This document shows, one piece after another, positions 1-64,000 of a DNA stretch of 64,000 nt. Below the pieces are notes generated by a model. The model had not been told where the DNA came from. It saw nothing but the letters and a program-made list of their open reading frames with translations, and did not search any database. The position numbers and the translations under genes were made by a program. Numbering within the stretch: the stretch's first letter is position 1; every line of letters begins with the position of its first letter. Origin of the DNA: Diphasiastrum complanatum (lineage: Eukaryota > Streptophyta > Lycopodiopsida > Lycopodiales > Lycopodiaceae); NCBI GenBank assembly GCA_029204225.1, contig CM055103.1:57339705-57403704 (forward strand), in the 5' to 3' direction.

Positions 1-88
1 ATTTGCTACAACAACAACATCGTCATCGACATGTTGGTTATTATCGAAGATTTATCCAGAATCATGCCTATATTGCTGCAGCCTTACC
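1..88 (+). pseudogene. Ty3/gypsy reverse transcriptase fragment, upstream half
   Basis: The reading frame contains HVGYYRRFIQNHAYIAAAL, which matches the conserved end of the gypsy RT palm/thumb region (typically VGYYRRFI..F..IAAPL). The frame is broken at position 88/89 by the 5' LTR of Copia-1 and appears to resume at 4499. It starts outside the window, so its full length is unknown. It is a relic interrupted by later insertions. Confidence 0.75.
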
Positions 89-816
89 TGTGAAGATTAT
101 TAAAATATTATCTTCCTATCTCGAGTTTGGGGTCATGTCCATGATAATTTCCACTAGATTTCATGTTGTACATATAAGGAGTGTGAATTGAGCACATATC
201 CTTCTAGTGTAGCTCGGATTTGAGTTAGAAAGGTTCAATTGTAATGACATGCAGATGTTTTGATAGCATGCAAAGTCTTACTGTATGCATGCAAGCCACA
301 TGCAATCAGTGCATGCAACATGCAAAGTAGTTTCTGTGATCTACACATGTCTAGGCAATTTTATGAGTTGACATGCAGTACATGCACCATACGTGCATGC
401 AGTTACACATGTGGATCTCTGGTAGGTGAATAGTTCAGTTAAGTGGACTTTCCATGCAACTCCACTCTAGGAATTCGAGTCTCTCTCATGTAGAAAAAGT
501 TGGGCATGTTTTGCCATATTGTGAATATTGAGATTTTGGTGTTTTGGACTCATTCTCTCTCTACCCGAGTTTTCTATGTATGATTTTCTCTCTCTACCCG
601 AGAGCAGCCTCTTTCTCCCATACAGAACACTTAGAATTATTTCTGACATTCATTTCTCATAGTGAAGAGTTAGATTTTTTCATCAGATGTATGCCATTGT
701 GCTCTTGCCTTAGATTTTTCAAGCATATTGTTCTTTGATCAATTTGTGCAATCACAACACCTCAGTAAGATCTTGTAGGGTGTGTGGTGAAGTTCACATG
801 TGCTAAAAACTTCACA
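89..816 (+). repeat. 5' LTR of Copia-1
   Basis: Direct repeat of 3773-4498. It starts TGTGAAG and ends TTCACA immediately before the PBS. The LTR is rich in ATGCATGC-like motifs and in CTCTCTACCCGAG repeats near 555-602. A short open frame at 544-738 is conserved in both LTRs, but this follows simply from the duplication. Confidence 0.9.
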
Positions 817-828
817 TGGTATCAGAGC
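817..828 (+). other. Primer-binding site of Copia-1
   Basis: TGGTATCAGAGC, complementary to the 3' end of plant initiator tRNA-Met, directly abuts the 5' LTR. It is the classic copia minus-strand primer site and fixes the element's orientation as plus. Confidence 0.92.
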
Positions 829-1592
829 TCCATGCTTTGAAGAGGTGAGGGTATATACATCAGATCATCAGTGTTTTTGCTTGTAGGAGCTCAGATTTTG
901 GAGAAGGATTCAAACTCGCTGAGAAACAAGCAATATGTGGATCATAAGTGGATCAAATCAAGGCTGATCTAATCCAGTGGAGCTTTGTACGGACAGAGAA
1001 CTCACACGTGTGAAATCAGCCCTCATTAATGAGTGCTACTTCTCAAGGAATGATCCAAATTTGATGTTCTATAGCTTGTTGGATAGGTATTGGAGAGTAG
1101 AATGTGTTGCTCTTGTTTCTAAATCAATTTGATTTGTTTTTAGAAGAGTTTTAGGCAATCAGAGAGTTTGAGAGGGTACTCAACTCGTGGGATATGCCAA
1201 AGTGAGCACACATTTGTCTTTTTCACATTTTTCATCAATTTTCACTGTCAATCAAGTAGGATTAAATAGAACTGAGTGTTATGAGTCTTAGACTTTTCAT
1301 TTCACACATATTATTGTGTTTGAGTTGAAAGTAAGTTCCGAGAGAGTTATTCAGTACATTGAAACTCGTGGGAGAGATAGACTTCTTGCTTGCGTGTGCT
1401 TCTTCTTTTGTGACTGAAGCAAGATCCAAATTCAAGATAGATTGATTTTCTGTATTGAGAATTTGTTCTCACATCTATTGCTAGATTTCATAGGGTGGAT
1501 TAACATTTGTGTTAGATCCTAGATTGAGATAGCAAGCAGTATCCTTTCAACTCCATATTTTTTTATCATTACTAGAATTTCTCACCAAGAAG
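829..1592 (+). other. Untranslated leader of Copia-1
   Basis: About 760 bp lie between the PBS and the gag start without a plausible coding frame. Similar leader text (CTTGTGAAGTT followed by TCAAGGAG) occurs near 38150 and 47390 in related elements, so this is family-specific leader sequence, not host DNA. Confidence 0.6.
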
Positions 1593-2177
1593 ATGTCTTC
1601 ATCTGGTTCACATTTCTTAGAGCATAGTGAGAGATTAACATCTTTCAATTATGCAATGTGGAAGATCAGAATGGAATCATTGTTGATTCTACAGGATGTA
1701 ATGGATATTGTGAGTGGAGTTGAAGAAGAACCTGCTGCACCTAATGAAGCTGCAGCATTCCACAAAAGAACCAGAATTGCCCTTCATTTTATAAAAATGA
1801 ATGTATCCAATGAAGTGTTAAGAGAGATCATTACATGCACCACTGCCAAGGAAGCTTGGGATAGTCTAAAAACAATCTATGAAATCAAAAATACTTCTAG
1901 ATTTCTTACACTTAGAAACCAAATATTTCTAAGTTATCAGAGAGTAGATGAGAGTGCTTCATCATATGTCATGAGAGTTAAGGATCTTCATCAAGAGTTA
2001 GCTGGTATTAGTGATGCTCTTAAGAACACTGAACTTGTTCAAGTAGTCCTAAATGGGCTTAGAGATGAGTATGACAATATTGTGCAGACTTATGCTGTCA
2101 GAGAGGATCTTCCATCCTTGGAGACACTGCAAGGTGTTCTCATTGCTGAAGAAAGCAGGCAAGAGAATGGAAGGTGA
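1593..2177 (+). CDS. gag: Copia-type Gag (UBN2-like), C-terminally truncated
   Basis: The 194-residue product begins MSSSGSHFLEHSERLTSFNY and has the usual copia Gag core: FNYAMWKIRMES at the N-terminus, ..VMDIVSG.., then KEAWDSLKTIYE at about 92-103 and a SYVMRVKDLHQELAG stretch. In the family it forms the virus-like particle that packages element RNA. The usual C-terminal basic stretch and CCHC zinc knuckle are missing because an internal deletion joins gag to the RT region out of frame. The start is the first ATG after the leader and matches the start in Copia-7. It is still open but probably functions poorly, if at all, without a nucleocapsid part. Confidence 0.8.
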   Translation: MSSSGSHFLEHSERLTSFNYAMWKIRMESLLILQDVMDIVSGVEEEPAAPNEAAAFHKRTRIALHFIKMNVSNEVLREIITCTTAKEAWDSLKTIYEIKNTSRFLTLRNQIFLSYQRVDESASSYVMRVKDLHQELAGISDALKNTELVQVVLNGLRDEYDNIVQTYAVREDLPSLETLQGVLIAEESRQENGR

Positions 2178-2178
2178 A

Positions 2179-3758
2179 ACTTCCTATCATGCACTTTTTA
2201 TTTCAGATGAAGAGCCTAAAGATGTCCAAGAAGCTTTTCAATCCAAGAAGTGGGTTGAAGCAATGACCCAAGAATTTGAAGCCTTGATGTCAAATAACAC
2301 ATGGGAGCTTGTGGAGCCACCAAACAACATGCATGTGATCGGATGTAAATGGGTATTCAAAATCAAGTATAATCATGATGGATCTATCAATAAGTATAAA
2401 ACAAGACTTTGTGCTAAAGGCTACTCTCAGATTAAAGGTCTTAATTATGAAGATACCTTTGCACCAGTTGCAAAGATGGTAACAATTCGAATATTCATCT
2501 CTCTTGCATATTTTCACAAATGGAGTATGTTCCAGTTTGATGTTTCTAATGCATTTCTCAATGGTTACCTTGAGAGGAGATTTATATGGAGCAACCTCCG
2601 GGTTTTGTGAAGGAAGGTGATGAATCAAAAGTTTGTCTTTTGTTCAAAAGTCTGTATGGACTGAAACAGGCACCAAGGTCTTGGTATGCAAGGCTCAATT
2701 CTTATCTCATATCACTCGGATTTTGTCTAAGTGAATATGACCCTTCTCTGTATTATAAGTTTGTAGATAACTTTGTAATTATTCTTCTCATCTATGTAGA
2801 TGATATCATTCTTTGTGGAAACAATGAGAAGTTAGTTGAAGAAACTAAGCATGCACTTGGTACTGAGTTTAAAATGCAGGACTTAGAAGTTCTTCACTAT
2901 ATTCTAGACCTTGAAATAGATTTTTGGAAAGGTCATGCATTTATAAGCCAAAGTAGATATGCAATTTCCATGCTCAGGAAATTTCATATGGAGAACTGTA
3001 AAGGCATAGATACACCTATGGAGCACACTGTAAAAGTTCCTATTAAAGATGATGAAAAATCCTTTGAGGACATCACTCTTTATAGGAGTCTTATTGGCTC
3101 ACTTATTTGGTTAACAGTGACTAGGCCTGATCTAAGCTTTTGTGTTCATAAGCTAAGTCAACACATGCAGGATCCAAAGTTATATCATTGGAAGTTGGCT
3201 AAAAGAGTCTTGAGGTATATATCTTCTACCTTGGATTATGGACTATACTATGAAGGAGAAGTTCTGACTTTGATTGCTTTTTCAGATTCAGATTTTGCAG
3301 GAGACAGGTTGGATAGGAAATCCACAAGTGCTTACACTATATTTCTTGGAGGAAATTTGGTTTCTTGGATGTCAAAGAAGCAGACAACTATTTCCTTATC
3401 ATCCTGTGAAGGTGAATACAAATCTCTTACAACCACAACAAAGGAAGTTTTATGGATCAAAAGGCTACTTTTGGAGCTTAAGTGTTATGCAAATGAAGAT
3501 TTACCAATTATCAAGAATAATAACATTTCTGCTCAGGCTCTTGCAAATAACCCAGTCTTTCATGCAAGGAGCAAGCATATTGAAGTAACTCATCATTTTG
3601 TAAGAGAAAAAGTCATTGGAGGATAGATCTCATTGGAGCATGTTTCATCTTCAGATTGTGTTGTAGATCTTCTCACCAAGCCTCTACTCAAGAATGTCTT
3701 TATGAAGATGTGGTCGAACCTTGGCCTAATTTTGAAATCTATGTTGATAGGAACATAA
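2179..3758 (+). pseudogene. pol: Copia-1 Pol remnant: reverse transcriptase and RNase H
   Basis: Reading resumes one frame away from gag with SDEEPKDVQEAF, then the RT N-terminus (GCKWVFKIKYNHDGS) and FDVSNAFLNGYLE. A frameshift near 2578 moves it to the frame MEQPPGFVKEG..., followed by the intact catalytic LLIYVDDIILCG, then RNase H (SDSDFAGDRLDRKSTSAY, SLSSCEGEYKSL) and the SKHIEVTHHFVREK tail. A TAG at 3624-3626 interrupts the tail, which continues to a TAA at 3756. Protease and integrase are absent. Lesions seen are the internal deletion, one frameshift and one nonsense codon. Confidence 0.85.
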
Positions 3759-3763
3759 ATTTT

Positions 3764-3772
3764 AAGGAGGAG
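3764..3772 (+). other. Polypurine tract of Copia-1
   Basis: AAGGAGGAG lies directly before the 3' LTR at the site where plus-strand DNA synthesis is primed in copia elements. Confidence 0.8.
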
Positions 3773-4498
3773 TGTGAAGATTATTAAAATATTATCTTCC
3801 TATCTCGAGTTTGGGGTCATGTCCATGATAATTTCCACTAGATTTCATGTTGTACATATAAGGAGTGTGAATTGAGCACATATCCTTCTAGTGTAGCTCG
3901 GATTTGAGTTAGATAGGTTCAATTGTAATGACATGCAGATGTTTTGATAGCATGCAAAGTCCTACTGTATGCATGCAAGCCACATGCAATCAGTGCATGC
4001 AACATGCAAAGTTGTTTCTGTGATACACATGTCTAGGCAATTTTATGAGTTGACATGCAATACATGCACCATACATGCATGTAGTTACACATGTGGTTCT
4101 CTGGTAGGTGAATTAGTTCAATTAAGTGGACTTTCCATGCAACTCCACTATAGGAATTCGAGTCTCTCTCATGTAGGAAAAGCTGGGCATGTTTTGCCAT
4201 ATTGTGAATATTGAGATTTTGGTGTTTTGGACTCATTCTCTCTCTACCCAAGTTTTCTATGTATAATTTTCTCTCTCTACTCGAGAGCAGCCTCTTTTTT
4301 CCATACTAAACACTTAGAATTATTTCTAACATTCATTTCTCATAGTGAGGAGTTAGATTTTTTCATCAGATGTATGCCATTGTGCTCTTGCCTTAGATTT
4401 TTCAAGCATATTGTTCTTTGATCAATCTTGCAATTACAACACCTTAGTAAGATCCTGTAGGGTGTGTGGTGAAGTTCACACGTGCTAAAAACTTCACA
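3773..4498 (+). repeat. 3' LTR of Copia-1
   Basis: Direct copy of 89-816 with about thirty substitutions and small indels by eye, many of them C/T or G/A changes. This divergence is clearly greater than that between the LTRs of Copia-7, so Copia-1 inserted earlier. Confidence 0.9.
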
Positions 4499-4572
4499 TT
4501 GCTCAGTTAGTTAAGAAGTATGTTGCTTTTGTGGGTTTGAGAAATGGAAATTATCAGCTCTAATACCACATC
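4499..4572 (+). pseudogene. Ty3/gypsy RT fragment, downstream half
   Basis: Just after the Copia-1 3' LTR the frame reads FAQLVKKYVAFV, and one frame over FEKWKLSALIPHL. These match the gypsy pattern PLTQLLKK..FVW..FEKLK.ALI..P.L that normally follows the IAAPL motif seen at 1-88. The frame ends where the Copia-2 LTR starts. The two pieces flanking Copia-1 are thus the broken halves of one old gypsy RT. Confidence 0.65.
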
Positions 4573-5678
4573 TGTTGACGTTTTGGATTGATGTCAACTG
4601 ATGAAAAAAAAATTCTTATTAACAGGATCATGGATTACTTAGAGAATGGAGTTTCTGAGCTGTTCTTTTGTGTTTAACCAGATTATCAGTGTAGGAGTCT
4701 TAGACTGCCGTGAAAGAGAGATTGCAAGAAATGATTAGGCGTCTGTGACAGCCATGCAATCTTCCTAATACTGATAATCTGATATGAAGAGAATGTAAAA
4801 TTAATCTAGACGTCAGAGACAGCCATACATTTCTCTTATAATAATGTTTGTGTAAGAGGAGTGAGAGTTATTATCATTCAACAATAATGCGATGGTGTAG
4901 GACAATAGTGAATCTGTATAATAATGTTGTGAACACAACGATCAGATCATAATACAATTGCACTGATAAGCGTGTGATCCTACTTACAGATTCAAACCAA
5001 TTGCTAAAGTTCTAAATATATATATCTCTTTCTATATAATCACTAACTCTAAGGAGTCAGCTACTGAAAACCCCATTTTGATTGTTGTATCTCTGTCATC
5101 TACTGTTGTATCTACCTCCTTGTCATCAATCACTCATTTTTACACATATATATATCAATTGGAAGATCTTGTATTGTTCTATTTTATGTTTACAAGATCG
5201 CTTAACAGCTGATTAACTGACTAATTAGAATAGTTGTTATAGGAGCGTGAAGACGTAGACAGTCTGTACTGTGTATTTCTACAGAGTGTCGCCTGTGTAG
5301 TATCCTGTGTAAAACTGTAGTGTCGGATTTTTTGCTTTTTTGTCGCCTGTCGAAAACTGCATGTTAAAATGCAGTGTCGCATTTTTCGCAAAAAGTGGCG
5401 CTTTTCTGGAAGTGTCTAAATGGCCCAAAAACAACTTACATAAGTGTCTCTAAACACTTAGTTTCTCAAGAAGGTAAAAAAGAAGTGATAGTGTCGGGTG
5501 TCGAATTTTTCGCCTGTTGAAAAACCTAAGTAAATATGCAGACTGTAGCAACTATTAGTTCATATATGCAAACTGTTAAAAAAACAGTTCATTTTTTGTA
5601 GGTTTCATTTGAGAGAGTTAAAATTAGAGAAGGAAGAAGGGTTGTTGGGATGAGTAGGAGTTAGATTAAATTCCAACA
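4573..5678 (-). repeat. 3' LTR of Copia-2
   Basis: A ~1106-bp block starting TGTTGACG and ending TTCCAACA on the plus strand, so it has TGTTG...CAACA termini on either strand. On its right lies the complement of a purine tract followed by the RNase H end, which identifies it as the 3' LTR of a minus-strand element. It contains AT-rich stretches (TATATATATC near 5018) and short GTCGC-rich repeats near 5285-5520. Confidence 0.75.
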
Positions 5679-5690
5679 CTCCCCCTTAAG
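5679..5690 (-). other. Polypurine tract of Copia-2
   Basis: Minus-strand CTTAAGGGGGAG directly precedes the LTR end TGTTGGAATT, a typical copia plus-strand priming site. Confidence 0.8.
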
Positions 5691-7400
5691 CTAATTGCTA
5701 CGAATCTAAACTACAATTGAGATTTATCATATCTACTAAAGTAGAATGTTTATTTCTAGACAATGGCTTTGTCAAAATATCAGCCAACATGTTGTCTATA
5801 TGACAGTAACTGAGTACAACATCTTTATTCTGAACTTTCTCTCTAAGAAAATGAAATTGAACTTCTATATGCTTAGTTCTATTATGACTTCGTGGGTTCA
5901 GAGATAGAACTATGCAGCTCTAATTGTCGCACTAGAGTATTGTTGGACCAATCTGTGGGAATTGCAGATCCTACAACAGCCTCCTTAGCCAAATTATCTC
6001 CTTCACTGCTGATGTAGCTGCAACATATTCGGATTCTGTAGAGGACAACGAAATGTATTTTAGCTTTCTGCTATTCCATGAAATGAGTCCTCCTACAAGG
6101 AACAAATATAACCTGATGTGGATTTTCTGGTATCCACGTCTCCTACCCAATCGAAATCTAAATAGGTGGTCAGTGTGAGTGCAGCTTCCATATTGCCATT
6201 ATAGCTCAAAGCATAGTGTTTTGTAGCTTGAATGTACTTCAGTACACTTTGCAGAGCTTTCCAATGTTGTAAGCCTAGATTGGACATGTATTGAGATAGT
6301 GTGCTTACTGCATATGCTAGATCAGGTCATGTCCAGATCATAGAATACATTATAGATCTTATGATGGACTAATAAGGATACCTACACATTTCTTGTTGAT
6401 CTGCTTGAGTTTTGGGACACATGTATTTGGACAGCTTAGATCCTGAATTCATAGGTCTGTCTATGGGCTTGTAGTCCTCCATGCCATATCTGCAAAGTAC
6501 ATTTATTAAATAGGATTCTTGGCTTATAGCGATCCTTCTGCTTGCACGATCTCTGCTGATTTCCATGCCAAGAAGGTAATGGACTGGGCCTAAATCAGTC
6601 ATCTCAAACTTTGATGAAAGCAGAGATATGGTTTCTAGTAAAAACTGATTTGAATTGTTGTAATTAAGGAATTATTAACATATAATGCTATTATAGCATA
6701 GCTTGCCCTTTACACTTGAGATATACATTAGAGTCTGTGGAACAAGAAGTGAAATTGTGTTGCAATGATTCTTTCATACCAGGCCCTAGGAGCTTGCTTA
6801 AGATCATATAATGCCTTATGCAATTTGCATACCAAATGTTCCTTGCCTTGAAGGATGTAACCTTCTGGTTGATAAATGAATATGTCTTCTTGTATATATC
6901 CGTGAAGGAATGTTGTCTGGACGTCCGTCTGGTGAATGTCCAAATCCTATGTAGCAGTTATAGCCAGCAAGGTGCGAATAGATTGATGCTTTACCACTGG
7001 ACTGAAGGTGTCAGTGTAATCTATTCCATAGACTTGCTCAAAACCTTTAACCACTGAACGAGCTTTCCATTTGGATATTGATCCATTTGGATTGAGCTTT
7101 AGTTTGAAAATTCATTTAGAGTCAATAGGTTTTATACCTTCAAGAGGATTGACAAGACTCCAGGTCTTGTTCTTCATCAAGGAATGGTACTCAGCATCCA
7201 TGATAGCTTTCCATTCGTCTGCATTGGGCATTGACAGTGCTTCTGCAATAGTGGCAAGTTCATCATGACTGATGAATGCCTGAGGGACAAAACGATCGAG
7301 TTGCTGTTGTTGTTGTTGTCTTGCAGACCTTCAAACTGCCGGTGCTTGAGTGGATGTTTCTCCTGGGTGAATGACTAGGATAGCTTCAGCTTGTGGTCGA
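5691..7400 (-). pseudogene. pol: Copia-2 RT and RNase H remnant
   Basis: From high to low coordinate the minus strand reads the RT N-terminus, DIHQTDVQTTFLHGYIQEDI (about 6880-6943), the QPEGYILQGKEHLVCKLHKALYDLKQAPRAWY region, YVNN at 6671-6682, MTDLGPVHYLLGMEI (6602), and RNase H HWKALQSVLKYIQATKHYALSYNG with DTRKSTSGYIC (6093-6287). The RNase H tail continues to about 5700 with stops. Both catalytic aspartates of YVDD read as asparagine (GAT to AAT twice). There are many stops and frameshifts, so it is inactive. Confidence 0.85.
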
Positions 7401-7639
7401 ACAGTCATGGGTCTAGGCCCATCGATGGTAAATGGAGCTGTTGGGACAAACTCCTGAATTTAAATATTCGTAGGTCAATGCCTATCAATGGAGAATGGAG
7501 CTGCTATGACAGACTCCTGCATTGGCTACTTCTGCTTAAAATCATGAAACTTGTCTTCAAGAAAGACAACATCATGACTGAGATCTGACCTGTATCAACA
7601 TCATAGATACATTTTGTGATGTTGAATAGCCGATAAAGA

Positions 7640-8560
7640 TATACTTACAACTTATTGAGTCTAATTTCTTTCTTAGATCAGAGGGTATCTAAGCATAGCA
7701 GAGACATCCAAATACACATAGGTGTTTTGTTTGTAGTCATAGTAGGCTTCAAATGGTGTCTTGGAATCGACTATCTTAGTGCTAGAATAATTTTGCAGAT
7801 AGCGGGCTGTAAAAATTGTTTCTGCCCAAAATTTCTAAGGTAATTGAGCGTTGACAATCATGGATCATGCAGCTTCCAGCTTTCGCTCAACTACGCCATT
7901 CTACTGTGGAGTGTAGTTGTTTGTGAACTAATGGTGCATGCCACATGATGAAAGGTAGTCCGCTATTTCATTTGATAAGTACTCTCCCCCTGAATCAGAC
8001 CGTAGGGCCTTGATTCTCTGACCAGTTTGATTCTCAGCATATTGCTTGAATTCTATGAAGCAATTGAATGCTTCTGACTTGTTCTTTATGAACATGACTC
8101 TGGTAGATCAGGAGTAGTCGTCAATGAATGTAATAAAATATAGAGCTTGATCCAAGGAAGTTACGCTCATAGGACCACATAGGTCACTGTGAATCAGTTA
8201 CAGAATGGACTTCGCTCTCCTGGCCTGTCCTCTTGGAAATTTAGTTCTAGCTTGTTTCCCTAGTAAATAATTTTCACAAATATTCTAATTAGCTGTAGAA
8301 ACAACATTGATATTCATATTCTTGACCATTTTGTTATGATGTATGTACAAGATCGAACGCATGTTTAAGTGACCTATCTTTGATGCCAAACATGAGCATC
8401 TGTACTACTCACAAAAAGTGCATAATCGTGACTCAGAATGTATAAATTTTCTTCTATGTGTGCAGAGAGGATTCCATTGGAATTCTCATCAATAATAGTA
8501 CATCGACTAGCAATAAACAAAGCTCTATAGCCTTGATCAGTGATCTTGCTAATAGATCTT
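7640..8560 (-). pseudogene. pol: Copia-2 integrase remnant
   Basis: The minus strand gives SKITDQGYRALF and EENLYILSHDYAL, then HVWHQR and, after shifts, the HHCC-type GAG-pre-integrase region. The integrase core follows with SDLCGPMS (first Asp), ALRSDSGGEYLSNE (second Asp) and NGVVERK (Glu) near 7900-8180. Several stops interrupt it. The order is normal for copia, but the join to protease on the upstream side is broken by a foreign segment at 8560-8903. Confidence 0.8.
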
Positions 8561-8903
8561 CTTCTCCATCCCATACTCTACAAGAAGTACCTTTATAGGC
8601 TTGGATGTATTCTGTATAAAAGCCAAGTGCCTCTTCAATTGCATAAGTTGCTGCCATACAACCCTCTGGCCTAGTTAAATTTTTCACATATTGTTTTACA
8701 GGTTTCATGATTCTTTCGAATGGATACATCCATCGCGAACTAACAGGCCCACAAATTCTAATCTCCTCTACAAGGTGGACAACAAGATGTGTCATAATAT
8801 CAAAAAATGATGGTGGAAAAGATCTTTCTAAAACACAAAGTGTTGTAACCACTTCTAGCTGTAGAGATTCTAGTTTTGATGGGGGGCTATAGTTCGTGCA
8901 CAT
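8560..8903 (-). pseudogene. CACTA (En/Spm) transposase-associated DUF4218 fragment inside Copia-2
   Basis: The minus-strand frame contains LESLQLEVVTTLCVLERSFP, then PSFFDIMTHLVVHLVEEI, GPVSSRWMYPFERIMKPVK and RPEGCMAATYAIEEALGFY. This order matches the DUF4218 domain found with Tnp2 transposases of plant CACTA elements (consensus FPP.FFD.M.HL..HL..E....GPV..RWMYP.ER....K). The frame is open for about 110 residues without a stop. On either side is Copia-2: protease and VLYVPKL upstream, SKITDQGY downstream. The rest of the CACTA transposase and its CACTA termini are not seen. It is either a captured fragment or an eroded insertion. Confidence 0.8.
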
Positions 8904-8909
8904 ATCATT

Positions 8910-9350
8910 CTAAAAAAATGATTGTTAACTTGGGTACGTAAAGTACACCATCTAACTGTTTGGCCTTCGACTTTGTGTGAACTTGAGTCGCCAAAGAAAA
9001 TGTACTTTGAATCTATTGTTGTGAGAGTAGGAAACGGGTTCTTACATGGTGTCATGTGTTGTGAAGCACCTGAATCAAGATACCATTGATAGACATCTCT
9101 ACTAGGTTGGTCTTGTACCCTCAGTGCCTTGTCATCCTCTTGGGAATTTTTGACAAACTCGGAACCTCCGTCTTGGTGTTGTTGCATCCTCTTGGGAATT
9201 TTTGACAAAGTCGGAACCTCCGTCTTGGTGTTGTTGTGCTTAAGGATGCGACAATCCTTAATGTCGTAGTTTGATCTTTTGCAATATTTGCAAAAGAGTC
9301 TGGTCTTGGATGATTGTTGTTGACGACTCTGCTACTTGTTTTGCCTTGAT
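8910..9350 (-). pseudogene. gag-pol: Copia-2 zinc knuckle and protease remnant
   Basis: The minus strand gives a CCHC-like knuckle, CKYCKRSNYDIKDC (about 9260-9310; the His position reads Asp/Tyr), and then the aspartic protease motif WYLDSGASQHMT with intact D-S-G near 9090. It is followed by FGDSSSHKVEGQ and, one frame over, VLYVPKL. A 52-bp tandem duplication (9133-9236) between knuckle and protease shifts the frame. Confidence 0.75.
9133..9236 (-). repeat. 52-bp tandem duplication in Copia-2
   Basis: Two adjacent 52-bp copies (9133-9184 and 9185-9236) starting CATCCTCTTGGGAATTTTTG differ at about one position. 52 is not a multiple of three, so the duplication breaks the gag-pol frame. 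Confidence 0.9.
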
Positions 9351-9727
9351 TGCTTTTCAGTGATAAGAATTAATTTCCTTGCGCTCATCAAGAAGAATCA
9401 ATGTCTATCAGATTCTGTTTTGTAGAATCTATTTGCTAACCTCTGTCAGATAAGTTGTCTTATATTATCTTGTTGCTTGGAAGATAAAGTATCTCTTACA
9501 TTCTCAGACCTTGACCAAATCATTTCACAATTGGTGTTACTGGATGCCGGTCTAATTCAATATCTTTGGATAACCAGCTATGTCATTGTAGTAAAATGTT
9601 TTGAATATTACGTTTATCACCTCTCCATCACCCTTTGTACACTTATCAATCTAAAAGAGCAGATTTGATAAACCTTTTATTCTACAGATTTTGTGGAAAT
9701 CTATAACTACTAGGCTACCACATAACT

Positions 9728-9745
9728 TGGCACCGATGCCAGGGA
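9728..9745 (+). other. Gypsy-type primer-binding site
   Basis: TGGCACCGATGCCAGGGA differs at three places from the PBS form TGGCGCCGTTGCCGGGGA widespread in plant Ty3/gypsy elements. A gypsy-like gag follows about 230 bp downstream in the same orientation. The LTR that should end at 9727 has no detected partner. Confidence 0.65.
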
Positions 9746-9966
9746 GACGAATTTGCCTTTGTGATTTTTTTTTAAGTGTACTAAGTCTTCGAATCTTATT
9801 CATGTAATACATGCCAAAAGATCAGTTGCAAGTAACTCTTGAACAGAAACATTTAGAATGCACTCAACGATTAGAAGCTTATCGAAAGGCACGTGATTTG
9901 TATTTTCAAAATTTGTGAATTCACCAATAAGAACCAGATTAAGTCCTGACGCCACCCACATCCACC

Positions 9967-10300
9967 AAAACCAAATACGATTTCTTTAAGGGATTGTCAT
10001 CTGAGGATGCGAACAATTACTTGTCCCAGTTTGAGTCTATCATTATAGCTAACAAAGCGCATACGGACAAGGACAAAGTTAGGATACTACCAAATCTTCT
10101 GCGTAAACAAGCAAGGATCTGGTATAGCCAGTTAGTTTCAAAAATGGTTAATACTTGGAATGCGTTGAAGTCAGCATTCTTTAAATAGTTTAGGGAGATA
10201 GGATATTCCACTAGACTGTTAGCTTGGCTTAATTCTGTGGAGAAAAAGTTGAAGGAGTTGCTCAAGAAATATACTCATCGAGTTAAGATCCTCATCTGAC
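9967..10300 (+). pseudogene. gag: Ty3/gypsy Gag fragment
   Basis: The frame reads KYDFFKGLSSEDANNYLSQF, then ARIWYSQL and MVNTWNALKSAFFK, which is the Retrotrans_gag pattern (GL..EDA..HL..F, A..WY..L, W..L...F...F). A TAG follows FFK at 10186, and the next residues (FREIGYSTR...LLKKYTHRVKIL) continue the Gag pattern before more stops. It belongs to a plus-strand element whose PBS is at 9728. Confidence 0.7.
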
Positions 10301-11434
10301 CAACCAACCTAATCAAGCACCCAGAGGTAGAACGATTCCTCATCTGTTTATCTTTGATTCTGAGTACACTTTCAGATTCCAAAGGTACATTGAGCGATAA
10401 GTCCTCCAAATGGATAAAATCTTAATATATCTAGTTGTCATCATCATATAAACTAAATTTAAGCAGTCGACCAATCATGAAGATAAAGTTCAAAAACTAG
10501 CAAATCAACCTTTTAACTTTCACATTTACCCTGAAAATCAATCCTTAGTTTGACTTCAATATCAAATAAGTACTTAGATATGGAATAATTCTCAAATTAT
10601 CTATCTCTACACTAAAGTACTATATCGACCTTTAGAAGTACACTAAGATATAAATTTTCCTATTGGGTCTGATTCTCTCCAATCTAGTAACATCATTTTT
10701 ATGTAACCTCAATTTACATGACTCCCTGGGTGAAAAGCCACCTTCATTGGAAATCAATATTTAAAAGTTAAAGATCCAAACAATTATAGTCCAAGCCTAT
10801 CCACAATTTCTTGCAGACCTGTCATAAATGCTTCTTGGTACAAATACACTTAGAATTTTATCAGAACTAAGGTACAAAAATTCATCCTACCAAAATCTCT
10901 TAGGAGATCCAACAAGATAAAAATGACTTTAACTCAATCCTAAGTGCCTTTGATACTCACTTGAGTTAAGTGCTCTATTTCTAGCAACACATGCAAGGAA
11001 ATAGCAACCATTCAATCTTGATAGATTTAACTGCTCCTAATTAACCAAAGATTTTAGGCTGAAAATAGTACTCAAGCATTCCTTGACTACAATTTATAGT
11101 AGAATTTTATCCACGAAATTAAGCAAATTCCTCATGAGTAAACAAATTACTGAATGAAAATGCTTGTGAGATTTACACAATCTCAAGTATGTGCAAGAGT
11201 AAACAAATTTAGATTGACTGATCTAGATTCTTAACTCTCTCAATTGATCAAGAAATACGCATCTCTTAAGAATCATCATATTTTTATATAATCTTCTAAT
11301 GATGTTTAAGTATCAATTTATGATCGATGCATCAATCATAAACATTTAGAATCTTATAATTCGTCAATCATAATTATAGGATTCCAAAACCATACTTCAT
11401 CATTAAAAAAACTATTGGAGTATATGCACAACAT
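10301..11434. other. AT-rich stretch without identified genes
   Basis: About 1.1 kb of low-GC sequence, probably eroded gypsy downstream sequence. No domain, tandem repeat or structured RNA was recognised in any frame. Confidence 0.5.
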
Positions 11435-12089
<655 letters not shown>

Positions 12090-12136
12090 GGGTCCACAGC
12101 CCAAAGTAGTGTCGGTCCCTCGGCACTAGGCTGCAA

Positions 12137-12754
12137 CTATCGTGAAGGGGCGCTATTGTCGGATTTTTTATTGCTGGGACATGGGCGCTTCAAGAAAAGC
12201 ATGGATGGAATTTGCTTACGTAAAACCTGATGCCTTATTGGATGATGGCGATCAGCAAGAATTTGGACTTGCCAGATTTTCAATAATACCCATAAGGGTC
12301 TGGTGGATGATTCCGAATAATCTTGTTCATCACCAATTGGGTAATTGAGGCATTCCATCAGAGTCTCCCAAGATAAAACTGGATCCTCATAGATTGGTGC
12401 AACTGGTCCCAATGTCATGGACTCCCCCAAATCATAATGTGCATATGACATGCTTGCTCGACTCTCTTGTCTGTCTAGATATTCGTGGTATGCGATAACC
12501 TGACGACTTTCCTCAGCAATCAATATCATAGATTTGGGACAAGCCTTTGTCATTGTAGGTGCTGGTTCTTGCTGTACAATTCCTGGTTCTTGTTGTACAA
12601 TTGGCCGTTTTGGGCTTGGATTCCCTGGATTTGGCCATCTAAGCAATGTGATGTCCTGATGTAACTTTGTGGTGGCCAGATGTTGAGTGGAACATTCCAA
12701 CTTTGGTTGGATCTTGCTTATGATTGGCGTTGAAATCAAAGGACAATCTCCCAC
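12137..12754 (-). CDS. Hypothetical protein of TR-gag, 205 aa
   Basis: An open minus-strand frame of 205 residues begins MGDCPLISTPIISKIQPKLE and contains a short internal repeat (VQQEPGI / VQQEPAP). I recognise no domain. It lies directly after the zinc-knuckle ORF (72-bp gap) in a different frame and ends at the left terminal repeat. It could be the Gag C-terminus or a pre-protease region displaced by frameshift, or a random open frame. Confidence 0.35.
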   Translation of the reverse strand: MGDCPLISTPIISKIQPKLECSTQHLATTKLHQDITLLRWPNPGNPSPKRPIVQQEPGIVQQEPAPTMTKACPKSMILIAEESRQVIAYHEYLDRQESRASMSYAHYDLGESMTLGPVAPIYEDPVLSWETLMECLNYPIGDEQDYSESSTRPLWVLLKIWQVQILADRHHPIRHQVLRKQIPSMLFLKRPCPSNKKSDNSAPSR

Positions 12755-12825
12755 CTTAGTCTTTCCTTTCTCAATGGACTGCTCTGTTGAAGGTGGTACA
12801 GATGGATCGTTGTGTTGACTGGTAG

Positions 12826-13710
12826 TCAGTTTGCTTCAAGTTGCGTGGTTGACGTGAGGCCACTTTGTAATTCATCCGCCAGAAGTTGTTGCAGCATTTG
12901 TCTAATGAGGCTTGGTAAAATCTGTTGGATTGCATCTGTTGCCAATTTCTTGACTTTTTTCGCTACCCCTGGTTGGATAGATTTTACCCACTCTGTCTTC
13001 TGTGGTGCTGGTGATTCACGTGTGGCCGTGTCAACTTGTCTTAGGATCTTTCTCTCATTCCTTCCATCTACATCTGCTTCGTAACCAGGTGGCACTAGAA
13101 GTTTGTGTTTGTAGTGCAGCTTCTCGGTTGGTGGATTTGCATGGTCATATGTAGGTTGCCGATTCAAGCAGGTAGGAGTCATAACGGCTTTTTTTGGATC
13201 TCTTAGTGGACAACCACGACATGGGTGATTGATGCCGCATTGTTCACACCCAGGATAAAAGGAGGACATATCATTTTGGTGTGGACATTCTGATCTACGA
13301 TGTTTACCTCCACATCCGAAACATTGTACCGTGTGTAAGATTCCGTCACCTCTCAATTGATGCGTGTACACCGGTATCAGGTATCCTTTGATCCCTTCCA
13401 TGGAATATAGTGGTGAGCCAGTTTGAAATTCCCCTACCTGGGATGATCTGCTCGCTGATATAACCAATACTTCCACCAAACCTTGCCTAGCCACTAGAGA
13501 AGATTCTGAAAGTCCTGAGACCGATCCACTTTCTTTGGAGGAGTGATCTGATGGCAAGCTAGATGGCAAGCTAGATGGCATAGATGAGGATTTTGTTGAT
13601 TGATTTTCCATCTCCAGAATTCCCTTATTGGCTTGATTTCGTAATCTTGGATTCCGAACTGGACATTGAGGTGTTGGATGTTTTCCAAAACAATAATGGC
13701 ACTGGTCCAA
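12826..13710 (-). CDS. Multi-zinc-knuckle nucleocapsid-like protein of TR-gag
   Basis: The 294-residue frame begins with CHYCFGKHPTPQC (residues 4-16) and continues through a Ser-rich linker to CFGCGGKHRRSEC (about residue 130) and CEQCGINHPCRGC (about 150). These are three CX2C..H..C knuckles of the kind that bind RNA in Gag nucleocapsid domains. The C-terminus is charged (KKVKKLATDAIQQILPSLIR). Two stops separate this frame from the Gag core upstream (13798-14292), which is in the same frame, so the two were probably one protein. Three knuckles are more than the usual one or two of plant gypsy Gags. Confidence 0.6.
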   Translation of the reverse strand: MDQCHYCFGKHPTPQCPVRNPRLRNQANKGILEMENQSTKSSSMPSSLPSSLPSDHSSKESGSVSGLSESSLVARQGLVEVLVISASRSSQVGEFQTGSPLYSMEGIKGYLIPVYTHQLRGDGILHTVQCFGCGGKHRRSECPHQNDMSSFYPGCEQCGINHPCRGCPLRDPKKAVMTPTCLNRQPTYDHANPPTEKLHYKHKLLVPPGYEADVDGRNERKILRQVDTATRESPAPQKTEWVKSIQPGVAKKVKKLATDAIQQILPSLIRQMLQQLLADELQSGLTSTTQLEAN

Positions 13711-13797
13711 TGGTCGAATCTTCCAATTGGCATTTCGTGGTCATGGGAGGTAATCAGATTGACTGCACATCTCATCTTTGTCACTGACAACTTGCAT

Positions 13798-14292
13798 CTA
13801 ATCGTCCGTACTGCTAGTACTTTGGCTAGCGTTGTCTGTGGCATCTTGTGGATTAGATGCTCTATCATCTCTGATTGTTTGAATGTTGGATATGGGCTGT
13901 GATGGTGTGTGCAAGATCTGTGCTTCTGCAATAGCAGCTGCCTTACAAAGTTCTTTTGGACTGGTATATAATGTAAAGGGTGGCATACCAATCTTCATCT
14001 CGTGCGATAATCCGGCATAGAAAATTGCCATTTTTTGGTGACTAGGAAGACCGGAATTCCAATCTGCCGCCATCTTGGCAAATCGTGCAGTGTAGCCCTT
14101 GAGAGTTTCTTCAGAAAGCATCGAGATTTGGGCAAGCTGCTCATACATTGCCATGGCCTGTTGTGTGCAAGATGAAGATGATATGGAGTGGTGTGGTGAT
14201 GTACGAGAGAGAGATTGGGGGATGCAGTTTTTGAAATGTATATGAGGGAATTGATGATGAGGAGATGGAAGAGGAAAAGGCATGATGAACAA
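13798..14292 (-). CDS. gag: Gag-like core protein of TR-gag
   Basis: Within 164 residues the segment EQLAQISMLSEETLKGYTAR continues into FAKMAADWNSGLP and KMAIFYAGLSHEMK, then ELCKAAAIAEAQIL. This follows the Retrotrans_gag pattern of gypsy-like elements (E.L..Y..RF......, ..F..GL...). The first ~40 residues (Pro/His/Ser rich) are probably not native Gag, so the N-terminal half of the domain may be missing. It sits upstream of the zinc-knuckle ORF with the expected polarity. No protease, RT or integrase follows. Confidence 0.55.
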   Translation of the reverse strand: MFIMPFPLPSPHHQFPHIHFKNCIPQSLSRTSPHHSISSSSCTQQAMAMYEQLAQISMLSEETLKGYTARFAKMAADWNSGLPSHQKMAIFYAGLSHEMKIGMPPFTLYTSPKELCKAAAIAEAQILHTPSQPISNIQTIRDDRASNPQDATDNASQSTSSTDD

Positions 14293-14522
14293 AGCAGAAT
14301 TATTCCATCGTCTAGAACGTTCATGGTTTGGGCAAAGGTAGATTTTATAAATAATTTCAATTATGCCCTTCTAGCGAAAGTCTTATGATGAGGGATGACA
14401 ATTGAAAAAGCACTTATGTAGGTTTTTTGGCAAAGGGTTAGTTTTGCTTCAAAAACTACTTTTCGGCACCTCTCCGCAAGTTTATAGAAGGATTTATTAA
14501 TACCAACTATAACTCTTTTTAG

Positions 14523-14893
14523 CCTTGGCGGTCTTGGGAGGAGTCTATCAAAGACAAAGTCACTCACCAAGAGGCTTGGCCTAGAATTATTATAATATTT
14601 TTTATAGAAAAGGGCCTTCGACAGTCGTGGGAGGAGCTATCAGAGATAGGGTCAATTCCCAACGAGGCTAATGGACTAATTCATATTTTTTTTTTTTAAA
14701 GAAAAAGGCCTTCGACAGTCGTGGGAGGAGCTATCAGAGATAGGGTCACTTCCCAACAAGGCTAATGGCCTAATTTGTATTTTTTTTTTTATAGAAAAAG
14801 TCCTTCGACAGTCGTGGGAGGAGCTATCAGAGATAGAGTCGCTTCCAAATGAGGCTAATGGCCCAATTCACTTCTTTTTTTTTTAATTTAATT
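14523..14893. repeat. 93-bp minisatellite, four units
   Basis: Units start at about 14523, 14615, 14709 and 14802 (periods 92-94 bp), each with CCTTCGACAGTCGTGGGAGG (first unit diverged), a GCTATCAGAGATAGGGTC core and a terminal T-rich run. The array lies in the TR-gag element between the purine-rich region and gag. Confidence 0.88.
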
Positions 14894-15114
14894 CAAAAAG
14901 AAAAATAAAAAATACACTGAGCACCTCTAAAAAGTCTAAAAATGAGCTATGATGAGTACCGAAAACTTAATAAAATAAAACCAAGAAAAACGTTCATAGG
15001 TGCCTAATCTCCATGAAGAAAGGGCAAAAAAAAAAATAATAATAATAATAAAGTAAAAAACACCTTAAATTATCTCTTTGTATAGGTCGGGCTACCGGGT
15101 GACTAGGAAGGTCA

Positions 15115-15830
15115 GAGCGAAAAAGGGGAGTGAGGTGGACGCGGGCTAGGAGAAGACAAGGGCGGGAAGGGACCGAGGGTAGGGCACAGAGCTGTAGGCA
15201 AGGGGGGCAAGGGGGCGGATCAGGGCAGTGGAGCAGTAGCAATCGAGGAGCAAGCAGCGAGAAGGGCGAGGAGGGCTTGGAATTGAGAGAGACATGTGGA
15301 GGTCAGAGCGGGAAGGGAGGTAAGCAAGGCAGCAGGAGGAGAGCGCAAATGGAGGTGAGTGGAAGGAGCGAGAAGGGGGAGGGAAGGGAGCCGGAAGGGA
15401 AAGGGACAGCAGGCGAGAGAGGAAGCGGCGGAGCAGAAGGAGGGAGCGGAGTAGCAGGCAGGTAGGGAAGGGCAGCAAGTGAGGGAGGGAGCAGAAAAGT
15501 AGAAGGAGGGAGCGGAAGGGAGGTGAAGGGGGCGGGTGAGGAGAGAGCGAGAGAGAGGAGCGAAAGGGGCAACAAGCGAGGGAGGGTGCGAGAAGGAGGA
15601 GGGGAGAGCAGTAGCGAGAGAGGGTGCGGAGGAGTAGCAAGCGAGGGAGGGAGCGAGAAGGGGGAGGAGAAGGGAGCACCCAGCGAGGGAAGGAGGGAGG
15701 GAGGGAGGGAGGGAGGAAGGGAGCGAGAAGGGGGAGGGGAGAGCCGGGAGCAAGAAGGGGGTGCGAAAGGGGGAGGGAAGAGCAGGGAGGGAAAGGGGGA
15801 GGGAAGAGAGAGATTTGTGTTTTTATTTTT
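15115..15830. repeat. Purine-rich (GGGA/GGAG) low-complexity tract
   Basis: About 700 bp of almost pure A/G on the plus strand with irregular GGGAGGGA and GCGAGAAGGG motifs. All open frames here, on both strands, are low-complexity artefacts (Arg/Gly/Glu or Leu/Ser/Pro runs). Such polypurine/polypyrimidine DNA can form triplexes. It falls in the 5' leader position of TR-gag on the minus strand. Confidence 0.85.
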
Positions 15831-16129
15831 ATTTTTTATTCTTTTGTGGAAAACAAGGTTAAGAGGCGTTTAGAAAGGGATTTTTTTTTTTTTCAAAAAA
15901 AGAGGGTTGATGCATAGCAAATTTGAGATTACTGCAATACAAAACTAAGAACACTTTTTAAACAGGGAAAGTTTTCTCAAAAAAACGTGAACTAAAGTCA
16001 TAACAATGGGCAATTTGGAAAAACCTTAATGAAAATTAACTACACAATATATAGCTTACTACTTAAAAAAACAAAACTAATCTTTTGAGAGCTTGGGTTT
16101 TTTTTTTTTTATGGAAATGGAAGATTTCG

Positions 16130-16440
16130 GAGAATGGGAAAAAGAGGAGGTGAGAGGGAGGGAGTAGAAAAGAGTGGAGAGAGGAGTGAAAAAGAGAAAG
16201 GCAGCTATGCGGTGAGCAACATTGGTGCTCCCCGACAACGGTGCCACTGCCGTCGATTGTAGTATATGGGTCCATTCACTGGGAGCCGCCCGTGCGCACC
16301 TGCATAGCAACAGAGAGAGAAGGGAGGTAGAGAGAGGAGATAGAGAGAGTGATGAGAGAGAGAGTGTAGAGAGAGGAGAGAGGAGAGAGATAGAGATCTA
16401 GAGAGAGGAGAGAAGAGAGAGAGTAAGGAGAGATTAGAGA
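16130..16440. repeat. GA-rich tract next to the right terminal repeat
   Basis: Irregular GAGAGA-rich purine sequence runs up to the terminal repeat at 16440, interrupted at 16205-16305 by a more complex segment. A PBS would be expected here if the repeat were a 5' LTR, and none is visible. Confidence 0.75.
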
Positions 16441-16516
16441 GAGAAGAGAGTTCCCCAAAGATGGTTGGGGCTATGGGGGCTCGAGCGCCTAACCATAGCT
16501 ATGCACCAATCACCCT

Positions 16517-16605
<89 letters not shown>

Positions 16606-17075
16606 AAGAAGAGAGCTTTATTAAGAAGAATAGAAGATATGTACAATGGAAAATGGCCTCCTTATATAGTTGAGGAGGGAGGGCCATCTTGGCTCTCATT
16701 GGCCTATTTACAATGGCATCCTAGCCCTTCAAACTAAATGAACTTCAATCTAATGATTCATTAGAAAAAGGGCTAAACTCACATGATTCATGTGAGTTTG
16801 AGAGATTTCCTTTTAACTTAGAACTTTATGAACTTGACTTTGGGCTTTTTAATTAATTTATTCTACTAAGGCCCAAAGTCCTTTTATTCAAGTTCTATTT
16901 ATCCGATTTGCGTGGTCACTGGGTCGGTCTTATACATGCAGAAAGCCGGTGCCCTCGTACTATTCTTCTAACTGTACAATGTATTGTGGTGGGGCCCACT
17001 AGTTAAGGCTTGGCCAATAGTATTTTAAGTGGTGGAACCCACTTTTTTATTATTGTACAAGAAATACCCACAACA
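16440..17075 (-). repeat. Terminal direct repeat of TR-gag, right copy
   Basis: Matches 11435-12089 with scattered substitutions and a shorter GA tract (about 16519-16602). TATA-like and AATAAA motifs on the minus strand are conserved in both copies, as is the inverted repeat around GGCCCAAAGTC (one mismatch here). Confidence 0.85.
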
Positions 17076-19640
17076 TCTTCACACTGCTTATTTATCCAAT
17101 TAACTTCTAAACAAGAGTAATCCAATTACTCAAGTCAATTGTAAATGATTCGGAAATCTTAGTTGTCTAGGTATGGAATTCATATATTCTGGACACATTT
17201 AGTTCCTCATCCAAACCATCGATAAGTTAATGAATTATCCTTTCAACAAAAAGATCCATTAACCTGCAAGTAACTGTTTCACACAGTACTTGTCATATGT
17301 CTATGCACTCTGACTAGTTTAAGTATATGATATATACTCAGTACATAGGAAACACATAGCAGATCCACAAGATTAAGATGCACATAAACAACATATCCAA
17401 CCACGTTCCTATACATAGACATAGGCTATAAACTGGCATATATCCATAATCTGCATATGTTACTCACATAACCCACTAAGAATCTTGCAACTCAGCTACA
17501 ACCAAACTCTATTTCTCATGAGTAAATAACATATATGGGAAATCTTTGAAGTGAATAATTCCACATCACAAGTTTTCCAACCATCTAACTCTTATTAACA
17601 AAATTTCTTCAACCAATCAGCCTACATCAGGTCTTAGTATACAAACCAAGATTAGGCTAACTTATACAGACATCTTTGGACAAAAAGTTAAGATTAAAGC
17701 TTTATTCCTCTGATCCAATCCATAATAAAATGGTACTTGGGAACAACTAGTAAACCTTAATTTATTATTTACCACTACTTCTCATATTCATGAGTATCTC
17801 ACAACTCAATATTCCCAAAACTCCTCCAGTTCTAGAGTATTCAAAATAATCACTTAGAGAGTTCCTCTATTTCAACTAGATAGTTCTACCTTTGCACACA
17901 TACTAGAATTTTTTTCAAAAATCTATGCAACTGGCTAATTCATTGAAAGTGTTATTCCTATCTTTTCTTCTCCCCGGTTTTATAAGAAATTCCATAATTT
18001 CAATTAAAAAGTTCTCAAGAGACAACGTATAAGATATCAAAGATTTGAAAAAGTTAGTAATTAGTATTTAATACTATTACACACCGGACTTTTTCCTCAA
18101 AAGCATAGAATATCTTATCTCGAGTGATAGAAATATCACATCTCAATAATCAACTATCAATTAGAGATACACATTTGGGTTTAGGAAGTCTAAACTACAC
18201 TGAATCAATTGAAAACATCAATAGATTCTGAGCCATACTCACAAATCATATATGGAAGTATAATTTCATATAACTTTATTAGTGCTTCAAAACCAAGTTC
18301 TACATTGGAAGGGATTATATGAATCTCAATCCAATTGTCTCTTATTTAAGAAATTTCTAAAAAGTAGATGTTTAACATAATAGAGAAATAGATTTAAGGG
18401 CTTCCAAATTTTGTAAATAATGAGGTACCATTTTGGGATCAATCTATATCTCATAATTTCCCAAAATTACCAGAACAAAAAACCAATGGATTTCACTGTT
18501 AGTATGGCCATTACAAAAATTACTAACCATCAATCTACAAATCATTCTCACCCAAGAAATCCCCTTTCGAATCACTGATGTCCCTTACCACCAGCTTTTC
18601 CTCCAAGAATTCTCTACATCTAGATTTGTTTTGCCCAAAAAGTTAAAAAGACTAAGGCTGACTAATTTCAACTCAGTAAGTTCTGAAAGGATTCTGAAAC
18701 ATCCGACACGCATCAGACATGACATATAGTGATTTCTAAGAAAATTAGGTTTTTTACTCAAATTGCCTAAAAACTGAAAAATCAGCTTTTTGAACTAAAA
18801 TTGTTAAAAATAGCTTCATGCGTGAAATTTTCTCTGATCAATCTACTGAACACCCATGTACCATGCATCCAAACATGCATACAAGTTTATCTATACATTT
18901 TCATCAACAAAAAAACACTGCACTGAGTTACATGCATGCATGCATCAAAACATTACCAAAAATTTGCAAATTTTCCACTAGTGTATATTCTCTCCCAAGA
19001 GGAGGAAATATTCCTCTTAGGATCCCCATGCAACCTGGAATAGCAATTGACCTCCTATTCTTGCATTATAGCAGTCATACACCATGCAAGTGCTCCTATG
19101 TCCCATTATAAATCTAGGACCTCACATGATTATTATTACTTTACTGGGCTAAGCCTAGAATGACGAGGCATAACTAATAACCACATACACTAGAGTGACC
19201 GGCTATCGTCAGGAATTATTCCAAATTCCTCATACTAGACATGGACGTAACAACATGACTACTCACCTAGAATAGATCCACAAAACCCCTTCTTTGCCCT
19301 CTAGATTCGACCACTTAGGGAGGCACAGAAAGGTTCCAACAAATAGTGAGAGCATCGATGCATATTCAAATAGCTCTACTAATGAGGTTAGATGTCAATA
19401 TCATACAACAAGCCAAATGCAAGGCTATGCTTCATGATGATGCTTCAACTTCTGCTGCTAATAGCAACAAGATAATTACCTTTGCCATAGAAAAGTTCCA
19501 TATATAGAGTAATGAAAATTTAAGAAAGTTCACCACCGATCTCACAACTACAATATATCAAAAACTAAAAAGGTTACAGCTTGGTCAAACCCAATAACCA
19601 CCCGCATACCCTAGATGAGAATATATATGGTACTCTCATT
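17076..19640. other. AT-rich stretch without identified genes
   Basis: About 2.5 kb with no recognisable domain. An ATGCATGCATGCAT run occurs near 18932. The 97-residue open frame at 18818-19111 is Met/His rich and resembles nothing I know. Retrotransposon decay is likely but not shown. Confidence 0.5.
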
Positions 19641-20195
19641 GTGTAGGAAATCATACTAGAAATGATTGTCCCCAATTGAAACAAAAATTTAAAGTAGCCT
19701 GCAAGTTATTGTCATATTTGCAACCTAAGCAATCATGATATCAATACTACCTTAGAAACCAAATTGCTTGACCTTATAATCCAGTAGCATACAATCCACC
19801 TCCATTGGCACAACATCAAGGTGCCTTACCCAACCACCACCAAGATTGGATTTACCACCCATTTTGCTTAAAACATGAGGAATGGTCATGCAAAGCCCAC
19901 CTGCACCAACAACTAAGCTTAGTAGAAGTAAGCAACTATCCCTATTTAGGTAGATACACTAGAAGGATACACTAGAAGATATTCATGTGCAAATGGTGAG
20001 CTGATTTCAATATTACCAATCAACTCTACACTACAACATTTAGAGCTCTTATCAAGTGTTATAAATGTCAAGAGAATCATTGGATTCTTTATTGCCCTCA
20101 TAAGCCTTAAGGCAATTTTGTAACCCCTTGCCAAGATTGAGGGAATGGGCATGCATATTTGAAATGTCCATTGTGAAAGGATAAATAAGAGATTG
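19640..20195 (+). pseudogene. Gag relic with two zinc-knuckle-like motifs
   Basis: In the plus strand a frame with stops reads AYNPPPLAQHQGALP and HHQDWIYHPFC, then CYKCQENHWILYC (about 20058-20096) and, after a stop, PCQD.GNGHAYLKC (near 20125-20170). The spacing C-X2-C-X3/4-H-X4-C is that of nucleocapsid knuckles. A Pro/His/Gln-rich linker before them is also usual in Gag. The opposite-strand open frame of 120 residues (19946-20308) is a shadow. Confidence 0.5.
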
Positions 20196-21076
<881 letters not shown>

Positions 21077-21479
21077 ACAATATCATGGAGTGATCATTAA
21101 GAACCATCAGTAGGATTTCTTTCATCGTTCACCTCCCTTGAAAAGATCAGCCTCTTGAGGAGAAGATCTAGAGCCCAAGATACCTAGATAAGAACAAATA
21201 AACAAAACCAAGAATCAAAGATGAACCGCGCACAAATCTAGGCTATTTCACGATTAGATACGAATTAGGAAGCCTAGATTCCCACTCCTATTTTGTCGTT
21301 TACACTCTCCCCATTGGATCGAAGCCCAATACTACACACGACTACTCACCCGGAATAGATCCAAAACCCCTTCTTCGTGACAATCTCTTGTGCATCTTGG
21401 AAAAGGAACGTGTGCAAAAAGTACAAAAAGGACCAATCTGATCCTCAAGAGGGATTGGTTGTCAGATTATTTGATCTAT

Positions 21480-22219
21480 CAATCTACTTCAGATTAAGAT
21501 CAATTCTAGACACAAAATCCTAACAAGAACAATCATTAATTGAAGGTAAGTGTACTTTATGGTTTCACACGTGTGAAACACTGTCTGAGTACGGACTCCA
21601 ACCTGAAAATCAAGTACACATTGATAGAACCTCAAAACAATCAAAACAAATGTAGATAAATGGAGAGAATCACTCAAAATTGCTTCCAAAACCAAGATTG
21701 GTGTCTCACATTGATTGTGGCCAAATGTGGCTCTATATATACAATAAGTGGGAGCTCGTGGTACTGATCATCCCTCTGATCCCACATGTGTGAAGGTGCT
21801 TTGTCATATGATGATTCATCATGCAAAATTGACACTTGGACAAAACCTTCTATTTTGAGCACTTTTGGTCCATTTTCCTTCTATATGGAGATCTACTTGG
21901 AAATCTTCTAGAAGTCAAAATTCGCCTACTTTAGCTTATTCCACACATGTGAGTTGTCCTCTACACATGTGATATGACACCTAACCAAAGGATGTGGCTC
22001 ATGCATCAATAGATTGATGCCATGTGTCATATGTCTAAAAAACTAGTTTTTGGCCTTTTTAGCCACTAGAACTTGAATTAAATCATATGTACAACCTATA
22101 TGATTATGGTACATGACAAGTACACTATTTTCACACGTGGGAACATGCTCCACACATGTGTGTTTATCTATATACAAGACTTTTGGCCTCTACCAAGCTT
22201 ATTTTTGCATTTTTCACAG
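21480..22219 (-). repeat. Decayed copia LTR
   Basis: On the minus strand it starts TGTGAAAAATGC at 22219, like the LTR at 60340 (TGTGAAAAATAATC), and shares CACATGTGTGGAGCATGTTCCCAC-type sequence with it (22128-22160 versus 60399-60425). Several CACACGTG/CACATGTG palindromes occur, as in the Copia-7 LTR. The inner end is estimated from the family LTR length (~737 bp). No adjacent PBS or coding region is visible, so it is a solo or truncated LTR. Confidence 0.55.
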
Positions 22220-24183
22220 AATGTACAATGGCCCTGGCTAATTATTACTCAAAAAATACGATTGCAATTAGACAATTTGCTCAAGACACATCTGACCTTA
22301 TGGGAAGAATTGAAATCATATATTAACATAACGAACAAAGATATTTAAAGTAATTCACTCAGATCATGAAGTAGGTGTAAGGTGGGAGAAAAACAAAAAA
22401 CACAAAAACAAGTAATGCTAACCATCACACATCAAGGTCTCCCACAACCATCAACAATATCATGTCTTCCAAGTTAGTTCAAGTAGAGATTGGTGCACAT
22501 GGTGGAATCTCTTTTTCACGATTAGACTAGTTGATCAATATGATGTAAACCCTACAGGCTTGGCAAAAGAGGTGCATACCAAGGTAGCCAGTATACGATT
22601 TATACTTGACATTATTCTCTTAGACTTACCTAGTTGTCCCCAATATTCCAAAATGCTACTAGAAAGACTTGCTTCACGTATCACAAGCCCTTCATAATAG
22701 GGGACATAATGGGATGATTTTTCAAAACAAGGATTCAATTGTGAAGATTGACCAACAGACCAATGATGCATGGTTGCAAGTTCAACAACCACCACCCATT
22801 CTGATGAAAAATCAAATGACGGACATCACTATAAGAGAATTGTCATTTGCAATAATTCACAAACCGATGTGGTAAATTGGATTGAGGCTTTGGCATGGTG
22901 GATTATTGACAATTTGACATACAAGATCAAGGCCCACCAATGATGAATTCTCTAATGATGTCAACGAAGCCACATATGAAGTAGAGATTTTTCTTCGGGA
23001 TAAATTTGTTAGGTTCACCAAGGATTCGACCGACGCACACCGACAAGATTCATTGTAGCCAATTGCTAATGCTAAACTTGTTGACCCGAATTTCAAGCCA
23101 CAAGGTTGCCCAAAAGAAAAATCTATGAAAAATTAAGTGAACATCGAAACAGATGCAATTTAACAAGATAAGTTCTACTTAAGACAGGTCATCTTTCTCT
23201 TCAAAGTTGTTCCCTTCACACATCCCATTGTTCCATATGGACATTTCCTCTTACCAAGGAAACTTCTACGGACATATCCATTGTAATAATTTTGGGTGGG
23301 TATTGAAATTTTCATGATCGGTCAAGTCCCCTATGCCACCTTCAAATTTCCATATCGCATATTATACAAGCTAGCATATATCAAATTCCCAAATCCAGAT
23401 ATACAAAAATTGTTTGAATCCCTACTTTTTTTCAAAGATAATAATCATTTATTTAAAGACATGATCTTTTTTACATGCAACATGCACATGATTTGAAAAG
23501 CTAATACTTTGGTGGTACCCACCAATGTATTTGGGTCACCATGAATAGAATGTCCTAGTAAACATTTTTTAGATTTTTAGTACCAATCAGGTATCGACAT
23601 AAGCACGTTCATTTTTTTCTCAAAATCAAATAAGCATGTTCATCAGTGGTCATGGATGTCAAGTGGACTTTTTATTTTTTCTCTTGAGGATGTCAAGTGG
23701 ACTTGTATTGCTAGGGTGATATTAGCTGATTATCAGCCCGTGTTAATATAATAAAATTGTTTGAAGTCACTTTTTGAAGGATAATACTACATTTATTGAA
23801 AGGCAAGACCTTTTTAAATGCAATATGCACATGATTTAAAATGCCAATACATCAGTGATCCCACCAGCGTACTTGGAGTACCAAGAATGATATGCATTAC
23901 ATACTTGAATTTTGGGTACCAATAAAAAAATCAATAATAAAATTGATACTGTAGCAACATCCATATTTTTCCCAATCCAAGTATCAATATGAGTATTGTG
24001 GGCCAAACCCAGCCCTAGTTGGGTATTGATCCTAGTATCATAGAATCACATGCTAGGTTAAATCAATTTCTTGATACTTGAGTTGATACAGTCATCATGC
24101 ACCTATGTACCTGCCCAACAATGCATTGTACCTCTCTTTGATCTCAACTATAAAAAAATAGGGCCATCTTTTCAAGCATTGAA
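22220..24183. other. AT-rich intergenic DNA with a ~140-bp direct repeat
   Basis: No coding domain recognised. Diverged direct repeats at about 23411-23552 and 23758-23893 share ATGCACATGATTT and surrounding text. A 17-bp GGATGTCAAGTGGACTT repeat occurs at 23654 and 23685. Confidence 0.5.
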
Positions 24184-24420
24184 GAAAGTAATGTATTTTT
24201 GCATACTTGTTCTAAATGCAAGTTTGCGGAAATCCTTGAAGATGGCCAAGTCTTCAATGACTTCAAGTTATTAAACTTAACATATGAACTTTGAAATTAT
24301 GACATGATTGGTTACCCTTTGCTGGAGATAAGCCGGAAGCCCGTTGCAGACGTTCTTCAAATAAATTGGCTGTCTGAGTTTGTGATTCCAAGGAGACAGC
24401 TGTGGGCTTAATTTCCAACA
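24184..24420 (-). repeat. Displaced first 237 bp of the Copia-3 LTR, inverted
   Basis: The reverse complement starts TGTTGGAAATTAAGCCCACA at 24420 and matches 33630-33866 with three mismatches by eye. The match stops at 24184 exactly where the Copia-3 5' LTR remainder begins at 29164 (four bases, TTTC, are shared). This is the signature of an inversion of the segment between 24184 and 29167. Confidence 0.9.
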
Positions 24421-25287
24421 GTTTTACGCTTAAAATGATAAGTCACTTCATCTACATGGCTGGCCCATGTTAAAAAATGATCCTTCTCCCCCTTTCAGTC
24501 TACAATTTTACGTGAAGTTGCCTCAAATTGGAGGTAGAACAAAGGGGGAAAGAAATTGACATTCTTGTAGTTCTATTGAGTGTTGCAATGTTCTCAATTT
24601 TTCTTAAGAACCATTGGATTCAAATTTTTGAAAATGATAAAATTTGAGACTTGAGGTTTAGATCACAAGCAATAATTTGAGACCTGAGGTTTAGATCACA
24701 AGCAATAATTGAGCATTATTCATACCTTCTACTTATCAAAAAGTTAGGTATTTGGTCATAATAGGTGGGTACCTACAGAGAAAGCAGATATTACTTGGGG
24801 ATTCTTTCAAACTTGATGATTGTTTATAGTGCGAGGATATGTACTTTTAATATTATGGTTTTTATATCGATAGATGTCTATCTATTGATGCCTTGTTGAC
24901 GGGCTATTTTATATCCTTTTGACCCGATACTCACACAATACTAGCTTTCTCCACCCATTGAGTGGGAGATATTTTTTTAAAAATTTGAGAATAACTTTTT
25001 GGGAGTCTTTTTTGAGGTAGAACAAGGCTAAAGAAATTGACATTCTTGTAGTTTTATTGAGTTTTGCAAGGTTATCAGCTTTTATTAAGAACCATTGGAT
25101 CCAAGTTTTTGAAAATGATAAAATTTGAAAAGTGGAGGTTTAGATCACAAGCAGTAATTGAGCATTGTTCATAGTTCATACCTTCTACTCATCGTAAAAT
25201 CAGTTTTTCCTTCTTTACAAAGGAAAGGGAAGACCTCCCTGTGCGAAATTTGTGTGCCTCTTCCCTTTTTTTTCATAATTTTTTACG

Positions 25288-25321
25288 TGCACCTTCCGAC
25301 ATTTGGATGTCGGAAGGTGCA
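25288..25321. repeat. Perfect hairpin, 15-bp arms and 4-nt loop
   Basis: TGCACCTTCCGACAT, loop TTGG, then ATGTCGGAAGGTGCA. The inverted repeat is perfect. Its position inside the insertion, not at its ends, argues against simple terminal repeats. Confidence 0.9.
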
Positions 25322-25518
25322 TGTATAAAGAATTCTTATTTTTTGGCTCATTTTCCAACCAAAAGGTGCATGTCAAATAAAATTTATGCCAAAAGAAAAA
25401 GGAAAAAAAAAAAGTTTTCACATTGAGGAAGGTCACCTCCTCGTTTGCTTCGCCTTCTACCTTAGGCTACTGCTCTCTGCCAATGGCCCTTCCCCAACAG
25501 AATGGCCTCAGAGGGTGA

Positions 25519-25539
25519 CCCCCCCCCCCCCCCCCCCCC
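25519..25539. repeat. Poly-C run of 21 bases
   Basis: A homopolymer C tract in otherwise AT-rich sequence. It may vary in length or contain sequencing error. Confidence 0.9.
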
Positions 25540-26079
25540 AACCAGAAAAAAGAAAAACATTAGGTATTTGGTCATAAGTGGTGGGTACCTACAAAGAGAC
25601 TAAATCGTTCATCCTTGGGGATTCTTTCATGAGTAGCGTGAGGATATGTGAATTTTAATATGTTGGTTGTGTATTGATAGATGTAGATCTATCGATACCC
25701 TATTGACGGGCTTTTTTATATCTTTTTAAACGAATACTCACTCGACACTGATCTCCTTCTCCACCCACCGAGTGGGAGATATTTTTTTCCAAATTTGAGA
25801 GAACAACTTTTTCATATCTTTTTGAACGAATACTCACACAACGTTGATCTTCTTATCCACCCACGAAGTGGGAGATATTTTTTTTCGAAATTTGAGAGAA
25901 CGACTTTTTTGGTGTTAGTTTTTTTCAAAATTTGAGAGAATAACCCATCTCAACACGCAAAGTCCTCCACCCATCCCATTCCCCCAGCTTTTGAAAAAAA
26001 AAAACAAAAAATACCAAAAACAAAAACAAAAAGGTGAATGGAAGCTTCGGTAGCGCCCCGTCAGGCGGAGTGGGGAATC

Positions 26080-26389
26080 CTTTAAGGACGTCAGAATATT
26101 CGTGGAATATTCCGTCGGTTCTCCCCAAGCAAGGCTTGCTGCTGCTGCTGCTGCTGCTGTTAAGAGAAAAAGGAGAAAAGAGAAGAAAGAGGAGAGGAGA
26201 CAGCAGAAGAGCAGCGAGAAAGAAGAAGGAATAGCGAGGAAGAGGAGGAGGAGAGGATAGACAGAAGGAGGGGGTAGATCGGAAGGTATAGCAGCTTCTG
26301 AAGCCCTCTAGGACGCTGCTGTTGCTGTATCTGCTTCTGCTTCTTCTGCTGCTGCTTCTGGTTTTTGTTCTGCTGCATTCTGCTGTTGA
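26080..26389 (+). promoter_or_regulatory. Probable SMT2 promoter-proximal region and 5' UTR
   Basis: GC and purine content rises sharply from about 26040. Two palindromes, GAATATTC and GGAATATTCC, lie at 26095-26114, followed by a (GCT)8 run at 26138-26159, a GA-rich stretch (26160-26275) and more CTG/CTT repeats up to the start codon. Pyrimidine/purine repeats of this kind are common in plant 5' UTRs. The GAAnnTTC units resemble heat-shock elements but are one base out of standard register. No TATA box was identified with confidence. Confidence 0.4.
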
Positions 26390-27517
26390 ATGGATGCAAT
26401 GGAGGCTGTGGCTGCGTCAAGCGGATGGATCATGTCCTGGGGGCTCTTGGGAACAGCAGCAGCGGGTGGGATCGCGGCCGCGGTGTACTGGGCGATGTGC
26501 ATTGCGGGGTCAGCAGAGCGCAGGGGCAAGCGAGCAGTGGAGCTGGGCGGGGGATCGCTGTCACGGGAAGAAGTAGCAGGCAATTACAAAGAATATGCAG
26601 CATTCTTTGAAAAGCCGAAGCAGATCGAGAAGCTGGACAATGTGCCCAAGCTGGTGGATACATTCTACAATCTGGTGACAGACATCTATGAATGGGGTTG
26701 GGGGCAGAGCTTCCATTTCTCGCCTGCTGTGCCCGGGAAGTCGCACCGGGATCAAACGCGACTGCATGAGGAGAGAGTAGCAGATCTGCTGAAATTAAAG
26801 CCAGGGCAGAAGGTGCTGGATGCAGGGTGTGGAGTGGGGGGGCCGATGCGGGCGATCACCGCTCATTCTGGTGCTAATGTGGTAGGCATCACCATCAATG
26901 ACTACCAGGTGGCAAGGGCTCGGAATCACAACAAGAAGGCGCGGCTGGATCATTTGTGCGAGGTAATATGCGGAAATTTTCTGCAGATGCCTTTTGCTGA
27001 CAATTTTTTTGATGGTGCTTATTCGATAGAAGCGACATGCCATGCGCCGCAGCTGCGAGAGGTATATGCTGAGATTTACCGCGTGTTGAAGCCAGGGCAG
27101 CTTTATGTCACCTATGAATGGGTTACCACTCCCAAATATTCTGCAGATAATCCTGAGCATGTTGAGATCATCCATGGGATCGAGCACGGTGATGCGCTTC
27201 CCGGTATGCGAAGCTTCACCCAGATTGTAGAGATTGCAAAAGAAGTTGGTTTTGATGTTTTGGAAAACAGAGATCTGGCTCTTCCTCCGGCGCATCCATG
27301 GTGGAAGCGGCTGAAGATGGGACGCCTTGCATATTACCGAAACCATGTGGTGATTGCTCTGCTTTCCTTTCTGGGCATTGCTCCACAGGGCGTGGTGGAG
27401 GTGCATGAGATGCTGTTCAAGACGGCACTGTATCTGACTCGCGGAGGAGAGACTGGTATCTTCACTCCAATGCACCTTCTGGTTTGCCGCAAGCCAGCAG
27501 TTTCTCAGCGAGAATAG
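26390..27517 (+). CDS. SMT2: Sterol C-24 methyltransferase 2 (24-methylenelophenol C-methyltransferase)
   Basis: The 375-residue intronless protein transfers a second methyl from S-adenosylmethionine to 24-methylenelophenol, giving the 24-ethyl sterols (sitosterol, stigmasterol) at the ER. A hydrophobic N-terminal anchor spans about 13-40. YEWGWGQSFHFSP (100-112) is the sterol-binding region I; W at this place (YEYGWG in SMT1) marks the SMT2 class. LDAGCGVGGPMR (143-154) is the SAM motif; YSIEATCHAP (211-220) and YEWVTT (242-247) are further SMT signatures, and the sterol-MT C-terminal domain with RGGETGIFTPMH ends the protein. An in-frame TGA directly precedes the ATG, so translation cannot begin upstream; Met4 is an alternative start. 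Length is close to the ~360 residues of Arabidopsis SMT2, which also lacks introns. All key motifs are intact. The gene is GC-rich against AT-rich surroundings. Confidence 0.97.
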   Translation: MDAMEAVAASSGWIMSWGLLGTAAAGGIAAAVYWAMCIAGSAERRGKRAVELGGGSLSREEVAGNYKEYAAFFEKPKQIEKLDNVPKLVDTFYNLVTDIYEWGWGQSFHFSPAVPGKSHRDQTRLHEERVADLLKLKPGQKVLDAGCGVGGPMRAITAHSGANVVGITINDYQVARARNHNKKARLDHLCEVICGNFLQMPFADNFFDGAYSIEATCHAPQLREVYAEIYRVLKPGQLYVTYEWVTTPKYSADNPEHVEIIHGIEHGDALPGMRSFTQIVEIAKEVGFDVLENRDLALPPAHPWWKRLKMGRLAYYRNHVVIALLSFLGIAPQGVVEVHEMLFKTALYLTRGGETGIFTPMHLLVCRKPAVSQRE

Positions 27518-29163
27518 ATCCACTAATATATCTCTGTAAGGCTTGTTCGATCCTGAGCGAGGGAGGCATGATCTTCATACCAGTCTTATCCTTCATTTTC
27601 AGCGTATGATACTTGTGTTGACAACTCTGCTTGATCATGATCAAATAAAGCCTTCCCTTGCAGATGTATAGACAAGGGTTTGCATTGAAATTGCTGTTAG
27701 GGCAACTGAGAAGGAGGAGCCCTTTGCTTGCTTTCTTGCATCAACAATTGCAGGATCATCATTTGTGCTTTTATGCATGGGCAAATTTAATTTTGTAGTT
27801 TCTTGTATTTTGCAACTAGTAGAATCATTCCCTTGGATAGATTCCTTCCCTTTTTTAGTGTAATGGTTGTACTTCATATTAAGATTTTGGTGCAGAACAG
27901 CATGTCCGACCACTTTATGTCAGGATCGTGTTTTTGTTACCCATGATGGGAATAATGCCAAAGAACAAAACACATCTTACTTCATTTTTTTTTCTTTTGA
28001 CAAGTTCTTATTTTTAATGGCATGTAAATTCTCATACTGTGCATTCCTCTGATATCAGAGCTCAAGTGGAGCTTCCATCAACTTCTTGAGCTGAATTAGA
28101 TGCTCGAGGGACACCGTTATTGCTAATAACTCAATGTAAGAATTGACACGGTTTGCTTGTTAATTTATTTATGATCTAAAGTTAGTTTCTTTCGATGACT
28201 TTTAGATCTGATTATCACATTTGGTTTGGACACTTTTGAAAATTAATTTGCTCATGAGTAGAAGTAAAGAATAGTTCAGGATCAATGAAATGCTGATTTG
28301 AAATCTGGTTATCACCGGCGTCAGAGCCACCTATTCTTTAAGGATTTTGAAGCTCATCTAAGCACCAATTGTAAGGTGAGTACAGTCTGTTGGTGCAATG
28401 AATGGGAAGATGCTAACAGATTGGTCCTCTTTGTCATGACATTGGTTTCTGTACAAAAGGGTGGAGGATACTACTTGCTATGATTCTTTGGATTTCTAAC
28501 AACCATTCGATTAGAATTGAAAAAAGTTACATTGTGAGCAGAATGTCTTAGTTTTTTTCTTGTGGAAGGCATAGTCTTTGTGAATACGACTGGTGATTCA
28601 AGGTAGTCGTATAGTGTCCTTACTGCAATATTTTTTTTGTACAGTTGAATATACTCTTTACAGCATTTGGGCCCATTTCAGATTAGTTTGGGTAGTCAAT
28701 GAGTCAAAATTCACTTAGCTACCTTTCACTTCTTTCCATGTGGCAAGTGGTCACTTCAATCTTGCCTTTTCCCAATACGTTCACTTCACCCCTCATGTGG
28801 ATACCGTGTGCGTGGCCCATTATAGGTAGCCTTGCCCGGCAGTGAGAACATCATTTGCCAGTCAAATTGGCTTCTTTTTCACTCTTTGATGCTTCCCTGT
28901 GGCAGATTCCCTTTTACAAATGTGTGGCCAACATGGAAATACCTTAATGTAGAAAAAAGGCAAGGCACATGGATTCTTGCCTATCAATTTGTAAAGTGAT
29001 GCTCATACTTGTCTGCTAAAAGGCTATCAAAGTCTGCAGTGAATATATAGCTATGGTGGGAAGTTTTCTCTAGGAGGCAATGGATCGTCTCGATATGAAC
29101 AATGTGGATGATGGAGGCAATGGTGAAGCTTGAAAGAAGCCCCATTCCCTATTTGAGGAAGAG
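27518..29163 (+). other. SMT2 3' flank and intergenic DNA
   Basis: An AATAAA at about 27644 could serve as the SMT2 poly(A) signal. Beyond it no coding domain was recognised up to the broken LTR at 29164. Short open frames (27867, 28298, 29102) show nothing familiar. Confidence 0.5.
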
Positions 29164-30250
29164 TTTCGTGACAATCTGCAGAAATGAACTATGTTCGAGA
29201 CAGCTTCGCGAAAGTTTCGCGACAGTCCAAAAGTTCAACTATTTTAAAACACCCTCGACTTTTCTCGCGAAATGTTTGCGATAGTTCAAAAGTTCAAATA
29301 TTTTTTAACACCTTCGACTTTGTTCGCGAAAAGTTCGCAAAGAGAGAGAAAATTTCCGAAGGTCATCTATTTTTATGTTAAATTGTTTTAAAGACACCTT
29401 CGCCTTTTTAAGGGCACCCTCGCCTTTTTTGCAAAATCGCGAAGAGAGAGAAAAATACCAAAGGTCATCTACTTTGAACGAGGAACGTTCCCAGCCACTT
29501 CCCAAATTTGCGAAGTGAGAGAAATCCACTTCCCTTATAAAGCGAAGTGAGAGAATTTACAACGCCCTCGTCCACGTCAACATTCCCTATGGGTTGACAG
29601 TATACACTATGTACAGTTGTCACACAAGCCATATACTTCTAAGTACGGTGACAATCATTTATTGTAGTTAATACACGGATGAAATCTATAAATAGATTAT
29701 GAGACGCATTATTTGAGCCTCCCAATTATGCCGTCAATTTTTGGTTGTAATTGCTATTTGTATTGTGCTTCAATGTAATACAGCAACAGCACGCTTTTAT
29801 CTGTGTACAACGTAGATGAATGCTTGTTGTGATTGAATGCACTTTCATTGTTGTTTGGTCGCGCTTGTTTACTCACTCTGATCAGAACACAAACGTCTAC
29901 AACTCCTCAGTTTTTTATCAGACGATGGTTGTCTTTGATGCCTGAGGAACTTGCGATATCATACTGCTCTTCCATTCATTTCAAAACTATACTTCACGTT
30001 GAATCTAATTTCAGTAGTACCACATACAAACCATCTCCAATCTCTTCGGTGGACTGTACTCTTGTTTTAGAGTATGAATTAAGTTTTAAGATCCTGTTGG
30101 GCAATCAGAACGCATAAAGTTGTAATCATCTTTAGCATAAGCTGTCTATTAGACTGTTTTTGCACCTAGCATTCGATTAGAACGGGAGAGCTGTTCTGCA
30201 GTATTCCTGCTCTTTTCTCCGTTCTCATTCTTCCTATCTCCCTTGCCCCA
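29164..30250 (+). repeat. 5' LTR of Copia-3, missing its first 237 bp
   Basis: Positions 29164-29345 align with 33863-34034. It contains many TTCGCGAA-like palindromes, a TATAAATA box at 29687-29694 and ends CCTTGCCCCA shortly before the PBS. Confidence 0.8.
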
Positions 30251-30256
30251 TAAAAT

Positions 30257-30268
30257 TGGTATCAGAGC
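30257..30268 (+). other. Primer-binding site of Copia-3
   Basis: Perfect TGGTATCAGAGC, six bases after the apparent LTR end. Confidence 0.9.
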
Positions 30269-30317
30269 TTCGCTCAAATAAACCGAGAGATTAAGTTTGT
30301 TCTATTTGTATATTGTT

Positions 30318-31140
30318 ATCATGTCTCATATAGGTAGCTCTTCATCTTCATCACTCAGTGAAGCTAGAATCATTGACAAATTCAATGGTTCTAACTTCTA
30401 CATCTGGAAGTTAAAACTTAGAATGATGTTGATAGATAGAGATCTTTGGGATGTAGTAGAAGGTGAAGACCTGAAACCAGAAGATGGTGATCAATTAGAG
30501 GATCAAAGATCAGAAGACCTTAGCATGTATCACATTCAATCTGGCCGACTCCCAAATATCTCACGTTACCACGTGCAAAACCTCTAAGGACGCACTGGAC
30601 TTGTTATCAAGTCTCTATGAGACTCACGATGTAACCACAAGATTACATCTTAGAAGGAAGTTCTTTACTCTTAGCATGTCTGATTCTACTACCATCACTT
30701 CTCACATCAACAGCTTCAGTTCTCTGTTAGATCAGTTATCAGTTGTAGGATGTTCTATTCAAGATGATGATGTCGTCATGACCTTGCTTTCTTCTCTTTC
30801 AAATTCCTATGAGCACTTTGTGGTGATGATCTCCACACAACCAAACCTCACCCTTCAAAAGGTGATTGGTCATCTTCTTCAAGAAGAAATGCGGAGAAAG
30901 ACTAGCAGCCTGTCCATCAAAGACAAATCCATGGCTGTATACACCAAGAAGAAAGATCATTCCAAGGGCAAGAATTAGGTGCAGCAGTAACATGATAAGC
31001 CTCACACTCAAGGTGAGCATGGTGGACCGCGCAAGAAGCTTTTCTGCAGATATTGCAAGAGAGACAATCACGACATCAAGGAGTGTCATATATGGATCTA
31101 CAATGAGGCAAAGAAACAACAACAATAGCAGCAGCCATAC
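30318..31140 (+). pseudogene. gag: Copia-3 Gag with zinc knuckle
   Basis: The frame MSHIGSSSSSSLSEARIIDK continues with FNGSNFYIWKLKLRMMLIDR and DLWDVVEGED, the typical copia Gag N-terminus. A frame break near 30530 is followed by LDLLSSLYETHDVTTRLHLR, ITSHINSFSSLLDQLSVVG and LLSSLSNSYEHFV (30601-30978), then, after a stop, FCRYCKRDNHDIKEC (C-X2-C-X4-H-X4-C) at about 31040-31090. The polyprotein is interrupted at least twice. Confidence 0.8.
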
Positions 31141-31179
31141 TCCTCCAACGCGGCCAAATTCAAGGAGAAAGACACACAC

Positions 31180-32087
31180 TTGTTAATGGCTTACAACAGT
31201 AGCGAAGATTGTGATAGCTGGTACCTGGACAACGGTGCCACCCAACACATGACCTCTCGCAAGGAATGGTTTACGGAGTACACATCTTACAGCAGAGACC
31301 AATATCTACCTCAGAGATTCTAGCACCATATGCGTGGAAGGCAAAGGAGCAGTGAAGATCAACTTCAACAATGATCTGTCCATTTGTGTTCCTAACGTCC
31401 TTCATGTTCCTCAGTTGTCAAAGAACCTATTATCAGTCTCTAAGATAACTGATGAGGCTACATTGTTACTTTCTCATCTGAACAGTGTACAATACTCGAG
31501 GAAGATACTACTCTGACTACATGCACTAGAGTCGAAAATCTTTACGTACTCTCTAATTCAGTTGCATTAGCTAGCATCTCTAATGAGAATATAAACGACA
31601 GTGTTGTTCTGTGGTATAGTCGATTTGGACACGTGAATACAAAATCACTTTCTTATATGCATTGTAATAATTTAGTTGATGGACTAAATTTCCCTTCTTC
31701 ATTAGATAGAAAATCTTTCTTTTGTGAATCATGCATCTATGGGAAGCACTCTAGAAGCAAGTTTCCAAAATCATATTCCATCAAAACAAAGCATGTATTG
31801 GATCTTGTACATAGCGATCTATGTGGGCCAATGCCAACTCTGTCATTAGGAGATGCAATCTATTTTATCACTTTCATAGATGATTATTCTAGATGGTCAC
31901 GAACTCGGACAGTTCCTGAGAAAGTTTCTATGCCAAACTGTTCCATGACACTAGGCTTGTGCCCATGCCAAAACAGATCCTCACGAACTCGGACAGTTCC
32001 TGAGAGGTATGCACCTCAATCATTCTGGACTTCATCAGAAGAACCAAAGAGCCTAGCCGAAGCAATTAACTCCAAGGATGCTGTGAA
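31180..32087 (+). pseudogene. pol: Copia-3 protease and truncated integrase
   Basis: Protease motif WYLDNGATQHMT (about 31217-31252) reads D-N-G where D-S/T-G is expected. It is followed by IPNVLHVPQLSKNLLSVSKI-like sequence, then WYSRFGHVNTKSL and CESCIYGKHSRSKFP (zinc-binding pre-integrase) and DLVHSDLCGPMP with ITFIDDYSRW. Immediately after this the integrase core ends: a 25-bp direct repeat (31897-31921 and 31981-32005) brackets an 84-bp period of unfamiliar sequence, and the second and third catalytic residues are gone. Confidence 0.78.
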
Positions 32088-33620
32088 GTGAAAGCCATGG
32101 AAAGCGAGTACAATTCACTTTTGATGAATCAGACCTGGACACTTGACTTCCCTACTCACAAGAGAGTTATTGACAACAAGTGGATCTTCAAGAAGAAGAT
32201 CAACTCTGATGGTTCCATTGCCAAATGGAAAGCATGGCTGGTGGCTAAAGGATTCACTCAAGTCCAAGGAGTGGATTATCAAGAAATTTTCAATCTTGTC
32301 ATCAAGATGCAGTCAATCAGAACTCTGATTGCGTTAGCAGCCGCGGAAGACCTCGAAATGCACCAAATGGATGTCAAGACAACATTCCTCAATGGCAATG
32401 TCAAAGAGGAGTTGTATACCTTCCAACCGGAAGGATTCGAAGTCAAAGGCCAAGAGCACAAAGTGTGCAAACTGCACAAAGCAATCTATGGTCTGAAACA
32501 GGCCACAAGAGCATGGTTCGATAGAATCAACTCTTATCTCATTCAATTGGGATTTGCAAATAATTTAGCTAACTGTAATATTTATTCAAAGCATATGGGC
32601 ACCAATTCAGTTCACATAGCTCTTTACGTAGATGATGCATTTATTCTGTCTAACGACACTTCTCTACTGTACACTACTAAGAGTGATCTGTCAAAGGAAT
32701 TTGACATGACTGATTTAGGAGTTGTTCATTCTTTGCTAGGAATTCACATTACTAGAAATAGACTTCACAAGAAGATCTATCTTAGCCAGCAGGCATATCT
32801 AAAAGGCATTTTAAAAAAATTTCATATGTTTGATTGCAAACCAATTGATACTCCAATGGATCCAAGTATAGTATTGACTAAATCTTCTTCTGCTGAGATT
32901 GATAGTGAAGTACTCGACTTAGCGAAGTACCCTTATCATTCACTAATCGGATTTCTGATGTATGCAATGATGTGTACTAGACCAGATTTAGCATACACTG
33001 TCAGCACGTTAAGTCAATTCATGTCTAATCCTAGGATCTCTCATTGGAAGGCATTAAAGAGAGTGATGAGATATATCCAGGGAAGTTTAGATCACATTTT
33101 ATGTTATAATGGAAATGTTATCGACCCACTCATCTTACAAGGCTAGTCTGACTCAGACTGGGGAGGAACAGTCTCTACCATAAAATCTACCTCCGGGTTC
33201 TGTTTCTATCTGGCAGGGGACCGATTTCGTGGAACTCAAGGAAGCAGAAATCAGTCACGCTTTCTTTGACAGAGGTAGAGTACATTGCAACATGTCAAGC
33301 TTCAAAAGAAGCTGTATGGATCAGGTTATTACTTCACGACTTGCATCACACTCAGTTCAATGCTACCACCATTCTGTGTGACAATTTGAGCTATAATTCT
33401 CTGTCACTGAATCCCAAATTTCATGGCAAATCCAAGCACATAGAAATGCAGTATCACTTCATTCGAGAGAAAGTTTTCTCAAGGCAAGTGATCCTTCAAT
33501 AGTGCTCCACAACCAAAATGGTCGCAAACATCTTCACCAAAGTGCTTTCCAGGATCAAGCACCAAAAGTTCTTCAACATGCTAAACCTGATGAAGATACC
33601 AAGTCACCAACCGCGACCTT
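32088..33620 (+). pseudogene. pol: Copia-3 reverse transcriptase and RNase H
   Basis: A 352-residue open frame covers the RT from NQTWTLDFPTHKRVIDNKWI through MHQMDVKTTFLNGNVKEELY, YGLKQATRAWFDR, ALYVDDAFILSND (intact YVDD) and MTDLGVVHSLLGIHI to HWKALKRVMRYIQGSLDH. A TAG at 33144-33146 precedes SDSDWGGTVSTIKSTSGF (RNase H). After another shift, SLTEVEYIATCQASKEAVW and KSKHIEMQYHFIREKVF follow. The RT domain itself is intact in one frame; the RNase H is broken. Confidence 0.85.
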
Positions 33621-33629
33621 AAGGGAGAT

Positions 33630-34034
33630 TGTTGGAAATTAAGCCCACAGCTGTCTCCTTGGAATCACAAACTCAGACAGCCAATTTATTTGAAGAACGT
33701 CTGCAACGGGCTTCCGGCTTATCTCCAGCAAAGGGTAACCAATCATGTCATAATTTCAAAGTTCATATGTTAAGTTTAATAACTTGAAGTCATTGAAGAC
33801 TTGGCCATCTTCAAGGACTTCCGCAAACTTGCATTTAGAACAAGTCTGCAGAAATACATTACTTTCGAGACAATCTACAGAAATGAACTATGTTCAAGAC
33901 AACTTCGCGAAATGTTCGCGATAGTCCAAAAGTTCAACTATTTTAAAACACCCTCGACTTTTCTCGCGAAATGTTTACGACAATTCAAAAGTTCAAATAT
34001 TTTTTAACACCTTCGACTTTGTTCGCGAAAAGTT
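33630..34034 (+). repeat. 3' LTR of Copia-3, 3'-truncated
   Basis: Starts TGTTGGAAATTAAG after a purine tract (AAGGGAGAT). The first 237 bp match 24184-24420 (reverse complement), and from 33863 they match 29164-29345. The alignment ends at AAAAGTTC (34034), where the non-LTR RT relic begins. Confidence 0.88.
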
Positions 34035-34039
34035 CATCC

Positions 34040-34990
34040 ATAAAACATCCATAAGAGAGTTGTCAAATGAAGAGAGGAGATGCAAAAAGTCCGGAGCAGG
34101 GGGAAAAGTCCACAGCAGATATGAAGGACGCTGGATAAAGCAAGATGTCAAGATGCCAAACGCAACTTGAGTGTCGCCCAACCGAGGAAACAGATCTGAA
34201 TGAGCAACATCCTCCTGGAGAGCCTCACCAAGAAAGCAGAGTTGAAGGAAGCAGACCCAAAAGGAACACCCAAAATACGAATGCCATCCGAAGGAGCAAG
34301 GAAACCTTGAGGAGGAACAAAGTCTGGGGGAAGACCTGTTGGAGACCACACTGAACACTTGCGAGTTTGAATAGTGTTGAAACTGAAAACAGATAGAGCG
34401 ACTAACAAGACGGAGGAGGACTTCGCCAACAGCGATGGGACGGACGCCACTCGAGGCTTTAGACATGGCGATCAAATGAGACGTAGACAAAAGACGTGCG
34501 ACAGAAGAAGAAATGTGACCAGAGGCGATAAAAGAGCAGACCTGAAAGAGTTGAACAAAGCCACTAGCAGAGTCCTCGGGTGGAAAGCAATCACGAAGGT
34601 GTTCATAGACCAAACCGGAGGGACCACCAACAGCAAGACGAGGACTACGATGGAAGGCACAAGAGAAAGAATCACGATCAAGCACCAAGTCAACATCAAA
34701 CACAAAGTCCTCCACAAACAAGGGAAGAATGCCTTCAGAAGTAGGATGCAGAGCTTGGAGAGCAGCAACAGTATCAACAGAAGAGGGAGCGGGTGTGAGA
34801 GGAGCTAAAGCTCGAGCTGCATGAGAATACTCACCAACTTGCCCAAGATGTAGGGTGCGACGAAGGCGACGGTAGAGAGGTGGGGTGCCTTGAGGTTGAG
34901 AGTCCTGTGAGTTGCGAGTAGCTGGATGATGACACAAAGTTTGATTTCAATTGTTGAAGATGAGTTGAGGATGATGGTTGCAAAGTAAAT
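34040..34990 (-). pseudogene. Non-LTR (LINE-like) reverse transcriptase remnant, palm deleted
   Basis: The minus strand encodes LRRTLHLGQVGEYSHAARAL, then ALQALHP, GPSGLVYEHLRD, SFIASGHISSSVARLLS and SGVRPIAVGEVLLRLVSRS. The RPIAVGE motif and spacing mark the fingers of a non-LTR RT class common in lower eukaryotes and plants. In another frame follow KCSVWSPTGLPPDF and DGIRILGVPFGSASF, a thumb-side motif, and then GDTQVAFGILTSCFIQRPSY. The catalytic palm with its YxDD box between these blocks is missing, so about 150-200 residues are deleted. The low-coordinate end abuts the truncated Copia-3 LTR. Confidence 0.7.
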
Positions 34991-36837
34991 CCAAGACATG
35001 CTTTCAAAATAGAAAAGATTTCTATACGATTAGTTATTGTCTACTTCAAATTAAAAGCCAATATAGCTTAGATTTTTGAACTTCAATCATCAACTATGGG
35101 TTTATTTTTGAAAAATCATTTTTTCTTGTCCTTCATATCTATCCACAACATTTTTTACTCATACATTTAAGAAAAAACATTAGTTGTAGTGGTGCACGTA
35201 AAGTGGACTTGTAGCATTTTTGTCTGGTTGTTATTTTTAATGACTCCAAAAATATTTCCAATCCAAAATAATTTTTTTTGTTATTTTTATAAGCTAGATG
35301 TGGAATAAGCATATCAACTTGAATTTTATGAAAATCACTACATCAATTCATTCCGATAGCTTTTATAGTTTGTCAATTTTTTCACAAGGCCAAATAAAGA
35401 TTAGGTTCTTACCTTGCACAAATCATAAAAGGTCAATATTTTTAAGAGTTGTTGAGGATTCACGAGTCTTTTTCAAAGTTGTCATTTTTATCAAGGCTTA
35501 AGATACCCAATGTTCTCAGTATTGTGCTACTCATGCTCTAGAGAATATTAGTTACTTGGGGTATTTTTGTTCTAGTGGCTTTATTTAGAGTGCACCATTG
35601 CCCATTGCTCATGAAAAATTCACAAATACAAACTATGTAATTGTTAAAATTAACAAAAAAGAAAACCGTAACATAATTGTTGAAATTAATAAAACAAGCT
35701 ATAGTTGGTGTATGTAGTTTTTTGTAATGTTTATAAATAGATTTCTATGAACTATGCAAAAATTGAACCATTGTTTGCTATTCTCAACATAACAAAAACT
35801 TTGAAAAGCTTTGTTGCTACCCTAGAAACCCTGCCCTTCAAGGCGATATTCACCAATCGGACACTTCAAGTTCTTTAGCTGCGTAATGTCCTCACCTCGG
35901 GCCACTACATGTACGGTTAGTGAGAACCAATCTTCATTTTGCTATGCTACCATAGCCGAAAGAGAATGAACAAGATTCTTCACTATGCCCAGCATAGTTA
36001 AAAACTTTCAATTTTTTGTTTACTATGCTGAGCATAGCAAACTAGTCTTTTGCAGAAACTATTTCATTTAATGTGATATTCATTAGTGGGGTACTTAAAG
36101 TTCAGAAAGACATGAATGGTAAAAATGACATTGAAGGGCAAAAAGAAAGGCCTGAATGGTAAAAATGACATTGAAGGGCAAAAAGGCATGAATGGTGAAA
36201 ATGACGTGGAAGGGCATGGTTTCTTCAAACGGAAGAAACAGTTCAAAGGTTTGGAGTCGCATACTGAGCATAGAACAAAAAAGCTAGGGTTTGTTATGTT
36301 GAGGTCTAGATCACGAGACAGGAGCGAGAGAGATGATCTGTGGTTGCCGTGATAGCGCTACTTGGTGCCGCCTTTCCTCTGGTTAGCTATTATCGCATCT
36401 TGGCACGATATTGCACTGCTTCACAGTACTTTTGGGGGCTCTGCTGGGTGTGCAGAATGATGAGAATGTGAATTTTGAGCAAACAAAACTTTTACCTTTC
36501 AGCAAGCTTGATTTTGTACTAACTTTCATGGATTGTCACGTAATCTTCACTGTAATTCGAAGATGATGCCACGCTCATTTTTAAGTAGCTCACAATCTAG
36601 GAAAGCAAGCTGATTGCACACCCGGATGAAGACTTTTGGAAAAGACTATCTACTTGCTGACTTTGGTGCTTGCACACAAAAAAGTGGTAGGTGGCAAGAT
36701 TGCGTCTGATATTTTGGTGGCTGTAGTAATAGTTGTCGTGAACCTAGCATGCATCCAACATTATTGTCTCTTTTAGCATGATCTTCTTAACAATGTCATC
36801 AATGGAAGAGTTTTACAATTATTGTTTGTTTCTACAG
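34991..36837. other. Intergenic stretch, no gene identified
   Basis: AT-rich with TGCTATGC/GCATAGCA-type short repeats near 35940-36040 and a short tandem array at 36112-36218. It leads to the acceptor-like TTTCTACAG at 36829-36837, so it may hold intron sequence of the polygalacturonase gene. No upstream exon was recognised. Confidence 0.45.
36112..36218. repeat. Short tandem repeat, three units of ~36-40 bp
   Basis: Units contain GAATGGTAAAAATGACATTG and AAGGGCAAAAAG. The third unit is diverged. Confidence 0.8.
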
Positions 36838-37507
36838 ATTCCTCCTCTGATTTGTGCATACCAGACCGTTACATAAGCCATCGCGATGATATGATTGCTA
36901 TCAAAAGTGGTTGGGACGAGTATTGCTTATGGAGTACCTACCTTGAACATCTATATCCACAGAGTAACTGGACAAACAAAAGTGGCATCTGGATATGCGA
37001 TTGGAAGTGAGACATCCGGAGGACTATCAAAAATTCAGGTGCGAGACCTTAAAGTGGTCAATTCCAAAACAGGGATCTCAATAAGGACTAACGTGGGTAG
37101 AGGAGCTTATATCCACAATATCTCAATAGAGAATGTGGAGCTTGTAAATGTTGGAACTGCCATATCGTTGCTAGGATCATCTGGTGAGCATCCAGATGCT
37201 AATTACAATGTTGAAGCAGTAGTCCCAAATGTGGGCAGTATTTCTATTCCTAATGGATATGGCAACATGCTAGATCGACCAGGACGACTTCAGGGTATAC
37301 TAGAGAACCCATTTAAGCGCATTTGTTTTTCTGATATCAACCTACAGACTGGTACAGGTCTGCTCAATACTTGTAAATGCTCTTCTGTAGAAGGTTTTTC
37401 TGCAAAGTACCTAAAAATGATCTTCTGTAGAAGGTTCTTCTGCTCAAGTCTCTTCACAGGCTTTCCCTCAGATGTTGAATCGTAACCAGGCTGAGGCTTC
37501 CAAATGA
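36838..37507 (+). pseudogene. Polygalacturonase (GH28) terminal-exon fragment, frameshifted
   Basis: After an acceptor-like TTTCTACAG the frame reads SSDLCIPDRYISHRDDMIAI and KSGWDEY, the GH28 active-site region (usual form ..CI.D.YI..GDD..AIKSGWDEYG). A 5-bp loss near 36920 shifts the frame to IAYGVPTLNIYIHRVTGQT, followed by YAIGSETSGG, KTGISIRTNVGRGAYI and NPFKRICFSDINLQ. The family cleaves pectin in the cell wall. The GDD glycine reads Arg. A ~40-bp duplication near 37380-37430 shifts the frame again before a plausible stop at 37505. The N-terminal half with the signal peptide and NTDG motif is missing. It is probably a dead copy; a sequencing error at the 5-bp site cannot be excluded. 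Confidence 0.82.
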
Positions 37508-38373
37508 TTTCCAGCTCTCATAGGTGGTACTTGTCAAAGTTCCCTCTCATGATTATGGGAAGCAAGTTCTCTTCTCCAGGTTATTCGCTTGGCTTCCGTT
37601 TGAGGCCATTAGCAAATTCTACGCTCAATTGTTTTCAGTAGTGAGTCTAAAACCATGTAAGCCTCATTGTAAATTTGGCTGAATTTCAAGAAGAGGAGAA
37701 GTTGAGGTTTTTGCCTAAGTACGAGTGCAAGCCAAGAGACATAATGTTAATAATGGACATGTAATCACTTGTTGAAGGAAAAAAAACAAAACAACATCAA
37801 GCAACCATGAGCCAAAGGTCCTCTTTGGTAGGTTTATCTCCAAGACCTTAATACCAAGCCAAGCTCCGATGCTGAGATCTTACCATCTCCGTTGCTATCA
37901 AAAACTCAAAAGACTTTTTGAAGCTTTAAAACTTTTGGAGAACTTTCACTCGTCTCCTTTATAAGGAGAATCCATAAAGGAGGAAGAGCTTGTACAACTA
38001 ATCTTGAATGGCCTTTGTGTAGATTTCTCTATTTTTTGGATAGTTTTGTGATTGAATATGTCAATGTGATTCAACCTGAATTTATAAGGCTTTATTTGTG
38101 AGACATTTGTGTGCTATGAAGTGCTTTTGGTTCAGTATAGGTGGATTCACCCTTCTTGTGAAGTTGAGATCAAGGAGGAGACTAGTTTTGATCAAATCTA
38201 TAGTAAATTGAGCTAGGTTTGGATCTAGTTTGGATCTTGAAGATTGATCAAGCTCAAGATCATCTTAGATCTTGTTGAGAAATCAGAGAGTGATTCATCT
38301 CATGTCCCAAAGAGAGTGGTATAGCTTGTTGTGATCATTTCTTATACAATCTATCTTGTTTCATTGAATCTAT
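37508..38373 (+). other. Flank of the polygalacturonase fragment and leader of Copia-4
   Basis: To about 37800 the sequence shows nothing recognisable. From about 38040 it resembles copia leader sequence (CTTGTGAAGTTGAGATCAAGG at 38155) shared with 47390 and belonging to the same copia family as Copia-1. No PBS was identified. Confidence 0.45.
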
Positions 38374-39004
38374 AATGAGCAAGTTGTCATCACTTGAATA
38401 CCTCCAAGGTGTCCTCATGGCCAAGGAGAATAGGAGACAACACTTCAATGCAAGGATGAATAGACTTTCTATTCATGATGGAGATGATCAAGCACTCTTC
38501 ATCAAGAGCAAGGGCAAGACCAAGAGCAAGGGAACTACATTCAAGAAGAACCAAGCAAAGAATGAAGATCAAGATGGATCTTCAAATTCAAGGTGTCCTC
38601 ATGGCCAAGGAGAATAGGAGACAACGCTTCAATGCAAAGGATGAACAAACTTTCTATTCATGATGGAAATGATCAAGCACTCTTCATCAAGAGCAAGGAC
38701 AAGACCAAGAGCAAGGGAACTACATTCAAGAAGAACCAAGCAAAGACTGAAGATCAAGATGGATCTTCAAGTTCAACTCCAAGCAAGACCAAGAAGGACA
38801 AGTCCAAGACCAAGTGCTACTATTGTAGCAAGATGGGGCACTATGCCTCTCAATGCTTCAAGAAGAAGCAAGCACAAGGGCAAGAAAATATCAGCCAAGA
38901 GGAGGAGAGTCCACAAGAAGATTCACTAATAATTTCAGGCTTCTCTTCATCAAGTTTCAAGGGGGAAGATCCATGGTGGATAGAAGATAGTGGGCAAGTT
39001 CTCA
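38374..39004 (+). pseudogene. gag: Copia-4 Gag C-terminus, zinc knuckle and start of protease
   Basis: SLEYLQGVLMAKENRRQ and MNRLSIHDGDDQALFIKSK match the Gag C-terminus seen in Copia-7 (ALQSVLISEESRQ, KLSLTHNDGKALFIKDK). The Gag N-terminus is missing. A 184-bp tandem duplication (38405-38588 and 38589-38772) repeats this part out of frame. The knuckle CYYCSKMGHYASQC (C-X2-C-X4-H-X4-C) is intact at about 38816-38857. The protease WWIEDSG breaks after DSG by a one-base loss near 38990. Confidence 0.82.
38405..38772 (+). repeat. 184-bp tandem duplication in Copia-4 gag
   Basis: CAAGGTGTCCTCATGGCCAA occurs at 38405 and 38589, and the two copies agree closely until about 38772. 184 is not divisible by three, so the copies are read in different frames. 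Confidence 0.88.
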
Positions 39005-39958
39005 CATGACAAGCAAGAGGGAGTATGTTTCAACTCTTTTGTCTTATGAAGGGCCTATCAAGTCTATTTTCACAGAAAATGATAATGTTTGCAAGATAGA
39101 AGGAGTAGGTTCCGTCCCCTTGTGCTTAGGATGCTCAAAAAGGGTCAATGTTGATGAAGTTTTGTACATTCCTAGCATCACTAGGAATCTACTTAGTGTT
39201 AAGCAAATGGTTGATAATGGTTTTTTTGTGCGATTCACTTCAAGTGATTGTTACATAAAGAAGAAAGTCAAAGTTATTGCTAAAGGCACTAGACTTGAGA
39301 AGCTTTACAAGTTAGATGCTTTTGTTGACACCAATGTTGTGATGCTAGCCGAGGGGGACAAGTTGTCAAGTTTTGATCTTTGGCACAAAAGGCTTGGACA
39401 CATCAATCCAATTTCAATGGAGGCTATGTGCAAGGAGGAGCTTGCCTTAGGCCTACCAAGGTTCTTAGCAAAGGAGGAAAAGGTTTTTGAAGCATGTGCA
39501 CTATCCAAGGCACATAAGAAGGCTTTTTCAAGTTCTATCTCCAAAACATCTCATCCTCTTGAGCTAATACATTCGGATGTTCACTTTGGTAGCACTAAGT
39601 CAAATGGTGGATGACTTTTCAAGATATTGTTGGGTTTTCCTACTTTCTTCCAAGGCTCAAGTATATGAAACCTTTGTCAAGTTCAATAATTTTGTTGAGA
39701 AGCATCATAATCAAAGCATTAAGATCTTTAGAAGTGATGATGGAGGAGAGTACATCTCCAATAAGTTTAAAGATCTTTGTGAGGAATAGGGAATCAAGAA
39801 GAAGCTATCTTGTCCATGTACACCTCAACAAAATGGGGTGGCCGAGAGGAGAAATAGAACATTATGTGAATGTTCTAAAGCCTTGAAATTAGATGCATGC
39901 TTGCCAAAGCCATTTTGGGGTAGGTCACTGACTTGTGCATTTGATCAAGAGAGTCTTA
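39005..39958 (+). pseudogene. pol: Copia-4 protease/pre-integrase and integrase core
   Basis: The frame from 39006 reads MTSKREYVST, VLYIPSITRNLLSVKQM, FDLWHKRLGHINPISME, ACALSKAHKKAFSSS and LELIHSDVHFGS (first catalytic Asp), then a stop. After a short loss VDDFSRYCWVFLLSSKAQVY and IFRSDDGGEYISNKFK (second Asp) follow, then QQNGVAERRNRTLCEC (Glu). All three integrase catalytic residues are present, but across several frames. The frame runs into the inversion breakpoint after the equivalent of LIKRVL at about 39958. Confidence 0.82.
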
Positions 39959-40680
39959 TGTACACATAATCTATGCCCTCCACTTGAGCATATGCTTTGG
40001 CAACTAACCTTGCCTTGTGTTCGCTTATGCTTCCATCTAAATTTAGCTTGAGTTTGAACACCCATTTACATCTTATTACATTCTTAGAAAATCTATCAAC
40101 AAGGATCCAAGTGCCACTATCCATCAAAGCATTATACTCATCTAGCATAGCTTGATACCATTCTTTTGAACTCAAAGCATCTTCTACTCTTGAAAGTTCA
40201 TCAAAACTTGACATAAGAGCAAAATAAGTGGATGGATTAACCTCGGCTTGTTTTCCCTTGCATGGATATGTGAGCCTTCTTGTCTCCATTCTTACCCTTG
40301 ATGATCTTCTAGGTGTGATAGGTTGACTTGGTTCAAGCTCCGCATTAGGCTCCTCAAAATCAGGATCATCTTGATTCTCGACCACTATCCTCTTGATTGT
40401 TGAGATGGTTGAGCCATCATCAAGCTTGTGCATCATGCATACATCAAAGATTATATCTCTAGACACCACAAACTTCTCCGAGGATGGAAGATATACCTTG
40501 TATCCCTTGCTTGAGTTGCCATACCCGAGCATGATCCTCTTTGTTGATGATGGATCCTCCTTTGTCCTTGTCTCCAAAGGTTCATGCACATAACAAGTGC
40601 ATCCAAAGACTTTCAAGTGCTTAAGGTTAGGCTTTCTTCCGTACAAAACTTCATAAGGAGTTTTACCATCAATTACTAGA
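39959..40680 (-). pseudogene. pol: Inverted Copia-4 block: integrase C-terminus to RT N-terminus
   Basis: On the minus strand a single open frame of 233 residues reads LYGRKPNLKHLKVFGCTCYV, ETRTKEDPSSTKRIMLGYG, PRRSSRVRMETRRLTYP, VEDALSSKEWYQAMLDEYNA and CKWVFKLKLNLDGS, ending at GIDY. This is the segment that should lie between the integrase core ending at 39958 and the RT piece starting at 40681, and it is flipped. The upstream part before LYGRKPN (VIDGKTPYEV) reaches 40680. Confidence 0.88.
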
Positions 40681-41310
40681 GTTTGAAGATGGTAGATCTA
40701 GGTGATCTCCATTATACTTTGGGCATAGAAGTCATTAGAGGGTCTGATTTTATCTTCATTTGTCAAACAAACTATGCTCAAAGTTTGCTAAAGAAGTTTA
40801 AGATGCAAGATTGCAAGTATGTAGAAACTCCCATGGAGCAAGATGTAAAATGTCTAAAGAAGATGATGAAAGATCCTTCATAAACATCACTTTGTATAGA
40901 CAACTTATAGGCTCCTTAACTATTACTAGGCTTGATCTTACCTTTAGTGTATGTATATTGAGTCAACACATGCAAGATCCATTGAACATTCATTGGAAGA
41001 AAGCTAAAAGGATCTTGAGATACATCTCGAGTACACTAGACTTTGGTATTCTCTATGGAGGAGATGTAATTGACTTGCATGCCTATAGTGATTTGGATTT
41101 TGCAAGTGACAAGAGAGATAGAAGATCAACAAGTGCATATGCAACCTTCATAGATGATGGAGTAGTTTCTTGGCTATCAAAGAAGCAAGAAACAATCTCA
41201 CTCTCTTCAACCGAGGCCGAGTACAAGACACTTACTACAACAACCAAGGAAGTGCTTTGGATCAAGAGATTATTGGTGGAGCTAAAGATTATGGATCCAA
41301 AGGATGTACT
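40681..41310 (+). pseudogene. pol: Copia-4 RT C-terminus and RNase H
   Basis: MVDLGDLHYTLGIEVIRGSD and SLLKKFKMQDCKYVETPMEQ (RT end) are followed, one frame over, by ITLYRQLIGSLTITRLDLTF and HWKKAKRILRYISSTLDFGI, then SDLDFASDKRDRRSTSAYA and SLSSTEAEYKTLTTTTKEV (RNase H). The YVDD centre between GIDY (inverted block) and this piece is missing (about 115 residues by comparison with Copia-7). Confidence 0.82.
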
Positions 41311-41326
41311 ATGCTCAGTGGTGGCC

Positions 41327-41395
41327 TGTTGTGGGTATCTTCTGTATACAAATAAATAAGTGGGTCCCACCACTAAAATATTGTTGAAAATCAAC
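41327..41395 (+). repeat. Terminal fragment related to the TR-gag repeat
   Basis: TGTTGTGGGTATCTTCTGTA followed by AAGTGGGTCCCACCACTAAAATA resembles the start of the TR-gag terminal repeats (reverse complement of 17075 downward) at about 75% identity over ~69 bp. It lies between Copia-4 RNase H and Copia-5 integrase. It supports TGTTGTGGG being a true element end. Confidence 0.7.
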
Positions 41396-42110
41396 TTAAT
41401 GCAAAGATTAAGGTATTGATATGTGATAATGAAAGAGAGTACATCTCCAATAGAATGATAAAGTTTTGTAATTCTAATGGCATTAAGAGGGAGTTATCTT
41501 GTCCTTATACCCTCAACAAAATGGAGTGGTCGAGAGAAAAAATGGATCTCTTTGTGAGTGTGCTAAAGCCTTAAGGCTAGATACTTATCTACCAGAACCA
41601 TTTTGGGGTGAGGCAATCACTTGTGCTAACTTCCATTTGAGGCTCTATTTGGAGAAAAGCCAAATCTTAAATATCTAAGAATCTTTGGATCTACATGCTA
41701 TGTACACCAATCTTTGGATACAAGAAAGAAGGATGATGCCACTTCTATCAAAGGTATATTTTTGGGATATGGTGAGACTAGCAAAGGGTATAGAGTCTTC
41801 GATCCCATCACTAAGAAAGTCATATTGAGTAGGGATGTTTTTTTTATGAAGGAAACTCTTGTAAAGTGGATGATAATGCTACTAATAATCTTGACATCAA
41901 AGACCATGCTAGGATGGAGGAGGAGCTTCAAAGTGATCAAGAGCTTGAGGATCCAACTCAAGATCCAAGGACTCCAAGAAGATCTACAAGAGCAAGGGCC
42001 GACCCATTAAGGCTCACTTATGATGGCAAAGATGATCAAAGAGGGGGGCATTTCATCTTTCCTTACTTCAATGTAGGATGAACCAACTTGCTATGTAGAT
42101 GCTTGTAAAT
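41396..42110 (+). pseudogene. pol: Copia-5 integrase remnant
   Basis: KIKVLICDNEREYISNRM (second catalytic Asp; the usual SDGGGEY reads DNERE), GIKRELSCPYT, NGSLCECAKALRLD and PEPFWGEAITCANF are followed in other frames by LDTRKKDDATSIKGIFLGYG and KGYRVFDPITKKVILSRDVF. It ends in an acidic linker with TPRRSTRARADPLRLTYDGK. Confidence 0.8.
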
Positions 42111-42117
42111 CAAAAAG

Positions 42118-43640
42118 TTGTATGAATGCTATGCAGGTGGAGTACGATGCTCTCATGGGGATGCTCTCATGGAGAATCATACTTGGGAGCTTGTTGATCT
42201 TCCTCAAGGGAAAAAACCACTTGACTGCAAGTGGGTGTATAGATTGAAGTATAATAAAGATGGATCAATAAATAAGTATAAAGATAGACTTGTAGAAAAA
42301 GGTTTCTTGCAAACCAAAGGCATTGATTATGATGAAACTTTTGTTCCTGTGGCTAATCTAGTTAAAATAAGATTGATCATTAGTCTTGCTACTATCTTCA
42401 ATTGGAAGCGATTTCAACTTCATGTTACAAATGCCTTCCTCAATGGCTACTTGGAGGAAGAGATCTACATGAGGCAACCCGAGGGCTTTATCAAAGAGGA
42501 GCATGAAGAAAAAGTGTGTTTTTTTGAAAAAAAAACCTCTATGGAACCAAGAAAGCACGTAGAGCATGGTACTCTAGGCTAAACTCTTTCCTTATCTCCA
42601 TCAACTTTGTTTTGAGTTCATATGATCTATCATTGTACATTAGATTTCATGATGGAAAGATCATTATACTTGTATTGTATGTTGATGACATTATTTTAAG
42701 TGGAAATGATCTAGATGGAATAGGATATGTAAAGGTTGCTTTATCTAAAGAGTTTAAAATGGTTGATCGCGGCCTACTGCACTTCATTCTAGGAATAGAA
42801 GTCATAAGAGGATTGGATTTTAGCTTTATATGTCAATCTAAATATGCTACATCCATCCTAGATAGATTTGGAATGAAGAATTGTAAAGGCATTGAGATGG
42901 AGCAAAATGTTAAAGCATCTATAAGTGGTGATGAAGCATCCTTCGAGGACATCACTCTCTTTAGAAGGCTTATAGGCTCCTTAATCTATTTGATTATAAC
43001 TAGACCTGATCTTGTTATAGTGTTGGTAAGTTAAGCCGATTTATGCAATGTCCTCTTGTGTCACATTGTAAGATGGCCAAAAGAGTCCTAAGATATATCT
43101 CATCAACTAGGAATTTTGGCATACTCTACAAAGGGACTAATCTTGGCTTAAGAGCCTATAGTGACTCGGATTTTGCAATTGACAAAGTGGATCGAAAGTC
43201 TACAAGTGCATTTGCTACTTTCTTGTGTGATGGAGTGGTATCATGGCTTTCAAAGAAGCAAGATACTATTTCCTTATCTTCGATAGAATCCGAGTATAAG
43301 GCCTTGACATCAACATGCAAGGAGGTATTATGGCGCAAGAGGCTATTGGTGGAACTTTTTGTCATGGAGGAGGAGGTACCTACAATCTTTGTGATAGCTA
43401 ATCAGACCAATCACTTGCAACCAAGCCTACATTCCATGCAAGGAGCAAGCATATCGAGATTGCTCATCATTTTGTAAGGGAGAAGGTGCAAGCCAAAGAA
43501 ATCAAGATCCAACATGTGTCTTCATTGAGTTGCTAGCTGATTTGTTAACTAAATCCTTGCCTAAGGATTCATTTGTTAAGTTGATATCTTTACTTGGAGT
43601 AATTGATAAAAGCATCATAGTTTCCAAAGCTAGATTTGAG
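42118..43640 (+). pseudogene. pol: Copia-5 reverse transcriptase and RNase H
   Basis: The RT N-terminus (ENHTWELVDLPQGKKPLDCK; WVYRLKYNKDGS) runs through VTNAFLNGYLEEEIYMRQPE, breaks, then VLYVDDIILSGNDLDG (intact YVDD near 42680) and MVDRGLLHFILGIEVIRG. RNase H follows with AKRVLRYISSTRNFGILYKG, SDSDFAIDKVDRKSTSAFA and SLSSIESEYKALTSTCKEV. The C-terminal tail ends FEEECEK at the LTR. At least four frameshifts, and a loss around 42525-42600. Confidence 0.85.
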
Positions 43641-43646
43641 GAGGAG

Positions 43647-44368
43647 TGTGAAAAATTGCCTATATTGGCAAATCTAACTATGTCAAATAATGTAAATATG
43701 TACATTAGTGGGTCTCACATGTGTGAGGCCATGGAGCCATATGGGAAACCTATATTGGAGTAGATTAGATCATGTCTAAAATGTGGGTCAAGAAAATATG
43801 GTAGTGATTCCTACTTTATAGGAGCTAATTCCTATATTTATGGAGTAGGTTGATCAATCTAGCCACCAATATGGCAAGAATCTAGGAATGAAGCTAGAAT
43901 GGAAAATTAGGGCAAGAAAGCTCAATCAACTTCCTTATTACATGCTGGATTTTTGCCTAACTCGAGGTGGGGAAGAGGCTTTCTATGTATCCAATCCTCC
44001 ATAGTAATGCCTTTAGATTATTTTTGAGAGCTCATGGGCAAAACTCGGGTTCTACACTATGTACTTTGATTGTTTTTGGATCTCTAAGTAAGAAAAAAGT
44101 GTTTTTCACTTTATTTTCAGTCTACAGGCCGTATTGAGTACTGTTTCACACTTGTGTGGGTTGTATTTGCTTTTGATTGATATATGCTAAATTGCTAATC
44201 TAGATCTCAAATTCTTGTGTCTAGTTTGTATTTGTTTTATGATCAATCAATCAACCACTCTTGTGAGGCATTAATGCACTCTAAGGTCCAAAGTACTGTA
44301 CATTGACACTTCTTAGATTGAGAGAAGCTAGAAACTATACTTCTGATTCATTATTTTTACTTGTCATT
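43647..44368 (+). repeat. 3' LTR of Copia-5
   Basis: Starts TGTGAAAAATTGCC directly after GAGGAG and carries CACATGTGTG palindromes, as other LTRs of this family do. The end is placed at CTTGTCA (44368), giving 722 bp, close to the 726-737 bp of related LTRs. The end is less certain because no second copy exists in the window. Confidence 0.65.
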
Positions 44369-44380
44369 AGTATCGACAAA

Positions 44381-44940
44381 TGGATTTTCCCAGTCATGCG
44401 ATATAGGTCATAGACAAACTGAATGTAACTAACTACCACATGTGGAGATATAAAATAAAATTCATCCTACTAGCTATAGAACTATGGGAAGTCATAGAAG
44501 GAACAAAGAAAAAGTAAAGGATGACAAAGCCTTTGCTTTATTGATCTTAGATATTCAAGACTCATTGCTTGGTCATGTTTTCAAAGCCCAAAGATTCAAA
44601 GAAGTATGCGACATTCTAAACACTCTGTATAATGTTATAGATGGTGCCAGACAAATTATTTCTACGAAACACATTCTTCTCATTAAAAATATTAGAAAAT
44701 GATTTGGTAATTGATCGTTTGAACACCTTCAAAGATTTGCTTCAACAAATGACTACAATGGGATCTATTGTCCAATATTTAGATGTAGTAGTGACACTAC
44801 TATCAAGCTTATCTACTTCATGATATGAAAGTTGCATAATAATAGTGTCCACACAAGCAGAGATATCTCTTTTAAGATTTATACCAATGGTGCTACAGGA
44901 AGAAGCAAGAAGGACAAATTCAGCTACAACTAGTACCAAT
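44381..44940 (+). pseudogene. gag: Copia-6 Gag fragment
   Basis: VIDKLNVTNYHMWRYKIKFI and LWEVIEGTKKK give the copia Gag N-terminus. After a stop, DDKAFALLILDIQDSLLGHV and FKEVCDILNTLYNV follow, then LLQQMTTMGSIVQYLDVVVT with LLSSLSTS. Several stops occur and no pol follows. It belongs to a different subfamily from the Copia-1/7 Gag. Confidence 0.7.
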
Positions 44941-46600
44941 TCAAAAATTTTGCCATTGACATCGACTTGACAAAATCGACACTATCGACTGTCGACACTT
45001 TCGATTGCCGAATGGTTCCACTCAAAATAGAACTCTTTCTCTACCGAATCTGATACAGACGATGTCACTATTCAAACATGCCACTATACAGTAATTGCTC
45101 AGTGTTATGCCCACTGCCCACAGTTCAATTTAGACTCTTCTTGTAAACACTTGCATTGTGTCTAAACACAAGTTTACAAGAACTGATTAGACGATAAGTC
45201 TAAACTCTTTCACTTTGTATATATATATAATAGATCAAAATAGGGTAGACAAGTGAATCAATAATCGATCATCAAATCATGTATCAGAATTTGAATAGAA
45301 ATTCAATTGTATCAGACTATATGAGTTCTTAAAGTTAGATATATCAAGAGAGTGAGAGTTATTCAAGAAACAAAAAGATTGTTTTATCTATCAGTTGCTT
45401 TGATCAACTGTATAAAGCTTAGTAGGATCACAGCGCAGCACACAACTATTGTGAACCTGCATTATTCGGGCACAAGATTCCTCTTCGTGATTTGATTGTT
45501 GTATTACAACAACCTAATATACTAATTTTCTATTTTTTTCCACATGCTTTAGTCATTGTCGAATGCTCTCTCATTTTTTTCTCTCTCATTGTCTGATGCT
45601 ATTGTTCCATCGGTTAACAAAGAATATCTGTTGAAGATTGCATGGCTGTCATAGACACCCGACTGTTTGCACTCTTCATGGTTGTCTACAACACCTACCA
45701 GACATTCTAGCAAGTTAAACAAATAATCTAAGCAATTGTCTAAATCTCGATAGTTCAATTCAATCCTTATAATTTCATTGTTCCTCTTTTGTCTAGGGAG
45801 ATAAGTTCGGGCTCACTTTCGTTGCCCTGTCGACTACTTCACATTTCCACAACAACTTTTATGATTTGTACTACATTATTAAAAGATTGAAATACATTTC
45901 ACTTGTATTTGTTTTGATAATCTTCTAGCAAACCTAGGATGAATTGCCAAAGAGCCAATTTAAAATTGAATGATAGAATCATATTCCATAAATTCTTGGA
46001 GACAAGAGTCCAAACCCTTCATTCCAATTTTGTAATTGATGAAATTTTGATAGTAATATGAATCGTTTGCAATCGCAAACAATTTTTTGAGAGTTTTCAT
46101 GAATTCTCGCTACATAGCCAGTTTTGGTTATAGAGCACACCACCACAATGAAGCCTTACCATGGAAAAACAAAGCAATGCTCTTGATCTTCTTTTCTTCA
46201 GAAATTTCGTGTAGATTGAAGTAACTATTCCATTTGGTTAGCTAGCCATCCAACACTATTAAAATTCACAAGCTAGTTTGGACCATTTTTGGTCACATGC
46301 ATTGTAATTGGCAAGATGGCCATGTAAATAGATGCCACACATGCCAAATAGCATAGGATGATTTTCCAAAGTCTTATTCTACATCCTACATTGTAAAGGA
46401 ATCTTTGAAATAAGGCCAGAGAGTGCTTAGATAGGGTAGAGATAAAATAGGAGCCAAAAATAGTATGTTTTTTATTGTTTTTGGATCTCGAGATCAAGGA
46501 CCCTAATTAGGGTGGATCCAATGATCACTTAGATTAGATGTTAGGGTTAGGGTATGAAAAGTACAAAGAAGCCCTAAAATGCTCCGAGCTACTAATGTAT
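44941..46600. other. AT-rich stretch without identified genes
   Basis: A hairpin-like inverted repeat (CTTGTAAAC / GTTTACAAG) lies at about 45140-45180 and TATATATATA near 45222, suggesting LTR-derived sequence. Open frames to ~75 residues show no domain. Confidence 0.45.
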
Positions 46601-46880
46601 AAATATTGTTTTTGTTAAGTAATTTGGATTTGTGAGATTGATTTGGAAGTTCAGGTACTGTACTCTACCTGTGGCAGTTTGTACTTTCACACGTGTGAAG
46701 GGAAATGCATGAATTTGAGCCTTCAAGTGGAGTTCAAGCCAAGGTCAAGCTAGGAAACACTAAATTTGTTGGTGTTTTAGCTATAGGATCTCAATTGGAT
46801 CCATTCAAGGTGCTTCTTCCATCATTTCAAAGGCTTATTAGATTTTATTTGCTGCATTTTCAACATAGTATCAGATCGTT
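46600..46880 (+). repeat. Decayed copia LTR end with PBS-like site
   Basis: TTTTCAACA is followed by TAGTATCAGATC at about 46866-46877, close to TGGTATCAGAGC, and TTTCACACGTGTGAAGGG lies upstream. The following 600 bp resemble copia leader sequence (CTTGTGAAGTTTAGGTCAAG near 47390). Confidence 0.5.
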
Positions 46881-48199
46881 GTTACTTGCAATTTGATTCA
46901 CTAGCATCATAGATTTTGATCAATTCAAGGCATTGAGTATCTCCATTATTGATCAAATTGGGTTCTTGTAAGATCTGATTCGAAGTTTTTTAGGCTTCTA
47001 AAACCAGGTTCTAATCATTTCTTATCCACAAGATCAAATTAGCAAGTTTTACTTGTTTCCTCATATTTGATTGGCGAGTTTTGGAGTCAATCTCAAGCAT
47101 TGGAGAGATAGAAGGATTGAAGATTTTGGAGTTGATTTAGGTTCTTCTCAGGTGTATGAGAGACCTCCTAAGAATGATTTAGATTCAGGTCAAAGCATTT
47201 TGCATTTACTCATCATTAAGATCATTTTTTTGTCAAAATTGTGATCTTGGTAGCTTGTGCTTGGAAGGTAGATTGTTTTGGTTCTTATATAAAGTATCAA
47301 CCTGATATTATGAGAGTGATTTAGAGTGGCATTTATGTGCAATTAGATCTTATTTTCTCAGGTTGATTGGATCTTTATAAGCCTTGTGAAGTTTAGGTCA
47401 AGGAGTCATTTTTTGACCATTTTTCTACATCAAGCAAGCTCGTTTCATTTTGCATTTTTCAATAGAATTGGTTCTTATAATCTGTAAGCGAGCTCTACAT
47501 TTATCTTTTTCTCTCTATTATATCTCTCTAACTATCTATCTCTCTTTCCATCTTGTATAGCATATTGTTAATAATCTTTGCTTCCTTGGAATCGAACTAC
47601 CACATGACATAAAAGAAGAATCCACCTCCTTGTCTGTTTGCCTTGTCTTGCCTAGAGGTGTCTTGCCTTGTTTGCCTAGAAATAGGGTTGGAAGGTGGGT
47701 GAGAAAAAGTCCCTAAAATTCTTCATTTTCTCTCTCTATTTTAGTTGACCATCATACATCATTGAAAAAGGTAGGAAACAAATTTATCAATCAAGATTTG
47801 ATTTCAAAATGCACCAAACTTTATGAATTTTCTATCATCCAATGAAGAAAACCACTTAGAAAGTTACTAAGAAGTGAAATAACCTAGTAATCATGATTTT
47901 CATCTTGTGATGGCAACATTATTTATTATATAACATGGTATTGAAAGTTAGAATCTAAAGATATGCATAACTAATAACAATGATAATGCTAAAGTATGAT
48001 ATTATGCAAATTGAGTATAATATGCAAACCTTTTGGTCTTTATACATATTTGATATTTTTTTGTCTACACACACACACACACACACACTTTCTCACGTTG
48101 TTCCCATATTTAAAGAACAGAGAGATTGATTAATATATTCTGCATGAGAGATGATTAATCTAAACTGTAGTAATCAAAAGGACGTATTATGCTAATTCT
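46881..48199. other. Copia leader-like sequence and unidentified DNA
   Basis: To about 47500 it resembles the leaders of Copia-1 and Copia-4. Beyond that no domain is seen. A short (AC)n run lies at 48069-48088. Confidence 0.45.
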
Positions 48200-48590
48200 A
48201 ATTGATTCTGGTTGCACATCGCTTTCCTCCGCTGATCCTGTGTATTCAACTTCTACTTCCCGTTCACGCCCTAGTACGAAAGAGGGTTGATGTCACAAAT
48301 TTGAATTTGCGAAAAATGCGAAGGTCAGCGAAAATGCGCTTTAGGTCAAAAATTGGCTGTGTGTTGCATATTTCCAAAAATGCGAAAAACCCGAAGGTCC
48401 GTGAAAATATGTTCTAATTCATATTTCGGCCATGTGTCAGTTTTTCGGGAAATGCGAATTGTGCAAAACTTAGTTCAAATATGCAGATTGTGTGAAAATT
48501 AGTTAAAAAATACAGCAGTTCGAAAAATGCAAGGAAAAAATACAAAAGCTTTGACACTTAGAAACTTTAGGTTTCTTCATACATTTCATT
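48200..48590 (-). repeat. LTR-like fragment, inverted relative to 58910-59280
   Basis: Reverse-complement similarity with 58910-59280: shared CACATGGCCGAAATATGA, GGACCTTCGGGTTTTTC and GACCTTC.CATT blocks in the same order. The second copy is in the Copia-8 5' LTR region, so this is a minus-strand LTR relic of that family. Confidence 0.65.
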
Positions 48591-48809
48591 CATTTATTTA
48601 TGCTCTGATGGGTGGTACCTAAGTCATCTAAACCATAAGGCTTGCACTCCAAAAAAGTTTTTTTAAAATTTAAAAACTCCTCAATCAACTTCACCTCCAT
48701 TTCCAACAGTCAAGATATTCCCTATTACATCCTACGGACGAGATTGGTTACCTCCTCCACAAGGCATGTGTTGGATGAATTGCCTAACCTCATCTTGCAC
48801 GTGGAAGAT

Positions 48810-49546
48810 TGTTGAATTTCACACGTGTGGACTGTCCACTACATGTACTTGTGATCTCCTAAGGTGTGTAGATGCACCAAGATCAAGACTAGATTGAGAT
48901 TCAAGATCAATCTTGAATCCTATGGCAAAAACACACTACTACATGCATTAAATCACTTCCAACTCTCACTCACACGTGTGGGAAGTATTCAAAAAATAAT
49001 CTAAGTAAAAACAAGCTGCTCTCCTCGGGTAGAGAGACAAAATGCATCAAGAGCTCTCGAGTAGAGAGAGAAAGCTAGAAATCCAAAAACTCACAAAATC
49101 CATGAAATCACCAAATCAATTGATTTCAAAATGAGGAGTACAATGATAGTAGTAGGTCCACGAGCTACCACTATGCTTAACTATGATTGGACCACATTTT
49201 GTCACCTCTTGATCCTATTGGATCATTGATCTATGCACCTCTTAATTCTATTGGACTATATTCAAGCACACCTCAATTTCCTATTGGACCTCACAAGGTT
49301 CCACCTCTATATCCTATTGGACCTCTTGGAATTCATCAAACAAAAACTTTACACTTGTCTACACTCTAATTAGCAAGTGTTTAGCCTCTTACTCTATTTT
49401 GGCTCAATAGTGGCATTACAAGTGGAAATGCATAATTTGCCATCTATGCCAAATTTATTCCTATCAACATACTACACCTAGATGCTTGATGTAAAAAACA
49501 TAAGACCCCTATATCTAACATAGATAATCTTTTTCAATTCTTCACA
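48810..49546 (-). repeat. 3' LTR of Copia-7
   Basis: Near-identical to 54311-55047. It contains CACACGTG palindromes and a CCTATTGGACCTC-type repeat near 49220-49330. Confidence 0.96.
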
Positions 49547-49560
49547 CTCCTCCTCAAAAA
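49547..49560 (-). other. Polypurine tract of Copia-7
   Basis: On the minus strand TTTTTGAGGAGGAG directly precedes the LTR start TGTGAAGAATTG. Confidence 0.85.
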
Positions 49561-49564
49561 TTAT

Positions 49565-52500
49565 CTATGAAGATTTGAGCATTGATCTTGATATAACTCC
49601 AAGATTAGATCTATGCTTGATGAAAGCACTTTTGCTCAAAGGCTTGGTGAGTAGATCGGCAATACAAGAGGACGAGTTGACATGCTCCAAATAGATTTCT
49701 CCTCCAATAAGCTTTTCTCTCACAAAATGGTGTGCCACTTCTACGTGCTTGCTTCTTACATGAAATATGAGATTATTGGCAAGATCTTGGGCCGAGATGT
49801 TATCACATTTGATCATTGGTAGATCATCCTCCTTGATGCACTTTAGTTCCATTAATAACCTCTTGATCCAAAGCACTTCTTTGGTAGTTGTAGTGAGTGC
49901 TTTGTACTCGGCCTCACATGACGAGAGAGATATAGTATCTTGCTTTTTGGAAAGCCAAGATATTAGATTGCCTCCAAGAAAGATAGTGTATGCACTAATA
50001 GACTTTCGATCCATCTTGTCACTTGCAAAGTCCGAATCCGAGTAGCCAATAATGGATAGATCTTCACTTTTATAGAGTAGACCATAATCACAAGATGAAG
50101 ATACATATCTTAGAATCCTCTTGGCCATCTTCCAATGATGGATCTTAGGTTCTTGCATAAATTGACTCAATTTGTGCACACAAAAACTAAGATCGGGCCT
50201 AGTAATGGTAAGCCAAATCAAGGAGCCTACAAGACTCCTAAAAAGTGTGATGTCCTCAAAGGATCTTTCATCACCTTTATTAGGATCTTTTACAATTTGC
50301 TCCATTGGAGTATCTATGCTCTTAGAATTTTCCATATGGAATTTTTTCAACATAGAGTGAGCATATCTAGATTGGCATATAAAGACATGATTTTCATAAA
50401 AATCAATTTCTAGGCCTAGGATGTAATGTATCTCTCCTAGATCTTGCATTTTAAACTCACATCCAAGTGCTAGCTTGGTTTCATCAACTAGCTTGATACA
50501 ACTTCCACAAAGAATAATGTCATCAACATAAATTAGAAGAATGACAATATTGCTATCAACAAACTTTAGATACATGGAAGGATCATAGTCACTAAGAGTA
50601 AATCCTAGTGAGATAAGGAAAGAGTTAAGTCTTGAATACCATGATCTTGGTGCTTGCTTGAGTCCATAAAGACTTTTGAAGAGCAAGCACACTTTGGACT
50701 CATCCTTGATGAATCCTTGAGGTTGTTCCATATAGATCTCCTCCTCAAGATAACCATTTAGAAAAGCATTGGATACATCTAATTGGAACACCTTCCACTT
50801 GAAAAAACAAGCAAGAGAAATAAGAATTCTTATTGTCACCATCTTTGCAACGGGTGCAAAGGTCTCCTCATAATCAATACCATGGATTTGAGCAAATCCT
50901 TTGGCACATAATCTTGCTTTATGCTTGTTGATGGTGCCATCATGATTGAACTTGATCCGAAATACCCACTTGCAACCAATCACATGCTTGTTGGAAGGAG
51001 GATCCACAAGCTCCCAAGTATTGTTGGTGATCAATGCATCATACTCTTGCTTCATGGCATCATACCACTCCTTGGTATTGAGTGCCTCTTGTACATTCTT
51101 TGGCTCTTCGTGAGAGACATAAAAAACATAATTAGTGGAATCAAGATCCACTTGTTTGCCTTTGTCAACATATGAGAGCCTCTTAGGCTCGGATCTATCT
51201 CTCATGGATCTTCTTGGTGAAAAATTCCGAGGAGAGTCTTCTTCAAATCTCGACCCCATCACATCATGATTGTCTTCAAAATCAATAATTGATGATGCAT
51301 TCATAGATTTCTTGATCTCGGCCTCTTCAAATGATGAGTGTTGATCTTCATGAAAGAAAACATCTCTACTTTCAATAACTTGAGAAGTAGAGAGTATAAA
51401 GACTCTATAGGCCTTCTTGGTGGATGAGTATCCAACCATGATCCCTTTGCATGCACTAGGATCTTCCTTCTTCCTTGTTTCCAAGGGAATATGGACAAAG
51501 CATAAGCATCCAAAAACTCTAAGGTGATCAACCTTAGGCTTCTTCAAAAATAAGATTTCATATGGTGACTTTCCTCCAAGAGCTATATGTGGGAGCCTAT
51601 TGCAAAGATAATTTGCACAATTAATGGCTTCTCCCCAAAAATCTTTGGGCAAAGATGCCTCAATTCTCATAGATTTTGCACATTCACATAGAGATCTATT
51701 CTTTCTCTCGGCCACTCCATTTTGAGATGGAGAGTAGGCACAAGAAAACTCTCTTTTAATGCCTTCAAGCTCACAAAAGTCTTGAAATTTATTGGAGATA
51801 TATTCACCACCTCCATCACTTCTAAGAGCTTTAATCTTGAATGATAATTGCTTCTCTACATAAGCTTTGAAAATAAGGAAATGATCAAACACCATAGATT
51901 TTGAAGCAAGAAGATATATCCAAGTGAATCTTGTGTAATCATCAATGAAAGTAACAAAACAAGTGGCTCCTCCCTTGCTTGTAGTTGATGAGAAATGCAC
52001 ATCCGAGTGGACTAACTCCAAAGGATGCTTGCTTTTGATAGAAGATCTTGTAAATGGCTTTTTGTGAGATTTAGCAATAGCACAAGCCTCACAAGGCTTG
52101 ATCTTCTTGGAGAATGACTTTGGCAAGCCAATAGCTTTGGATTCTTTGATCATAGAGAGCATGGATTTGTAGTTGGGATGTCCCAACCTCCTATGCCATA
52201 ATTCCTCCATAGAGAGCTTGTTCACAAGAGCAACATTACAAGCATTCACATACTCATTTGGATCTAGTTTATAGATTCCACCAAATCTACATCCTAATGC
52301 AAGTATCTCATCATTCTTCTTGATAGTGCAAGTATCAACATTGAATTTTACATCAAGGCCATTATCAAGCAATTGGCCAACACTAATAAGATTCTTGGCA
52401 AGCATAGGTACATAAAGAGCTCTAGAGAGAGAAAGAACTTTAGAGGATGCAAGCTTCAAGGGAATGTTCCCTATGCCTTCAATAGGACATTCAAAATCAT

Positions 52501-53554
52501 TTGCAGTGTATATTGATTTCTTCACTCCATCATAAGGTGTAATAGAAGAGAAAGAGTCCTTGGAGCTACACATATGTGAAGAGGCTCCACTATCAATATA
52601 CCATAGGCCGTCCTTCTTGAAAGGAGTAGATGAGAAACTAGAGACCATAAGAGATCCCTTTCCATCACTTGCAATAGTGTCTTCCTTCTCATTGGTAATA
52701 TTGGATTGCTTGAGTTGATTCTTCTTTTTGAAGCAATTGGTGGCATAATGACCTTTCTTGCCACAATAAAAGCACTTGATCTTCTTCTTCTTCTTGAGCT
52801 TGGATGATGAAGCATTAGAGGAATCATCTTCCTCCTCATATTTGTCTTTGGATTTGACTTTGTCCTTGCTTGAGGATTATTGATGTTGGTTCTTGCTCCT
52901 CTCTTTGTGCTTATCCTTGATAAAGAGAGCTTTGCCATCATTATGAGTGAGAGAAAGCTTGTCCATCCTCAAGAGCTTATACTCTTGTCTTGATTCTTCT
53001 GAAATTAGCACACTTTGGAGAGCCTCCAAACTTGGTAGCTCCTCCTTAATGGCATAGGATTGGACAATATTATCAAATTCACTTCTCAAGCCATTGAGAA
53101 TGACTTGAACTAGCTCATTTTAATTGATGGAATCACCAATACAAGCAAGCTCTCTATGAATATCTTTTACTCTCAAAACATAACTAGATGCACTCTCATC
53201 ACTCTTTTGGCTACTTTGAAAGATTTGATTCCTAAGAGTGAGAAGCCTAGAGGTATTCTTAGCCTCATAGATAGTCTTGAGACAATCCCAAGCTTCTTTG
53301 GCTGTTGTACAAGTACCTATCTCCCTCAATATCTCATTAGAGACATTCATCTTAATGTAGTGGAGAGCCATCCTAGATCTCTTTTTGTATTTTTGAACCT
53401 CTTGAAGAACTTGTGGTTCTTCTTCAAGGCCAAGAACTATGTCCATCACGTCTTGAAGGATCAAGATGGACTCCATCCTCATTTTCCAAATTGAATAATT
53501 TGAAGTGGTCAATCTTTCACTTGGTTCCAACAAGGATGAACCCATTGAAGACAT
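49565..53554 (-). pseudogene. gag-pol: Copia-7 Gag-Pol polyprotein, two in-frame stops
   Basis: One frame of ~1329 codons starts at MSSMGSSLLEPSERL. Gag core: SNYSIWKMRMESILILQ and KEAWDCLKTIYE. TAA codons at 53120-53122 and 52877-52879 break it inside Gag. The knuckle CFYCGKKGHYATNC follows near 52770. From Met at 52648 it is open for 1027 residues: protease WYIDSGASSHM (16-26, D19); pre-integrase LWHRRLGHPNY and CEACAIAKSHKK; integrase LVHSDVHFSS, ALRSDGGGEYIS, NGVAERKNRSL (all three catalytic residues); RT FQLDVSNAFLNGYLEEEIYM and LLIYVDDIILCG; RNase H GYSDSDFASDKMDRKS and SLSSCEAEYKAL, with tail LLTKPLSKSAF. All pol motifs are intact. The two stops probably make this copy dependent on others, although the pol part is whole. 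Confidence 0.95.
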
Positions 53555-53608
53555 TTGAAGTGAAGAAAACTCAAATGATGAACAATAAATGTTGTTACAC
53601 ACTTTCAA

Positions 53609-54298
53609 TAGGATCCAATAATTGAGTACTATCTCCTCCTATGAAAGATCTTACAACAATTTGTGAATTGATTCTCACTAGCTACACAAATCTCTCTAAA
53701 ACAATATCTATTTCACATCAAATGATGGAGTATAGGCAAAGTTAGGATCCAACACTCTTAGCACGTGTGAAATACACTAAGAAACCAAATTTGACTCAAA
53801 TACAATGATATTGCATGAAACAAAATGGCTAAGATCTCAAAACAGTGCCTAGATCACATATAGATGAGATTGGCAAGCATACAACTGTGATTTTGGATCA
53901 ACCAAGCAATCTCTTGACCAAACCAAATGTGTCCACCCAGGTCTAGGTGCCCTACCTAACCCTCTTCAAAAGCTTATAACTTTTGATTGGCTCAACCAAA
54001 TGGAATGAAACTGATTGCAACAGAAACTAGACAAAAATAGCCTCAAAACAAGCTATCAAGCAAGTTAAATGGATCAAACATGAGAGAGAACTTCCAAACT
54101 GAAATTGGATGTTCCTCACACGTGTCTGAGCACCTGATTCCGTACAGTACCAGGTCATACCCAATCAATGTCCTTTTGATCTCTTTTGATCCAAGATTGA
54201 ACAAGATAGCTAGGAAAATGGGCCTTGACAACTTCTAGCTCAAGATTGATGAAAATTTTTCACTTAGATGGATCAAAATGCATGGTAACCTTAGGTAG
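53609..54298 (-). other. Leader of Copia-7
   Basis: About 690 bp between PBS and gag without a coding frame, comparable in length and position to the Copia-1 leader. Confidence 0.65.
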
Positions 54299-54310
54299 GC
54301 TCTGATACCA
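54299..54310 (-). other. Primer-binding site of Copia-7
   Basis: Minus-strand TGGTATCAGAGC (plus strand GCTCTGATACCA) directly adjoins the 5' LTR at 54311. Confidence 0.93.
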
Positions 54311-55047
54311 TGTTGAATTTCACACGTGTGGACTGTCCACTACATGTACTTGTGATCTCCTAAGGTGTGTAGATGCACCAAGATCAAGACTAGATTGAGA
54401 TTCAAGATCAATCTTGAATCCTATGGCAAAAACACACTACTACATGCATTCAATCACTTCCAACTCTCACTCACACGTGTGGGAAGTATTCAAAAAATAA
54501 TCTAAGTAAAAACAAGCTGCTCTCCTCGGGTAGAGAGACAAAATGCATCAAGAGCTCTCGGGTAGAGAGAGAAAGCTAGAAATCCAAAAACTCACAAAAT
54601 CCATGAAATCACCAAATCAATTGATTTCAAAATGAGGAGTACAATGATAGTAGTAGATCCACGAGCTACCACTATGCTTAACTATGATTGGACCACATTT
54701 TGTCACCTCTTGATCCTATTGGATCATTGATCTATGCACCTCTTAATTCTATTGGACTATATTCAAGCACACCTCAATTTCCTATTGGACCTCACAAGGT
54801 TCCACCTCTATATCCTATTGGACCTCTTGGAATTCATCAAACAAAAACTTTACACTTGTCTACACTCTAATTAGCAAGTGTTTAGCCTCTTACTCTATTT
54901 TGGCTCAATAGTGGCATTACAAGTGGAAATGCATAATTTGCCATCTATGCCAAATTTATTCCTATCAACATACTACACCTAGATGCTTGATGTAAAAAAC
55001 ATAAGACCCCTATATCTAACATAGATAATCCTTGTCAATTCTTCACA
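54311..55047 (-). repeat. 5' LTR of Copia-7
   Basis: Partner of 48810-49546. Differences seen include A/C in CATTCAATC, G/A in CTCGGGTAG, A/G in TAGATCC and two changes in AATCCTTGTCAATT. Confidence 0.96.
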
Positions 55048-55330
55048 AAGATGAAGGGAAATGCTATAAAAAAGTGGACTATAGCAACACCTCTACCACA
55101 ATGAAAACATTTGCTCAGCATCTTGCATCAAATCCAATCTTCCACGCAAGATCCAAACACATTGAGATTTGTCATCACTTTGTGAGAGAAAAGGTTCAAG
55201 CAAAGGCGGTCTCTTTCGAATATGTACCAAGTAGTGAATGTGTGGTTGACGTACACTTTTGTAGAGAGCAATCATGGTTGTCAATGATGCCTAATCACTT
55301 TCATTGTAGTTATCAAGTTAAGAGATAGTT
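55048..55330 (+). pseudogene. Copia RNase H C-terminal fragment
   Basis: TFAQHLASNPIFHARSKHIE, ICHHFVREKVQAKAVSFEYV and PSSECVVD match the conserved Pol tail (LA.NP.FHARSKHIE..HHFVREKV). It lies directly beside the target duplication of Copia-7, so it is part of the older copia copy into which Copia-7 inserted. No earlier part of that pol was found before 48805. Confidence 0.8.
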
Positions 55331-56335
55331 GTTCACAAGATCCATTTCCACATAGACTTTGTCTACTAATTTTTGGGTCCGTTGCATGCCCAAGCTTTTG
55401 CATTGCAAGTTTTTAGGAGGAACTTAGCCACCCTTTTATGTTGGTTTTTTCCAACACCTCCACGAGTTGTAGGTTTCAGAAGGTGATTTGTAAAAAATAT
55501 CCACTGAACCAATGGTGGATTATACTGATGACCATCTTTCAAGCTATATAGGATTTGGAATAAACCAATAGACTCTTCTTGTCAATCTTCCTAGTTTTCT
55601 TCCCTCCAACATGCTTCTCACAATTGATGACTTACATGCCATGTCAACAATCTTTTGTTATGATAAATTTAGTTAGCACTTGCTAATGCCTCTAGTTGCC
55701 TTCAATAATACCTTGTCCGAAAAATGCTTTGAACTTAGTTCCAATTGTTAATTGCTATTACATAGAATGCATTTGAGATTAATTTGTGCTTTGAGGTGTT
55801 CTTCAACTTTATTCACTTGGTTTTTTAGGCGAGGCTTCAACTTCCCTTCATTAACACAGTGACCAAAAGAAAGAGAAATGACTTAGAGACCCGTTTTTTA
55901 ATAAAGCCAATTTTTTTCTAAAAAAGTACCAATTTTTTGAACATTACATTTACAAAAATAATTAAGGAATGAAAAATATTTAATTTTGTTATAATTTACA
56001 AAAATAAAAATACTTAAGCCAACAATTTCTTTCTCATTTCCAAATTTGATACTATTAAACAACTTCAAATGTGAGCAAGTTATTGACTTAAAAATTTTCA
56101 GAATAACTTCAAGTTTTTTAACTTCAAAACTTTAACTTATTGATAAATAATTATGATTTTAAGTGATTTCAACAATTTAAATTTTCAGGATTAACTTATT
56201 TCTTAAAAGAATTTGAAAATATGCATATTTGACCTATTTAAAAAAAGTTATAATGACTAGAGTAGTAATACTTTATATTGAACGAAATTCAAGGTCATCA
56301 CCACAGTTGAGGTCAAGAAGTAAGCTAGGTGTTGA
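55331..56335. other. No gene identified
   Basis: AT-rich; no domain or LTR ends recognised. Confidence 0.5.
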
Positions 56336-56767
56336 TTATGCTTCATCGCCTTCAGATGAGATTGGTTCCCAAAGTGACAAATTGTTTAACTCCTTGACCC
56401 TTAGAACATATGAATAACCACTCTCTCCCTTCTTTTGGTAGCTTTGAAAATTTTGATGTTTCAAAGCAAGCAACCTTGTAGTGTTCTTTGACTCGTACAC
56501 TTTTTGAAGGGATTCACAAGCCTCTTGGGCCGAAGAACACTCTCCTACATCCATTAGGAGTTCATTGGCTACATTTATTTTGATACAATGGAGGGCTAGT
56601 TTGCACCTCTTCTTGAATCTAGTGGATGGGCTCATCCTCCTCACCACTCACTATGTCCATCAAATCTTGCATTACAAGGATTGATTCCATTCTTAATTTC
56701 CATAAAGAATAGTTTTATTTGTTCAATCTAGCACTAGAATCCAAAAGGTAAGCATTCATTGATGCCA
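56336..56767 (-). pseudogene. gag: Copia Gag fragment
   Basis: The minus strand reads MNAYLLDSSARLNK, stop, NYSLWKLRMESILVMQDLMD and IVSGEEDEP, stop/shift, then KLALHCIKINVANELLMDVG, ACESLQKVYESKNTTRLLAL and SYVLRVKELNNL. The order and residues match the Copia-1 and Copia-7 Gag. Two stops and a frameshift are present, and nothing downstream of the Gag core is kept. Confidence 0.82.
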
Positions 56768-58557
56768 TCTTCCTCTAAACAAGAGATTGATTCTATAATA
56801 ATGGATGCACAATATAAAGGATGCAAGAACTAGCTATCCCACTATATAGGGACCTGAGAATGATCAACAAATGAATTATGAACAAGATACTATTGGATCT
56901 TGCTCAGCCAAGCTGACTCAAGGCCCATTTCCAAATGATGTGAGTGTTGTTTTTCTTATTGTATGTTGGAAAAATTTGTTGGGGTAAGATCCAAAACATA
57001 AAACAATATCTTGTTCTTTTTGTGAGTAAAGAGATAATCATTATATATTTTTCAAAATATTCACAAAGATAAACACCAAGAATGCCTTGAACATTTTTCA
57101 TGTTGTTTTTCAAATCACCCTTGTCCTCCCAATAACATATGATGATATCTTTTGCAAGCTTTGAAGAAGATGATTAAGCACTCTTCATGAGATATCTCCT
57201 AATGTTCATATGTTTTATGATTGCAATTACTTAAAATTTATTTATTTATTCTATTTTGATTTATTCTTGGGTGAGAATGTTGAATAAACTATTCTTGATG
57301 GGTCAATTGTGCAAGAAAATCATGATCTAATGATAAATGAAAACGTACTTTGTCAAAAAAATTTGTAACACATGCTTTTGATTATAAATTAATTTCTTGT
57401 TTCTACAAAAAATAATTTAAGATGTAAAGTCTATCATTACTTATTGAAGTATGGTTGTTAAGTAAAAACGTTGTAGAACCACTTTCATTTAAAACAAAAA
57501 AGAGACTATTATACATTATATAGAATAAACATAATGAAAGTAAATAAATTGTAATCCACTATGTTAACTAATGTGTATTTGTGGCTATGTGGCCATGCAT
57601 ATGTAGAAGCAAGTTGGAGCCCACTCAAAAGAATCTTAGAAAGAAAGCATTAAATACATAAAAGAGACTACACAGATACTGACACCGCAAGAAATATGAA
57701 ACTCAATTATCAAGGGGCAACTTATTTGATTTCACCAACCACATTGTTAATATTGTAGTACAAGGCAATGTGTTTGGTAACATCCAATAAAAATTGCACT
57801 TTTCATGAGTGGCTTGTATTGTTTTGAAGAGTTGAAACTATTTTTCACTTGCTATAATGCTAATATGTTTTGCATCACAATATATAAGAGATTTACTTTG
57901 GAAGAACGTGCCAATGGTTTTCAAGATATGTTAGCTATCATACTCAAAAATCAAACATTTAGGCACAATAATGATATTGATGGCAAAGAGTTATAAACTA
58001 TTTTGAACCATTCAAGCAACAAAACATTACGAAGTATGTGCACGCTTACATATGTAATCTCTAGATTAATCAATAAAATAAACTTTTAAATCCCAAAAAA
58101 AATAAGCTTGTGGCATGTGTATATTATCTAACTAGACATTAGCTTAAAGTAATTATCAATATTCATCAAGCCAAATGCAAGGAAGAAACAAATCATGTAG
58201 ATCTTAACATTTGACACAAATACCAACATATGAATAATTGTTTGCAGATGGAAAAAAATGTTGTTGAAATTTCATAAGGAGACACAAGCTTTATATAGTA
58301 AATTCTTGTGACATTAAAAATATGCACAACATTGTGTTGGGCCATTGAATTAGCCAAAACTATCTAAAATATTTGAACAAAGAACGTTCTATTCTTTTTC
58401 TTTCTTTTTTTAATTTAAACACATAAACAAAACTAATCTATCATATCCATCATCTCAATCTAAAAATAATATTTGCAAATAACATAAGATTATCATGTGG
58501 AGCATTGTATGTCTAAAAAGCACAAGTCTGAGATTAAGATGTGTTGAATGCATTATT

Positions 58558-58558
<1 letters not shown>
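56768..58558. other. AT-rich stretch without identified genes
   Basis: About 1.8 kb with no domain, LTR pair or tandem repeat recognised. Short open frames (69 and 63 residues) are unsupported. Confidence 0.5.

Positions 58559-58596
<38 letters not shown>
58559..58596. repeat. (CA)n microsatellite
   Basis: About 18 CA units followed by CATACATACATA. Confidence 0.93.
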
Positions 58597-58600
<4 letters not shown>

Positions 58601-58899
58601 TACATAAACTTGATCAAACATCTTAGTAAGAAGATTTCAATTACAATAGATATTGATGTCAAGGATTTACATTTTGAGAAACAAATATTAAAAGCTTTTC
58701 TTCTAAAAAATTATTATAAAATACCTTAGTAGTCAAGTTTGATGATGGTGGTTGTAGCTTTTACAAAGGCACATGTTGATTGTTGGCTTTGCAAAATAAG
58801 AATAGTTTAGAGCCTCGTACCCTAATCTTGGAAAGACATAACATGTGAATGCAGAATGTACAAATTGAACATATTAAAAGTTAATGGTAGTACATATTA

Positions 58900-59801
58900 T
58901 TGCATTATGAAAAATGGAAAAACTTAAAGTTTCTAACCATCAAAGCTTTCGGATTTTTCCTTGTGTTTTTCGGACTGCTACTTGAACTCAATTTTGCACA
59001 GTCTGCATATTTAAACTATTTTCGCACTTCTCGCACTTCCGAAAAAATCAACACATGGCCGAAATATGACTTGGAAGGACCTTCGGGTTTTTCACAAATT
59101 CTGAAAAATGCGACACTTTGTCTAAAATGACTTAGAGCAAGTTTTTCATTGACCTTCACATTCTTCACATTTTTCCCAAAGGGTAGAAACGAAACAATTG
59201 CGGTTATCAGGCGGTTGCAAAGGCGAAGCATCTTCACGATCCCATCACATTGATGGAGAACGACTACTACGACACGCATCCAAAAGCTATTAGAATTAAG
59301 TCTAAAGCTATTCTTCTAATCTTGTAGCTCAAACTAATCATCCCTCCTTTTCCTCTATATATAGGATCAATGAGAGTGATGAATGTTGATTTTTGAGTTG
59401 ATGAGTGTTAGTCATGTAGTAGAAGATACACATTGTCACACAAACAGAGATAGAATTAGTAGTATCTAGTTCCTCATAAGAGAGAATACCTCTCTTGCAT
59501 CGATGCGCCAATTTGGAAAATAGACAACGCTTAAATTGTTGTTGTAAACTTATTTCTGAAAAATAGAGTTGCGACATTCTGCCTATGGTGTGTAATCTGT
59601 GAATGATTTTGATGCTTGCTTATAGTAGATACACTTCCGCTGTTATTAAACATTATTTATTGTTCATAAATTTAAATCAGATCTGTAGTGTCTGTTGCCC
59701 GGAAGATGATTAATCGTAGTATGAAGCAGTAGCTACAACTACACACATCGACTCTATCCAAGCCTTTCAACTTTGGGAACTCCAACCGACAAGTTTCAAC
59801 A
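58900..59801 (+). repeat. 5' LTR region of Copia-8
   Basis: Its right end TTTCAACA is followed by a PBS-like TGATATCAGAAC at 59803-59814 and then by gag. The first ~370 bp match 48200-48590 in reverse orientation. The exact left end is unknown. CTCTATATATAGG near 59353 is a TATA-box candidate. Confidence 0.6.
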
Positions 59802-59846
59802 GTGATATCAGAACCTTAAGGTTCTCAAATCCAGGTTCCTCAAACT

Positions 59847-60277
59847 ATGGCTTCCATCAGCAGCATCCAATCTAAGATATGCACAGTCCTTGAAGCAGAC
59901 GGGACGAATTTCTTGGCTTGGAAAGTAAAGACTTCCCTCATTCTAAGAGGAGAAGCATTATGGCCCTAGGTGGAAGGCAGACTGCCAACACAGACAAAGA
60001 ACTTTGAGAGTGGAAAGAAAGGAATGACAAAGCTATAGTTGTCATATCCTCTTCCATCAAAGATAGCATAATCCTTGATCTTGCTACTATCTCTAACTCA
60101 AGAGAGATGTGGGATGTGCTCATGACAAGGTTTCAGACCAAGTCACAATATCGAATAATGCATCTAGAAGATCAACTTACCTATCTAAGATGGGATAGCA
60201 AAGATATCAGGAGCCTCATCAAAAAGATGAAGAACCTATTCCTATCTTTACACAATGTTGGAGTAGAACACGCATAC
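59847..60277 (+). pseudogene. gag: Copia-8 Gag fragment
   Basis: MASISSIQSKICTVLEADGT and NFLAWKVKTSLILRGEALWP are followed by a stop and shifts, then NDKAIVVISSSIKDSIILDL-type sequence, MWDVLMTRFQTKSQYRIMHL and LIKKMKNLFLSLHNVGVE. The sequence then passes without a gap into the pol tail of another copia (60278), so the Gag is cut in its C-terminal half. It is related to the Gag at 62586. Confidence 0.75.
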
Positions 60278-60900
60278 CAAAGGATCCACTCAAAAAGTTT
60301 CACAAACTCCTTGATCTTACCAAGCTAGTTTTTGAGGAGTGTGAAAAATAATCAAAAAACTATCTTGGTGATTTTATAATTTTATGTTTATGAGTACATT
60401 TCACATGTGTGGAGCATGTTCCCACATGTGTAAAAGAGTTAGAAATAGTTTATAATGTTGACTTTAAGAGTATCATAAAGATTGCTAGTCAAGCATGTTG
60501 GTGTCACTAGGTGATAGGGCCAATTTTGTTTTTAGAGGTCAAATGGTCAAGTACACATGTTTTGTCATGATTAGGCCAAAATTCAATTGTGATGTAACTC
60601 AAGCTAGTTAGGTTGCTTACACATGTCAAGTTTAGGTTTGATGAGTGATGCACCCTATGTGGTGGCAAAAGTCAAAGGATCCAATCATAAGTGAGAGACG
60701 TGTTGGAAGGGTCCAATCAAAAGTCAGGGATGTTGCATCACACATCCAATAGGATTAGAGAGGCTATGTTTAAGGGGTCCAATAGGAATTAAGCTTGTTT
60801 CTTTATGTACTTTCATTCCCTTCATTAATGTATGAGAGATGTATGAGTTTTTGAGTCAATTTGGAGATTTGCCAATTTTTCTTGTATTGTCTTCTCTCTC
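60278..60900 (+). repeat. Copia pol tail, purine tract and 3' LTR
   Basis: PKDPLKKFHKLLDLTKLVFE with ECEK matches the pol end of Copia-5 (LPKDSFVKL...ARFEEECEK). GAGGAG follows at 60334-60339 and an LTR starts TGTGAAAAATAATC at 60340. The LTR shares CACATGTGTGGAGCATG with the relic at 22219. Its 3' end is estimated where an RT frame begins (~60900). Confidence 0.7.
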
Positions 60901-60904
60901 TAGA

Positions 60905-61790
60905 TGAGCCCAAAGCTCGACTCGTTGCCAGAGGATTTTATCAGGTATACAATGTTGATTACACTGAGACCTTCAGTCCAGTAGTCAAGCATTCTTCTAT
61001 TCGACTTTTATTATCGTTTGCTGCTGTTGCAGATTTGGAAATACATCAAATGGATGTATAGATAGCATATCTCAATGGAGTTATTGAAGAAGACATTTAC
61101 ATGGTGCAACCCGAAGGTTATATTATCGAAGGTAAACACAATCTTGTGTGTAAACTCCATAAGAAACTTTATGGCTTGAAGAAATCTGCTCGAGCATGGT
61201 TCCAAAGGATCAATACTTTCCTCATTGATCACGGCTACATGCCAAGCTCTTCATATTTAAATGTTTACTTCAAGACAATGCAATAGTCTTTTATCATTAT
61301 CACTTTATACGTGGATGACACATTGCTTTTTGGCAACAGTATCGATCTGATAAAAGAAGACAAGTCAATGCTATCTTCTGAATTCGACATGACCAATCTA
61401 GGCGAAGCTCATTTCTGCCTTGGTATACAAATCCACAGAGACTAAAATCAGAAGTTGATCTACATTACTTAGCAAAGGTACATCTACAATATGTTAGTCA
61501 GATATAATCTGGTTAATTGCAAGTTAGCTCTCTCACCAATGGAACTAGGTCGCAAATTGTCAAAGGACTAGTGTCCTCAAACAATTCAAGAGACGGAGCA
61601 GATGCGTGAGTATCCTTATCATTCGATAATAGGATCTCTTATGTACGCAATGATCTATACCAGGCCAAACACAACTTTTGCAGTTAGCTCCCTAAGTCAG
61701 TTTATGACTAACCTACCTTGTCAGCAAACCCTAGATTTCATTCTAGGAGTAAGAACATTGAAATTAAGTATCACTACGTCAGAAGCAAAA
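60905..61790 (+). pseudogene. pol: Copia-9 reverse transcriptase with residual RNase H tail
   Basis: PKARLVARGFYQVYNVDYTE starts the fragment. It continues with DLEIHQMDV, a TAG, IAYLNGVIEEDIYMVQPEGY, YGLKKSARAWFQR, TLYVDDTLLFGNSIDL (intact YVDD near 61302-61313), MTNLGEAHFCLGIQIHRD and YPYHSIIGSLMYAMIYTRPN. It then jumps from LSQFMTN directly to NPRFHSRSKNIEIKYHYVR (about 61725-61783), the end of RNase H, so most of RNase H is deleted. Multiple stops. Confidence 0.82.
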
Positions 61791-62212
61791 TTCTCAAATG
61801 GATCCATTGCCAAATGCAAAGCAAGACTAGTTGTTAAGGGCTATGCTCAAAGTAAGAGAATAGACTATGAGGAGACTTTCGCAACTGTGGTAAACTGGAC
61901 TACTTTGAGGCTAGTGTTTGCTCTAGCAGATGAGTATGGTTGGAAAGTCCATCATCAGATGAACATCAAATCTGCATTTTTTAATGGCACGATAGATGAA
62001 AAATATACATGGTGCAACTTGATGGCTTTGTGATCCAGGGAGAGGAGACCAAGGCATGCAAATTGCATAGAGTCTTATATGGTTTAAAGCAGGCTCCTCG
62101 TGCATGGTATGGACGCATTGATGAGTACTTTATAAATCAGGGCTTTACACGTACTACATCAAAGAGCTGTAACGAAGAGATGGACTGTCACAAACATTTT
62201 GCAAATAGAATC
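61791..62212 (+). pseudogene. pol: Copia-10 reverse transcriptase N-terminal fragment
   Basis: Immediately after the Copia-9 RNase H tail the sequence reads NGSIAKCKARLVVKGYAQSK, RIDYEETFATVV, KSAFFNGTIDEKY and, in another frame, QLDGFVIQGEETKACKLHRV and LYGLKQAPRAWYGRIDEY. This is the start of a second, different copia RT; it ends before the YVDD centre. Pol end followed by RT start is not a natural order, so this is a recombination junction. Confidence 0.8.
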
Positions 62213-62402
62213 TGTTCGGCCCTAGAAATAGAGCATCTATTTGAATATCAACCATCGTAAACGGTTAGATTTACTATTACAGAATTAAAAGACCAAAAGA
62301 CCTATAATTAAAAGGCCAAAAGACTTGTCCTGTAGCAATATAAATACATGTGCAATACTCGTTGTAACCAACTCTCAGACAATAATTACTATTTTTCCTA
62401 CA
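62213..62402 (+). repeat. Candidate short LTR (~190 bp) of Copia-11
   Basis: TGTTCGGCCC to TTTCCTACA with an ATATAAATA box at 62336-62344, ending one base before a PBS-like TGGTATCAGGGC. No second copy lies in the window because the element runs off the end, so the left boundary is a guess from the TG dinucleotide. Confidence 0.45.
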
Positions 62403-62403
62403 G

Positions 62404-62524
62404 TGGTATCAGGGCATATAGGTTCAAAATTGATACAGTGGTATCAAAGCTTACGAAATTAAAACTGATACAGTGATATCAGAACGAATCAAAGTCGATA
62501 CAGTAGTATCTTCGTACCCCTCTC
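62404..62524 (+). repeat. Array of four PBS-like motifs
   Basis: TGGTATCAGGGC (62404), TGGTATCAAAGC (62439), TGATATCAGAAC (62474) and TAGTATCTTCG (62514), each preceded by GATACAG or CTACAG, spaced 35, 35 and 40 bp. They lie between the likely 5' LTR and gag of Copia-11. Confidence 0.8.
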
Positions 62525-62583
62525 AGCAAATTTCTTCATACATCCATCAGCAAGCCGCATCTGGAGTTATTCAGAAAATAGAA

Positions 62584-63420
62584 GATGTCATTGATCAGCA
62601 ATATTTAGGCTAAGATCACTACGATCTTGGATCTAGAAGATTCAAACTACTTGATTTGGAAATTAAAGACTTAACTCATATTGAAGGACGAAGGTCTATG
62701 GCAATGGGTAGAACCAATAGAGGAGAAGCCAGTAGCTACTCCTGGTAAAGAATTTCGAGAATGGAGTTTAAGAAATGACAAAGCTATAGCAATTATTGTG
62801 TCTTTAGTGCATGACAATATAATGCTAGATCTTACATCAATTTTGAACGCAAAATATTTATGGGAAGAATTGCAAACCGAAAATGAGACTCGATCTCGTA
62901 ATCAGATCATGTTCTTGGAAGACCAATTAACCTAGCTATAGTGAGACGGCAAAGACCTGAACACATTTGTGCAAAAGATAAAAGACCTGTTTATTTCCTT
63001 GCAGAATTCTGGCGTAGAAAATACAATTTCTAAGGAAAAACAGCTTAGTTATTTTCTTCGAGCCCTACCCAAATCATTCCACACAACTAGAACCTTATTG
63101 GCGAAAGATGCGACAATGACACTTCAAAAGGCAATAGACGAAGTTAAAGAGGAAGTAGAAGCTCATGAACGCTATGACAACAATGGTGATTCCGAAAATG
63201 CTCTATTTACTCAGAAGAATAAATCTTTCAAGAAGTCTAAGTTTAAGAGGGAGTCGTTTAAAAAAAATGAGTCTTAGACAAATGAACAACAATATAAACA
63301 AAAAATTCTCGTGATAAGAAGATCTGCAACAGATGCAGAAGATCAGGTCACACAAAAGAAAAGTGTTGGTTAAATCCAAAGATTGAATGCATTCATGGTC
63401 ATAAACGGGGTCATGCAATA
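62584..63420 (+). pseudogene. gag: Copia-11 Gag and zinc knuckles
   Basis: Starting MSLISNI (stop) AKITTILDLEDSNYLIWKLK, the frame continues LKDEGLWQWVEPIEEKP, NDKAIAIIVSLVHDNIMLDL and FVQKIKDLFISLQNSGVE, then ISKEKQLSYFLRALPKSFHT and LQKAIDEVKEEVEAHERYDN. After a stop and shift the knuckle CNRCRRSGHTKEKC (about 63329-63370) follows, with a second Cys/His group C-X2-HKRGHAIVEC. Three or more nonsense codons. Confidence 0.8.
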
Positions 63421-64000
63421 GTAGAATGTTATCAGAATCCCAGGAACAAAAAGGAGCAGAATCAAAGCAAACTTTCAGATTCAAACTATGTCGAAGACAA
63501 AGCAGAATGCTCCAAAGCAACAGATGACAGGACAACAAGGAACTCAGTAGCTTATGTTAGTGCTGATCTATTTTGTTCATCTACTTCAATTCGAGAAGTA
63601 GTACTTGATTCGAGAGCCACCTCACATTTTGTTTTTTTGAAACAAATATTGTCTGAGTACAAGAAGATGAACTATTCGAGATTCATTATACTTGAAGATG
63701 GTTCTAAGCACGTGGGTGATGGAACTGGTGTATTATAGCTAGACACGAATCAGGGTGACAAGAAACTTGAGGAAATTCTCTATGTCCCTACTCTTGACAA
63801 AGATCTTCTATCTGTAGCAAAGATAGTCGATACAGGCATGTCAGTAACCTTCACAAAGAACTCTTGTAAACTATTCGAGGAAGATTTTGATAACCTGGTT
63901 GCTAAAGGCAACAGAGAAGGAAATTTGTATCACTTGAATATTCGAACTAGAATCGAACAAGCGAATCAAACTCAAGAATCAACACATATTCTGTGGCACA
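63421..64000 (+). pseudogene. pol: Copia-11 protease and pre-integrase start
   Basis: REVVLDSRATSHFV (about 63592-63633) is the protease site, with D-S-R where D-S-G is expected. ILEDGSKHVGDGTGVL is followed by a TAG at 63736, then EEILYVPTLDKDLLSVAKI and GNREGNLYHLNI. It runs off the window before the integrase core. Confidence 0.78.

Follow-up and report, generated by a model that had tools for sequence, protein, structure and literature searches.

Small inversions with transposable elements (TEs) at their ends are well known and common in plants. An index of inversions in rice gives TE similarity at both breakpoints for 888 of 1,769 inversions and in at least one for 389 more, with TEs at one or both breakpoints in 1,277 of the 1,769 and an enrichment of Copia, Gypsy, and MULE elements (PMC10030860). 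According to a review, inversions can arise by ectopic recombination as well as by end joining (PMC7093584). The inversion reported here resembles the small TE-associated inversions of rice (PMC10030860) and Brassica napus (PMC12599057) in having LTR-Copia sequence at a breakpoint, but differs in that both arrangements are found in one assembly, at base resolution, and in that a split LTR gives the direction of change. With inversions formed by breakage and non-homologous end joining, as described in that review, it shares microhomology of 1–4 bp, a small net deletion, and the lack of a repeat at both breaks; there is no difference in kind, and the locus alone is new. With ectopic recombination between inverted repeats or TE copies, also named there (PMC7093584), it shares a TE at one breakpoint, but here the TE contains just one of the breaks, and a search for an inverted repeat common to the two breaks found none. 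A literature search by topic (SMT2, inversions, haplotypes), judged from bibliographic entries, returned no paper on this locus. The present case adds one more clean instance to a familiar class, and it is unusually clean in that the ancestral and derived forms occur in one assembly, both joints can be given to the base, and exactly one gene, complete, lies inside.

The window analyzed, a stretch of 64,000 nucleotides from Diphasiastrum complanatum, belongs to a contig of ~59 Mb (C12). A piece of ~5 kb carrying an SMT2-like gene is flipped in this window, as can be seen from a second contig of the same assembly, C1659 (60,059 bp). Positions 1–21549 of C1659 align in reverse to window 50771–29164 (with a 60-bp gap), 21546–26532 align forward to window 24184–29170 (4,987 bp, 2 mismatches), and 26535–50724 align in reverse to window 24187–1. 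This is the order that had been predicted for an inversion beforehand: right flank in reverse, window 24184–29163 forward, left flank in reverse. The inverted segment (24184–29170; 4,987 bp), which includes the first 237 bp of an LTR and the whole SMT2 frame, is thus forward on C1659 while its flanks are reverse, so that two orientations of one segment occur between the same flanks, as in a polymorphic inversion. The original prediction, made from the sequence alone, had proposed a comparison with related genomes or other haplotypes; C1659 provides a second copy, with the uninverted order and the opposite orientation of SMT2, and we infer that this copy is an allele and not a second locus. Our preferred reading, to which we give a probability of roughly 0.86, is that a 5-kb inversion of recent origin is present in its derived state in the window, with the uninverted form on C1659 as most likely the second allele.

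The two contigs are very similar throughout the 50.7 kb that the match spans. There are 25 single-nucleotide differences over 50,748 aligned bases (0.049%), 14 of them transitions and 2 within the 4,987-bp inverted segment; gaps amount to 43 bases in the left block, 42 of these in AG/TC runs, and a single base in the right block. A second small structural difference is a stretch of 60 bp (window 43686–43745, edges ambiguous by a few bases) without a counterpart on C1659.

The direction of change is recorded in a Copia LTR. The start of the element's 3′ LTR (33630–33866) recurs inverted at window 24420–24184, in a gapless alignment of 237 bp that has 3 mismatches, exactly as had been claimed; at E = 1.6e-116, chance does not account for it. 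This piece (24184–24420, minus strand), the first 237 bp of the 5′ LTR, is 100% identical to C1659 21546–21782. The rest of the 5′ LTR, from about base 241 and with its start missing, lies at 29171–30250 (plus strand); window 29164–29336 matches 33863–34035 over 173 bp with 10 mismatches, and on C1659 this remainder continues the 237-bp piece. C1659 21377–21782 matches 34035–33630, both parts of the 5′ LTR forming one alignment of 406 bp with 12 mismatches. A search of the same genome with the LTR start likewise shows two same-strand copies 4.7 kb apart on C1659. The 5′ LTR is therefore unbroken there, with SMT2 opposite relative to its surroundings, which bears out the earlier claim that the flip followed the Copia insertion. 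A joint alignment to other copies of the LTR had also been suggested, and the joined LTR of C1659 is indeed continuous across base 237 with copies from other loci (L005, L006, and L008).

A search for LTR copies gave 3,003 first-look candidates, 40 of which were scored; 4 lie in the window or C1659, and 36 elsewhere. All 36 of these scored copies cross base 237, the shortest reaching base 273, and 34 of them reach base 400, so the situation named beforehand as contradicting an inversion, a 237-bp piece ending at the same base at another locus, was not seen among them. Since the LTR is continuous on C1659 and runs past base 237 in 36/36 other scored copies, the arrangement on C1659 is ancestral and that of the window derived.

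These copies also bear on whether the piece at 24184 could be an independent LTR fragment that ends at base 237 by chance, with no inversion involved. In favour of this, the LTR family is large (3,003 first-look candidates, of which 40 were scored), and divergence from the 3′ LTR is unequal between the two parts (3/237 vs. 9/169; Fisher p = 0.033). The fragment is, however, 100% identical to the C1659 piece and at most 95% identical to the other-locus copies scored, and on C1659 piece and remainder are joined in one LTR, which refutes an independent fragment unless C1659 is itself an artefact; we regard this explanation as almost certainly wrong. The unequal divergence had been entered as a caveat to the inversion (~1% in the first part, ~6% in the second). 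The counts hold up, but we have set the argument aside: both parts are continuous over 406 bp on C1659, so their difference does not count against an inversion.

The element itself shows the features of Ty1/copia, namely a copia-type gag and RVT_2, LTRs of the form TG…CA, and a primer-binding site after the 5′ LTR. Its internal region (30499–33499, plus strand) is degenerate, with gag, gag-pre-integrase, and RVT_2 pieces in separate open frames; the Pfam search gave Retrotran_gag_2 (E = 2.7e-35) and RVT_2 (E = 7.3e-73) above the cut-off and gag_pre-integrs (E = 4e-4) below it, and no family match for 33152–33499. The LTR measures ~1,320 bp, its 5′ copy ending at 30250 as judged from TTGCCCCA ahead of the motif at 30257, which we take to be the primer-binding site. 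The 3′ LTR of the same element (33630–34035, plus strand) is present in both arrangements, and in both only its first 406 bp align, the alignment being lost after base 406. Past that end (base 406 of ~1,320; window 34036–34046) the sequence continues with ATCCATAAAAC. As TAAAAC also flanks the original end of the 5′ LTR, an internal deletion may have shortened the 3′ LTR and spared its last bases. The alignment also stops at base 406–410 in 8 of the 36 other copies, two of the eight being near-identical partners. Copia elements usually have target sites of 5 bp. The original 5′ flank of the element, now at 24421–24426, reads TAAAAC, and the same six bases recur at 34041–34046, five bases beyond the point where the 3′ LTR stops aligning; this match is only suggestive of a target-site duplication, since it is 6 and not 5 bp long and the 3′ LTR is incomplete. 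The two LTRs differ at 12 of 406 bp (3.0%) and the two contigs at 0.049%. If rates were similar and the flanks underwent no later exchange, the Copia insertion would have ~60 times the age of the split between the two copies, and this split would set the upper limit for the age of the inversion.

Each inversion junction can be placed to the base. At the left junction (24184–24187), the flank can be followed on C1659 as far as 26535 (= 24187), and the LTR side begins to match at 21546 (= 24184), leaving a 4-bp microhomology, GAAA, common to both ancestral ends; a single GAAA is kept at the joint, and either end could have supplied it. The right junction lies at 29170/29171 (within 29164–29171), with a 1-bp overlap, the G at 29170, inside a 6-of-7 match (TTTCGTG/TTTCGAG). 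Over bases 29164–29170 the window agrees with the far side of the break; at 29169 it shares the T of the far sequence and not the A of the LTR. The corresponding unbroken sequences on C1659 are CTCGAAAGTAATG (LTR break) and GAGTTTCGTGTTTTTCTTCAATG (far break). Fixed flanking bases enclose 4,996 bp on C1659 and 4,987 in the window, a net loss of 9 bp. With 120-bp queries, each of the two junctions was recovered intact at one place only, the window itself (40 places scored for each, of 313 and of 1,228 candidates), and on C1659 their halves lie 5 kb apart, those of the right junction at 26472–26532 and 21484–21549. The non-LTR halves of the junctions were found at none of the 40 scored places per junction beyond the window and C1659.

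The original prediction needs amending at its edges. It had placed both breakpoints inside one LTR, but just one ancestral break lies there (in the 5′ LTR, at about bases 234–240), and the other falls in DNA outside the LTR, 1.65 kb downstream of the SMT2 stop. Its right breakpoint, 29164/29167 with microhomology, was correct as to microhomology (GAAA and G) and a few bases too far left. Likewise, a single inversion between 24184 and 29167 agrees with the order on C1659, but a net 9 bp were also lost.

No repeat was found at both breaks when 2 kb on either side of each break were compared. Seven matches with E no higher than 1 resulted from this comparison; the best inverted one has 24 bp at 92% (E = 0.004) and lies ~1.8 kb from both breaks, and the flanks outside the breaks alone gave at best 22 bp at 82% (E = 0.49). 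Recombination between inverted repeats (NAHR) does not fit, as no inverted repeats at both breakpoints were found within 2 kb of the breaks and one break only is in a TE. The short microhomologies (GAAA, 4 bp; G, 1 bp), the net loss of 9 bp, and the lack of a long homology or of a repeat found at both breaks instead indicate end joining (NHEJ or MMEJ). A replication-based switch gives similar joints, and we infer that the joints were made either by microhomology-type end joining or by a replication template switch. In the uninverted, ancestral form the Copia element starts ~2 kb upstream of the SMT2 start codon and points away. Two breaks would then have occurred, one in the 5′ LTR around bases 234–240 and one outside the LTR, ~1.65 kb beyond the SMT2 stop codon, and the segment between them would have been rejoined the other way round at the 4-bp GAAA and at 1 bp within the 6-of-7 match, with the loss of 9 bp. 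By this event the body of the element would have shifted from upstream of SMT2 to 1.65 kb downstream of its stop codon, and its 5′ LTR would have lost its first 237 bp, which would stay behind as the sole LTR remnant upstream of SMT2.

The joints also speak to the question whether the flip on C12 was made in contig building, scaffolding, or gap filling, the real chromosome being arranged as on C1659. It is true that one arrangement is carried by a 60-kb contig and the other by a 59-Mb contig. A plain flip of an assembled piece would, however, not create microhomology and a 9-bp net loss at the joints, the window contains no Ns, and no repeat was found at both breaks, so that mis-resolution of a repeat graph is unlikely; a structural difference would, moreover, presumably make an assembler retain a separate contig. 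We therefore consider such an artefact quite unlikely.

A further explanation is that C1659 derives from a recent segmental duplication elsewhere in the genome, one copy of which was inverted. Near-identity alone is no proof of allelism, since near-identical stretches do occur inside one chromosome: two places on C21, at 28410710 and 28615540, are 99.84% alike over 1,835 bp. A divergence of 0.05% is also low for two alleles of an outcrosser, which counts against reading C1659 as an allele. The comparison of C1659 with C12 covered positions 1–60000 except ~50725–55728, which face 5,000 C12 bases outside the compared DNA; beyond the left end of the window, C1659 55729–60000 matches C12 again (4,302 bp, 98.95%, 1 mismatch, 44 gap bases). 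Apart from that interval C1659 thus aligns to C12 at 98.95% or more, and sequence from another place is seen at neither end of C1659 1–60000. Near-identical partners, such as would be expected of redundant allelic contigs, exist for other short contigs too, although the pairs were picked for their like hits: C746/C14, C1495/C5, C56/C21, and C4757/C1643 are 99.83–100% identical over 1,177–1,836 bp. These partners suggest that the assembly keeps redundant allelic contigs. A segmental duplicate appears very unlikely, and an allelic inversion remains the preferred reading.

The places on C21 mentioned above (C21:28410710–28412544 and C21:28615540–28617374; L042 and L041) lie 205 kb apart, and C56 matches both (100% and 99.84%). 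A recent duplication may explain them, as may two copies of a young element or allelic sequence that was retained in the chromosome.

The gene inside the segment is an SMT2-like sterol C24-methyltransferase with one uninterrupted frame of 375 amino acids (26390–27517, plus strand), wholly inside 24184–29170 and not cut by the inversion, so that its intactness was rightly predicted. The frame has the two domains expected for SMT2, a methyltransferase domain (Methyltransf_11, E = 8.4e-22) and Sterol_MT_C (E = 6.5e-22), both above the Pfam cut-off; the name SMT2 rather than SMT1 is our assumption, following the original prediction. SMT2 was found at three places, on C12, on C1659, and as an 84% paralogue on C17. 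The two base differences between the inverted segment and C1659 fall at 26373, 17 bp before the ATG, and at 26858, where the inverted copy encodes Thr157 and C1659 encodes Ala157. Residue 157 presumably lies a few residues after the methyltransferase motif VLDAGCGVGGP. The C17 paralogue also has Ala, so that Thr157 is probably derived on the inverted copy. That the inversion is a functional regulatory variant with Thr157 as a linked derived change, the alleles differing in sterol-methyltransferase expression or activity, would be conceivable from the sequence but is unlikely. The locus allows the effect of a small inversion on the gene inside it to be tested simply, by allele-specific expression. 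It should also be taken as a warning for annotation, as the Copia 5′ LTR that appears broken on this chromosome is intact on the other contig.

Synteny with C17 had been considered as a guide to the ancestral orientation. Window 10981–11435 and 17077–18382 adjoin the SMT2 paralogue on C17 and resemble a conserved block; besides these two pieces, window 9001–29200 matches C17 only at 26431–27774 and 27913–27989. We dropped this guide, as 17077–18382 proved to be a high-copy repeat: among 4,028 first-look candidates, the 40 that were scored have a lowest identity of 83%. Between the two pieces, which are near neighbours on C17, lie direct repeats (11435–12089 and 16440–17075) that are ~93–95% alike and flank 5.6 kb, an arrangement that suggests the insertion of an LTR element into a high-copy repeat of greater age. 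In the right part of the window, two direct copies of ~700 bp (48849–49549 and 54350–55047), both 98.4–98.6% identical to one place on C17, probably stem from a young element.
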